Under the pieces are notes generated by a model that saw nothing but the letters and a program-made list of their open reading frames with translations, did not search any database and was not told the DNA's origin. This document shows, one piece after another, positions 1 to 64,000 of a stretch of 64,000 nt of DNA. The DNA is from Icerya purchasi. Taxonomy: Eukaryota > Arthropoda > Insecta > Hemiptera > Monophlebidae. A program made the position numbers and the translations under genes. Within the stretch, counting starts at the first letter, position 1. Each line of letters begins with the position of its first letter. The DNA lies in the NCBI GenBank assembly GCA_039619475.1, contig CM077116.1, forward strand, positions 275,915,258 to 275,979,257, in the 5' to 3' direction.

Positions 1-3000
1 ACACATAGCAGTGACCCAGATAATGTAATTTAGTGGTCGTAGCGAGAAGAGCAATATAATTCAACCTCGTCCGGTACAATTTTTTTTTTTTTCGCAAATT
101 CAGTCCATAAGTAGCCTTTCGTAGATAATTTTCGTGTTGCGAGCTGCAAATTTTTTATGTCACCTCATTATTCGCTAGTACACATTAGTTACGCTGGCTA
201 ATCACAACGCTCGACTGTCGATTAAAGAACTCATTAACAGTTGGTCGCAGTTATTCGTTATTAATTTAATTAGAAAAAAAAAAAAAAAAAAGAAAAAAAT
301 GGAGGATCACAAGGACTGATAATTACTTTATAGCAACTATTCGGTAGAAACGAAGGCGAATCTTGTGGAACTACTTTTTCATCGCCATCAGTTAACTTGT
401 TTCGTGTACTTTTACTTCTGATATCGGAGGTCACTTTTTTACGACTGGTTTCCGATCTCCAAAATTTGCATTTAATTATAAACGTGTATTCTTTATTAAT
501 TACCGCAGCTAATTCGGAAGGGTCGCGTTAAAAGTGTACACCTTCGCAAGAATCCGACCGTTTCTTGTCTTTTACGGTGCTGAAAACGATCGGTTGGCAA
601 AGAAAATTTACTCGTGACAGTGCTGAGATTATATCCGGTGAATACAGTGCGACTTACTAAACGTTAAATTGACGATCTCTTCTACAGAAAGTCCTGCTCA
701 ATTGATTCAAAGCAACAATTTTCTTTTCCTCTTTGCTCGGAATACATAATAATTCGATGTCCCTGATGCGAGCTCTAAACGGTTTATTCGTTTCTATTTA
801 CTTTTTCAGTAATCGATGATTAACTGCAAAGGCTGTTACCGCATTTTCGGACTCGTGAAAGTAAAAGTATGGTACGTTAATGAAATGTATGTTTTATGTT
901 AATCAAGAAGGGATAATTTTTTTGGGCATTTTCGGGTCACATCTGATGATGACTGCGAAATAGCGTTGTAATAAATTAGAACAGATTTTTGCATTTTATT
1001 CGCGGATATGCCTTGAAAATAAATACAAGTAAATTTCAGAAGTTGTAGTTTTTTCTTTTCAAATTATTCGCATTTCATTTCGGTCGATAGTTTTTGGTTT
1101 CTTTAATATACATATGTAATTTGCTTGCCGACTTGAGTTATTATAAGCGTAATAATATCGTTCATTTGAAATATCCAAAATACGATTAATAACGACTGAA
1201 ATATAATAAAGACCAGCTCTTAATCTAATCCGGTCAACGTAAATTAAATTTTCTTATTTTACTGATTGTAACATTGTCAATTAAACGTGATAAAAAAACT
1301 GATCTGTTTGTTCAAATGCTGCTAGAAAAATAATAAAATTATTTATAACTAAACTAAAGGGATTTTTTCAGGCATAACCCATCCCCGTCTTAACGGAAAT
1401 GTGTTATTTTATATGTATGTTTTCTGTCATGCCACTAATTTACGGACTGAAGTGGAAAAGAAGATGGAGCTGAAAATGGACTTCGCCTGAAAACACACGT
1501 TTATTTAAATCTTATAAGATTTATAATCTTATTATTGTAATGTGTCCATTACATGGTTCCAAAGAAATTGTATAAAAAATAAAAATAAAAATAATAAAAC
1601 AGAATAATTGGTGATAGTGTGAATGTGTGAACGAATGACATCCTGTTGTCGGTGGGACCAGCCGATCACCATCCCGCAGGAAACAAAAAGGATCTACCTG
1701 ATTCGGCCAAGTCCAGCGGTCACGGTCGGGAAGGCGGTTGAAATTTTGGAAAATCAGAGAGAAGTTTTTAGCGAAAAAGGCAGTTGCGGTCTGACAGCCA
1801 GTTCGTTGGTTTTCTACCGTCACTCGGTTGTGTCTTTTACCTGCGAGGAGTTCGTGTTATACGTCTGCTAGAATAACCGAAATTTTTTACCTATCGTTCC
1901 GAACCTGTAACAGTGACCGGAAATCGTTAATAACGAAAATTGTCAAGTTCGAGAAAAACTTAAACGAATCGCGGAATCCAAACATAAAGGCCCGACTATT
2001 TGAATTCACCAGCCGATCAACGAACCGCCGATTCACGGACCACAGACCACCGCCGGCAACAGTGTTACGTACAATTTAAATCTTTATTTTTATTATTATT
2101 CGTACATAATCTTTTTTTGCCGTCGGATTCGTAAATTAATATTGTGTTTTTCAGCGGTCGACCGGTAAACAAAGATAGGTGTCCCGTTTATGTAATATAG
2201 TGTTTATTTCCAAAATTCAGAAAGTTAAGTTATTCAAATCGTTATACAATATATTAAAAATTTAGACAAAAACAAAAATAAAGAAAATCCACGAGCATAA
2301 AACCTCCTGGTTGGCATCCCTGAGGACCAAAGGAACGACGAGAACCGTTACATTATTTTACTTTTGCCAATTAATTTTCAATCTTTTCCTTTTCTCATTA
2401 AATACAATTAAATTTTATAACTTGACCCGTATTAATTGTTCTAATTTTATTTAAAACGAGCCTGCCCAATTGAAATTGTAACGAAATAATAGCGATTGAG
2501 AAACATTAGAAAAGGCGAGAAAGAGGAAAAAATTAATTTCAATAATGAAAAAAAAAAAGAAAAAAAAAATTTACACTGAATAATGTATCCGTCGACAAAC
2601 GTTTGTTTTCTTTTTGAGTTTTTTCTATTCTTTATTAGCAGAGCTAGTCATGAATTTTTATTTTGTTCAAATCTGAATTTCATTTGGTACGTTTTTCATC
2701 AATTTCGCATCGGTACTGTTTCTTTTGCATCTTTCACGCTATCTGTTTCAGTGCAAACACCTTCGGAGCATAACAAGTTTTTTATCATAATTTTTACCAT
2801 ATCTTCTACGATTTCTCATACTTTCCAACGGTCGTAATAACAAATATTTTAATAACATTTCGTCATTTCCCCCGGTGTAATTTGTAATACCATTCTCAAC
2901 CTCGTTGTGCTATTCATTAGACGACGAAAAATGTAGAAAAAAATTATACTACAATTGAATTTATATGCAACAGAATTTAGAAAATAAAGGAAATAATATA

Positions 3001-3080
3001 TCATAGGAATTTAAAACGAACCCAATAATCACCCTTAAAAAATTCATAACTCATCACCAGATTAACCCTTTAAAAGTAAA
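1..3080. other. Upstream region, no recognised gene
   Basis: AT-rich sequence with homopolymer runs (for example 71-82, 273-291 and 2546-2569). The segment 1600-2080 is richer in GC and open in more than one frame on both strands, but no translation shows a recognisable domain. It could contain untranslated exons of the downstream host gene; nothing visible supports or excludes that. Confidence 0.4.
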
Positions 3081-3089
3081 ATTCAAATT

Positions 3090-3730
3090 TCTGATCATTT
3101 GGGTATTGAAGGAAATAAGATGGTCGATTCCTTAGCCCATTCTTCTACTTCTAATGGCGTATTTTTGGGCTCATTTTCAGCTCATAATATTTCTCTTTTT
3201 TCCTTAGTCGCTCATTACAAATTATAGCTTAACTCTTATTCTTCTTCATTTTCTAATCCTGCCTCCGTTTACCTCTCTATTGAGCCATTTCTTCAACTTT
3301 ATCCATGATTTTCTTGATACTTGCCCTCTCTTAAACGCTCTACAATCACTGCTATTTGCCTTAGCTTTAACCATGGTCTCCTTCCTGCATCACTTCTTTG
3401 GTTTTCATCTATATCTACTCCATTCAATCCCTTTCACATATCGTCCATATACTTTTCTTGTGACGCTGATCACATTCTTTTTAAATGTGCAGTCTTCTCT
3501 ACTGAACAGGCGTTCTTCTATTCTTCGTTATTCAAACTTCAATATACCTACTCCTTATAATGCCGCTTGTGTTCTCTCATTTCTCTCCGCTTCAGTTATT
3601 TCTCTCCTTGAATTATTTTTATTCTCTGTCCTTAAGCGTATAAGAATATAAATTTATATCGTCTATTCCTTTATAATTCTTGAGCTAATGTCCTCGCTGA
3701 TAAACCCATTAAAAAAAAAACAAAAAAAAA
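3090..3730 (+). mobile_element. 5'-truncated I-like non-LTR retroelement, 3' end
   Basis: The forward translation gives the end of an RNase H domain (HLGIEGN followed by VDSLA, about 3098-3140), then the Ser/Leu-rich C-terminal tail seen in the near-complete copy at 44.3-49.2 kb, with a C-x-HILFKC-like motif near 3470-3490. Several stops and frameshifts break it. The copy ends in an A-rich tail (3711-3731). The last bases before the tail resemble those of the fragments ending near 40200 and 55165, so these belong to one family. It is a dead-on-arrival copy. Confidence 0.7.
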
Positions 3731-4243
3731 ACAATCAGAATAGAAAACAAAACACAGAAGCTCTTTTATAAAACCAAAAAATTCCGGTTAAAGAATTATT
3801 TAAACCCCTCTTTCGTCTAAAAAGAGCAAAAAAAGTTGAAGACATCAAAATGAATTTCAAATATATGCATAAACGACCGCTTCATGGGAAAACTATAGGT
3901 AGGCTTCTAACTTTATATTTAGGCCCTCGGGGTGCCAAAAGTTCGAAAGTTTTGAAAAAAAAATGTTTTTTTCCCGGGCATGGCGATAAATCGATAGAAA
4001 TATCGCTACTAGGGGTTGGGTACGAAATCGTATTTAATTTTCGTAATCAACCTTTCGAAGTTGGCGAAAAGTTCAAAAAAGCGCGAAGGTGACGTGTTTG
4101 TCCCTCTTTGCGGCGCGAAAAATCACATTTCGTTGTTTTGAATTTAGCATTATGTAAATGTAAATATTATGGTTATCTTTAATGAGGATATTCAGCTTAA
4201 TTAAAGTTATCTTCATCCGTTTTTTTTCTGTTTTGATTACTGC
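3731..4243. other. Gene-free stretch, unassigned
   Basis: An open frame at 3850-4092 (80 codons) has no recognisable domain. Sequence around 3925-4100 is locally GC-richer and looks like a repeat fragment, but no terminal repeats are visible. Confidence 0.3.
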
Positions 4244-4364
4244 ATTAATAAATTGAAAATTGCACTTTTAAACAATATTCACAATTAATATGAATTATAA
4301 AAAACTGCCGACTAGCTTCGGATATCACAGTTGTGTTTAAAAGTGCAATTTTCAATTTATTAAT
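4244..4364. repeat. Short foldback with 31-bp arms
   Basis: Arms at 4244-4274 and 4334-4364 are reverse complements with no mismatch seen by eye, around a 59-bp loop. It has the shape of a small foldback or MITE remnant. No clear target duplication was seen. The 60-codon reverse frame here is a by-product of the symmetry. Confidence 0.6.
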
Positions 4365-4960
4365 ACATTTTCGGTTTATTCGATATAAATAAAGACGCGC
4401 CAGCACGTTACATTCTAAATTTATCAAAAATGGTAAATAAAGCCAACGATTTTTAATTCAGTTAGCCTTTCGAGCATTCTATTTTTTTCAGTGACAACTG
4501 AAATTAGTAGTTTGGTCGGCTATCAGAACTTCCAAGAAGGTAGTCTTTCGTTCAAGCACACACACCAAACTACATTTTTACACGATTAACCGTTTAATTA
4601 GACCAGCAGTGAAGCAAAACATGACCTATATATTGATGACTTGGAAAATATAGAAATAATGAGAATAATTGAACTATTTATCAAATACGAAAATGAAAAT
4701 AAAACACATGTAGTGCAGAATCGACGATCGAAACGGGTTTTAAACTAGTCTTAAGTCAATAATTCAACAGTACAAGCTTCTGTATATAACTGCAATTGTT
4801 GTAGAACATAAAAGCATATTTGAAGCAGAAAAATTATTATAAGAAAATTTAGATAAGGCTACCAAGATGATAGAAATGAAATAATAAGTCCGAATCTCAA
4901 ATAATATTTATCAGAACCCTGAGGCTGTAATCTGTTTACTACCGCACTAATTACACGTCA

Positions 4961-5010
<50 letters not shown>

Positions 5011-5619
5011 GTATATACATACAGTTGATTCTTGGATATTTCATTTGGAAATACCGAAGAATTGATTCTATTCTTTTTTTCCTTATACAGTGCATTGACT
5101 CGTACACGGTACTAACATCATTTACGGTAACTTTTATCGCTAAATAAGCTAGTAATGTTTTTTACCGATGAGGTCGTTTCAGAAAAACACAAAAAATAAG
5201 TACGGGTTTAATGTTTTGCACCAAATTTTTTTAAATTGCATTAAAATATAATTTTTTTCCATAGTAACGTAAAAAATTGGGGAAAAATGAAAGAAATATA
5301 TTGTAATTTCATAAACTAGTAGTCGCGCTACCGGGTAACACCTTTTCCGCAATTGTTTTTATCTTCCAATTACGTGGTAAAGATCGCAGAAGTGAGAGGA
5401 TATATTTAAATTGGTGCCATAATAATAAGTTGGTCTGTAAAAGTCTGACGTGATATTGGTAGAAATTAGTACGATGTGAGCCATGTAAAAAGAACCGATT
5501 TGCGAATTAAGACTACGTTTATCGCTATAGAGAAATTTAACATCGAAAAAAAAAAAAAAAGATGATTTTCTAATAAAATAATATGCAAATATAATTAATT
5601 ATCAGTATTCCAAAAACCG
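4365..5619. other. Gene-free stretch with TA microsatellite
   Basis: No coding signal on either strand. A pure (TA)n run sits at about 4963-5004. The rest is AT-rich unique-looking sequence. Confidence 0.4.
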
Positions 5620-5635
5620 TTATTATTATTATTAT

Positions 5636-7446
5636 CCAAGGAATCATAGCCTTTGCTGGTTTGCTTTATAATACGGCTAATATGTCTAGCAAGCATTATA
5701 AATTTTCTCCATTTTGATGGTTAAGGAAGGTCCTTACATTTGTAGCGGCGTTTAATAGAATTGATTTTTGTATCATGTCTACTATATATGGCGCCAGTCC
5801 TAGGTTACTTATGTTCTTAACTAAGCTATTCGGTATTATGCCATTATTTCCAACAACTAGCGGTATTATTCTAACTGTATTGATCTTCAACATATGCTTC
5901 AATTGTTCCCTAAGTTTTTCATATTTATTGACTTTATCCTCGAAAACTTTACTTATATTTCTACTATCTGGGACAGCGATATCTGTTAACACACTTGATT
6001 TCTTCTTTTTATCAATTAATATAATATCCGGCCTATTATATTCCACTGTTTTATCCGTCAGCACAGTTCTATCCCAGTATAATTTATGATGGTCATTCTC
6101 TAAAAATTTTTCCGGTACATATTTGTAATATGGTTGCTTAGATTTAATTAAGCCGTATTTAACTCCGATTTCTTGGTGAACTATAGCAGCTACATCATTA
6201 TGTCTTTTTATATAAAATCGCGCTGCTAACTGTTCACATCCGCTTAAAATATGCTTAATTGTTTCACTTTCTTTTCCGCATTTCCTGCACTTATCCGAGA
6301 TATTAGGGTCTTTAATAATATATCTTCTGTAATTTCTTGTTGTTATGGCTTGATCTTGGATTGCTGCTAAAAACCCCTCTGTTTCTGGAAATAATTCACC
6401 ACGTATCAGCCATTTGTTTGATAAATATTTATCCACATTTTTTTCTTTTAATTCTTGTGGGAATTTTCCATGAAGTGCTTTTGTACTCCATGTTTCTTGT
6501 AAGTCTGTTCGGTTGTTGATAAAACTAGCACTATTTAAATTAAGCGGGGTGTAGCTCTTATCCGATTGTTTTATTGCAGCATGTAAATCTGATTCCGCAC
6601 ATCTGTGATTGAAGTAGTCCCTCATCTTCTCTATTTGACTATTTAGTAAATTCTCCAAGTGTATTAATCCTCTTCCTCCTTCACTTCTTTTAATGTACAG
6701 CCTTTCGATAGCCGCTTTCGGATGATGCATCCTTGCTTTTGTTAGGCACTTGCGCGTCATAATATCAATTCCATCAATATCAGTTTTACTCCATCGTATC
6801 ACCCCGAAGGAGTATGTTAAAATCGGAACTGCATATGTATTGATAGCTTGAAATAAGAATTTACTTTTTAATTGTGTTTTTATTAGTTTCTTTATTCTAT
6901 TAATATAATTTGTAATCAGCTGTTCTTTCATGATTTTGTGGTCAATTCGTTTGCTTTGCATTATTCCTAGGTACTTATATAAGTCTTCTTCATTCATTGA
7001 TTTTATGTACTCCTCTTTCCTTGTTATGAACCCTTCCTGCTCTCCTATTTTTCCTTTGTATACATTTTGTATTCTACATTTGTCAATCCCAAATTTCATT
7101 TTAATATCTCTAGAAAAATTTTCTGTTAATTTTAATAAATTATTTATGCCATTTTTGTTTCCGGAGTATAATTTAATATCATCCATATAACACAAATGTG
7201 TTAAATTGTAGTTTGTAGCTTTTTCGCTTTTTATCTTGTATCCGTACTTCGTTGAATTAAGTATAGTGGATAATGGATTCAAAGCCAAACAAAACCACAA
7301 TGGGCTCAAACTATCACCTTGATAAATGCCTCTTCTGATTTTTACATTTATTTCAGTATGTATTTCTTCTTTTGTTTTAGTAATTAAGGTGGTTTTCCAT
7401 TGTGTCATCATACTTTCTAATATTTTAATTGTTTTGCAATCTACCT
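5636..7446 (-). mobile_element. Dong/R4-like non-LTR retroelement, 5' truncated, in a TAA repeat
   Basis: A reverse-strand element lies exactly between two pieces of a TTA/TAA microsatellite: 5620-5635 at its 3' side and about 7447-7473 at its 5' side. Dong elements of the R4 clade are known to insert into TAA repeats, and the coding content agrees (reverse transcriptase plus C-terminal restriction-like endonuclease). The copy starts inside the RT domain, so it is 5' truncated, the usual result of incomplete target-primed reverse transcription. The end of the element lies only about 220 bp upstream of the host Cyt-b5-r start codon. Confidence 0.75.
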
Positions 7447-7477
<31 letters not shown>

Positions 7478-7591
7478 TGGTAAGTCTATAGATAAGATAT
7501 GTGTAGCTATTATCGATACAATAGAATATTTTGAAATGTTAGAATATAATAAACGGGGCAAATAAGAAAAAGAAAAATGAATTAAATTCAA
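5696..7591 (-). CDS. RT plus restriction-like endonuclease ORF of the Dong-like element (partial)
   Basis: This is a 631-codon open frame. The first 50 or so residues read through flanking DNA and the microsatellite (a run of Ile), so the element's own protein begins near 7446. In order it shows the RT segment GDSLSPLWF, the RT active-site box YMDDIKLY, a thumb/linker region, a CX2CX8HX4C zinc motif (CRKCGKESETIKHILSGC), and a PD-type endonuclease core (RPDIILID, then LTDIAVP, then EDKVNKYE). This order, with a C-terminal endonuclease and no N-terminal apurinic-type one, is that of the R2/R4/Dong group. The remaining reading frame is unbroken, so the copy is young or decayed little. The N-terminal half of the protein is missing, so it cannot retrotranspose by itself. 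Confidence 0.8.
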
Positions 7592-7669
7592 TTAAATATC
7601 ACTATTCAGCAGCTATCGTTCTTGTTTCTTTCTATAATTCCATAAATCATCGAAAACTGGGGATACAAA

Positions 7670-7773
7670 ATGGTTTCGAAAAGTTATTTACGAACATATT
7701 ATCAGCAAACATTTACACCGACGGACATGTACAGCAATAATCCGCTAGTGGATTTTCTCACCTTCCCGAAAAG
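7670..7773 (+). CDS. Cyt-b5-r: Cyt-b5-r coding exon 1
   Basis: Starts at the ATG in context ACAAAATGG and encodes the N-terminus ([13 protein letters not shown]...) through DFLTFPK. The donor is GTTAGT at 7774. An alternative donor GTGATT at 7778 would pair in frame with an acceptor ending at 9154. Upstream untranslated exons are not visible. Confidence 0.8.
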
Positions 7774-10700
7774 GTTAGTGATTGATGTACATAACTGGAG
7801 AGTGGAATCGAGGCAAGTGTTGTAAATTGTCACGGGTTATTTAAGAATTTAAAACTTTTAAAACTTTATTCCAAAATTTAGATTATTCGGCGATTTTTAA
7901 GTATCAGTCAAAGTCTAATAATCTACAGTGAAAGGCGTATTTGTGACTAGCAAAGTCAAAACGACCGCATTTTTTTTTCTTTTTTCTGGAAATGTTTTAA
8001 TAATTCGAAGTACCGACTAGTTTTAATTTTACAAGAAAACGTCGTCGTATTTTTCGAAAGAGAAAAAAGAAAAAAATCGGAAAACATTTAATAATTTCCA
8101 TGGAAAGAGCACACATAGGGAGTTAAGAATGCTCGTTTAGTACAACCGAAAATTTGAATTATATTTTCATGCCCATTTCATATCGACGTAGTGCTGTTTC
8201 TGAAAATCTGCCAATTGAGCTAATGAGTTAACAACAATGAAATGAAACAAATGTTTGCGTCCACATCAAAAATTAACTTTTACAATATTTATGTTAAAGC
8301 GCAGAGATGTTTTTAAAGATATATATTTTGCACAATGAGTTGGAGTAAGTTCTTTTAGATCCTCACATATGGTTTGTACAACAGTTTTTTTGGAAATGAA
8401 ATTTTCAAAGAGTTCTTCACGAGCTTTAATTATTCGATGACAATTTACAAAATTAAGATATGTAACGCCAATCATAAATATAGATGCACAAAAATTAATT
8501 GAAAGAAAGGATAAACAAATGTCTCATTAATTAAGACTCGAGAATTAATTATGCTGAATCTTAGTATGATAATAAAGTTTTATTAATTCTGCATTAGTAT
8601 TATATGTTTTAGAAGCATATTTACTTAAAGTATGGTCCGCTGTAATGTTATACGTCATCAAAGTGGCCCATGAAACTATTTTGGTTGGCTAGGACTGATT
8701 TAGACCACTGACATGACACTGGAAAAATGTCATTCGCAAAATGTTGCAAAGGATATATCATTAATCTTTTGACAGGAGCATCGCGGCTAATTATTTTGAA
8801 AGCTGCAATTATCTAGGTGGAAAAGCAAATGTTCGCGCTGCTGAAAAATTTTACTAAAACGTTCTAAAAATATTTCAGTTCGATGGGAAGGATGTTTTTT
8901 TTATAGAGTATAGCTTTTTTACGATAAACGGATCCCTGACTTCCATACATGAAGATAGGCTCAGCTGTGAATAAGCAAAAATAAACTGCAATCTATCGAG
9001 CTAGGAATTTTGTTACTTTTACCCTTACTTGTGTCCTTCAATTTCCATTTGAACACGTTGAATAATATAGGTAAACGGTACATATTAAAAAAGGTAAAAA
9101 AAGAAACAATAACAAACTTATAGATAATAAAGGCGTGGGGAAATTTTCTTTCAGACAGAAAGAAATCGTTTTATACATCGACAAAATTCAATGGACGCCT
9201 GGTTGAAAAAGAAACGGGACACCGATCATGCTGAAGGATTATGGAGAATAGGCGATAAAATATACGACCTCAGCAGATGGGCGGAGAAACATCCTGGTGG
9301 ATCTCACTGGATCGAAAATACAAAGGTAAAATATATACTTTATATATCACGGTAAACTTTTAAAATACAACTTATTAATCTTTTAGTTTAAATCGATAAC
9401 ATCGAAAGATTTTTCGTTTTAAAGACTAGTTGCAGCTACTCACGATCTCCCTGTTGAGATGAGGTGCTTATTAGCCTGATATAAAAGGTCTGATTAGAAA
9501 ATGATAAGTTTAGGAGTAGATTGTCTGACGCCGCGGGTAATGAAACAATTTAACCCGGATCTAACAATTACGAGAAATCCAACATTAAACTAAATTTGAA
9601 ATAAAAGAACGGATATGAGTACGATAAAAGATCACGAAGCATGAAAATCTATAGCGGGAAAGTAAGCAGACCGCTAAAGTATTCAGAGTGTCGTCGAAAC
9701 CTAGTAATTAAAAAACCGCGTACAACATGCATGAGCTGTAACAGATATGAACGTTAGCATAAGCGCTACCTTCGATGACGATACCTGACTTTATTTACAT
9801 CAAATCTTTACATTGGTACACCGGTTTCCCCTTTGAATGTTCCTCATTATATCAGATAGCACTCGTGTTTTTGTGTTCTTGAAATCTAATTTCGTTCCTT
9901 TATGTTCAAGGCTTCATACAAAACTATCCTTTCATAAGACCATAACATCAGCAGTTAACAAAGGCCTACCTTTATGCATACCATCATTTTTCCTTTACCT
10001 AGTCCGAACAATCGCACACGATCAGAAATTCCCTTCCTGTGTTAACAGTTACGGTTCTAATCAAGTTCTTGTTGGTAAACAAATGATTCAAAATAAGCAG
10101 ACATGGCAGCACGCGCCCTTTTCATTTCGAAACTGCGCCTTGTGAAAATGTTTGTTCTTATTAGAACACCGTCGAAACTGCCCGTGCCTTGAACTTTGCT
10201 GTAGAACTTTCTAATGTCTAAATTATTTTCATACTCTCCGATTCCAGATGCCGTTTATCCAGAACCTCCACTCTATTCTTTAATCATAAATCCAACTACA
10301 TTATTACTTCATCTAACAGTCTCTATATTGCCTAACATCGTCTGGTGTGTTTGTGTGCAATTTGCGTAAATTTAGATGAACTCGCGGACTCTAGCGCTAA
10401 AAACCATGAGGATGAAGGGAAAATATTGATTAACCTACTGCTGTTCATTAGATACGCGTCCATAAAGTGATTAAGTGCAACAATCTCACCTTATCATAAG
10501 GAATTCATCGGCCTCTTCCGCACATATCTATTTCTTCCATAGTCCCAGAAAGTTCTATATTTCTATACGTAGACTACGATGTAGACAGTCACTTTGAGCT
10601 ATCAGCAAAGACGGGTTATTTAGAAATTTCAAGGATGCCGTATCAATGAAGAGTGTGGGATAGATAATTTGAATAGACGAATCGAGTTCAGATTAATACT

Positions 10701-13700
10701 TGGTCGGAAAAATCCACTGACGGTTAGTATAAGTTGGAGAGAGCAGAGGATTGTGAATATATTTGTTAAATTGAGAGAAAGGAGATCCGAAATTATTTTC
10801 TATGTTGGTTATGACTTTGGGAGCGCGTGTAATATTCCATTTTAATTAAGGGGGAATTGCAAATTGGATATCGAAAGGTTTGTTGGCAGGCGTGGAAGTA
10901 AGAAGGTTCAGCCAGGTAGGACTAGTCTATTCGACATAAAATTCGGATTTGCTACTGAGTCTACCCGAAAGAGTGGCGTGAGCAGCTCCGACAGCTGTTA
11001 GCGAAATGTTAAACAATATTGTTAGTGATAACAAGAATGCCTGGCCAACATTAGTCTAAATCGAATTAATACTGCAGACTTTGATAAAACTTTATTATTA
11101 CTGTTGAGTTTAGATTGAACTATTCTATAAATGAATATGTTCCTTTAGTTTCCTATGCTCGCCATACTGTGTTTAGAGGAAGTTGCGTAATTAGTTTTGG
11201 ACAAAAATCACGGCTCAGCAAACGTTGTAAATATTTTATAACTTTATTATTATTTCAGTAAAATTTCGAAAATTTTAAATTTATACTTTCTAAACTACAT
11301 ACTGGAAAAAAAGAAACTGTACAACTGCAGTCACTATCACATCATGCGGTCGTTTTTTAGCATCTACGCAAGATTTTCATACTTACCTGTGGCGAAGCGC
11401 TAATTAAATACTGCCAGCGACAAACTGTAAGCAGTATCTATGCGGCTGTTTGTTTTGCTTATAGGTCATGGTGTTTTTAGGAACTGATTTCGGATATTTA
11501 ATTTTTATCAGAGAACAAGTAGTAAACGAACCTGTCAGGGAGAACTGCATGGAAAATTAGCCAAATAATAATAAAATATAATACCGACATGTTACGGAGT
11601 TATAAAGTCCCATTCAGGGGAAAATTAAAAGTTAAAATAACGTATACGTTATATCGGAATTTTAAAAGTCGATTTTCTCCTTCAAATATAAACACATATA
11701 ATAGCGATATACATATATAAACCTTATATAAATTATTAAAAACGTTTTTATTTCATATTCTTAAAATTCGAAATTATAAATTATGTGTTTTGTTATGAGC
11801 GTTTTTTACCTATTAATTTTGTATAACGGATTGCTATCTGATTCATGTATATTTAGAGAAAGTTGTCCGTATTTTCTAATGTAATTCAGCAAAATCTAGT
11901 ACTCTATGATTAGTGATTACTTTTAATTCTTGTAAGCCCCGTTTTAAATCTAGTGTTATTTTATGTTTATTAATTATCACATGTTCCGCTATTCTTGATC
12001 TATCAGCGTGCTCCTCATCGTATAGACATCCTCTTTATACCTCAGATTGAAAGTATTTCGGGTCTATCCTATGTATACTTTATTGCAGCAAAAAGGAAAT
12101 TTACTCGATAAAATATAATATATCTTATACAGAAAAATTCACTCTTAAATTCTAAAACAACATTAATATTTATATCACAGTCTCGGTATATCAAATATTG
12201 CGACAGTAATTAAAATCCGCATTAAATATTCCTAGTGTTTCCGATAACCGAGTGATTGTGCTGCTATACACATTTAATATGGTTTTTTAATTGCCGCAAT
12301 TTGAAATTGGTGTAACGGTATTCTAATTAAAGTATGAGCGTTATTTCATAGCAATCATAAATAAACGGTGTATTTTATTGTATAAGATATGTTACATTTT
12401 ATCGAGTAAAATTACTATTCACTTTATGCCATATTTCAATTCACCTTTTTTAGACGAAATTTAAATAACAGTTTTTCTTAACAGTTTTATTTCACAATTT
12501 TTAATGTAAATATTTTCGAGTGATAGTACGGATATGATGCTACTTTTGGAATTGTACAGGGTATTGATTTCGGAATGTAATATGTAAACTTCGTTAGTTT
12601 TGCAGAAATCGCGCTTTGAGGAAATTCATTATTATTATTCGAATCTAAATTTTTCACATGGTCCGTTTGTATTAATAATACTTTATATCTTTCATCGCTG
12701 CTTTTATTTTAAAATTTTATTTCCTATATTCTGACGAAAACTATGTAACTAATTTTCGTCTGGTTATATTAAGCAAAAAAGGAATATTTCTAATAAACAA
12801 CGGTTATCACCGCAGTCAGCCTACACATTATCAAAAGTTATCGGTAGTAATGTTAAGACACGTAATATTTCCGTCAATAATGATGAGTTTGTCAATGACT
12901 ATATAGTAAGTAAAATAAGTCCGATACCTCCTTAGCAGGGCATCGGTGATTGTGTAATTAAACTTTTCATAATGAACTAAGCCTAATGATGGAGCTGGTG
13001 AGGATATCGGGTTCAGTTCCTTTCTACTTGGGATCCGCCTTTACTTTACCAGATTTCCCTGATACCCAATTATTTCATACTAGGTAAACCTGGGAGCGAT
13101 TCGGATGCGATTGGGCTATCTTTATTTGATAATATTTTAATTTTTTATCCGGCTGTATTAAAAATTAGTTTTTTTTTTTTTAATTTATGTTTCTACGATT
13201 AATGTTAATAATATTTTAATCGTCAATGGCATTATTACTAAGTGTACTTCTCCGATATCGATAATTGTGCCAGCGTTGACTAGGACAACTTTCGAATGAA
13301 CGAGGAATAATTAAAATCGGTCCACGTGAACACAAATTACATGTACGTTCAAACAAACAAAAAAGAAAATAAAAGGAACCCTGTTTGATTAAAATTTTGA
13401 TTTACTCTTGGTAGAAAATTTATCATTTCACAACTGAAACTGCGATTGTCGTATTTTTCAGCTAATATTTCATCGAATATAGTACAGACAGGACGTACAC
13501 GTAAACAATACTACACCAGTTTATTTTATAATACTTATCAGTAATCGTCGTTTACCATTTCTTGAAGAGAGACCGGAATAAGAAGTTAACGCTTATATCA
13601 CTGAGGATTTTCTCAAAGGAGCCTAAGAATTCGCAGAAAAACTCGATTCGTTTTTTAGAATTTAACGGATCTGAATTATTCGAAATATTCGGTTTTTAAA

Positions 13701-16700
13701 CATGCTCACGTTCTCAATGAATAATTTCGCGACTTGTTGCTTTGGTTTCTTGTTCACATACTTCACTTACGGCGGTATTGGAAATAGTTTAGTGACGATA
13801 CCGATTAAACCGCGGTAATGAGAATTGCACGGGGTAACATTTACATTATTTTTAAACTTGCAAAACATGGAATTACAGAAGACGGCGAGAATATAAAGGC
13901 TACCTTCCAACGGTTACATCAGGTTTTCTTTGACTAATAAAAAAATTTCTGATACACTAGTAAGCTCTGTAAGCTCCGTTTAAATAGTTTTCCGTTATTA
14001 TAAATTTTCGCCAATATTGGAAATTTTAAAATTTTGAATGCGATTTTTCGATGTAACATTTAAAACAAAAATTTCAATCATTAGAGCTTTTTGTTCGTTA
14101 AGCGGGAAGAAAATGTTAGTTCTTCATTGAACGATTTTCGAATTTTTTCGAAAGCTTTTTTCATTGTACAAATATGTGTTTGATTAAAAATTCCTTTCGA
14201 CGACTGAGGTTACCACTCTATTTTCCGTTTTAATTATTTTCAATAAAATGTATTTAAATTTTTTTCAAGATTTTATACAAAGAACCTCTCCCACATTTAT
14301 ACATTCACCGAATAATGTATTATTATTTCATAGTTGGTTATATTTTTTCACACTCCTTTCTACGCTAGCGCTAAATACACGTTTACATTTTCTACGCTAA
14401 CATGACGGTACTGAGATTGTTGTATTATTCAGAGCCATCAAAATTCTTGCAAATATTTATGATACTGACGCCTGGTAAGTCGTCAACTGATAAACCCTCG
14501 CATAAACCTCATGCAAGACGATTTCGCTACTGCCAGAATTATCGAAGCTATTCGAAATCTTACCGATTAAAAAAGGGTGTACCTTTTCTGTTTGAAGATG
14601 AATAAATTTTCTCATTACATCCAGTTTGGATTCGGAACGAAACACTCCAGAATCCAATAGGAGTGCTCGAATAGTAATTAAATAATCTGACTTAGAGGAG
14701 AATGAGTGAAGCGGTTTTTATTTTTTTTGTGTTGGAAAATTTCGCGGAAAATGCGTAGATTAAAAAGAACCAAGCCACTACATCTAGCTTGACTTCAAAG
14801 AATAGTGAGAATTTATCACCGGATAAATAACACGCGTATAATTTAATTATACTTATTATATAAAATCTGTTTATAGCTGGCAAACTACGAATTAAAAAAA
14901 AAAAACGTTTTTATTAACTAAACCCGTATAATGAAAAAAACTCCTAGAAAAGAAAAAAACTCACTAAAACTAACTTACATTGGCATCCTTTTTTGTTATT
15001 TTTATTTTAAAGTTGACCTTGTTCTCTTCGTTAGTTGCTGATATTTCAGACTAGTTGATAAACGAGTATTTTCTTTCCCGAACAAAACAAGATTTTTTTT
15101 TCCAATTTAGCGTCCATTTAGGTGTAAAATGGTAGTAGCGGTGAAATGTTACAGTACACTTGTGCACTTATTTAAAAATTAATACATTTTTCAAAAATAT
15201 TTCCTAAAAAATTTTGGTTATTTAAAAATTATTTATCAGTCAACAAATTTTTTCTGATATTTAAAAATGCTATGTAATAGCGGTTGTTTTCAGATAAAAT
15301 TTTCGCGCTAAAATACACTTCAGATATACTTAAATTTTTACATTTTCCTCAACGACAACGCACCTTTTATTTATAATTTTTAATCGACGCAACAAATCTG
15401 GATACTACAATAATACACATACGTTTGCTGCGTTCGAATAAACTTTTATGTTTCGCAATCAAAAAATTAAACTTGGGATTTCCAGAATGACCCTATATAC
15501 GTTTTCTCTCATCGGAGAAGAAATATTTAAGGTATAAAATCTTACGAAATAGTAGTTGGGAAACATGCAATATTTTTCGTTTTTTCTTGTGCTTTTTTTT
15601 TTTTTTAAACTAAAGAAAATGTTTATATTCTGGAAAGAATATGTCGTGTTTATGAAATATTCCAGCATTTCTCGAATGACACATTAGCATTTTATTTCTT
15701 AAAAATTTTTTACGTTCACAAACACTATTTTTTATCAAAGTGACATTTACGTATATGCTTAAGCGGGGGGGTATTGAAAATTAAGGAGGTTGAATTCTAA
15801 ATAAAAAAAAAATACATAAATATAAACGCAAGAGCTGCTTAAATTTTAAACGATACTTAAATTCCATACATAAAGATAACTCGAAAAAAAATAAGACATA
15901 TTCTGTTTCTTTTTTTGAATCGCATGCAGAAGTTTAGGAGTTTTAAAGGCACATAGCGGAGAATATAAACGCATTCTAAGCAGTTATGAAACAGGTCTTC
16001 CTCCGCTCTGTATCTTTATATGATGATCCGCGAAGTGGAACAAAAACCGAAATGATAAAATTCAGATAAGAAGTTGTTTTTTGAACTTTATGAATTATTT
16101 CATAGCAACGATCTCCTTTTCTAATTGCAAAGTTGTTTCAAATTAGGGTTAACCAGCCGCGAGCTGGATGTAATATCGCGGATGATATTTCCGAGAGTGA
16201 TGCTAACTAACATTATGAAATGGCAAAATATTGAACTACAACTGTTTAATGAACGTACACATGGCAAATTGTCTACTGCTTCTACATGTCATTGAGCAAG
16301 GGGGCATATCTAAAACGATAAGCAATGCTGCGTGAATCATCGAATTGGAAATCGATAGTCGATTTAACGAAGCTGAAGAATGAACAATAATATCAATCTT
16401 TGATTTAAAAAGAACAGTGTGTAATTTAATCGATGCATAACTTACGTGTAACTTTCAGTATATTTCATCTACTTTTAATTATTTCAAAGAGATAAACCAA
16501 GCGAGTTTATTATCGAAGAGGGTACTCGGAAATCGTAGATATTTCTGTCGAAAAATTGAATCTAATAGTTTTCTGCTTGATTAGTAAACATAAAGCTGTC
16601 ACGCAGATCAGGCATACAGCGAATAGGAAATGCTTTACGCATATATACCATACTATGCAATGCAAAGTTTTCACTATAATTGTTATATTTATAATTTACG

Positions 16701-19700
16701 TTAATTTTTAGAGCAGCATCTTACTCTGTTTGAACGTAGATGTTGATAATATTTTCAAAATATTCCAAATTCTGCTACAAGTATACCGTTCTAGTTTATC
16801 TAATTCAATCAATTCCTACGAACTACAAATATACCTTCGTATTCTTTACTGTTAATAATAACATCATTTTCAGCTACAATAAAACAATGCTGACAGTAAC
16901 CTTCCACGCAAATGACGAAGATTTATTAATTTTAACATCGACAGAAAAGTAACTATTAAAATATTTTAAAATACATAACCGATTTTATTTTCGACTACCT
17001 TCCTGAGGTGACAGCCCAGGAGTAGATGTAAAATGCGAGTTCTCAGACAAAGGATGCCGCCACCGTTGATTAAAGCCTTCGAGGGCCGTTTCCAGAGTGT
17101 CTCGGACCGCGGAACTGCATTCCATTTGATTGTCGATCCCTTAATTAATACACACACATGTAAATGTACGTGTATATACGTCTGCACACACATGTAAAAA
17201 TCACCATCATCATCACTATCGCGGTAAATTCGTACGCGTGCCATCGCAAGTGACCTTGTACCTGTCAATCATTTGACCGATGCATGCCTTTACTTGTATG
17301 TAAATTACCGTTATTCGGTAGCGACTGGTTTTGGAGGATTACGCACACACATACAATGATGTATATACGGTTACGAGCGTTCGTAACATATGTAAAATTA
17401 GTTATTATCATTATTGGATTTTGTTGTTATCAATATTATCAGTGGTCAGTCTGCAGGAATCGCGGTAAAATACAGGTTTTCGCCGTTCCGGTATTTCTAG
17501 GAATCGCGAAGATTTTCGTTCGGTCAGTTGCGTAAAACTTTTCTTTGTCCGATACATTATGTACGGGGGGGTAAGTCTATCTCACACATCGCAAAAGCGA
17601 AAATGCTTCTCTCATAGCGCTACACGTAAATGCTAACACAACCGTTGAAACCAGATCTTAACGTTCTTATAATTTCTATTCCAGTCTATGCCTTATTACG
17701 GAACCACACCCTACATGTACACACTAACACAAACATACACTCATACTCAAAGCCCATGACTACTTTATTCAATGCGCATATGTAACCAACTATTCCTGAC
17801 AGAATGACATTTTTCTGATGTAATATTTCCACTGCCACAACCGATTTAAACCAAGTAAAAGCGCATGCATCGTTCTCGCACACATGTCGATCGTTAGCGA
17901 TATCGTAATTTTTTTTTTAAATTAACCAAAGTATAATATTTAAAGCATAAAACTAACCTGAGCTCCTCATTCCCCGCTTTATACCATTCAAATGTGTTTT
18001 TTAATTTTTTTATTTTTTCCATGCCTAAGCATTATAAAAATTGGTCTAAGTATATTTCTCATTTTCTACGGTTCCAAAAATTTTTTCTTTATTCTCCGAT
18101 CGTTACAAAAGCGTACTGACTAGTGATGGGAAACTTCGAAATGTTTCATTCGAATTATTCGATTGTTCGATAACTTCGAATGCATCCGATTGTTCCACAG
18201 TTGCATTCGAAATGTTATTTCATTCGTATAATTCATTCGTATTCACATCAATCATTCGAATTAAAATCATACGAATCAAAATCATTCGAATTAAAATCAT
18301 TCGAATCAAAAATCATTCGAATCAAAATCATTCGAATTAAAATCATTCGAATCAAAATCATTTGAATTAAAATCATTCAAATTAAAATCATTCGAATCAA
18401 ATCATTCGAATGAAAATCATTTGATTGTTTTTTGTTTTTTTTTGACGATTGTTGATTATTTCGATTGTAAAAACATTTCGACGCACATCACTAGCACTGG
18501 CAGATCACATGCTTATATCCACCATAGCGTTAGCCACCACGAAAGCGAACCATCGATCCCGTGCACACTCTACTCTCAATAGTTTCCCTATCGTTCATAA
18601 TAATTTTTCCAAGCCTAAGTATTATAGAATTAGTCTAAGTATATTTATTATTTTTTCTCACTTACGATTACTTTTCCATCCGTAAGTATTTATGTATGTT
18701 TTCCCTGGTTCTAAAAATAAATCTATCGATGTCTCGCCTCTCAATGAATGCGCACGCATCATTCTCGCGCATGTGTCATTCGTTCGTGTTACCACTTTTT
18801 TTTTCAAAATTAGTCCAAGTATATTTTATTATTTTTCTCATTACGATTATTTTCAGTCCGTAAGTATTTCTGTATGTTTTCCGAGGTTTTAAAAATTAAT
18901 CCGAACAGACATCCAGACCGTTGTGAAAGCATACTATCTATCCACCGCACAGATTCTACATTATACGTTACTCTATTACGAGTTCTACAAAAAATTGATT
19001 CGAATATGTTTTTCATTTTTTTTTTTTTTTCAATCCTAAAAATTCATTCTTTCTACCCCCGCCCCCTCACATCTAAAATTGCTGATCTTTCGTAATCTTT
19101 ATTTATTTTACCGATTCTAAAAATTAATCAATGGTTCACTCGAAAGCATACCGTACATTCCCACACACATATCTTTTATCACGAATTCCCCTATTGATCA
19201 TGAACTTTTTTCAGCGTTAGCCACAATAGCATATCACATTGGTCTCGCATACACACCACATGCAGTTCTATATGTCTAATTTTTATTAACGATCTTTATT
19301 TTTTTTGTACTGGTATTACTTTTTCCTACACAGTCATGTCATCATATACACTTAACATTGTCAAAAATAATTTTAACCTTTCGAGAAAGAAAAATCTCCG
19401 ATCAATAAAAAATATTTATTAACATCACAATTATTTTTAATATTATTCGTTTCACTATAAACATATTTTTTTATTTAATAAACTCATCCGCATCATCAAT
19501 CGTTTCAAGACATTATTGTTTCGAACGTCAATACCTGTTTTCCAAGAATCGATAACCTCTGCAGGCATATATCTCGTCGTCGCAACAACCTTTACCTGCA
19601 TAACTCACATACCTTCAAGACCACTTGTACATTGCTCGCACGCTATTTACCATTATTCGGTACAAGAATATTTTTCACACTCCCTCACATATGCGCATAC

Positions 19701-22700
19701 ACTCAAAGTCCTCGATTACTTTGTTTGTATACAAATATATTCAGCTTTCTCCGACGGAACAACATTTTTCTGACGTAACATTTCCACTGCCACAACCGAT
19801 TCAAAGGTAGCTAATGAGATAGCCTATCGAACGGAATCATTCAAGCGGTCAGTATTAGTTTTATGTTAAACATGTGTATTTTGTCGAATCGGTGTTCACG
19901 CATTATTAAAAAATTTACGTCAACGTTAAAGAAAATAATTTCCTATGTTTTTTCTCTTTTTTTCTCTATCATTTATTTTTGTCTTTTATCTTTCCTTTTT
20001 CTCTTTCTTTTTCTCTGTATTTTTTTTAGTGAAAAGTTTGAAATACATATTATTCAATCATGAACGCTAATATAGTTAACATAAGCAGCAACTCAAAATC
20101 AATTAAGGACGCCGAATTTATTCAGAATTTATTTGCGAGTGATAGCGACTCGCATACGTCTTCGTCACTTCAATTACCGCAATCAGATGGTGGTTATTCT
20201 TCAACAGAATCAACATCTTCTACACATAAAATCGTTGGTCCAGTATTATTGTCAGATCAGATGGATATAGCGGAATATTTTGTAGATTTCAGCTTCCATA
20301 AGGATTCTGATTATGGTTTTCTAGTAACCGAACTAGCGATGATTGATATGTCTGGCGGGAGGTGTTTACATACGCTATACAAGCCAAGCAGAGCATGGTC
20401 TGCATCAAAAATGCCTCATTTACAATGCTCTTCCGTGAGTCATTACTTGAAAACCCCCTCATTATTTCCCTGTCGGGAAGAAATATTCATGGCACGTGAT
20501 GTATTCACAATACTGTCTGAAAAACCGAAGGTTCGCGTATATATTTTAACCACTTATGCAAAACTTATATTATGGGAACTTAACAAAAAGTCTGAATTGT
20601 TGCGTGACTTGGACTACGAACTCGTTAATATGGAGAAAGTCTTTCGAGTACCTAGTATCGATGATTTATATCAAGAATACTCTGGTATAAGCAATCTGGT
20701 AACTTGTAAGCACCATTATGAGAATGATATTTTTCATTGTGCGATGAAAAATGTTATGGTGATGAATACGTGGCACGATCACGTTATCCGCCCGCTGAAG
20801 CTTATGAACAATCTCAATATAAATGATTTAAGCCAGTTATTCATTACAGCCACCAAAGAAATGATAATTACATTATTTCCAAGTTGCATCGGGGACATTT
20901 ATATATTTTTACCGGACAGATTAAAACAGGATGATACGATAAAATCATTTCTACCATGCTACGATCACGAACATGATAAAGAATATTATATCGATGGTGA
21001 TACATTACACAGGAGTACTCGAAATTGTGTCAAAGTAAAAGATTGCGACGACTGTCAACATTCAATTCATACGGATTAAAAATTCAATAAAAGACGTGGA
21101 ATTTGAAAGCTGGAGTTGTCTAGATCCTACGAAAGTTGAATATGAACATAACAATTACCTTTCAATGTACCAAAGTCAATTGTCGCGTAGTATGTATAAT
21201 ATGTGAAATAAAACCATATTTTTTTCTTTTACTCGCATTTTTTATTTTTATTATTTCAAAATCTTTTACATTGTTTCACATAAATTATAATGTATGTATG
21301 TATATATGTATGGAATTTTAATATGTAATAATATACATTTCATACATTTTATTTTATTTCATGGTCATATAATTACTTTAAAATTATTTAGATACACCGC
21401 AGATATTATAGTACCGAACACATCATTTATTATTTCATTCTATTTCAATTAATATGTTGTATGGATGAAATCGAATCAATTTATGTAACTGTTTATTTAA
21501 ATTTAAATAATCTTTTTCTTTTTTTTTTTTATCTCTCAGCATATGCATGCGTGTATATGCTTACATATACAAGTATGAAAAAAATTATTTTTTTATTTTT
21601 TCCTCGATATGAATGGTAAATCTACGACTTTATTTGAAAAACGGTCAAAACCTAATACATAGATTTCAAACTTTGATGGAAATTTCCGTAAATCGTTCAA
21701 TTTACACTTATTATCTTTAAAAAAAAAAAATTTTCATTATTATTATTCATATCATTTAAATAGACTGATACGACAGAGAGAGAAAATAAAAAGCTAAATT
21801 TTTACACGTGAGGGAGGGAGCTGATGAAAACGTACGAGTCTTATTATTTGGAATACAGATTATGAAGGAAATTTTTATTCAATGTTTCGTTCTAAGATTT
21901 TTCATTTTTTACATTTAAAATTTTTCAATACGAAAATATTTCGAAATCTACAGGAACGTCTATGAATAGTCTTCGTCATTATAGAAGCACCTGCAGATCA
22001 TGTATCGACAATGCATGCGCGTAAGGGTGAGTAAATATGTGTGAACATGTGTGTGTATGTATGCTTGAAATGTGCGAAATGGCTAATAAGAAACAACCGT
22101 TGAATCGCAACGACAGGTAGAGATCCGCTTATAGAATAAGAGAGTGAGAGTGAGATAAATTATGTACCTTTATTATTGCAGAACAATTCAATATAAGTAG
22201 ATAGAGCAGATTTTCTCTAAACGTAACATTGGCCTGACAAATTTCTGGACTGAAAGTAAATCTAACCCAATACTCCTGCTACAGTTGTTATGCCAACAAA
22301 GGAGAATAAAATATCGAGATTTCAACAACATAAACAGCAAGAATTTGTATCATTTGTTATATTTGATGATTTCGAGTGTATCCTACAGCCTCTTAACAAT
22401 GAATCACTAGTGCATGATTAATTGTTAAGAGGCTGTAGGATACACTCGAAATCATCAAATATAACAAATGATACAAATTCTTGCTGTTTATGTTGTTGAA
22501 ATCTCGATATTTTATTCTCCTTTGTTGGCATAACAACTGTAGCAGGAGTATTGGGTTAGATTTACTTTCAGTCCAGAAATTTGTCAGGCCAATGTTACGT
22601 TTAGAGAAAATCTGCTCTATCTACTTATATTGAATTTTAATAACTTATATATAACATGAAGTATATTTTAAGTATTTAAAATAATATGAAATTCACAGTG

Positions 22701-25700
22701 ACTGATATATATGGTGAAATGTATGTATAAAGGAAGATTTACTCACAAGTTTTGATGAAATTCTAGTTATTTAAAATGTTGTTATCAAAGAGTAAATCAT
22801 TGGTTAATACTGATAACAACAATAATGGAATGAATAAGGAAGCAAGACTGAAAAAATGAACTAGACAGGATATGTAGCGATATAATGTAAAAATATAACC
22901 TATTGAAGTCCAAGTGGAAACCAATTACAAGTACTTCAGCCGCCATATTGGAACCTATTATGAAACCATTATTGGAAATTCATGGAGCATTACAAAAATC
23001 TGAAAGATTAAAATGGATTCTTATGGAATAAATGATACATCAATGGTAAAAACGTCAAAAACGGTCTAATAGTAAACAGAGAAGTGACGCTGAGTCTGAA
23101 ATTAAAGATGAAAATATTAAAAAACAAACTCAAAGCTAAGTCGTTTAACATAAGTGAAGTAGATTCATTTCATACAGATTTTGATGAACTTGTTCCGAAT
23201 GATCAAGTATATGGAATACACTATGATACAAACATTGATGAGTATCTGATAGGATCGACATTGATTTCTTGGGACTGCAAATATGGTGAAATTTATTTAG
23301 GAAAAGGAAGTAAGCAAATAAAATTTCCTTACATACCCAGACTCTTTCATTTACTAATGGTATCGCATATAGATGAGAATAAATATACAAAATAATGATT
23401 TAGATCTATATAAATAAATACTTGAGTGTACTAGAGCTCATTTACGTGCTACTGGTGTATTAAAGGGTACTACATTTCCTAAATACAGAAAAATAATACG
23501 TCCGATGTTTCAGTCTAATGGATCAAGTGTAAAAATTTACTATGATGGAGCAAAGACTAAGCATTGTGCTGATGGCGGAGTATGTCATGAAGATACACCG
23601 ATCGATTATTCAGACGATCCTAATGAATTGGTTGAGTGATTATTGTTATCGCATACATCTAAAAAAGTGTGAAATGCTGGTGTAGATGATGAAATTCGAA
23701 TGATTGAGGAAAGTTGGTTGAAGAAGGATATATTCAGTTAAGTTAGTAGTTTTTTATGTTATCTTATTAGTGATGGAAGACGATATATTAAAATTTAAAA
23801 ATGAATTAATGTTCTCGTTTACCATCGATAATGATTATATTAAAGTCTATCCCTGCATGTACATAGCTGCATGTTAAGATCGTCTGATACAGCTGTTAAA
23901 ACCGGATCTTGACCCTTACTTATATGTAAGATCTCATGTGTACATGCATACACTACCACAAACAAAATGTATATGTATGTACAAGTTCTTAACAACTTCA
24001 TTCATCAATGTATGCAATCAACTTTCTCCGTTTGAAGGGCATTTTTCTGATGCAACATTTCATCGAATGCATCTAATTCAAAGGTAGACATTATGTCAAC
24101 TCTCTGAATAACTGTATTCGCTCGCTTGTTATTAGTTTCACGAATTAGTGTTCTTCACACGTTTAAATTTTAGTTACTATTAAAAGTTTTAGTTTTTTTT
24201 TCTTTTCTCTTTAATAACAACTGTAACAATGATAGTAGCACGTGAGGTAATTATCGATATTCAATGTTTTAAATATGATAATGATACGTACATCATTAAG
24301 GAACTTTCAATAATAAGTATCGATGGTGAAATTCAATTTTATAGAATTTACAAGCCTCCGTTCGAATGGGATGTATTATCCAATAATAAAAAACAAGAAA
24401 ACATGAGGATAATTCAAAACTGTCATTCAATTCCATGGAATGCAGGAGATTACAATTACGAATCTATTGCTGGTGATATAGAAAATGTGTTGGAAGATTT
24501 GGAACCATTGAATATTTACGTTAAAGGAAATGAAAAAATTACCACTATATGGATAAAACTATTTGAAACATCACTTTCAAGATTCAAGATTATTAATTTA
24601 GAAAAAGAATTCGGTATACCCAATTTAAGGAAATTAAATAATATGTATAAAGGAATATCAAGAGTTGTAAAATGTGATGCACACACGGATAAAAACATAC
24701 ATAGGTGTTCATTGCAGAATGTATATGTGATGATGAAATGATACGATGTAAATGTTAGACCTATATTATCATTAGTAAAATATTCTACGTGCGACTTGAT
24801 GCAAAATATTACTGCAGAGATATTAATTAATGTATGCCCTCAAAAAATTTGCGATTTTTACAATAAATTACCTGTAGCACTGAAGAATGATCGACGTATC
24901 AAACGCTTCTTACCGTGTTTTAAACATCATAGCTATGATATTCCAGATTCTTTTCCACTCAGTGTAGTACATCCCACCTTAATCAGAGATTGTCCGCAAT
25001 GCAACCATGCAAGTTTGTTCGAATTCCAACATAACCCGATCAAAGGAGTCAATTTGTGAGCATTGTACGAATCATAATCTTGTAATTTTTCCATCTTTAA
25101 ATTTTTTGTGATATTTATTTATTTTTTAAATTAATTTTCTTTTATTCTTGTTAATCGTTTGTAAATATATTACATGAATTATATATATATTTTACATTTC
25201 ATAATTTTTTTCGCGTGCGAATGGAATAATAAAAATAACTTTTTCTTTTTCCTTTAAATGTAAATATTATCTATATTCAACTTCAATAATGAGTATAAAC
25301 ACTTTTTTTATTGTAAAATCATATGGGTTCTAATTAGTGATGGGCAACTTCGAAATGATTCATTCGAATTATTTGATTGTTCGATGACTTTGAATGCATT
25401 CGATTGTTCCGTGGTTGCATTCGAAATGTTATTTCATTCGAATAATTCATTCGTATTCACAACAATCATTCGAAATGCTATTTCTCTCGGAAGAATCTAG
25501 TCAATGTTTAACGAATACTTCATTCGTTTGTGTTCGGATAGTTTCGGTTTTTATTCGAATAATTCATTCCTATTTGCAACAATCATTCGAAATGTTATTT
25601 CTCTCGAAAGAATCTAGGCGATGTTTAACGAATACTTCATTCGTTTGTGTTCGGATGGTTCCCGGTTTTTATTCGAATAATTCATTCGTATTCACAAAAA

Positions 25701-28700
25701 TCATTCAATTGTTTTTTTGTTTTTTTTTTTGACGATTATCGGTTGTTTCGATTGTAAAAACATTTCGAAATCGCCCATCACTAATTCTAATACATATACA
25801 TAAGAAAATAATAAAAAAACGAGTAACAAATAAAAAAATAATAAACAGAGTGATAGCAATATGGTGTATTTAGAATTTGCATCATCTAATACCTCAAGCA
25901 TTGTATGTAGAATATAAAAATGAGTAAAAATAGCTATAATTAGAGAGAGTATGAATAAATTTTTAAAAAATATCAAAAAAAAAAAACCATGTTATTTTCC
26001 TGGCGGTGTTTGAAATGAAAATTTCTACATGTATTTAATGTGATAGTTGACGCAGGTGCGAAAATATGTTTAATTTTTTCAAAATTTAATTCTAAAAACA
26101 TTCGTGGAAAAGTAAATAAATTAAGTAAACATAGAAATTAGTAGGCATCATGTAAAAAATTAAAACTTATGATGGAACTTAGAATATAGATGAATGAAAA
26201 AAAAGTTGTAATTGAATAGATTAATGAAAAAACATAATAGCCTTTGTGTTTACGTTTCTTCTGGTTTTTTTTTTGGTTTTTTTTCGTTATGTTTAATGCA
26301 TCATATTGCTTTTTATGTATAGCCTCTTCACTCTCTTGTTTTCAAAAGTATACTCTTCTGTCAATTACTTCTTTAAAAAAACTTTCCGAATTTTAGCATT
26401 TATCATATTATATGACATGTACAATAAATTAACAGATTCCATATTGGAGTGTAAAGAAAACTATTTTAAAAAATCTCTGAAATAAAAAATAATATAAAGA
26501 AAAAAGATTGTGAAGCAAAGAAAGAAAAAAAACAAAAAACAGTGATTCTTCATGATATTTTTACTCCCCACCATGGGGACATTTATTTTTGTAGAATTTA
26601 AATATTGTTGTAAAAGCAAGTATGATGTTATTTTGTATATCACAGGGTGAAAAAAAAAAATAATAATAATACGTTAATCGTTGATTTAAAAATTATATTA
26701 TCATACATTTCCGGCATCCGATGTTTGCATGTGCTTGTATAGAAAGCGTGTATACACATATACACGAGTAAAATATAATACATCCAAGGTAACTTGCATA
26801 TTTCTGCTGTTGTCTAAAACCGTTAGAATATTAGGTAAAAGATTGAGTAAGATAAATACGATCGTAACACATTGTTTAAAGAAACAAAAATAAAAAATAA
26901 AATAACATGATCGATTTAATTTGAATTTAGCAATATTTTTAGAACTAACATGAATTTTTTGTAAAACACGAAAGAAAAAAAAAGGAAAGAAAACAACAGT
27001 AAAATTTGTTAGTTTTACAGATAAATCAGTATAGTTGTATTTAACAATGCCTATGCAGTTAATAATCTTTTGTCATTCATTTAACCGTGCGCTCACACAC
27101 ATGCCCACATACATGTATACTGGTCTTAATGGTATGTTTATTATCAACTATCTCATTCATCCAGTTTTAAAGCTAATTTTCGGCCTTTTTTATAAAACTG
27201 CCTCGAAAAGGATGCTAACAGATATTTCACGTCTGCCACTGCAGTGCAGTTCTGCAATAATAAAGGTACATAATTTATCTCACTCTCACTCTCTTATTCT
27301 ATAAGCGGATCTCTACCTGTCGTTGCGATTCAACGGTTGTTTCTTATTAGCCATTTCGCACATTTCAAGCATACATACACACACATGTTCACACATATTT
27401 ACTCACCCTTACGCGCATGCATTGTCGATACATGATCTGCAGGTGCTTCTATAATGACGAAGACTATTCATAGACGTTCCTGTAGATTTCGAAATATTTT
27501 CGTATTGAAAAATTTTAAATGTAAAAAATGAAAAATCTTAGAACGAAACATTGAATAAAAATTTCCTTCATAATCTGTATTCCAAATAATAAGACTCGTA
27601 CGTTTTCATCAGCTCCCTCCCTCACGTGTAAAAATTTAGCTTTTTATTTTCTCTCTCTGTCGTATCAGTCTATTTAAATGATATGAATAATAATAATGAA
27701 AATTTTTTTTTTTTAAAGATAATAAGTGTAAATTGAACGATTTACGGAAATTTCCATCAAAGTTTGAAATCTATGTATTAGGTTTTGACCGTTTTTCAAA
27801 TAAAGTCGTAGATTTACCATTCATATCGAGGAAAAAATAAAAAAATAATTTTTTTCATACTTGTATATGTAAGCATATACACGCATGCATATGCTGAGAG
27901 ATAAAAAAAAAAAAGAAAAAGATTATTTAAATTTAAATAAACAGTTACATAAATTGATTCGATTTCATCCATACAACATATTAATTGAAATAGAATGAAA
28001 TAATAAATGATGTGTTCGGTACTATAATATCTGCGGTGTATCTAAATAATTTTAAAGTAATTATATGACCATGAAATAAAATAAAATGTATGAAATGTAT
28101 ATTATTACATATTAAAATTCCATACATATATACATACATACATTATAATTTATGTGAAACAATGTAAAAGATTTTGAAATAATAAAAATAAAAAATGCGA
28201 GTAAAAGAAAAAAATATGGTTTTATTTCACATATTATACATACTACGCGACAATTGACTTTGGTACATTGAAAGGTAATTGTTATGTTCATATTCAACTT
28301 TCGTAGGATCTAGACAACTCCAGCTTTCAAATTCCACGTCTTTTATTGAATTTTTAATCCGTATGAATTGAATGTTGACAGTCGTCGCAATCTTTTACTT
28401 TGACACAATTTCGAGTACTCCTGTGTAATGTATCACCATCGATATAATATTCTTTATCATGTTCGTGATCGTAGCATGGTAGAAATGATTTTATCGTATC
28501 ATCCTGTTTTAATCTGTCCGGTAAAAATATATAAATGTCCCCGATGCAACTTGGAAATAATGTAATTATCATTTCTTTGGTGGCTGTAATGAATAACTGG
28601 CTTAAATCATTTATATTGAGATTGTTCATAAGCTTCAGCGGGCGGATAACGTGATCGTGCCACGTATTCATCACCATAACATTTTTCATCGCACAATGAA

Positions 28701-31700
28701 AAATATCATTCTCATAATGGTGCTTACAAGTTACCAGATTGCTTATACCAGAGTATTCTTGATATAAATCATCGATACTAGGTACTCGAAAGACTTTCTC
28801 CATATTAACGAGTTCGTAGTCCAAGTCACGCAACAATTCAGACTTTTTGTTAAGTTCCCATAATATAAGTTTTGCATAAGTGGTTAAAATATATACGCGA
28901 ACCTTCGGTTTTTCAGACAGTATTGTGAATACATCACGTGCCATGAATATTTCTTCCCGACAGGGAAATAATGAGGGGGTTTTCAAGTAATGACTCACGG
29001 AAGAGCATTGTAAATGAGGCATTTTTGATGCAGACCATGCTCTGCTTGGCTTGTATAGCGTATGTAAACACCTCCCGCCAGACATATCAATCATCGCTAG
29101 TTCGGTTACTAGAAAACCATAATCAGAATCCTTATGGAAGCTGAAATCTACAAAATATTCCGCTATATCCATCTGATCTGACAATAATACTGGACCAACG
29201 ATTTTATGTGTAGAAGATGTTGATTCTGTTGAAGAATAACCACCATCTGATTGCGGTAATTGAAGTGACGAAGACGTATGCGAGTCGCTATCACTCGCAA
29301 ATAAATTCTGAATAAATTCGGCGTCCTTAATTGATTTTGAGTTGCTGCTTATGTTAACTATATTAGCGTTCATGATTGAATAATATGTATTTCAAACTTT
29401 TCACTAAAAAAAATACAGAGAAAAAGAAAGAGAAAAAGGAAAGATAAAAGACAAAAATAAATGATAGAGAAAAAAAGAGAAAAAACATAGGAAATTATTT
29501 TCTTTAACGTTGACGTAAATTTTTTAATAATGCGTGAACACCGATTCGACAAAATACACATGTTTAACATAAAACTAATACTGACCGCTTGAATGATTCC
29601 GTTCGATAGGCTATCTCATTAGCTACCTTTGAATCGGTTGTGGCAGTGGAAATGTTACGTCAGAAAAATGTTGTTCCGTCGGAGAAAGCTGAATATATTT
29701 GTATACAAACAAAGTAATCGAGGACTTTGAGTGTATGCGCATATGTGAGGGAGTGTGAAAAATATTCTTGTACCGAATAATGGTAAATAGCGTGCGAGCA
29801 ATGTACAAGTGGTCTTGAAGGTATGTGAGTTATGCAGGTAAAGGTTGTTGCGACGACGAGATATATGCCTGCAGAGGTTATCGATTCTTGGAAAACAGGT
29901 ATTGACGTTCGAAACAATAATGTCTTGAAACGATTGATGATGCGGATGAGTTTATTAAATAAAAAAATATGTTTATAGTGAAACGAATAATATTAAAAAT
30001 AATTGTGATGTTAATAAATATTTTTTATTGATCGGAGATTTTTCTTTCTCGAAAGGTTAAAATTATTTTTGACAATGTTAAGTGTATATGATGACATGAC
30101 TGTGTAGGAAAAAGTAATACCAGTACAAAAAAAATAAAGATCGTTAATAAAAATTAGACATATAGAACTGCATGTGGTGTGTATGCGAGACCAATGTGAT
30201 ATGCTATTGTGGCTAACGCTGAAAAAAGTTCATGATCAATAGGGGAATTCGTGATAAAAGATATGTGTGTGGGAATGTACGGTATGCTTTCGAGTGAACC
30301 ATTGATTAATTTTTAGAATCGGTAAAATAAATAAAGATTACGAAAGATCAGCAATTTTAGATGTGAGGGGGCGGGGGTAGAAAGAATGAATTTTTAGGAT
30401 TGAAAAAAAAAAAAAATGAAAAACATATTCGAATCAATTTTTTGTAGAACTCGTAATAGAGTAACGTATAATGTAGAATCTGTGCGGTGGATAGATAGTA
30501 TGCTTTCACAACGGTCTGGATGTCTGTTCGGATTAATTTTTAAAACCTCGGAAAACATACAGAAATACTTACGGACTGAAAATAATCGTAATGAGAAAAA
30601 TAATAAAATATACTTGGACTAATTTTGAAAAAAAAAGTGGTAACACGAACGAATGACACATGCGCGAGAATGATGCGTGCGCATTCATTGAGAGGCGAGA
30701 CATCGATAGATTTATTTTTAGAACCAGGGAAAACATACATAAATACTTACGGATGGAAAAGTAATCGTAAGTGAGAAAAAATAATAAATATACTTAGACT
30801 AATTCTATAATACTTAGGCTTGGAAAAATTATTATGAACGATAGGGAAACTATTGAGAGTAGAGTGTGCACGGGATCGAATGGTTCGCTTTCGCGGTGGC
30901 TAACGCTATGGTGGATATAAGCATGTGATCTGCCAGTGCTAGTGATGTGCGTCGAAATGTTTTTACAATCGAAATAATCAACAATCGTCAAAAAAAAACA
31001 AAAAACAATCAAATGATTTTCATTCGAATGATTTGATTCGAATGATTTTAATTTGAATGATTTTAATTCAAATGATTTTGATTCGAATGATTTTAATTCG
31101 AATGATTTTGATTCGAATGATTTTTGATTCGAATGATTTTAATTCGAATGATTTTGATTCGAATGATTTTAATTCGAATGATTGATGTGAATACGAATGA
31201 ATTATACGAATGAAATAACATTTCGAATGCAACTGTGGAACAATCGAATGCATTCGAAGTTATCGAACAATCGAATAATTCGAATGAAACATTTCGAAGT
31301 TTCCCATCACTAGTCAGTACGCTTTTGTAACGATCGGAGAATAAAGAAAAAATTTTTGGAACCGTAGAAAATGAGAAATATACTTAGACCAATTTTTATA
31401 ATGCTTAGGCATGGAAAAAATAAAAAAATTAAAAAACACATTTGAATGGTATAAAGCGGGGAATGAGGAGCTCAGGTTAGTTTTATGCTTTAAATATTAT
31501 ACTTTGGTTAATTTAAAAAAAAAGTTACGATATCGCTAACGATCGACATGTGTGCGAGAACGATGCATGCGCTTTTACTTGGTTTAAATCGGTTGTGGCA
31601 GTGGAAATATTACGTCAGAAAAATGTCATTCTGTCAGGAATAGTTGGTTACATATGCGCATTGAATAAAGTAGTCATGGGCTTTGAGTATGAGTGTATGT

Positions 31701-34700
31701 TTGTGTTAGTGTGTACATGTAGGGTGTGGTTCCGTAATAAGGCATAGACTGGAATAGAAATTATAAGAACGTTAAGATCTGGTTTCAACGGTTGTGTTAG
31801 CATTTACGTGTAGCGCTATGAGAGAAGCATTTTCGCTTTTGCGATGTGTGAGATAGACTTACCCCCCCGTACATAATGTATCGGACAAAGAAAAGTTTTA
31901 CGCAACTGACCGAACGAAAATCTTCGCGATTCCTAGAAATACCGGAACGGCGAAAACCTGTATTTTACCGCGATTCCTGCAGACTGACCACTGATAATAT
32001 TGATAACAACAAAATCCAATAATGATAATAACTAATTTTACATATGTTACGAACGCTCGTAACCGTATATACATCATTGTATGTGTGTGCGTAATCCTCC
32101 AAAACCAGTCGCTACCGAATAACGGTAATTTACATACAAGTAAAGGCATGCATCGGTCAAATGATTGACAGGTACAAGGTCACTTGCGATGGCACGCGTA
32201 CGAATTTACCGCGATAGTGATGATGATGGTGATTTTTACATGTGTGTGCAGACGTATATACACGTACATTTACATGTGTGTGTATTAATTAAGGGATCGA
32301 CAATCAAATGGAATGCAGTTCCGCGGTCCGAGACACTCTGGAAACGGCCCTCGAAGGCTTTAATCAACGGTGGCGGCATCCTTTGTCTGAGAACTCGCAT
32401 TTTACATCTACTCCCAGGTACGAATTTATAGTTTTGTTACAGGGTCTTGTAAAAATTCTACCGTGTTTATCGAAGGACGGAGAAGTTTGAATAGTTCTTC
32501 GAGCGTTTGATGTTCTGTAGTTCTTCCGTTAAACTGGTAAAGCTTTAAATATAAAATTTTCTACATTAATCTTTTGTAATACGAACATATTAAAGAGATT
32601 CTCTGTTTAATAGTCTTTTAATTATGTTAAGAATACGGAATATCTGGAAATTAACCGAAGAAATAGTAGTATAATTGTGTAGGCTTAACATGGGAAAATT
32701 ATAATAAAAATACGGAAACCAATTATTATTAGCTTTACTAGCCTACAACTAACATTTAGTTACTAGAAAATAAAAAAAAAAAAAGTTGTGACATGCTTAG
32801 AAATACTTTGCAATTAGTTTCTAGAAGCAACTTTTAAATTTGCAATTATTAACATCGCTAAATTCTGATTTAAAAATAAATAAAATTTTTGCTATTGAAA
32901 TTTTAAAAATTTTTTTTTTGTACCATAAATATTTTTAAGTAACGTTTTCAAATTAGCCAGTAATTTACTTACCACCTTTTTCTTTAAAAAACTGCAAAAT
33001 TAAAAAAAAAAAAACATACGTTATAATTAACTAAAATGTACAAAAATTAATAAATGAATGCCGTTTATATCCTATATATACATGGGCGTCGTCAGCGGGG
33101 GCAGGGGGCAGCTGCCGGAGCCTTGAAATTTTTTAATCAACTGGCCATGATGAGTATTCATAGGCGCGTAATCACGGACAATTTGGAAGACTTTTATAAC
33201 AAAGTAACAGTAGAACAATTTGCCAGAAACCCACGAAAATTATGTTTTAATTAAGATTTTATTCTTGTTTAATAAAATATTAAGCCTGTACAACTTATAA
33301 ATTTTATTTTTCCTACAACTCGTATCCTCTTTCGTATCATCTTGCCTTCCCGTGGTTCATCGGCTGGCGACGCCCTTGCTTATATACTTAATTTTTGTCG
33401 ATCAAAAAAAAAAAGAAAAAAAGTTGTATGTTCGTTGCGTGTTTCTTTTTGTTTTTTTATGTTTGCTCGTGCTAAGGGACCAATTTTAATGATCTCTGTT
33501 CATTGGAAAGGGGTACCGCGATTGGTGGTGTTACTATATGACGATGCCTAGTTATTATAATAAATATTAAAAAGAAAGGGTCTTCTTAGTGAAGTTTTTA
33601 GTAATACAACAAACGTCATTGCCATTTGAAATATTATCAATATTAACCACGGAAACGTAAATGGTTAAAAAACTAATTTTTTTAATATAGCCGGACAAAA
33701 AATTAAAATATTATCAAAATTTAACCGTGGGTAATAGATTTAAATGAAGATAATGAAACGGAATTAATACTTGACATTACTGCGTATAACTTTTGACAGC
33801 GTAAACTGACCATAGTGATATTCTTTGTTTAAAAACAAATCGTACCGGTCAGTTGTCATACGAGTCGGTAAGTATCAATGAGTTCTAAGTAATAATTAAA
33901 ATAAATGTTAAAACGAGCAGTTTCCTTACCTTTTTTTTCCTTTTTTTTTTTTTTTTGCTTAATAAACACAACATAAAAATTAATCAGAAGATTTTCACTA
34001 AAATATAGCACAGAAACGAATATAAAAAATTTTAAAATTAAGGAAACGAACCTCGAATTACTTGAGATATCATTAATCTTATTTACCATGTGGAAATGTA
34101 GATTCGAATAAAAATAAAGAATTAAAATACTAAAAAACACTCAACCTATTTAAATCAATACGTAGCAGTTCATCGAGGAATGATTTTCTCGTTATGGAAT
34201 TACTTTTTAATTTATTAATTCGCTTCACATTAAACTACGGCGCGATTATTTATGGCTCTGCCTCCGGAAGTAACTTGCAATCAAATTAAATTTACGGATT
34301 ACCGGAAACGTCTCTTTTGCCCCGGTCGCATTCCTTTAAATTAAAACTAACATGTGTCCATTGTCTACTAGGACAAATATTTTGGTTGAAAGGTACTTTT
34401 ATAATTTTTTAATTACCGTTTTCACACATTTAAACCTGGTTTGAGTACAATCGACCGGATTGCTCATTATATTTATCGTGTATATTTATCTTTTATCGGA
34501 AAAGAATATTTATTAACGACGTTCTTGAATGTCAGAGGAACGTTCGATAATATTAATTTGCCGTTTCTTTTCGATTAATTAATTGAGGTAGGTGTTCCAG
34601 CACACGATTATGCGAATACATCTATAATTTGTTTATAAAAAGAATTTGAAACTTTTTAATCCGATTACTTATTTAGCCGCGACAAGAATTTCGTATAAAG

Positions 34701-37700
34701 TCTTAACCGAGGGTCTCGTTCTAAATACGTTATTATTTAACCCTTATGCGTACACCCGGATCTACCTACGCTATTACACACCCGGGGTACCCGGGGGTAC
34801 CCACCTACGGATTTTATTGTTTTTTTTTTAAATTTTCGGCATCAGCGATTACACTCAACATATGTAATATCGGTCAAAAGTATTTCTTATGTACCGACAG
34901 TTGAAGTTCACTTGCGACTTTAGGTAGCAGTAATTTTAATTACAAATACCATCCTCCTATTTATAAAATCAAATAAAAATGTATATTAACATTTCCAATA
35001 ATCATGCGAAGGTAAGTTTTTCTACCACGCACACATTAATGTTAATGAGACTGCGGATTCGATAACAACTCTTTTTAGGATAGCGTATTGTCGCCGCTTA
35101 TTCCTTCGTCAGATCTCTATTCTAAGGTTAAGGTTGATAGTAGTGCAGAATGGATCAAATTTAAAAACATTACCGTACGATGCAATTGGACCAGCTTTCC
35201 TCGGGTCATTAGTATTATTCTATTTCAGAATCTATCCCTGGCCGATTCATCCGTAAATTGTGTGGTTATTATTTGTGTCGGTTGCGTATCGGTAATTTTC
35301 GAGTAAGTTTGTATTTTTCAAACCAGAATTACGGACTTGTAATGATTATTGCATATTGAATATTTTAGAGTGCATCAACCTATCTCTGTTATTTAATCAA
35401 AATAATTTCGGACACTATCGGGGTGCGCTTTTTGAATGTTTCTTACGATCTCTCTTCCTTATACTTCTTATGGTCTTTTTTGCACTAATTGCCGGATGCT
35501 TGTTATTTTATTTAAATTTATTTTATTAAGCGGCATCAAAATCTAACTACATAAATTAATTTTCATTAAATAATTTACTATCCTGTACAACTCATGGCAA
35601 TTAACATTACCAACATTAATTCTGTCTAGGCAATTGTATTTTTCTTACGATTCTGCACAGGTATTGATGCATTATCTTAAAAATTTACGGCTATCTATGA
35701 TGTATTTATTGTAATATACTGTTAAATCGAGTACTGCGTTCTCTCCCTCATTTCACATCAGCATCGTCTCAATAGTAGCAAATGGCACGGAGCCAAAAAA
35801 AAAAAAAAATTTAAGCCACAATCTCATAGGAATTTGAACATTTCCTATTTCTCTGTCGCGTGCTGCTCGACTTCGGTCGTCGTGAACTATCCATGTTACA
35901 GTGCCCGAATAAAATAATACCATTTGTCTCTGCCGTTGCTCGTAAGCATTTTTCGAGTCCTTTTCAAATGATTTCCGGGATTTGATTTATATATCTATTT
36001 TGAGGTTTCTGGGGACCTTTCCCTGCATAATTATTTTTGTTTGATTGATTCTGGTCTACGGCGTATGATGTGTCCGAAGAACCTTAAAATACGGCAATGG
36101 ATTATTGGTAGCAATCTTTTTTGTGCCTCTATTTCCAGACTGCTCAATATAGACCTGTTTGTGCGCTTTTCCATCCATAGAATTCTTAACATGCGACGCC
36201 AGCAAAACATCTCAAAAGCTTCTAATATTTTTTGGGCTTCTACGTTTATTGTCCATGTTTCACACGCATTGTGACAAGAAGAAACACCAACGTTTTGACC
36301 ATTAGTTCTCACTAAATAGCAATCGTTTTATTCAGTACCGGAAGTAGCCTCATATTTTATGTCGGCCTATTCGTGTTATCGCTCGAAAAAACATTTGTAC
36401 TAAAAATTACAAAAAGTAAAAAAGTTTTTTTAAAAACAACACCAACTTCAAAATTCACTTTAAAAAGTGTAACTAACAATGCACTAAACAGTAAATAATT
36501 ACTGCATAAAAAATAGCCATATTTTATAGTAAAATATTACTACACATTATTATTGTTATCATCTGTAAACAACTTTAATATTTATTAGAGTTTCGACAAA
36601 CGATATGCAAATTGCGACAATAATTAAAAACCGCATGAAATATTCGTGATATTCTGATACTTGATTTAAAGGAAACTAGTAATTATGTTGTTACACTTAT
36701 TTATGATTTTTAATTATTATTCCAGTTTGAATTTGGTGCGCCGGGACTCTAATAAATATTAATGTTGCTTAAGATTAATCATATATATCCTTACGTATTA
36801 TATTTTACAGTGGAACATATTAAAATCTGGTTAAATTTTTTTTTTTTCATAAATTTTTAGACTAAATCTTGAAGTCGGTATTTTTTTTTTTTTCTAAATT
36901 ATTTTTCGCATTTTTTCTATTTTAGCTTTATTTATTATATTTGTATTATAAATAAATATAAATATAAAATTACAAATTCAATAATTCGCAAATTATAAGC
37001 CAAACCGACAACATGTTTCGGAATAACCTACTGTTTGTTCATAGTAATTGTGAAAAAAATGGAATTTACGTTGAAACATGTCGGTTTGAATTATAATTTG
37101 TGAATTATTGAATTTGTAACTTTTTATATTTATATTTATTTACCATTGCTACCGAAATGGGACACGAAACATTTAACTGTAACTTAAAAAATTATAATTG
37201 TTTTCGTAATTAAGCTTTAACGTCACCTGTAGTTGCGTATAATTTGCATAGAGCAGAGAACGATCGATATTTTTTCCGAAGCGGACGATGTTATTTTTCA
37301 AAGAATCTGTCCCCGTTAAGTATGATTTAAGCCAGTCATGAATTATACCTGGAAAGCCACAATTAAACAATTTACATAATAAGATGTTACGATTAACCAC
37401 GTCAAACGCCTTTTTTTTTTAAATCTAAGTAAACTGCTGCAAGCGAACCGCCCATTTCTAAATTAGATGCAATAAGTGAAATATGATCAAAAAGCGCATC
37501 ATCTGTGCAACGTTCAGGAAAGAAACCACACACACACACACACTGATTTTTGCTGAAAAAGTTATTATTTATGAAGTAATTTAACATTCTACGCTAAATA
37601 CATTTTTCAACTATTTTAGATGTGGTGGAAAGCATACACATATTGGTCTGTAATTAGAAATATTAGTACAATTAAAAACGGGCGTAATTATACGAAATTT

Positions 37701-40700
37701 TAAAGCTGCTGGAAATCTTCCACTTTGAATGGATCCGTATTAAATAAATAGGTTAAGTGTTTTACACAGAGGAAAGTATAAATTTTCTTTTATTAACGAA
37801 ATTGAAATTCCATCATATCCGAAAAAAGACGACTTAGTAGGCATTGCCATTATTCCAAGCCTAACTTCATCGTAAGAAAAATTAATAAATCCAAAAGAGT
37901 TAAGGGTTGCAGTTTCTTTCGCTAGAGTGTAATTGGATGTATCCGCGCGTTATCAATCATATGTTTAACAACATTGCTATAATAGTTATTGAAGTAATCA
38001 GCCGATTAGTTTTTCGTTACCGCACACATTCATTTTTAAGCCGTTAATTGATATATTATGCAATGCTCGTGACTTATTTCGCGTGGGTTTTTTTAATAAC
38101 TGCCCAATACTTTTTTTGATTATTCCCGCAGTTCTCTAATAATTTAGTATAATAATTAATTTTTGCATTCCTTGATAATCTTTGCAAAATTCTGGAGATT
38201 TCTTTAAACTGCGATTTCAAACACGGATTAGTAGGATAACGCTTGGTCAATATGTATACTCGATTTTTTTCATGAGAAAGCTGGGCTAACTCATTTGTAA
38301 TCCAAGGTGATCTTTTACGAATTTTTCTAATATGCAATTTACATTTTGACTTCTTCACACCAATTTTTTATTATCGTTATGAACTCCTCAAATTTTTCGT
38401 CAATCGTTAACTGCGAACTATATATTTTTTCACAGTCAATAGTTGCGAAATATTGTTTGAACTTAATTTTATCGAAACGGTAAACACAGTTGGGTTTAGT
38501 CGACTTACGGTTGGAATAAAATTTAATTGATGCATCTATTGCGCAATGATCGGAGAAATATCAATGATCTAAACACGATGAATAACCAGAGCGTTCTTGT
38601 ATAAAAGTCCGAGTATTTACAATACTAGTGAAACTCCATGAATATAGTAAATTCAAATAAGCGGAAGATTTGATTTTATCCAAAAGATTTAATGAACTGA
38701 TGAGATTGAGGTTGCTGAAGATAAATTTATTACGCGCTGCAAATCTGATAAGAAATCTTCATGATTACGACTACAGAAACGGTGGATACCAAAAATAGTT
38801 ACGTGAATGTTGTCATCGAAAAGTAGTTTCGCTGCAACTATATTTGCGGAGAGGATAGAGTTGTCATTTTTTGAAATAAAATGTTATTTTTAATATACAT
38901 TATAACACCGCCTGATCTTTTATTACTTCTGCATTGTCCTATGGATGTATAATCAGAAATAAAATAACGCTTTAATTCCCCTTCATACAACCAGAGGTAT
39001 CTTTGAGAATTATTATGTCATACTGAACATCACAATAATAATAAAAGTTAAACCGAGAATTGCTTTAAGCTCGCATCGGGTATAGTATTCTATTAAATAT
39101 GATGAGATTTAACTTGTTTCCATTAGGATTTTTAATTTTCAGGATTTTCTTACCGGAAAAAAATTATTGCACCAGTTTCTTATGGTATCCTGCATTTTAA
39201 AATGACCATATTCATTAAGAAAATGCATATCGATTAAAAAATTATTCAAAGACTGACTCCCCTTTTAGGAAAAATGGATGCCTATGTGTACAAAATGGGA
39301 AATTCCCCAACCATTTTTTGATCTTCACGGATGGCTCCAAGGGACCACCCAGTGGTGTTGGTGCAGCTTTCTTCTGTCCTTCTCTCAATTACTTCGAGTC
39401 CTTTAAACTTCCCTCCTTTTGTTCAATCTTTTATGCTGAGTCTTCTGCTATTTTGCGTGCCCTTCTTTTTATCAAAACTTCACCGGCTTCTCGCAATCTC
39501 CTTTTCCTGTCGGATGCTCAAAGCGTGCTGCAGACTATCACATCTCCTCTCCCTTCGCATCATTCTCCTTATTCGTTTCTTAATTCACGATCTTTTCCTT
39601 TCCCACTTTATCCAAACGGATTTCCTTTGGATTTCTGGCCGTTCCGGGATCGAGGGAAATGAGTTGGTTGACTCATTCGCTCGATAATCTTCCTCTTCTG
39701 GTAGGTTTCTTCTTGTCTTCTCAGTTTCTAATATTACCCTTCTGTCTGCAGCTGCTCATTCCAAACTGTGCTCTGACTCCTATGTCTCCTCATTCTCCAA
39801 CCCGAACTCCTTTTTCTTGTCTATCCAATCTTCCCTTCCATGTTTTCCATGGTTTATTAACCTTCTATGCGCCGTTCCAATCTCTCTGCGATTTGCCTCT
39901 TGCGTTTTGGGCATAGTTTGCTCCCTTCCTCATTTGTATTTCTGATCCCGATCATATCATGTTCCGTTGTTCGTCGCTTTCAACTAAACAAGCTTCTTTT
40001 TATTCCTTCCTCTTACAAACCGGTATTCCCGCTCCATGCTGTGTTTCATTCATGCTCTCCCTTCTTTCTCCTTCGGTTATTCTAGCTCTTGATTTCTTTC
40101 TGTCGGCTATCTCTGATTGTGTAAGGATTTGAGTCTCTCTTTTCTCTCTGTTCCGCTGTTCTTGGCCCAATGTCCATGTTGACGAACCCATTTAAAAAAA
40201 AAAAAAAAATGGAAAGCGATATATTTAATGAAAGAGTTTTTCTTGTTATTTAGGACACTGATATAACTGAATTATTTGAAACGCATCACATTAGCCCGCA
40301 GCCGGCAACGATTTTGTCCAATTTCGAAGTGCGAGATGCAAAAACCGCCCGATCATATCCGTATACATTCTATCCGGACGGATTTTACAATACCCTAAAA
40401 CGGAGAATTCATGCGAAATTGACTACGCTGCCGAGAAAAAACGTAATTTTATCGAAATCATTAATAATTACCGATTGTTTGGTTACCGTCAGTCTGATAT
40501 TATCCGTGCTGGCCGCTAAATATGTAAGTTTATTAATTGCTACCTGTGCAGCAGTTACACTGGCACTAGCAACAATAAGTAGCCACAACTTCACACACAG
40601 CCGTGATAACTGGAGAATGTATTACTTTTGTTTGTCATCTTTGTCCATCAAGTAAGTACACTTGATATTTTGATTTTTCATATCTTTTTCTACACAACAG

Positions 40701-43700
40701 GCTATATGTATAGTAAAGTAAGTCCCATACCCTTGATAAGGTATCATGGATTGTGAAGTTGAGCTTTCCATAATGGTACTAAGCCTAATGGATCTGATGA
40801 AAATACTGGAGCCAGTTCCTTTCCACTTGGGATCCGCCTTTACCTTCCCAGATTTCTCTGGTACCCAATTATTTCAGGCCGGGTAAACCTGGGAGCGACT
40901 TCGATTCGGAACGAGACAAGTCTCGAACCCGTGTAGCGACTTTTTTCCACTTCTTCAACCGTCAAGTTAGTAAGTATCATGGTATTATATCGTCCTCTGA
41001 AGAGCCGTCATCTCAAAAGTCTACATATAGTATTGACCAGTTTATTGCATCTAAGTATTTTGTTCTTGATCTGCCTTGTGCTAGTTTTATATCGGTTCAT
41101 CCTTCTGTTATTACCATGCTCCAATCTGAATATCGCATGAAGTGGATCCAAAATTTTATTTCTCCTGTGCTCTATTATTTGCAGTATTCTGCGCTCATCT
41201 TTTAATTCTCTTGGCAGTCTTCAATCGCTGTTCTTTTCAGACCGTGCCACGCAATCCAACCTAGACCACGTCTCTATTCTGCACTCTTCCAGTTTTCTTT
41301 GTTCTTTGCACAACGTCCATGTTTCACCTACTCAAGGGGTTCCGTACAAATATTTTTATAAAATTTTTTCGTGTGACAATGCATAAATCATCTTTAATTA
41401 CTTATTACTTAAGTGTTATCTAAGGGTATGGTATTTTATTTTTTAATCACCTGTAGCACCTTTTCTAATAAAATATTGCCATTACTGCGCAGTGCAATAT
41501 ATCATGATGTGTACGTTTCTTGATGCTGTCACGCATAACTATTTCAGAAAATACAGGCGCATTAGTCGCCTTTTATCGAGTTCTATCATGCTACTCTATT
41601 AACATGCATACAAATAAACAAAGTATAAACTTATTGATAATTTTCTTTCTTATTCATTGATATAACACACAATTGGACATGAACAAACATAGGCATTATA
41701 TAGTTTTTATGAATGTAGATTACGTTCATGTATAACATGGAAATCACGTACCTAGCCGGATGTAATTTGAGTAAAGATTATGCCTTTTAACTGAAATGTA
41801 ATATTTTGACCCCAAAAATGCTTGTTTGGAATTAAAATAACATTCCTAAATTTATTTCTTCTTATTATACACTAATCCTACATATAGAACCATACATTGA
41901 TGGATAAGTGCAGCTGAAAGTGGCCAAATGGTAAGCTACTTTTCCGCCAGGCCATAAAAAAAAAAAAAAAAAAAAAGGCAGCCGCTGTTTCCAATACGAC
42001 TTAAAGGTGGGGGGTAAAGTTTTTAAACTTTTTTTTTGTCTTTTTTTTATTAGCTTACAGGGATGTACAACATTTCAAGATTATTGAGTCAAAATTTGAA
42101 GTCGATCGCAACAAAACTAACGGACCTATAGAGTTTTGAGTGAGCGGTGCTCCGCTCCGGTTTTGAACACCTACTGGGCAGCTACGTAGCGCTGCTACCA
42201 GGAAGCTGTTTCGTGCTCTTTTGAATTTCGTATGTTCTAGTTTCGCTGTGATTGTGTATTTATTATTAGTAAAATGCCGAAGAAAATTAGCAGAGAAGAT
42301 CGCAAGAGTACCAGTTCCAGATTAGATCGATCAAAAAAAGTAATACCTCCACAGAAACGCAAGACAGACGATATCGAAGCAAAAGGTACATCGTCCAAAA
42401 AAAAAAAAAAAACTAAATACTTTTGTGCCATTTGGACTACTTACTACCATTACTGTTCGATGGACGAGAAACCGCAGCACGGCAAATGCCCTGAAGTAAT
42501 TCAAACACAGTTACACTGCACTTGCAAGTGACGTTTCTGAAGAAAATTAACCGATATATGAAGACTTGAGTAAGGGGGCACTTCTGCAGCGATATCTTGG
42601 AGGATTCACTCAAAACAACAGTGAGAGTTTGAATCAACTCATTTGGAAAATTACCTCAAAATCACTGAGTGGTACCTCAACTGTTGTTGAAATCACAGGT
42701 CACGTGGCTCCATGTATGTTCAATGAGGGCTGTTTTGCTTTGGTCTCATTTATGCAAGAGATAAACATCAGTACAGGGTCAAGTTCTCATGAATGGACGC
42801 GCGCAGTAGATTGAACGAGCATAAACAGAGTGGAGCAACAAGCTGCACTTGAAAGTAAAGAAGGCAGAATTCTACGTCGACAGGAGCAAAAAGCTGCCTT
42901 AGATCTTACAGCTGAAAGTTGTGAGCTTTATGGGCTTAGCATCGATGACTCTGAATAAGTATATCAGAAGAAACACTCGCGTACTGATGTTTAAGTCAAA
43001 TTGTTTTGTACACAAAACTTTAAAGCCTTTTTCTCGCACTTGACATTTTTAAAGTCCGTGGACACTGTAACTCGAAAACTAATGCACCGATTCTTTTGAA
43101 ATTTTGTACAGTGTTTCTGCACATCAATTACGAGATAACGCTGGGAAGGTTCTTTTTTTTTTTATTATTATTTATTTTACAATAAAAAATTTGTCGATTT
43201 TGTTAGGCGAAAATCGCGTTTTTGACTTCCAAGTGTTAACAAAAATTAAAAAATTAAAAAAAAAAAAAAAAATCCTCCCTGCGTTACCTCAAGAAAATGA
43301 TTAACTAGCAATAGCATTTTGATATTTTTGATTTCAGATGACCAGTGGTGAGATATAGTGTCCACCGCAAAACAACTTTTTTTTGAGGCTTCTTCGAAGA
43401 TTTGCTGCTAACGGCTTATTTTTTAATATTTCTTATTTAAAATTTCAGATAATATTGTTCAAATGTTACTCTCTTCATTGTATTACGCTTAATAAAATAT
43501 ATTTGCACTCACTGGAGCATAAAGAAAAATTATTGAAAATGATCCATTTTTTACCGAAATTAACTTTATCCTCCCCTTAATCGAGCAGATGGTCGCGGTT
43601 TATGTAGCACCGAATATAAGTTTTTGTAAGCTGGCCTACCATAAAAAAATATACATTGACACATATACATACTAAGCGATGTGTTAAAGCGAATGCCTTG

Positions 43701-46700
43701 ATATAAAGCTGATTGCTGATATTAATGTAACTGTGCAAATTGGACTGGATGTAATAATGTTTTAAAGTAAGCTAACGGGTAAAATCAGAGTGAAGGGAAT
43801 TAAATTTACCGGTCATGATGTTGAATTTCTAAAAGAATAATTAAAATAATAATTTATAGAAAAGTGGAGCAATCGGCAAGAGGACTGGTTGGTTTAGTTA
43901 CGCATGGAAAATCCTAAAGGCACGATTAATAAATAATGATAGTGATAATAAAATAATAGGGAATAACAGCACTATATGAATGGTATCATACACAAAATCA
44001 CATCATGTGATAGAGAATTAAGAAAGAATAAAGAAAGAAAAAAACTGTAATTGATAAGATGGACGCGCTGGTAGTAAACACAATATTTTTTTTTTTTTTT
44101 AATAATAAATTTCTTTGGACGCGCTAAAACGCAATAGTCATTACGTTTCTATTTTTATTGTCTTTAATGCATAATAATGTCTCATACAAATCTCGCTACT
44201 TTCAAAAATTATACTCATTTATTACCTACTACAAGACCTCTGAAGAGGTACTTTACATTTTATTGTTTTTATCACATTATGCTTTATTTTTTCTTTTTTT
44301 TTTCCTACCCTGGGCGCGCCAGAGGCCTTGACCCAACAACATGAAAAATTAAGAGTTATAACTAAATAGCCAAGCGGTCAGAAATGGAAAAGACAAAGGA
44401 CAGCAGCAATGGAATAACTGAAGGCAATGGGAAGGAAAGAATATAGGTAGCGTTAAAGGGAGTAGGAAGACCCAAAACTAGAAGTTGGGCGTAAAGAAAG
44501 GAGCGTTCGTTAGAGAGTGTAGAACATTCGAATAGGATGTGATTTGAGTCACAAATACAAGAAGGCTCAGAAGCGTGAAGAGAGCAGAAAGGAGAAGGGG
44601 ACAAAGCGAATCGAAAGCGAGAAGAGGGGAGTAGAGAATGATTGATTCTAAGCCTAATTAAGGAAACAACAGTGGAACGACGACAGGTAGGAATAGATTG
44701 CAACCAAGGCAGGAAACTAGGAACCGATTGAATAAGACGGTACTGTGAAAAGCGATTTGAGAATAAAGATGGATACATGTCAGACCAAAGTCTGGAATGA
44801 TTAGAGCGTGATAGAGAAAGAATGTCTGAGGAAGGGAAAGAGTCGAGGAAAGGACCAATGCGGGCGGCTGAGCGAGCTAAAGAGTCAGCTGCGTCATTTC
44901 CCTCAATATTGGAATGACTAGGGACCCATAGAAAGTCTATGAGAATGGATCGGAACGAGAACAAAGAGGAGACAAGAGATCGAATAGAGAGGATGATACC
45001 GTCAGAAGTATGAGAAGGAGGAGAGGAAATGGTTTGAAGAACGCCTTTGGAATCAGAAACAATCAGGAATTTGTGAACCCCACTCGTAGAGGATATGAAT
45101 TGAATGGCACGAAGAATTGAGATCGACTGGGCTGAGAAGATGGAGCAGAAAGAAGGAAGTCTAAAAGACTCAGTGTGCAAGAACGTAGGAGATGTATATG
45201 CGCCACCCACGCCCCCATCACTCTTGGAGCCATCCGGGAAGATTAAGGCATGGGAAGGAAAAGAAGAGTTCAGCAGCTGAAGGAATTCGAAGTTGACTAC
45301 ATTGTTAGAGGAAGAATTTGCTCGGACTGGAAGAGAGGAGAAATTGATGGGGTGCCATATGCTATTAAAATCGAGAGAAAAGTAAGGAAGACTGTTATAA
45401 GGGGAAACGTAGGGAGAAAAATTGGAAACACGAGCAGCTATATGCGATAAAATCGGGGTTCTATGAGGCGCCAAGCGCCAGTGATTTTTGATATGAAGAT
45501 ACGAAGGAATAATATTGGATGACAAAATGGGGAGGCGTTTTATTAAAAATCGATAACCGAGGAGTGAACGACGAATGGAAATAGGTTGTGTGCAAGTTTC
45601 GGATAGAATCGCAGGAATAGGAGAAGATCTTAAAGCGCCAATGCATAGGCGAAGGCAGGAATTCTGAATTGCATCAAGTTTCGAAAGGAGAGACTTGGAG
45701 GCATTGCCATAAATGAAGGAACAATAGTCAAGTTTGGACCGAATAATCGATTTATATAGAATTAATAGAATGCACGGGTCTCCATCCCATCTGAGGGGAG
45801 ATAAAGATTTGAGGAGATTAAGTCTTTTGATCGAGGAATTATAGATATAATTAATATGTTCATGAAATGTAAGGCGACTATTTAAGAAAAGACCTAGATA
45901 ACATATGGAATTAACAGTGGGAATAGGTGTACCAGATACGCTGATGTTTATAATTAGCACGATTAAAGGGGCGGAGAGCAAAAATTATACAGGAAGACTT
46001 GGAAGGGGAAAGAGAAAGGTGGAGAGTAGATAGAGCATTGCTAAGATGAGACAATGAATGATTTAACTCGTTGGTGGCGGAGGACAGATCATCTGAGGTG
46101 GAATAAACTAAAATGTCATCAGCAAAAAGGAGAGAGAAAGAGGGAATAGGGAGCGAAGCAATATCGAAGGAGTAAATATTAAAAAGAGTGGGGCTAAGGC
46201 AGGAATCCTGGGGAAGCCCACGATAGACGCATCTGGATGTGGAAAGAGAAGAAGAAGATAGATAAAGAGTTCTATGTTGAAAGAGGTTGAGTATAAGAGT
46301 GATAAAAACCGGAGGGAGATTAAGAGAGAGGAGTTTGGAGCCCAGAGAAGGAAGATGCACATTATCGAATGCAGAGCAGACATCGACAAAATAAGCGACA
46401 GTAAATTCCTTTGATAGGAATGATTTATAGATATCTGCAAGGAAGGTACTGATGCAATCTACCGGGCCAAGCCCGGGGCGAAAACCGAACATATTAGAAG
46501 GAACTAGATTATTATGCTCAATCCACCAAACGAGACGATTATTTATTAAACCTTCAAAGAGTTTGCGCAGACATGAGGCTAGGGAGATAGGACGGAAGGA
46601 ACACTGGTTTTTTTTAGGAATTGGAATGACAATGAAATCATTCCAAGACTCAGGAGTAAAACCAGAGAGTAAGAAAGAGTTGAAGATATTCAGAAGGGAG

Positions 46701-49700
46701 AGCAGCGAGGAAGGAGAGAGTTTTTTAAGAATAGGGAAAGAAAGACCGTCCAGGCCAGGAGCAGAAGGAGAGGTTTTGTTAAGGACGGACAAGAGTTCCT
46801 CGTAGCGGAAAGGAGATGTTAGGAAATGAGGTTCTGAGGAATTTGGGAGTGAAGGAATGTTCGATTCCTCGAAAGTGGGGACATACGGAGGAGCAATAGA
46901 GTCCAAGAAAGAGTGAAGTTTAGGCAAAGAAGGATGGGAGAAGTGGGGACGCTCAGAAAGAGGAGATCCGAACGCTTTGGCCATTTTCCATATCTTAGAG
47001 AAAGGCGTATCTCTAGAGAAAGATGAACAAAATGATTTCCAAGAGTTCCTCTTGGCAGATTTTGAAATGTACCGAGCTTTTGCGTTAGCTTCTTTATGAG
47101 CTAAAAAGTTGGATATTGAGGAACAAGAGCGAAAAGCTTTGAAGGTAACGGTGCTTCTTTGGAAGGCAACTTTACACTCTTCATTCCACCAAAGAGAGGA
47201 GGCATAAGAGGAAGAACGACCGCGCGAAAAGGAAGAAGGAGGGGAGGAAGCGGAAAGAGCAGAATATAGAGATTGAATGAAGAAATTGTACTGGGACAAC
47301 GGGTCGGGAAGATCCAGAATAAGGGTGAGTGAGGAATCCACCAAAGATCGGAATTTATTCCAATCTGTTTTGGAGAGAAGCCAGTGAGGAGCGTGCAAGG
47401 GCCTGAAAGGTCTAGAAGGAAGAGCGTTGTTGAGAGTTAGGAGAATGGGGACATGATCACTACCAAAAGTGCCGTCAAGAGTTCTCCAGGAGCTTACAAG
47501 GCCAAGATTCGGAGATGAAAACGAGAGGTCGATTGCACTAGAAGAAGATGGATGTTTGAAGAAAGTAGGAAAACGATCGTTGTGGAGAAAAAGATTATGG
47601 TATAGAATGAGATTTTCCAGAGTCACGCCGTTAGGATTGCGCCCTGCGCAGCCCCACATAGGGGAGTGCGCATTTCAGTCTCCGCCAATAATAAATGGAT
47701 CAGATAGGGATGAAAGGAATGAGGGTAAAGGAAGTTTAGAGAGGCTGGAGTTGGGAGGGATGTACACGCAAGCAATATGTATAGGATTCGGGAGAAGATT
47801 TTCAAGCGAAATATGAATCATGTTAGGGTAGTTAGGAAGAGGCGGAGGAAGAAATGGGATATTGTGGGTGAGATAGGATAGATCGTGTCTAATTAAAATT
47901 GCAACACCACCATACCCATCCATGCGATCAGATCGAACTAGAGAATAACCTTTGAAATCAAGAGACGAGGAGGATTTAAGCCAAGTTTCAGATAACAGCG
48001 CTACATGGATATTGTAGAAGTCTAATAGACATTCTACACTTAGTTTATTAGCTCGTAAGCTGCGGCAATTCCATTGAAGGATGTTTATGGCGCACGACCG
48101 CGACATTCTATTTAAAAGGAGAAGAAGAGGAATTAAAAGAATGAGAAAAAGCAGCGGGAGAAGACAGAGCTATAACTGAAGTAAAAGAAAGGAAGGCAAG
48201 GGTAATAGGAAGGGTGTAATACATGAGAGGAGATTGCTTGTAGACGATTTTCCAACTTAAAGGAGAAGTTGACAGTGGAAAAATAAGTAGAAGAGAGAAG
48301 ACTTGTCCGAAGTTGGATAGAGGCAAAATTGAAGGTACCTCACCAGTAGCGGTACCGTCAGTAATAAAAAATAAACGGGAGAAGTACCTGCACGAACTGG
48401 GTTGATGCCCAGTTTTGTAGGCTTCCTTCCGACATAGTGTTAAACCAGAGACGGGAGAAACACCTGCGCGAACTGGGTTGACGACCAGTTTGTAGGCTTC
48501 CTTCCATAATGAGATAACTATGTAGCATAAAGGAAAGATGGAATAAAATTCGAACTGAGGAAAGTTTTGAGTTAATGATTCCTGAGCGAACAGTTATCCT
48601 TGGCGAAACGGACGCAAAAGAAAGAAGGAGAAATACGGATAACAAATATAGAGTGGGATGCAGGAAGATGGTCAAAAGGGGGAGAAAAATCAAAGAGGAT
48701 GAAAGAGGTGATCTAGTTGAAATGAACGTGATTGGATAGGAAGGCTGAAAGATTATCAAGGAATGAGGAGGAAGAGGATATGTTAAAAGAGGCAAGGAGT
48801 TCCATGATAGCTGCGGAGATATGGGAGACAACAAAAGAAGAATCGTTTAGAGAGGAATTAGGAGAAAGACTAGGAAGAACTGGTAAGGGACTGGAAGATA
48901 TAGTGGGATTGGATTGGGGGGAGACGTCATTATTCAGTGCGCAACCATTAGATGGTAAACGAGAGTAAAGGGATGGAACGAAAGGAAATTGCGGAGAAGG
49001 CTTTGAGTAGGATTTGGGTTTGGAAGTTTTGTGGAAAGTGGGGGATTTAGGACGTGGAAGAAAGGGGAATTTAGAAGCTTTTGGGGAGACGTTTGAAGAG
49101 GAAATAGGGGCTGCGGCGCGATTAGCATAAGAAAAGGCTGGAGAGGCGGAACTGGAGGATTTAACTTTAACGGCTTCGTGAAAAGAGATGTTCTCGAAAG
49201 CCATGATTCTTTTTATGTCCTTCTGCCGCTGCCATTCGGGACAGGATCACATTATACTACCAAGGAAAAATGTGAATTAATCTATTTCTGATGTGTGACT
49301 GTAAATAACATTGTTAGAAAATATTCGAAATAGAAAATGAAAGGGAAAAAAAGCGAATGAAGTATATTGTGAGTTTTTAATCAATGTAAGCTTTATACGT
49401 GATGTTAACCATTGGGATGCTGCGATTGTACGGATGCGAATAAGGCATATAAAAGTATTTCTCGGTTAGTCATAACACATTGGGCCATTTTTAGTTCCTG
49501 AATTATCTATGTATAATAAGAAAGAAAGAGACCGGCATTTTGTACATGATTGAAGTTGAACCAGATGAAATGTAATGTACATAATATTAAAAACAGTTAA
49601 CAAAAGATAATAATACATCGATCTGCGATTAAACAGTAAACAAGGCTGTAAAAACAGCAGCGTGTGACGTGATAGAAAAAAATAATAATTCGAGCGCTCC

Positions 49701-52700
49701 TAGCTTGTTTTATGGTCAAAACTATATTACCGCACATGCGCAGCGAGTTGTTTATCAGCGTGCGGAAGAATGGTCAGTACACGTAGTCGGTGGTATGTAT
49801 AGTTAAAATGGTGCATTGGCCTGCGAAAAACGAAAGAGAGAGATGCGAACATTACGCTTGTGTCTCTTGCTTACACAGGTGTAATATATTACTGAAAAAG
49901 TAAAAAAAAACAAAAAAAAAAAACAATAAATAAACGAAAATATCTATAAAAGTTATTTCTATGATAAAAAATTAACTTTTTAAATTACGATAATGGTATC
50001 CGGGGGAAAAATGTTGAATACAAACTTTCCATTTTAGTTAGAAAACAGCGATTTCGCTGAAAAATACGTTTTTAGAAGTGAAAATCATTCAATTTCGCTG
50101 AAAAATATATAGTCATTGTGAGACCCATACAAAAAATTTGCCAAAAGACACGTGGTAACCTGTACATCATGAAAAATCAGTCAAAAACGGCAAAAGATTG
50201 TGAGACCCGTTTTGGGTGGACGGGTCTCACAGCATGAATTGGCTTTTCAGACGCGGGCCTGCTTATAACCATATATACAGTGAGCAACATAAACATTGAG
50301 ACAAAAGTTTATAAAAATGAAAAGGGCGATATACGGGGGAGAAAACCTGGTATAATATCGAATTTATTGAAAAACGAACAAATGAACACTACTGATCACA
50401 AATATGATAAAAAAATAATTAAAAAACAAACGCAAAGCAAAAAAATTACGGCCGATATGAAAAAAGTACGTAACGAGACAGCAACAAAAACATTGAGACA
50501 GTGTGACTCATTCTATTACCGACGACGCTGGGTTTTTCCTGATTCACTGCAAACGCTAATAATGCATGCATGCGCGTGAGCAATACTCTTTAGGTTGTTT
50601 GACAATTATTTTATGGTAACCAGCTACCTAGTACGTACGTATAAATTTAAAATTTTTGAGCGTTCGAAATGAAAATGTCAAAAAAGTGAAACACTTCGTT
50701 TGATAAGCGTCAACTAGTGCTGTTCCGTCATATGAAAGGAAAACCGGGTCAAGAGATTACTTCTCTATCAAAAAATGTCGCGAACTACTGTTTACAGAAG
50801 TATTAACAGGTTCAATAAAGAAAGCAGTATCAATTTTATGAAGCCATCCGGACGATTGCGAAGCCATCGGCTCCAGATGAGCGTTTTATAATGCGTTGTG
50901 TCGCAAAAAATCCAAAAATAAGTGTCCCTAAAATTGCTACCCAGTTATGCGCAAGAAGTAGCAGTACAATTTCAGGGCAAACGATACGCCGTGTTCTTAA
51001 AAAGACGGGTTATAATTCGCGCACCGCCAGTTTCAAACCTTTTATTAGTACGATGAATCGAAAAAACGCCTAGGATTCGCATTAAAGTATAGTGACGTTA
51101 CTGAAAATTTCTGGAATAATGTACTATTTTCTGATGAGTCGAAATTCGATATTTTTGGGAGCGACAGAAACGGAAAAATGTGGAGAAAGCCGAATACCGA
51201 ATTAGAAAAAAAGAATCTCAATATAACGGGGTTAAACACGGTGATGGAAATGTCATGGTTTGGGGATGTTTTGCAGCTTCCGGTATCGGCTCGCTGGTAT
51301 TTATTGATGATAAAATGAATGCCGATATGTATATTGATATATTGCGGCACAATTTACATGCGTCTGCTGAAAAATTGGGCATCAGGAAAACGTTTAACTT
51401 TTACCAGGATAACGATCCTAAACACAAGGCGCATAAAACGCGCCTATGGCTGTTATATAAATGCCCGCGTGTACTCAAGATGCCACCTCAATCACCCGAT
51501 TGTAATCATTGTAGTCCAATCGAACATATATGGGATTATTTAGATCGAGAGGTTCGGAAAACTCCCATTACTAGTGCTACCCATCTCAAACAGCGGTTGC
51601 AAGAAGAATGGGCTCAAATTCCAGTATTGTGTTTTGAAAAACTGGTTTCGTTGATGCCGCAACGCTTGAATGCTGTAATTCAAGCAAAAGGTTTGCATAA
51701 AAAATATTAAGAAGCCGTTATTTTAGAATTTTTCGTGTTAAATTTTAGTTCTCAATGTTTACACCCTGTCAAGAAAGTATCGGGAATTGTTAAATAAAAC
51801 GAACAATTTTTAATTTTCATCCAAATTTATTTTGTCACCTTCAAAATAACATCCATTCGAAGCGATGCACATATGCCAACGCTTTTTCCACTCGGCAAAG
51901 CACTTCTGATAGGCGGTTTCCAGGATGGCCTTTAGCTCTCGCGTCGCATTCGTCTTGATGTCATCAATCGATTCGAAGCGCATTCCCCGTAGCGGAAATT
52001 TGAGTTTTGAGAATAGGAAGAAGTCGCAGGGTGCTAAATCTGGTGAATACGGCGGTTGTTCGATGATATTTACCGAGTGTTTGGCCAAAAACTCATTCAC
52101 AATTATGGCTTTGTGAGACGGCGCATTATCGTGATGGAGAATCCAAGAATTGTCGACCCACAAATCGTTACGTTTACGACGGATAGCCTCTCTCAAACGT
52201 CTCAAAACACTTAAGTAAAACTCTTTGGTGACTGTCTGTCCAGCTGGCACATATTCATAGTGTACCACGCCTCGAATATCGAAGAAAACAATCAACATGA
52301 TCTTCACTTTCGATCGGCTTTGGCGAGGTTTTTTCGGCTTTGGCGCGCCAATTGGCCGCCATTCGGACGATTGCTGGTTCGTAAGCGTGTCGTACTCGTA
52401 CACCCATGTCTCGTCACCAGTAATTATCTTTTCCAAGAAGGTAGGATCCAAATTGGCTCGATCCAGCATGTCTGCAGCTACCTGTTCTCGGTACTTTTTT
52501 TGAAAGAAATTCAGGTCTTTCGGAACAAGCCGAGCCGCAACGCGTTGCATACCCAATTTTTCGTGCACAATCGTACGTACGCTCTCGTGTGACATGCCCA
52601 ATCCATGAGCCATCTCTCTCAAGCTCACATGACAATTTTCAGCAACGATTTCCTTGATTTTATCGACGTTATCATCGGTCACACTCGTTGAAGGCCGTCC

Positions 52701-55700
52701 AGAGCGAGGCATGTCTTCGACCGTCTCCCGACCATCTTTGAACGCTCTGTACCACTCGTAAACCCGCGTTTTTGATAAAGCAGATTCACCAAAAGCCTTC
52801 TGTAACATTTTCAGTGTATCGGCACAAGAAATTTCGCTCGAAACACAGAATTTAACACAAGTACGTTGTTCAATATTTTCACTCATTGTAAAACTTCGAC
52901 AAAACACTTCAAGGTCGACTGATTTTAACAGCTGCTGTAAACACACTGGTTGACAGATCGCGCTAAAAATAGGCATCATAATACAAAACAGTTGTACCAA
53001 CCTGGAAAAAAAAAATTATCTGCCTAGCTATTACCCGGGAGATTTAAATTGACAATTCCCGATACTTTCTTGACAGGGTGTATGTTGCTGTCTCAATATT
53101 TATGTTGCCTATTTTTTTCGTATCGGCTGTAATTTTTTTGTTTTACGTTTATTTTTTCTTTTTCTTTTTATCATATTTATGATCAGCGGTGTTCATTTGT
53201 TCATTTTTCAATAAATTAGATATTTATACCTGCTTTTTTTCTCCGTATATCACCTGTTTCAATTTGTTTTAACCTTTGTCTCAATGTTTATGTTGCTCAC
53301 TGTATATATATATATGTATATATATATATATGCGAGCGTGGTAGCTTAATGGTTAAGACGCTTGACTACCAAACCAGAGGTCACGGGTTTGAGATTTATC
53401 TCGTTCCGAATCGAAGTCGCTCCCGGGTTTACCCAGCCTGAAATAATTGGGTACCAGAGAAATCTGGAAAGGTAAAGGCAGCCGAGGGAAACGAACTAGC
53501 CCCCCTACTCTCATTAGTGCCGTTGGGCTTTGTACATTGTCAGCCTTAACTTCACAATCCCCGACACCCTGTTAAAAGGTATGGGACTTACTTTATTTTT
53601 CTATATATATTTTACATACACATACACATGCATTTAATAAGATTAAGAAATATTAGTGGCACTATCTTTTGACGAACAGTAAAACAATATAGTAGGAGCA
53701 CTATTCTACAGACTATGCCGTTTACTATACGTTTTCTTGTAAATAATTTTTTTTTTTTTTTATAGGAGATATATTAAAAAAATAGTTACGTAGGTATTTC
53801 TTTAAAAAAATTGAAAAGATTACATAGATTACTGATTTTTCATATTTCTTCGATTACCTATCCGATTTATGCAGTTATATAGTTATGGAAGCCCGTTTGT
53901 GTAGTTTTTCATCATTACAGGGCGGCCTGATATTTTCCTAGCGAACGACTATTTTCGGTGTTGAAAGATAAAATCATGACAAACAGCAAATGCATGTTCG
54001 ATAACGATTGGGCTATACGTTTATTTATTTGAAAAATTTTAAATATACTTATTATAATTGGTTAGTTCAATGCGAAAATTATATACAAATCTATAAGTGA
54101 AATACTATTTTAATAAAAGGAAGTGATGATCAAAAACTCGTATAAAAATTGCAGGAAATGGAGGACAATTCATATAGTTAGTCACCATATGTATACAAAT
54201 TCAGCTGAAGATTTAGAAATTACATTGTTTAAGCCGTTTTTCGAATGGTTCCCAACTTTGGATAAAGTTTGGTTCGCAAAACATTTGGCCCCATTTTACG
54301 CGCCAGTAATATATTTATTTACAACGGTGAAAGAAGTATTAGAACGGTAAATTACTTATAAAACCATGTAACATTTATTTTTATTTTTTGGTTTGTAGAC
54401 AATTTTCATAAGTTATAATAATTATTTGAAGTAACAAGTAATATTTAGAATAATTTTTTTCAGTAAACTTAAATTTGATAGAACGCGTGGAATTTCGAAA
54501 ATCTCTGCGATTTGTATATCTTAAAACTGTCAACATCTTAAAACTCGTTTTTTTTTTTGTTTTTTTAACAATAATTAAAAGGAACACAACCGGTTTATAT
54601 ATTCATGTTAATCAACGAATAAACTTTTTCGGGTATTAAAAATATTTTCAGAAATATGATAAAACGTTGTATTAATCGCTACGGCTTAATAATATCCTAA
54701 ACGGTCGACTATCAACGTGCACAGTTCCCGTATGCAATTACAAACGATGATAATTATAAATAAATAAAATTAATTAGTTTTTAAAAAAAGGTAATAGTAA
54801 GGAAAAAGAACATTATTACTGATTAGAAAAATACTTAAAACCAACAAAAGGTGTTAAAAAAAGTGTAAGGAAAAGAAGAAGAAAAATAGAAGTGATAAAG
54901 TGGGATGTAGAAAGTTCAAACAGCTAACAAGACATGAGAGCTTTCATTTCCTTTAAGGTATCCTTTATATTTTTTCGTCTATATATTTATTTCCCTTCGG
55001 ACTGCTAATTTCACGAGTTCTAGTACCGATCTTTTTTGACTCCCTTGCTATCTCTCCGTAGTGGTTCTGGCCGTCTTCTTCTTCTCCGAATAACCTTCTT
55101 AGTGTCCTCAGTTTCCTTTTCTACGTTCTTCCTTAATGTCCGTAGCTGACAAGCCCAATAAAAAAGTAAAAAAAAAAAAAAAAAAGTTCACCAGTTGTAA
55201 AAAACAAGAGTAACCGAAGTAAAAAAGAAAACTCGGAAAAAAGCATAAATGGAGATCTGTGAAAAGGAGAATGAAAGAAAAAAGAAATGGAATCTGCAAA
55301 ACTGAATGGTGTAAGAAAATTTAAAACGCTCTTCAATATTATTTAAAGTATGCTTACCAAACACTCGGATTCGGCCACCTTCAGCTGCAATTGAAAATTT
55401 GAATCGACTAAGTAAGATTTTACTTCTTTTTTGGATAATCAAAGCCAAGCAGTTTCTTCCACAAAATAATCGAAGATATTATCGGTTAACCTTTTAACCG
55501 TTTCACCTATTGGTATCGGAAGAAGCTCTGATAATTCCTTTCATAGAATTTTCTGTTATTAAATTAAGCTCTGGAAATGTAACAGAAAGAACAATCAGAA
55601 GCAAAAAAAGTAGCATCGAAATACAACAAATTCTGTAGTTTCCCTCATTTCCATTGCCCTACCACCTAAGAAGTAACAAAATAAATGTCAAGGTTATTTG

Positions 55701-58700
55701 TTTAACAAAGGTGTCAAATGTGATCAGTGATGAAAATTTTTATATTCTGTAGGATTATAAAATTAAAAGATATTAACCAAGTGTTGTGATATTTTATATA
55801 AGAGATAAACAAATTATATATAATATATGAGCTTGAGAGGAAACGACAAAATTAAATTTAGATCGATTTAAGTTTCCTTTCAAAATCATCAAATCACATT
55901 TCTTCGTTTCTACTTTTCAATTCAAAAATTAAATTTCTCAATCTTTGAAAGAATATTTTTATATCGATCTATATTTAATTGTAAACAGCACTGAATTGCT
56001 TTTAAAATGCTGTTCATAACCTGTCGGTTAATTAAAAGTGTTTTTTTACCTTGATATGTGGGGAAGGGGGACGTTCGCTCAGAAAAAATTGACGAAATGA
56101 AACAACTAAGAAGGAGAAAAATGGATAAAAACAAAAATGACAGTATGAAAGAGCCATCATATGGGGTAGGAAACCTAAGATCATCATCATTTAAGAACAA
56201 AAAATCGCAAGTTTCGTTTAAAGAAAAGGGCATTGAAAGGAGACATGGTCAAAGCCATAGAAAGCTTCATCGTTCAGATGAAGAAGATGTAAAGGTAAAA
56301 CGAAAGCTAAAAGAAGGTAATGAAAAATGATTGAACTATCAGAAAATAATAAAAAATAAACTTAGTTACAGATTCTGGAATGGATTTTTTTCGAAAAAAG
56401 AAAAGGAGATTTAAGCCTGATGTTTTCAAAAAATAGGCATGAAAGGATGTGATATTTATTGTTATTTATTATCCTAAAGTACGAGTAGGACATATTCATT
56501 GCTAAAGAATTCTAACGTACTTTTGGAAATCATCGATTCAATGGATCACAATTTCTTCTTTTAAAAATTTTATATTATTGTCTGTGTTTGAACACAATAT
56601 CGATTATATAATTCAACATTATAGGTGTAATTTTGTATACGTTATAAACTATGCTTAATTGCAATAGTTTTCATATTAATTCAGCATTAAAATGCATTTA
56701 ATTGTGAAGTATTATGTACTTATTCTACTAAATTGCATTAGCAACCTTATTACTCTAATTCTCCAATGTTCTATTTTACGATTCTATAGACTCTGTTTGA
56801 GTGTAATGGTGGCCGTATTACTTAATTGTTATAAATGTATTAATGTTGTAATTATGTGAATTCCGTTCAATTGTATGAATGACCATATTATTTCAATATT
56901 GCAGTTTCGATTCCAGCAATATTGCATACATAATTTCAATATAATATTGTGCATCTATTTAATCTTGAATTATTAAGGGCTACGTTACTTTAAGCAGTAA
57001 CTATCAGTAGTTAGTATGTACAATTGTTATATCTATTTTACAATTCTGTAGAATCTGCTTGAACGTACGAACTCAGATATAACTATATCCAGACTCTGCA
57101 GTTACCTATGATTAAAGTTTTCTTCTGCAGTAATAAGCCGTCTACTGCATCACAGCGCAAGGTTCATTTGCCAACTGTTGAGTTTTTAAGTAAAGTAATT
57201 TTTTTTTGTGCAAGTTCGATACAAAACAAAGAAAAAATTCTTGAAGAAAGTATATATGTAACGATTATTTTTTTAAAATGAAGCAAACTTTTTACAAAAT
57301 TAAAGCGTCAATTGATAAAAACCTGGACAACTTCGACCGAATTGATGATGTGAATGTTGAGAAGATGTGTTTTTTTTGAAGAGCGGTCGGGGCGAAAGAA
57401 GGCATAAGTATAGTGTGCGAGAGTACGAAAGATAGCTCAAAAAATTGTGTACTGAATGAAGTGGATTTACTACAAAATTACTTGTGGAAAGGGATCCGTT
57501 GCCGATTTGATTGAGAAACAATACTTTATTTATGTTTAGAAGGAATTTCGAAAAGATGTTGAATTGAGGGCATTTTATTGCAATTAAGGATTAAACTTTT
57601 AATTTTGATATATAAAGTTTCCAGGACAATCTGACGTCCATTAGGATACCAAGGTACGTTGCTGGTGTTTGAAAAACCAAACTGAATTATTATTTCTGAT
57701 TGTGTCATTTTTATAGAAAATATATAAAGTAGCATTCAAGGCAAAACTTTGAGCTGGACCATTCTCTATTGGAATTCACTTTGAAATTAATAAGCTGCTC
57801 AAGTGATTATAAATATTGCAGAATTTCCGATGCAAATGAACTTCGATATGCGGTTGAATGATGCATTATTTTTACAACAGTAACACAAATTATTCTAATT
57901 TTATTTCTATCATTTTTATTTCTTTTAATTTAGCATTTTGACTCAAAATAACCAACCATCCGACCTGCTGGTATTTATTACTCCCGCGCTGATGTATCTA
58001 TTTAATTCGGAATCTATTTTAACGGTGATCGCAATCTGGATTTGGATTATAATGTTTTGTAGTTTAATATTTGTTTTTGTCGGCGTCACTGCTGCTCATC
58101 ATCATCCAGACATCTACCACGAAGGCGACGTTCGTAGGTAAACTATGACAGTGACAACTGTTTTTTTTGTTTTGTTATTGTTTTTTTTTTTTTTGTTTTT
58201 TTTTTGAATATAATACGTATTTATTGTGTTAACTGCCAAAAACATTACAACCGACGAATCACTTATGGCTAAAGTATTTGAGGAGGTTTTAAGAAAAGGA
58301 ATTAGCATACAGGATTGGTTGTTGAGTAGGATTTTGGTGGCGGTAATTAATAGGTGATGAAGAAGTGAAGATAAATCAACAGTAGGGTGATATGCTTAAA
58401 GAGGGAGCAGGAATGTAACCACAACTGTAAAAGATAGTCCTCAGGTCACGGTGAAAAATGGAATGAAAGGTCATCACCACCCGGCACAATAGACGCATTT
58501 GTGTGAACAGTGATATGTTTAGGAAGTGATTTTTTTTTTGTTTTTTCTGAAATGCTCGGACTCTAAAACATAGTTATATAAGGAAAACTCTCCAACTTCG
58601 ATTTTGAAAGTAATATAATTTGCAGCTTTGACAAATTAAAAACATATTTCTAAATTGTTAATATAATCGAAAAATTCTCGATTTTTAATAATTCGAATTA

Positions 58701-59348
58701 AAAATGGCTGAAAATAGCAACCTGCATTTCTAACTATAGTGCTAATTATTTTGCAATATAAAAAAAGAGCAATATAGTTGTGATTTGAAATCAGCGGCGA
58801 ATCTAATATTCTACTTTCATCGAACTAAATTTGAATTTTATGTGTCAAGTTTTTAGATTTATTTTTTAATGTTGTTCGCATAAATAACTTTATTCGGTAC
58901 GTTCGCAATTTACGTTCCACAGATGAAACATATTACTGCTTATTGATTAACGGTAAATAATATTTTCCGTGTTCTTTTTCGATTTTGAAAGTCTTACACG
59001 CGTCGCGCAGGTGTCGTTAATTATACTGTTATGAAGAATAAATGAATTTTACATGGTTTTCTCTACAGAAAGGACCAAGATTGGGGTTTATATCAACTAG
59101 ATGCATCACGCGATCGAATCGAGACAAAACAAAATACCTTTTTAAGTTTAATTACGTTCGGTGATCACGGGTTGCATCATCTTTTTCCAACCATCGATCA
59201 AGCATTACTACCATATTTGTATAGCGAACTGGAGATCACCTGTCAAGAATTTGGAATAGAACGGAAAGATTTAACAGCCTGGGAGTTAATCCGAGGACAG
59301 TTTCAACAGCTGTCTCGTACTAAACCGAATCTAAAGAAGTTAGATTGA
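7670..59348 (+). CDS. Cyt-b5-r: Cytochrome b5-related desaturase-like protein (six coding exons)
   Basis: Spliced gene joining 7670-7773, 9163-9325, 40254-40651, 54155-54346, 57934-58137 and 59069-59348, giving 1341 nt in one frame (446 residues). An N-terminal cytochrome b5 domain carries the heme-ligand motif HPGG (residues 78-81) and a second candidate heme His in ETHH (98-101). A fatty-acid-desaturase-like membrane domain follows, with hydrophobic stretches near 155-198 and 300-340. Its His clusters are HNFTH (200-204), HIVSHH (228-233), AAHHHP (339-344) and [10 protein letters not shown] (385-394). The family is a b5/desaturase fusion of insects, placed at the ER membrane; its exact substrate is not known. 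All introns are GT-AG. The exon 1/2 junction is ambiguous: the best-looking donor (7774) and best-looking acceptor (ending 9154) are out of frame with each other, so the in-frame pair 7773/9163, or alternatively 7777/9155 (+4 residues), must be used. Intron 2 is 30.9 kb and intron 3 is 13.5 kb, both swollen by transposons. Confidence 0.9.
7774..9162. other. Cyt-b5-r intron 1
   Basis: 1.39 kb, AT-rich. A 69-codon reverse open frame at 8266-8475 has no recognisable domain. No repeat or RNA gene was recognised. Confidence 0.5.
9163..9325 (+). CDS. Cyt-b5-r: Cyt-b5-r coding exon 2 (cytochrome b5 core)
   Basis: Encodes MDAWLKKKR, then [16 protein letters not shown] and [12 protein letters not shown], the heme-binding half of the b5 fold. 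The donor GTAAAA follows the AAG codon at 9323-9325. The upstream boundary is uncertain (9155 or 9163), see the whole-gene entry. Confidence 0.88.
9326..12099. other. Intron 2, first part, no gene recognised
   Basis: AT-rich. The open frame at 9837-10145 (102 codons) has no recognisable domain and no supporting splice context. Nothing else can be assigned. Confidence 0.4.
12100..12410. mobile_element. Small non-autonomous TIR element
   Basis: Ends are inverted repeats of about 31 bp: TTTACTCGATAAAATATAAT at 12100 onward and its complement ending near 12410, with two or three mismatches. The interior (12195-12340) resembles 36600-36770 over more than 100 bp, so this is a dispersed family. It has no coding capacity. 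The superfamily cannot be assigned from the termini alone. Confidence 0.5.
12411..12902. other. Intron 2, unassigned stretch
   Basis: AT-rich intronic DNA with no coding signal or recognised repeat. Confidence 0.35.
12903..13115 (-). mobile_element. SINE copy, reverse orientation, head truncated
   Basis: The reverse complement matches the body of the full SINE at 53334-53603: the segment with TACCCAATTATTTCA, the GGGATCCGCC-like block and the tail preceding AAGTAAAATAAGTCC. The tRNA-like head (promoter boxes) is missing beyond about 13115. Confidence 0.7.
13116..17014. other. Intron 2, unassigned stretch
   Basis: 3.9 kb of AT-rich DNA. Short open frames (14402-14657, 14692-14883, 15459-15668 and 16740-16952) show no domain. 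I see no terminal repeats or RNA genes here. Confidence 0.4.
17015..17020. repeat. Polinton target-site duplication, left copy
   Basis: CCCAGG directly before the element's AGTAGATG terminus; the same six bases follow the right terminus at 32413-32418. A 6-bp duplication is the known length for Polinton/Maverick integration. Confidence 0.85.
17640..17890 (+). repeat. Leader-like segment, copy 1 of 3
   Basis: Shares with 19560-19880 and 23870-24150 a block of about 200 bp containing the core TTTTTCTGATG-TAA, then ATTTCCACTGCCACAACCGA. The other two copies directly precede members of the 339-aa gene family; this one lacks a gene after it. It may be a conserved promoter/leader left after loss of a gene copy. 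Confidence 0.5.
18000..19110 (+). repeat. Degenerate tandem units of about 200 bp
   Basis: Related blocks recur at about 18000-18085, 18595-18730, 18800-18900 and 19095-19140. Each includes variants of TCTAAGTATATTT, CCGTAAGTATTT-TGTATG and a GGTTCTAAAAATTAATC end. The MITE at 18121-18493 interrupts the array. No open frame of note runs through it. The mirror image lies in the right arm at about 30320-31433. Confidence 0.5.
18121..18493. mobile_element. hAT-type MITE with internal 15-bp minisatellite
   Basis: Begins TAGTGATGGGAAACTTCGAA and ends with CATTTCGACGCACATCACTA, imperfect inverted ends. It is flanked by 8-bp near-duplicates GTACTGAC (18113-18120) and GCACTGGC (18494-18501), differing by two transitions. 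The 8-bp duplication and TAG...CTA ends fit hAT. The interior is a tandem array (about 18247-18425) of a 15-bp unit of type ATTCGAATCAAAATC that alternates C and T at one position, giving a 30-bp higher-order period. Confidence 0.7.
19560..19880 (+). promoter_or_regulatory. Leader-like segment upstream of the 339-aa gene, copy 2 of 3
   Basis: Carries the shared block with ATTTTTCTGACG-TAAC, CACTGCCACAACCGATTC and AAAGGTAG. It lies about 180-500 bp before the start codon at 20060. Its conservation before two gene copies suggests it holds the promoter or leader; this is inferred from position only. Confidence 0.4.
20060..21079 (+). CDS. 339-aa Polinton-borne protein, left copy (RNase H-fold-like?)
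   Basis: Intact single-exon frame starting at the first ATG after a leader-like segment. The N-terminus is Ser-rich and probably disordered (about residues 1-70). A folded region from about residue 70 opens with an acidic strand motif (EYFVDFSF, then VTELAMIDM), which recalls the first strands of DnaQ/RNase H-fold exonucleases, although the usual D-x-E is not complete. Conserved Cys/His positions follow: TCKHH, FHCAMKN and a Trp (NTWH). The C-terminus has FLPCYDHEH and a CX2C (DCDDCQ), probably zinc-binding. Two paralogues occur in this element: an identical one in the other arm and a diverged one at 24229-25059. I recognise a family of uncharacterised arthropod proteins but no proven function. 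A possible polyA signal AATAAA lies soon after the stop (about 21086). Confidence 0.75.
   Translation: MNANIVNISSNSKSIKDAEFIQNLFASDSDSHTSSSLQLPQSDGGYSSTESTSSTHKIVGPVLLSDQMDIAEYFVDFSFHKDSDYGFLVTELAMIDMSGGRCLHTLYKPSRAWSASKMPHLQCSSVSHYLKTPSLFPCREEIFMARDVFTILSEKPKVRVYILTTYAKLILWELNKKSELLRDLDYELVNMEKVFRVPSIDDLYQEYSGISNLVTCKHHYENDIFHCAMKNVMVMNTWHDHVIRPLKLMNNLNINDLSQLFITATKEMIITLFPSCIGDIYIFLPDRLKQDDTIKSFLPCYDHEHDKEYYIDGDTLHRSTRNCVKVKDCDDCQHSIHTD
21080..22184 (+). other. Left arm, 3' part, non-coding
   Basis: AT-rich sequence after the 339-aa gene. The 61-codon frame at 21136-21321 lacks any domain. No further gene was recognised up to the inner end of the repeat. Confidence 0.4.
22261..22421 (+). 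pseudogene. Type-B DNA polymerase fragment (exonuclease I region), forward copy
   Basis: The frame read from about 22267 gives a proline-rich start (NTPATVVMP), then KISRFQQHK and [11 protein letters not shown]. This corresponds to the start of the 3'-5' exonuclease domain of protein-primed (Polinton/viral-type) family B polymerases, where the Exo I motif is an acidic D-F-E preceded by hydrophobic residues; the DDFE codons are 22365-22376. The frame ends at a TAA spanning the loop (22419-22421). Only some 50 residues of a roughly 1000-residue enzyme remain. Confidence 0.7.
22400..22560 (-). pseudogene. Type-B DNA polymerase fragment, inverted copy
   Basis: Mirror image of the forward fragment. 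The Exo I-like DDFE lies at 22445-22456 on the reverse strand. It is identical to the forward copy within the hairpin arm and equally truncated. No other polymerase motif (palm or thumb) was found in the core. Confidence 0.65.
22770..23740 (+). pseudogene. Broken DUF8207-like gene
   Basis: Three frames together trace one protein. An N-terminal helical segment ([15 protein letters not shown], about 22918-22965) is followed by a basic linker and a conserved region in the 23084-23395 frame (VYGIHYD, then [11 protein letters not shown], then PRLFHLL). After a frameshift and a stop near 23395-23425 comes a block reading [13 protein letters not shown] and YRKIIRPMF (to about 23510), then an acidic C-terminus. 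This pattern matches my recollection of an uncharacterised arthropod family (DUF8207) that is often repeated in genomes; the name is from memory. Multiple stops make it non-functional. It shares the Polinton core with the polymerase fragment. Confidence 0.5.
23870..24150 (+). promoter_or_regulatory. Leader-like segment, copy 3 of 3
   Basis: Diverged version of the block at 17640-17890 and 19560-19880 (AAAACCGGATCTTGAC, then CATTTTTCTGATGCAACATTT, then ATTCAAAGGTAGA). It again lies just upstream of a member of the 339-aa gene family, here the copy starting at 24229. Confidence 0.4.
24229..25059 (+). pseudogene. Diverged paralogue of the 339-aa protein, one nonsense codon
   Basis: A 276-codon frame aligns with residues about 70-337 of the 20060 gene but lacks the Ser-rich N-terminus. 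Landmarks: [48 protein letters not shown] and DCPQC. A single TGA at 24739-24741 falls where the paralogue has Trp (NTW), and the frame is otherwise open to 25059. It may thus have died recently. The strand-I aspartate and the E of KEL, which would fit an RNase H/DnaQ fold, are clearer here than in the arm copies. Confidence 0.7.
25335..25783. mobile_element. hAT-type MITE, second subtype, with 117-bp tandem duplication
   Basis: Ends are TAGTGATGGGCAACTTCGAA and the complement of the same start (CATTTCGAAATCGCCCATCACTA region), inverted with few mismatches. Flanks GTTCTAAT (25327-25334) and ATTCTAAT (25784-25791) agree at 7 of 8 positions, the hAT duplication length. Internally a unit of 117-118 bp starting with AATTCATTC repeats at 25444, 25561 and (partly) 25679. 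It is related to the arm MITEs by its ends but has a different interior. Confidence 0.75.
25784..27248. other. Polinton core, right part, unassigned
   Basis: 1.46 kb between the MITE and the right repeat. Very AT-rich. Frames at 25701-25976 (-), 26461-26643 (-) and 27035-27304 (+, running into the arm) show no recognisable domain. Confidence 0.4.
28354..29373 (-). CDS. 339-aa Polinton-borne protein, right copy
   Basis: Identical in predicted protein to the copy at 20060-21079 and pointing towards it, so the two genes converge across the core. Intact in all 339 codons. Identity of both copies reflects the young age or gene conversion of the inverted repeats rather than proving selection. The same leader-like segment lies upstream (about 29553-29873). 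See the left copy for motifs and uncertainty. Confidence 0.75.
   Translation of the reverse strand: MNANIVNISSNSKSIKDAEFIQNLFASDSDSHTSSSLQLPQSDGGYSSTESTSSTHKIVGPVLLSDQMDIAEYFVDFSFHKDSDYGFLVTELAMIDMSGGRCLHTLYKPSRAWSASKMPHLQCSSVSHYLKTPSLFPCREEIFMARDVFTILSEKPKVRVYILTTYAKLILWELNKKSELLRDLDYELVNMEKVFRVPSIDDLYQEYSGISNLVTCKHHYENDIFHCAMKNVMVMNTWHDHVIRPLKLMNNLNINDLSQLFITATKEMIITLFPSCIGDIYIFLPDRLKQDDTIKSFLPCYDHEHDKEYYIDGDTLHRSTRNCVKVKDCDDCQHSIHTD
30940..31312. mobile_element. hAT-type MITE, mirror copy in the right arm
   Basis: Reverse complement of 18121-18493 with a few base differences. It was present before or copied during formation of the long repeats, so it is not an independent insertion. The same 15-bp minisatellite fills it (about 31008-31186). 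Confidence 0.7.
32413..32418. repeat. Polinton target-site duplication, right copy
   Basis: CCCAGG, identical to 17015-17020. Removing the element and one copy joins ...GACAGCCCAGG to TACGAATTTATAG as the likely empty site. Confidence 0.85.
32419..33080. other. Intron 2, unassigned stretch
   Basis: AT-rich intron DNA with A/T homopolymers. No gene or repeat was recognised. Confidence 0.4.
33081..33378 (+). mobile_element. hAT deletion derivative keeping the transposase C-terminus
   Basis: Inverted ends CATGGGCGTCGTCAGC (33081) and the complement of CAAGGGCGTCGCCAGC (ending 33378) with one or two mismatches, typical of a GGGCGTCG-ended hAT group. Flanks TATATATA and CTTATATA match at 6 of 8. 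Inside, 33139-33255 reads [19 protein letters not shown] and then [10 protein letters not shown], which resembles the C-terminal dimerisation region of hAT transposases. The rest of the transposase is deleted. Confidence 0.65.
33379..35819. other. Intron 2, unassigned stretch
   Basis: 2.4 kb of mostly AT-rich DNA. A short GC-rich spot, CCCGGGGTACCCGGGGGTAC, lies at about 34780-34800. Frames at 34646-34831 and 35088-35306 have no recognisable domain. Confidence 0.35.
35820..36330 (-). pseudogene. RTE/jockey-like reverse transcriptase tail
   Basis: The reverse frame contains [20 protein letters not shown], then WRRMLRILW, then RTNRSIL and [10 protein letters not shown], the conserved post-RT tail of apurinic-endonuclease non-LTR elements. 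Beyond the stop, weaker similarity ([15 protein letters not shown] and AARDRE) continues to about 35830. It is truncated at both ends. Confidence 0.65.
36525..36815. repeat. Relative of the 12.1-kb TIR element
   Basis: 36600-36770 is similar to 12195-12340 (AATTGCGACA-TAATTAAAA, CCGCAT-AAATATTC, ATTTGGTG). Weak inverted ends (AGTAAAATATTAC near 36530 and TGTAAAATATAATAC complement near 36800) suggest the same family, more decayed. Confidence 0.35.
36950..37141. mobile_element. Foldback MITE of about 190 bp
   Basis: Left arm 36950-37018 and right arm about 37073-37141 are inverted repeats of some 68 bp with scattered mismatches; both include the core AAACATGTCGGTTTG or its complement. No coding capacity. 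Confidence 0.6.
37150..39150 (-). pseudogene. CR1/L2-like non-LTR retroelement relic
   Basis: Reverse-strand pieces follow the order of an EN-RT polyprotein. Endonuclease residues ([10 protein letters not shown], about 38870-38935) are followed by a linker with [20 protein letters not shown] and [10 protein letters not shown] (38074-38358), and then by RT sequence ([20 protein letters not shown] and AAVYLDLKK at 37402-37587; [13 protein letters not shown] at 37173-37400). Stops, frameshifts and an expanded CA/GT repeat (about 37529-37545) break it. This linker and RT style is of the CR1/L2/Daphne assemblage; the exact clade is uncertain. Confidence 0.65.
39250..40210 (+). pseudogene. I-like retroelement 3' fragment (RNase H and tail)
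   Basis: Forward frames show [18 protein letters not shown] (RNase H start, 39318 onward), [33 protein letters not shown], then a frameshifted [11 protein letters not shown] and the Ser/Leu-rich tail. An A-run at 40192-40210 is the 3' end. It is closely related in pattern to 44.3-49.2 kb and 5' truncated. It ends only 43 bp before exon 3 of the host gene, close to the expected branch point. Confidence 0.75.
40254..40651 (+). CDS. Cyt-b5-r: Cyt-b5-r coding exon 3
   Basis: Acceptor TTTAG at 40249-40253, donor GTAAGT at 40652. Encodes [12 protein letters not shown] (end of the b5 domain), the first membrane segments and the first desaturase-type His box HNFTH followed by [10 protein letters not shown]. 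Confidence 0.92.
40712..40956 (-). mobile_element. SINE copy, reverse orientation, nearly complete
   Basis: The reverse complement matches the SINE at 53334, including part of the tRNA-like head (GGGTTCGAGAC, box B-like, about 40928-40940). Its tail, CTTTACTAT on the reverse strand, lies at 40712-40722. Confidence 0.75.
40985..41345 (-). pseudogene. RTE/jockey-like reverse transcriptase tail, second copy
   Basis: The reverse strand reads weakly as [14 protein letters not shown] residues near 41320, then HFMRYSDW and [13 protein letters not shown] (41000-41150). This is the same post-RT tail type as at 36031-36312, with several stops. Confidence 0.45.
41346..42250. other. Intron 3, unassigned stretch
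   Basis: No gene recognised. Contains A-runs (41956-41976). The part after 41980 may belong to the decayed Mutator/Kolobok-like element that follows. Confidence 0.35.
42271..42960 (+). pseudogene. Mutator/Kolobok-like transposase relic
   Basis: Frame 42274-42531 encodes a Lys-rich segment, then [18 protein letters not shown]. Frame 42566-42814 encodes [20 protein letters not shown], then IWKITSK, and [17 protein letters not shown] third frame gives [13 protein letters not shown] and YGLSID at the end. This is the Cys/His and TQN-NES-N-IW pattern of Mutator-like transposases found in insects. Parts are deleted and the frame is broken at least twice. No clear terminal repeats were found. Confidence 0.6.
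42961..44290. other. Intron 3, unassigned stretch
   Basis: AT-rich. The first part may be the 3' region of the transposase relic. Frames at 43104-43304 and 43383-43580 carry no domain. Confidence 0.35.
44362..48106 (-). pseudogene. I-like ORF2: endonuclease-RT-RNase H, two lesions
   Basis: Starts [20 protein letters not shown], an apurinic-type endonuclease. [24 protein letters not shown] and IIGGD follow. A TGA at 47675-47677 replaces the residue after GGD in the GDFN-type motif and is in frame with NAHSPMWGC, so it is one nonsense change. RT boxes follow: [29 protein letters not shown] and [10 protein letters not shown] (the usual Gly of the PQG motif is Asp). A frameshift at about 45950-45980 shifts to [19 protein letters not shown]. 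The RNase H domain has [37 protein letters not shown] and [14 protein letters not shown] Cys motif near the end has HILFEC. The total is about 1,247 codons. Few lesions point to a fairly young copy. Confidence 0.8.
48375..48512. repeat. 76-bp tandem duplication in the I-like element's ORF spacer
   Basis: ACGGGAGAA-ACCTGC-CGAACTGGGTTGA starts at 48375 and again at 48451, both followed by CCAGTTT-TGTAGGCTTCCTTCC. The copies differ at several positions, so the duplication is not very recent. It lies between ORF1 and ORF2. Confidence 0.8.
48713..49204 (-). CDS. I-like ORF1 protein, short
   Basis: 163 codons starting [14 protein letters not shown], very rich in Ser and Pro. It lacks the CCHC zinc knuckles usual in I-group ORF1 proteins. 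Either an internal deletion removed them or this family has a reduced ORF1. It ends (LSNHVHFN) about 600 bp before ORF2 rather than overlapping it. Confidence 0.5.
   Translation of the reverse strand: MAFENISFHEAVKVKSSSSASPAFSYANRAAAPISSSNVSPKASKFPFLPRPKSPTFHKTSKPKSYSKPSPQFPFVPSLYSRLPSNGCALNNDVSPQSNPTISSSPLPVLPSLSPNSSLNDSSFVVSHISAAIMELLASFNISSSSSFLDNLSAFLSNHVHFN
49256..50277. other. Intron 3, unassigned stretch
   Basis: AT-rich. No gene or terminal repeats were recognised. Confidence 0.35.
50668..51710 (+). pseudogene. Tc1-like transposase, multiply broken
   Basis: Fragments in shifting frames: [18 protein letters not shown] (50716 on, after an in-frame TGA), [34 protein letters not shown] (50891-51073), then from 51180 an open frame with [54 protein letters not shown]. 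The second Asp (QDND) and the final Glu (PIEH) of the DD34E triad are present. At least four frame breaks make it inactive. Confidence 0.8.
51762..53080 (-). mobile_element. Full-length mariner element (1,319 bp)
   Basis: Perfect inverted ends of about 28 bp starting CACCCTGTCAAGAAAGTATC, flanked by the TA duplication (51760-51761 and 53081-53082). It lies in opposite orientation to the host Tc1-like element and is inserted into the TA of that element's inner direct repeat. Size and structure are those of a complete mariner. Confidence 0.92.
51810..52886 (-). CDS. Mariner transposase, apparently intact
   Basis: 358 codons from ATG at 52886 ([13 protein letters not shown]). An upstream in-frame extension to 53000 reads into the terminal region and is unlikely to be used. 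The N-terminal helix-turn-helix region includes [14 protein letters not shown], and the linker is LVPKDL (120-125). The DD34D triad is complete: D158 in GDETWVY, D253 in HHDNAPSH, and D288 in [11 protein letters not shown], with exactly 34 residues between the last two. No stop or frameshift. It may encode active transposase. Confidence 0.9.
   Translation of the reverse strand: MSENIEQRTCVKFCVSSEISCADTLKMLQKAFGESALSKTRVYEWYRAFKDGRETVEDMPRSGRPSTSVTDDNVDKIKEIVAENCHVSLREMAHGLGMSHESVRTIVHEKLGMQRVAARLVPKDLNFFQKKYREQVAADMLDRANLDPTFLEKIITGDETWVYEYDTLTNQQSSEWRPIGAPKPKKPRQSRSKVKIMLIVFFDIRGVVHYEYVPAGQTVTKEFYLSVLRRLREAIRRKRNDLWVDNSWILHHDNAPSHKAIIVNEFLAKHSVNIIEQPPYSPDLAPCDFFLFSKLKFPLRGMRFESIDDIKTNATRELKAILETAYQKCFAEWKKRWHMCIASNGCYFEGDKINLDEN
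53334..53603 (+). mobile_element. tRNA-derived SINE, full-length copy
   Basis: The head resembles a tRNA with box A-like TAGCTTAATGGTTAAG (53342-53357) and box B-like GGTCACGGGTTTGAGAT (about 53380-53396). A tRNA-unrelated body with CCCGGGTTTACCCAGCCTG, AATTGGGTACCAGAGAAATC and TGCCGTTGGGCTTTGTACA follows, then a TTACTTTATTT tail. Three other copies in this window share body and tail. It follows a TA repeat next to the Tc1-like element. Confidence 0.85.
53604..54154. other. Intron 3, end part
   Basis: AT-rich intron DNA up to the exon 4 acceptor. Nothing recognised. Confidence 0.5.
54155..54346 (+). CDS. Cyt-b5-r: Cyt-b5-r coding exon 4
   Basis: Acceptor AATTGCAG at 54147-54154, donor GTAAAT at 54347. 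Encodes [20 protein letters not shown] (second His box), then KPFFEWFP and a hydrophobic APVIYLF segment. It joins exon 3 within a Lys codon. Confidence 0.92.
54347..55015. other. Intron 4, first part
   Basis: AT-rich. No feature recognised; the 68-codon reverse frame at 54381-54587 has no domain. Confidence 0.4.
55020..55190 (+). pseudogene. I-like retroelement, short 3' fragment
   Basis: Only the last 160 bp: a Ser/Leu-rich tail ([20 protein letters not shown]) and a 3' end close to those near 3700 and 40190, with an A-run at about 55169-55186. Confidence 0.55.
55191..56059. other. Intron 4, unassigned stretch
   Basis: AT-rich. The reverse frames near 55108-55448 are low-complexity shadows of A-rich sequence. 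Nothing recognised. Confidence 0.35.
56060..56235 (-). pseudogene. I-like retroelement, short 3' fragment, reverse
   Basis: The reverse frame gives [20 protein letters not shown], then [12 protein letters not shown], matching in pattern the C-terminal tail of the I-like ORF2 ([15 protein letters not shown]). It carries no other domain. Confidence 0.5.
56236..57933. other. Intron 4, unassigned stretch
   Basis: 1.7 kb of AT-rich DNA. Reverse frames at 57300-57521 and 57526-57735 have no recognisable domain. Confidence 0.4.
57934..58137 (+). CDS. Cyt-b5-r: Cyt-b5-r coding exon 5
   Basis: Acceptor TTTAATTTAG at 57924-57933, donor GTAAAC at 58138. Encodes a strongly hydrophobic pair of segments ([31 protein letters not shown]), then [13 protein letters not shown]. 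Confidence 0.92.
58138..59068. other. Cyt-b5-r intron 5
   Basis: 0.93 kb with T-homopolymers (58159-58205). No feature recognised. Confidence 0.6.
59069..59348 (+). CDS. Cyt-b5-r: Cyt-b5-r coding exon 6 (C-terminus)
   Basis: Acceptor TTTTCTCTACAG at 59057-59068. Encodes [18 protein letters not shown], the third His box [13 protein letters not shown] and the C-terminus ending LKKLD, with TGA at 59346-59348. Confidence 0.93.
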
Positions 59349-59499
59349 AATATGGAATCGTTAGTGTTTTACCCGAAGCCAGCCAGCGTCATATCGATAA
59401 GCGTGACGTAGTCTATATTTGCCGATATTTTTTACTTTTTTTATATACTTTTCCTCTAGTTGTTAGCGGAAGCTTGGTATCATTAAATGAGACAATTGC

Positions 59500-59511
59500 A
59501 ATAAAAATAAA
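59500..59511 (+). promoter_or_regulatory. Cyt-b5-r polyadenylation signals
   Basis: Two overlapping-spaced AATAAA hexamers (59500-59505 and 59506-59511) lie about 150 bp after the stop codon, a normal distance for a 3' UTR. Confidence 0.65.
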
Positions 59512-59639
59512 ACGGATGTAAACTCTTTATAGAAGTTAATTTCTTCTTAAACACTACTAATATAAAATGTATGTCATTTTTGCCGTGTAAAATAATAAAC
59601 GATTTCGCTAAATGTATTTGTACAATATTAAAACCTAAT

Positions 59640-59984
59640 TTAGACGTAATTGATAACCGACAAAAATGTATCTGTACAATTCAGTGGCGTTTTTTTTACA
59701 TGACTCGACGATAGGCAACGATAAAGAGATTTAGCTTTTTCTTTAAATGATAATTTTTTCGCGACATGACTTATTTTTATATTTCTGATAGAAGACCCAA
59801 TTTTACAATTAATCAAACTGTCAACTGTTCTATTAATATACGGTTCTAATACGTTAATTGAATTATTTTTAATTATAGTTTTCAATTCATGTAAATTGTT
59901 TAAAGCGGGCAATTCATTATACAGCATGGTTACCATTGTTATCGGTTTCATACAGTAATCAATATTTCTATCATCTTTATACAC
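59640..59984 (-). CDS. Unassigned ORF converging on Cyt-b5-r
   Basis: 114 codons on the reverse strand, ending about 290 bp past the host gene stop. The residue composition is balanced, unlike neighbouring junk frames (DDRNIDYCMKPITMVTMLYN, then LHELKTIIKNNSINVLEPYI). The frame remains open upstream of the ATG to about 60005 (IRIPILINVYKDD). It may be a last exon of a neighbouring gene or a remnant. No domain was recognised. Confidence 0.3.
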   Translation of the reverse strand: MYKDDRNIDYCMKPITMVTMLYNELPALNNLHELKTIIKNNSINVLEPYINRTVDSLINCKIGSSIRNIKISHVAKKLSFKEKAKSLYRCLSSSHVKKTPLNCTDTFLSVINYV

Positions 59985-60004
59985 GTTTATTAATATTGGT
60001 ATCC

Positions 60005-61547
60005 GGATCAGAGTAGCAAATGTGATGTGCAGATATGTGAAAGGACACCGGTGTACTGGATTGCTGGGCGCCGAGGAAGGTTCATCTAGCGGGGCGTGTT
60101 TTACTAGGTAGTGTATGCGAACATTGTTTCGATGATCTAACCGTTCGTTAATCGCTACCTACTTGAATGACATACGAATCTCTAATTCGTGAGCCCTGTA
60201 TGCGACGCACTTTAATAGGCTGGTTGGAAGAATGTATTTCGTCAATTTTTAATTTTTAGTTTGCTCGAGAAAAGATGACGCTCTAAATCTAGTAAATCGA
60301 ATATTAGATGGTCAACTCTTCTATTTAGTCTTGCAGAGCACGCTGCAGCAGCTTCCGTTTCTCGCAGCGGTATAATAAAACTGCAAAAATGTAACACTTT
60401 AGTATTCTAATACGCAGTCTCAAGCTTAGATCACTCCTGGCGAACGGATTTTTCATTTTTATAACACTAATCTTGTCCGCTCCGATCGTATTTCAGTTCC
60501 TTAACGTCTAACTACCGTCAAGTATTATGTCCAGATATTTAATAGAGCGGGCTTGCTCCAGTAACAATAAACTGCGAACACTACTTTTTGTGCTTTTCCA
60601 ATGACGTTATTCAGAGATGCTGCAGAAACATACATTACTAAGTTAACAGCTTAACTAGTCTAACATTTTTGTTTTGCATACGTTTTAATATGTGTGCATA
60701 AATTTTGAATAATGTTTAGCACTTAATATACCATGACCCGTGGTATTCATTTACCTGCCTAACTTTGTCATGTATTTTACAATTATATTTTGCAATAAGT
60801 TTTCTATCGTTATAATAATTATATGTCGAAGTGGAGATTAATATGTAATGTTCCCAATTTTTCTAATTGTTGCATTAAAATTAGTAAATAAAAATTATCG
60901 TACGCGGATTTAATGTTAAAAAAAATGGCAATTTTACACCAATTTCTAGACAATATTTTTCGAACATACAAAGAGTCGATGCGGTTAGCAGTCAGTCAAT
61001 AGAATAGTTGGCAGGCTAGAATCTCGCCCCCAAAACTCTGTACACTCTATCTTGGGGCTAAACACTAATCCCATTTCCTGTACCGGAGCTCAAAAACTAA
61101 CTCCAATTTTTTTCTGGGCTCCAACAGAGCCCTCAAAATTAACCCCCAATCCCCTTTAAACCCGCCAATGTACATGCATACACGTACCCGCGTAAGCACA
61201 CGCGCGTCGTTATAGTTGATCGCACGATACGTCACCATTCAAGCCTCCTAATCACGTACTACTTTCGCTGCTGCCATCCATTTCCCTATTGGTTATAATA
61301 TTTACTTTTTTTTTCCGTGTTCGTCGATCGCCAAACGTACCAATCGTACACACGAAGCCACCGCGCCGCCGGTTATATTTAATTTTTTAATTAGCAATCT
61401 TTATATTATTGATATACATGTTTTTAATTATTTTTTACTCCCACTTTACAATGACAAATAATTTCAACCCTTCGAACAGGAAAATCTTCGGGAAATAACA
61501 ATTTTTTTATTATTTTCGTAATTATTTTTAATATTAATCGCTCTCAG
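60005..61547. other. Intergenic stretch, unassigned
   Basis: No coding signal. 61440-61547 resembles part of the Polinton arm at about 19350-19450 (runs of similar AATAATTT-AACC-TTCGA and AAAATCT-CG blocks), so a decayed relative may lie here. The region 61165-61370 is GC-richer. Confidence 0.35.
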
Positions 61548-61742
61548 GTTTGTACCTAATCTGAAATTGATTTGGGTAGCAGAGAAATTTGGGAAAGTAA
61601 AGACGGCCGAAATTAACCTTCCTACTCTCTTCAGTGCCTTTGGGCTTAGTACATTATGAATAGCTTAATTACACAATCCCTGACGCCCTATCAAGGGTAT
61701 AGGACTCACTTTACTTTACTTTACTTTACTTTGCTTTACTTT
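61548..61742 (+). mobile_element. SINE copy, 5' truncated, with CTTTA-repeat tail
   Basis: Body matches the SINE at 53334 (GGGTAGCAGAGAAATTTGGG, TGCCTTTGGGCTTAGTACAT, then GGTATAGGACTCACTTTAC). The tail is a run of CTTTA pentamers (about 61711-61742). The tRNA-like head is missing. Confidence 0.75.
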
Positions 61743-62297
61743 TACTTAATCTTATCGCTACCTATCATTTCAATAAATCGAATCATGCGATTAAAATAAT
61801 AGATCCCCGATCTTTCCTTCATTGATATAATTTATTCACACACACGTTGTGTTGAAAATGTTCTTTATTGCATTAGAAATGGCGGCGCGTTCAACTAATA
61901 TAATTTTTTCGCGCGTAATTTTTTTTTTTTTTACAATAACTATTGTCACCAGCACTTCTAAACCGATACATAATTTTAGTAAGTCTCAGCAATTTCTTTC
62001 TACTATTTTCTCGTAATTATTTTTATCGTCATTATTTGTTCCTGCACAGTTATGTCATCAGTCGTGCTTTCCAATAATTACAATTTTTAGTATCATCGTA
62101 ATGATATTTCTGATAGTAGTCATACCGCTATCCATCATTTTAATCAATTAATTAATTTTTTTTAAATTTCATTCGTATGTTTACAGGTATCAAAAATAGG
62201 AGGGGGATTGAAACAGCGAACAAATTACTATTACTAAACGACTTAACCAATAATTAACAATGATCAGTATCACATATGAATTTTCATGTTTACATCG
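61743..62297. other. Intergenic stretch, unassigned
   Basis: AT-rich. Weak resemblance to the Polinton arm near 62036-62062 (CCTGCACAGTTATGTCATCA against 19327-19345). Nothing else recognised. Confidence 0.3.
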
Positions 62298-63110
62298 TCA
62301 CCACCTATATATATTCTTATACATGTTATACTGTAACGGCAAGACTTCGTAGCCACTCGTCAATTTGATAATCTCTTCCCAGCTGCCCTCCAAAGCTCGC
62401 CACTGACATTCCTCCAGGATATGATCCATTGTCTGTTCCATCTGGCCATAGTCACATGCCGCTTCATTTTTGATTCCGTATCTCTTCATCATTTTCCCGC
62501 ACCTTCCATGTTACGTTCGGAAGCGGTTCAACCTTGTCCAGATGCTTCCTGGTAGGTCAAAGTCTAGTGGCTTGTCATCTGGATTGAGAGCGATCTCTCT
62601 TTTGTCCTGACTCCATTTCTTTTTCCACTCCTGAATCCCATTAAAATTCTCGGCAATTAGTTTTTCTATAGTTTTATGTACGGGTTTTCTGGATTTTAAG
62701 CGATTTGTGATTTGATATACCGGCTTAGCCAGTTTGTACTGGGGGGTTTGTAAACGTTTACTATTAATATTTCTGCTATTTTTATTTCAACCACGGCTAT
62801 CCGTCCGGTGTCTTCCTTTGCATTAATAAGTTCTATTTAAAGCTTGACTATTCCGTGTATTCTACTGCAGATTGCTACCATCTCAAAGCCACATATTTTG
62901 GGCGGCTGTTTCCCGTCAGCTATATGAGTTTCCTGTAATGTCAACACATTTATATTTTCCTCTCTAGTCATTCTTTCTAATATCTCGGTTTTGGCCTTTG
63001 TTATTCCTCCTAAGATAAACTGTATTATCCGAATATTTATGTATATTCCTTGTCCGGAAGTCCTGATAAAGGCTGTTTCGATCTAAACGGATGACGTTGT
63101 TTTTTTTTAA
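62298..63110 (-). pseudogene. RTE/R1-like non-LTR relic with internal deletion
   Basis: The reverse strand gives endonuclease residues (INVLTLQETHIADGKQPPK, about 62890-62960) and then, after deletion of the RT, the C-terminal region (NFNGIQEWKKKWSQDKRE, LPGSIWTRLNRFRT, about 62530-62670). A terminal Cys/His motif CDYGQMEQTMDHILEEC follows (62298-62492). The RT itself is absent and the frame is broken. Confidence 0.6.
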
Positions 63111-63430
63111 AAGTCGCGAGTAATAATTGATTCTGATCTCGTAAATCAGGTTTTTTAGAAACTGGTTTAGGCTCATATTTACATTATCTTCATGAATCTT
63201 TTCGAGCGTAACTGTTGGGAATTGGTTATAATTGGTAAGTAATGAAAATTGATTTTTAACTCTGGCAGAATCTAAATCTGACTGTTTAAGTTTACATCAC
63301 TTCCACCGAGGTCTCCTGAAAAAAGTAAACTACGAGTAGTCATTTAATAGCAGTCTGTCGCTTCTTTTCTTGGCTCAAACAGAGTTAGTCGATTTATGTA
63401 ATTTTTTGCAATAAACACCTACTTCGATTA

Positions 63431-63700
63431 TTAAACTAGTGCACTGATTTTCGGCATGATGCGATCCTCCAGATCACGTACACCTGGCACTTCCTTTACA
63501 TTAATGAAATGGCCATATCTCAAGCACCGAAAACACTGGTGCGTATGCCTAGTAAAAGGTTCGCAATTAAACCTAAATCGAACACTCCATAGAAGAACAT
63601 AGAAGCAAGGACTATCGACAAGTACATCAACGGTCAACTTCTTAATTGCAAACAAATGTTTCGACAAAAACCCTTTCTTAACATTTCTACTACCTTTCAA
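63431..63700 (-). pseudogene. Non-LTR ORF1 (gag-like) fragment with zinc knuckle
   Basis: An 89-codon reverse frame contains FTRHTHQCFRCLRYGHF, the start of a CCHC knuckle whose last Cys is lost, preceded by strand-rich sequence (VRFRFNCEPF). It may belong to the same decayed element as 62298-63110. Confidence 0.5.
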
Positions 63701-64000
63701 ACGCAGACCAATGTTTTACGATGACAAGGCGAAAAAATTCGTTCGGAAAAACTTTTATAAATATCCGAATCACTCGTTTGAGAACGGAATATTTATTTAT
63801 CTTTCTACTACTATTATTAGTTGTTAATAGAAATATCATCTTTATTACTCTCGATATTATTATTATTATTATTATTATTATTCATAATTATTTAGAATTG
63901 TTACTAATTGGTGTTATTATTATTTGATTTAACGTCTTAACGTAAGATGCAGAGTAATTGTGTTGTTTTGATGTCTGTAATATTATCAGTTATTACCGGT
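63701..64000. other. Window end, TTA microsatellite
   Basis: A (TTA)n run at about 63848-63880. The 68-codon forward frame here is low complexity. Nothing else recognised. Confidence 0.4.

Follow-up and report, generated by a model that had tools for sequence, protein, structure and literature searches.

A non-autonomous Polinton of Icerya purchasi, probably descended from a giant snap-back copy

The element and its boundaries

The stretch analysed here (the window) comprises 64,000 nucleotides of contig CM077116.1 of Icerya purchasi. It contains an element of 15,392 bp (17021-32412) with CCCAGG on either flank, a direct repeat of exactly 6 bp. The tips, AGTAGATG...CATCTACT, are of the AG...CT type. 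Two inverted arms of 5,164 bp each enclose a spacer of 5,064 bp, and a 452-bp palindrome of a type-B DNA polymerase (PolB) fragment (22185-22636) begins at the inner end of the left arm. An earlier note, made from the sequence alone, had described this duplication, these tips, the arm length and the core; all were recovered. The features are as follows.

17015..17020, no strand: target-site duplication CCCAGG, left
17021..22184, + strand: left arm, representing the outer portion of the left half in the proposed ancestral palindrome; stops at the putative deletion junction 22184/22185
17021..17685, + strand: segment common to both ends of four short-repeat relatives, matching their 660-bp terminal inverted repeat
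20060..21079, + strand: arm gene, open, an ATG-started frame of 339 codons (339 aa)
22185..22406, + strand: central palindrome, left half, PolB fragment on +
22407..22414, no strand: loop CTAGTGCA, symmetry centre of the proposed ancestral palindrome
22415..22636, - strand: central palindrome, right half, the same PolB fragment on -
22637..27248, no strand: inner portion of the right half, present once; the 4,612 bp that would mirror it on the left are absent
22852..23690, + strand: decayed Polinton gene; its three pieces are 42-65% identical to a 319-aa frame adjoining the integrase of an autonomous relative
24229..25056, + strand: second and closer copy of the relative's 333-aa gene, with 55% identity over 270 columns; the arm gene is its paralogue
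27249..32412, - strand: right arm, the outer portion of the right half, which is complete
28354..29373, - strand: mirror arm gene, identical, 339 codons from ATG
32413..32418, no strand: target-site duplication CCCAGG, right

When aligned, the left and right arms differ by five substitutions and two one-base indels. The first 798 bp are identical, and all seven differences are confined to 17819-19016 (largest-gap test, P about 0.011), a clustering not expected if both arms had simply aged alike.

The two halves of the central palindrome (22185-22406 and 22415-22636) show a single mismatch in 222 positions around the loop. A profile of 40 PolB proteins, searched against the 1,529 window frames of at least 25 aa, gave only two matches below the inclusion threshold: 22266-22418 on the + strand (E 3.8e-5, profile positions 402-440) and 22421-22555 on the - strand (E 6.3e-5, positions 402-437). 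These are the arms of the 452-bp palindrome, which the earlier note had overlooked. The best of 1,000 shuffles reached 2.1 bits, against 17.9 observed, and both sites are also matched by the PolB of one of this genome's autonomous relatives (35% over 40 aa, E 5e-5). The polymerase fragment is therefore real; of a full protein-primed PolB gene, profile and tblastn searches found this fragment only in the element.

The same genome contains kin that share these tips and have 6-bp duplications but repeats of 660 bp; to four such short-repeat relatives, the tip of the window element is 95-96% identical over 665-668 bp. Two of the relatives with this tip and short repeats, C1_513603 and C2_60930, encode PolB (a frame of 1,223 aa in C2_60930), integrase, ATPase, double-jelly-roll capsid and PLA2-like proteins; they are the tip-sharing autonomous elements that the earlier note had proposed to look for. 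Frames of the autonomous relatives are matched by genes or fragments of the window element: the 333-aa frame (E 3e-100), the 319-aa frame (2e-52) and PolB (5e-5). The element is Polinton-derived. It shares with Polintons/Mavericks (adintovirus-like) the 6-bp duplication, the terminal inverted repeats and AG...CT tips that resemble the (AGT)2 end motif, as that motif is given in the excerpted text of PMC8097293. The PolB, rve integrase, ATPase and capsid genes of its same-tip relatives belong to this family as well. However, when the window was searched with the relatives' PolB, integrase, ATPase, capsid and PLA2-like genes, nothing but the PolB piece was detected: the rve integrase had no tblastn match at E<=0.01, nor did the double-jelly-roll capsid protein and the ATPase. 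As there is no integrase match, the element is termed a non-autonomous derivative, not an autonomous member. This agrees with the earlier reading that replication and capsid genes have been lost; the integration gene is absent as well, and a PolB piece is all that remains of these functions.

The arm gene and the remnants of the core

Each arm holds an intact gene, as had been claimed, and the two 339-codon frames are identical. From stop to stop the frame spans 345 codons; the longest in 500 Markov-resampled arms has 210. The best counterpart is the 333-aa frame adjoining the capsid gene of an autonomous relative (24% identity over 268 columns), a 294-aa frame of the relative giving a weak match (E 2e-4). 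By this alignment, the arm gene is a diverged copy of a Polinton gene. It is open in all 16 arms examined, and its dN/dS between two lineages is 0.27-0.29. Its paralogue at 24229..25056 carries one in-frame stop (24739-24741). For the decayed gene at 22852-23690, an identity as DUF8207 received no confirmation from Pfam.

No protein-database relative of the arm gene was identified at E<=0.001, and alignment A1 gave none at E<=10. Among 18 distinct element frames (19 entries), Pfam returned only matches below the family cut-off. No PHROGs family was assigned to the six element frames searched, and a PDB sequence search gave weak matches only (best E 0.022 and 0.32). Searches of viral contigs, phages and prokaryote genomes gave no match, and Rfam and tRNA searches of the element found nothing. 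Two structure models are poor (mean pLDDT 46.9 and 51.2). Their best PDB structural matches are DEDDh-type exonucleases, and in the viral library both models match, among others, Apophua simplicipes ichnovirus proteins; ranks 7 and 16 for the arm model are Ichnoviriform fumiferanae and Drosophila-associated adintovirus 2. A resemblance of the low-confidence arm-gene model to RNase H-like/DEDDh exonuclease folds, like the other structural resemblances from such models, is taken as a lead only.

Palindromic relatives in the same genome

Relatives were surveyed by their tips. The 450 first-look candidates were chosen by similarity to the tip of the window element itself; 40 were scored, and the 10 of these without a listed partner were left out of the examination. 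C1_336017, C1_210544, C2_497080 and C2_82365 were examined in part only. Including the window element, 14 of the 15 paired-tip elements have a perfect 6-bp duplication, and C2_497080 has one mismatch. All 15 pairs start with AGTAGA, partly because they were found with the window tip.

Four of the 15 (C1_282126, C1_200907, C1_308707 and C1_171570) are palindromes over their whole length of 20.1-21.1 kb, each with its own duplication. Their halves measure 10.06-10.57 kb and differ by 5, 6, 9 and 4 substitutions, respectively. The outer and middle pieces are self-complementary throughout. The centre DNA is common to all four and is the same as in the window; all five centres carry one loop. The PolB profile reaches its cut-off at the centre in three of the four palindromes, in C1_282126 on one side only.

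In the four palindromes, the sequence at the end of the window's arm continues without a junction on both sides. The left-arm junction 22184/22185 is absent from C1_282126, where the same sequence runs on unbroken, and the right arm is continuous into 27248 in all four as well as in C2_76868. In C1_282126, the segment 22637-26370 maps on either side of the centre, and C1_200907 lacks 23684-24159 on both sides. From these comparisons, the window copy seems to be a palindrome of ~20 kb whose left half has lost 4,612 bp, so that the stretch taken for a core consists of the palindrome centre together with the inner portion of the right half that survives. A core decayed beyond reading is ruled out, since this inner part carries recognisable Polinton genes. 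The gene-bearing inverted arms of the earlier description thus stand, while its 5.16-kb repeats around a 5.06-kb core represent a derived condition of halves that measure ~10 kb in the relatives. The expected further AGTAGA-ended copies with long arms and 6-bp duplications of their own were found. The distinct duplications of these relatives bear out the claim that the long-arm form integrates, for that form though not for the exact deleted one.

In all eight elements compared, the left and right arms are sisters, with 0-7 substitutions within an element and 0.2-1.9% between elements of lineage A. Each half is probably produced from its partner, or homogenised against it, in every cycle. An in-situ repair model built on the clustered arm differences was dropped, as the palindromic relatives make it unnecessary.

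Palindromes are a known type of artefact, arising from fold-back or chimeric reads, and the present locus is known from the assembly alone. An assembly or library origin is nevertheless very improbable: the duplications lie outside the repeats and differ among lineage-A elements, the halves carry a few substitutions, one centre recurs at four loci, and the flanks do not mirror each other (no self-match of a left flank to its own right flank among 18 flanks of nine elements). For the 34-kb C1_336017, the centre was not located, and its midpoint piece has no inverted repeat.

Origin of the palindromes

The window element, a non-autonomous Polinton, probably goes back to a giant snap-back copy. 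During copying of an ancestral Polinton, the growing strand would have turned back on itself at a short hairpin with the stem AATCA/TGATT and the loop CTAGTGCA, and copying would then have returned to the terminus of origin. The product would carry the same end twice and lack full polymerase and integrase genes. As both its termini are normal, autonomous relatives could replicate and integrate it in trans. Palindromes are unstable, and copies such as the window element, with its one-sided deletion, would arise for this reason; so would C2_76868 (duplication CTAATA), in which a deletion ending at the centre fuses the window-type centre directly to arm position 21412.

No donor with the matching arrangement was identified: PolB is directed toward the arm-matching end in both autonomous relatives, and the fragment at the centre is directed away from it. 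The replication step itself is inferred, and double-strand-break repair or recombination between elements could also yield palindromes.

One such route is terminal-repeat extension, in which a break in one Polinton end is repaired from the other end, with copying beyond the short repeat; repeated or very long tracts would then give arms of 5-10 kb. In the parts of PMC3573991 available, Galileo elements with "recombinant" terminal repeats offer a parallel: non-autonomous copies have long repeats enlarged by recruited internal sequence, for which break repair was proposed. Truncated EMALE virophages, shortened and flanked anew by regenerated terminal repeats, are described in an excerpt of PMC8547959. 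However, Galileo belongs to the P superfamily, with 7-bp duplications and repeats of up to about 1.26 kb, and a whole-element palindrome is not described in those parts (PMC3573991); the EMALE repeats measure 0.2-2.3 kb, in a flagellate host (PMC8547959). The duplication at the window locus has 6 bp instead of the 7 of Galileo/Foldback, and no P-superfamily transposase was detected in the 18 frames scanned, although non-autonomous copies would lack one anyway. Repair extension should moreover leave a single-copy core, whereas the four relatives have only an 8-nt loop at the PolB stump. It is an unlikely origin; a single fold-back event accounts more simply for palindromes without a core.

Two elements, or two replication products, could also have been joined head to head, as a dimer or by recombination of inverted copies, and then trimmed at the PolB centre; a truncated gene between two identical ends would again result. 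The many copies in the genome (the 450 first-look candidates) speak for this route. It is quite improbable all the same, for it requires two breaks at the same place in both halves, against the one loop at all five centres that one hairpin would predict.

The arms of the window element (5.2 kb) and its relatives (about 10 kb) far exceed the 46-1,447 bp given for intact vertebrate Mavericks. In poxviruses, by the available part of PMC10230479, one end can be duplicated onto the other during expansion of the inverted terminal repeats (ITRs), with loss of genes there. The poxviral ITRs reach 24.6 kb, but the unique centre is retained because the genome is far larger. The poxvirus replication system also differs from that of Polintons. 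Snap-back (copy-back) defective viral genomes are truncated, mirrored on themselves and helped in trans. To our knowledge, they are known mainly from RNA viruses, not as germline insertions. The whole inverted duplication with a short loop that defines them is seen in the four relatives, and in the window copy only when its one-sided deletion is allowed for.

Whether Polintons of this genome spawn such satellites is, in our judgement, evenly poised. These would be self-complementary 20-kb palindromes that keep a terminus and one Polinton gene copy, are replicated and integrated by helper proteins of autonomous copies, regenerate both halves from one strand per cycle and last long enough for selection to retain their gene. 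With at least two lineages that have different centres, fold-back may have occurred more than once.

A literature search on non-autonomous or truncated Polintons listed no paper, and one on Polinton palindromes, made before the palindromic relatives emerged, returned no title on the subject. As far as we know, ideas on how Polintons replicate have so far been drawn mostly from the genes they carry. Naturally occurring palindromes that span a whole element and retain intact target duplications would record the replication intermediate physically; they imply a free linear DNA, replicated from its ends and able to fold, that was subsequently integrated. Large palindromes are also a potential major source of double-stranded RNA and genome instability. 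If the proposed origin is true, these elements are germline fossils, with one gene still open, of a DNA virus-like element that lived as a defective genome dependent on helpers.

Architecture of the element and its family

The element at 17021-32412 is bounded by CCCAGG on both sides and has 5,164-bp arms, which bears out the coordinates of the earlier note. The first 798 bp from the tips are identical in the two arms, and the full 5,164 bp of each differ by five substitutions and two one-base indels. All seven differences are confined to 17819-19016 (largest-gap test, P about 0.011), a clustering that is unexplained. The spacer between the arms is 5,064 bp long. A 452-bp palindrome (22185-22636), overlooked in the earlier note, starts at the first base beyond the left arm; its halves show one mismatch in 222 positions, around the loop CTAGTGCA. 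The right half of the element comprises 9,998 bp and the left 5,386 bp, and this deficit of 4,612 bp has the same length as the single-copy stretch 22637-27248. Short tandem repeats with a common motif are present at 18240-18424 (~15 bp, in the arms) and at 25428-25717 (117 bp, in the single-copy part).

The 1.1-Gb assembly was searched with the 280-bp tip of the element, and 40 of 450 candidates were scored, yielding 15 facing pairs (this element included) and 10 unpaired tips. All 15 pairs start with AGTAGA, partly due to selection, and 14 have a perfect 6-bp duplication; C2_497080 has one mismatch. Arms of ~4.9 kb or longer are found in nine pairs (this element counted), repeats of ~660 bp in four and long repeats, seen in part, in two (C1_210544 and C2_497080), counts that do not represent family-wide frequencies, as pairs were picked by likeness to the tip. 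The palindromic duplication CACGTG happens to be common to the relatives C2_155623 and C2_209140. In the flanks, one 139-bp stretch, 68% alike and shared by two different elements, is probably a dispersed repeat.

Repeats measure 46-1,447 bp in intact vertebrate Mavericks (PMC8097293) and 0.2-2.3 kb in EMALEs, where they are regenerated in truncated copies (PMC8547959); a cryptophyte survey retained repeats between 100 bp and 8 kb long, so long repeats were considered possible (PMC12220804). A literature search, with most subscription journals outside its scope, found no paper on non-autonomous or palindromic Polintons.

The window also holds other elements:

5696-7591 (-) and 44362-48169: non-LTR retrotransposon frames (RVT_1, endonuclease, RNase H domains)
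51810-53015 (-): mariner-type transposase frame, 401 aa (Transposase_1, HTH_48)
51760-53082: mariner inverted repeats flanking this frame, 40 bp, 93% complementary
12899-13103, 40702-40933, 53382-53607, 61536-61719: dispersed repeat family, about 200 bp, 72-81% alike

The mariner is possibly intact. A larger inverted-repeat pair (50271-53309; 227 bp, 82%) encloses it together with a frame at 51138-51707, whose DDE_3 match is slightly under the cut-off; the region consists of nested elements.

Autonomous relatives and gene remnants

Two relatives are autonomous. PolB is a 1,223-aa frame in C2_60930 and lies in frames on two overlapping pieces in C1_513603. Pfam matches of nine C1_513603 frames and the C2_60930 PolB frame comprise an rve integrase, a Pox_A32 ATPase, a double-jelly-roll domain (E 2e-76) and a phospholipase A2-like domain; the sole match of the PolB frame is Endonuclease_7, under the cut-off. 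Two further relatives carry PolB in pieces (C2_209113) and an integrase-like frame (C2_209140). Given this gene content, the family is Polinton. The integrase, ATPase, PLA2-like and capsid frames of the two autonomous relatives are 99.7-100% identical, hence both have likely been active recently in this genome.

Each arm of the window element holds an identical 339-codon gene. The single-copy part contains a diverged paralogue, divided by one stop into pieces 24% and 33% identical to the arm gene. Ten frames of the autonomous relatives were compared with the whole window (E<=0.01). The 333-aa frame adjoining the capsid gene is 55% identical to the paralogue over 270 columns and 24% to the arm gene over 268. 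Three pieces at 22852-23690 are 42-65% identical to the 319-aa frame adjoining the integrase. The end of each arm gene aligns over 31 columns with a 294-aa frame (E 5e-4), and PolB matches both halves of the 452-bp palindrome. Nothing in the window matches the remaining frames (integrase, ATPase, capsid, PLA2-like, 305 aa and 270 aa) at this threshold. Independently of the relatives' frames, a PolB profile of 40 proteins (every second one above 1,100 aa among 120 listed, up to 40) matched, among 1,529 window frames, solely the two palindrome halves.

A 74-bp motif lies upstream of the arm gene (19732-19805) and of the paralogue (24009-24082); a third copy (17777-17850) has no gene directly behind it, and a similar stretch occurs ~0.73-0.93 kb from one tip in short-repeat relatives.

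Whole-element palindromes

In four relatives, the outer 6.7 kb are mirror images and the middle piece is self-complementary along its full length, giving halves of 10,057-10,566 bp.

Half-versus-half differences in the four palindromes (substitutions in outer + inner piece, 100 bp overlap)
C1_282126: 0+5 substitutions, 4 gap columns
C1_200907: 5+1 substitutions, 14 gap columns
C1_308707: 7+2 substitutions, 12 gap columns
C1_171570: 2+2 substitutions, 2 gap columns

The centre DNA with the CTAGTGCA loop is common to these four and the window element. At the centre, three of these palindromes reach the cut-off of the PolB profile; C1_282126 does so on one side only, and the relative's PolB matches both sides there. 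In all four, arm sequence continues on both sides beyond the position of the window element's left junction (22184|22185). A one-sided deletion is also seen in a second reduced copy, C2_76868 (15.4 kb, duplication CTAATA), where arm position 21412 is fused on the left to centre sequence. C2_155623 is largely self-complementary around a different centre (~413 unique bases, without the loop word); C2_82365, of which the ends and a 2-kb centre piece were seen, is self-complementary there and also lacks the word. These two represent a second lineage with another centre, possibly the product of an independent fold-back. The centre of C1_336017 could not be located.

The palindromes with their common centre, the tips and duplications, the one-sided deletions and the autonomous relatives are observed; how the palindromes arose is inferred. 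Probably a growing strand folded back at the AATCA/TGATT hairpin and was then copied back to the same terminus, and helper proteins then replicated and integrated the resulting molecule. Among the alternatives, break-repair extension has the strongest precedent, as it has been proposed for Galileo (PMC3573991); however, it would be expected to leave a unique core, and the four palindromes are without one. Mpox ITRs grow through copying of one end onto the other (PMC10230479). For the fold-back route, the donor is not among the two autonomous relatives, because their PolB is oriented opposite to the fragment at the palindrome centre.

Age of the arms and constraint on their gene

A tree was built from 16 arms (eight elements); in every element the two arms are sisters, with 0-7 substitutions per 4.9-5.7 kb between them. 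So, near the time of insertion, one half of each element was copied from the other, or the two were homogenised. Arm divergence is 0.2-1.9% among the window element and its close relatives (lineage A) and 6-12% to C2_155623.

The predicted fold of the arm gene comes from models of mean pLDDT about 50. An ichnovirus gene reportedly has possible, very remote homologues in Drosophila-associated adintoviruses (PMC8363768); this fits the arm gene's structural leads but is no proof of them. The gene is open in all 16 arms (332 or 339 codons). Changes within lineage A alone are too few to judge selection. Between the two lineages, dN/dS is 0.27-0.29 (seven comparisons); the window element and C2_155623 differ by 45 synonymous and 56 non-synonymous changes. 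Some of the constraint on the arm gene may predate the palindromes.
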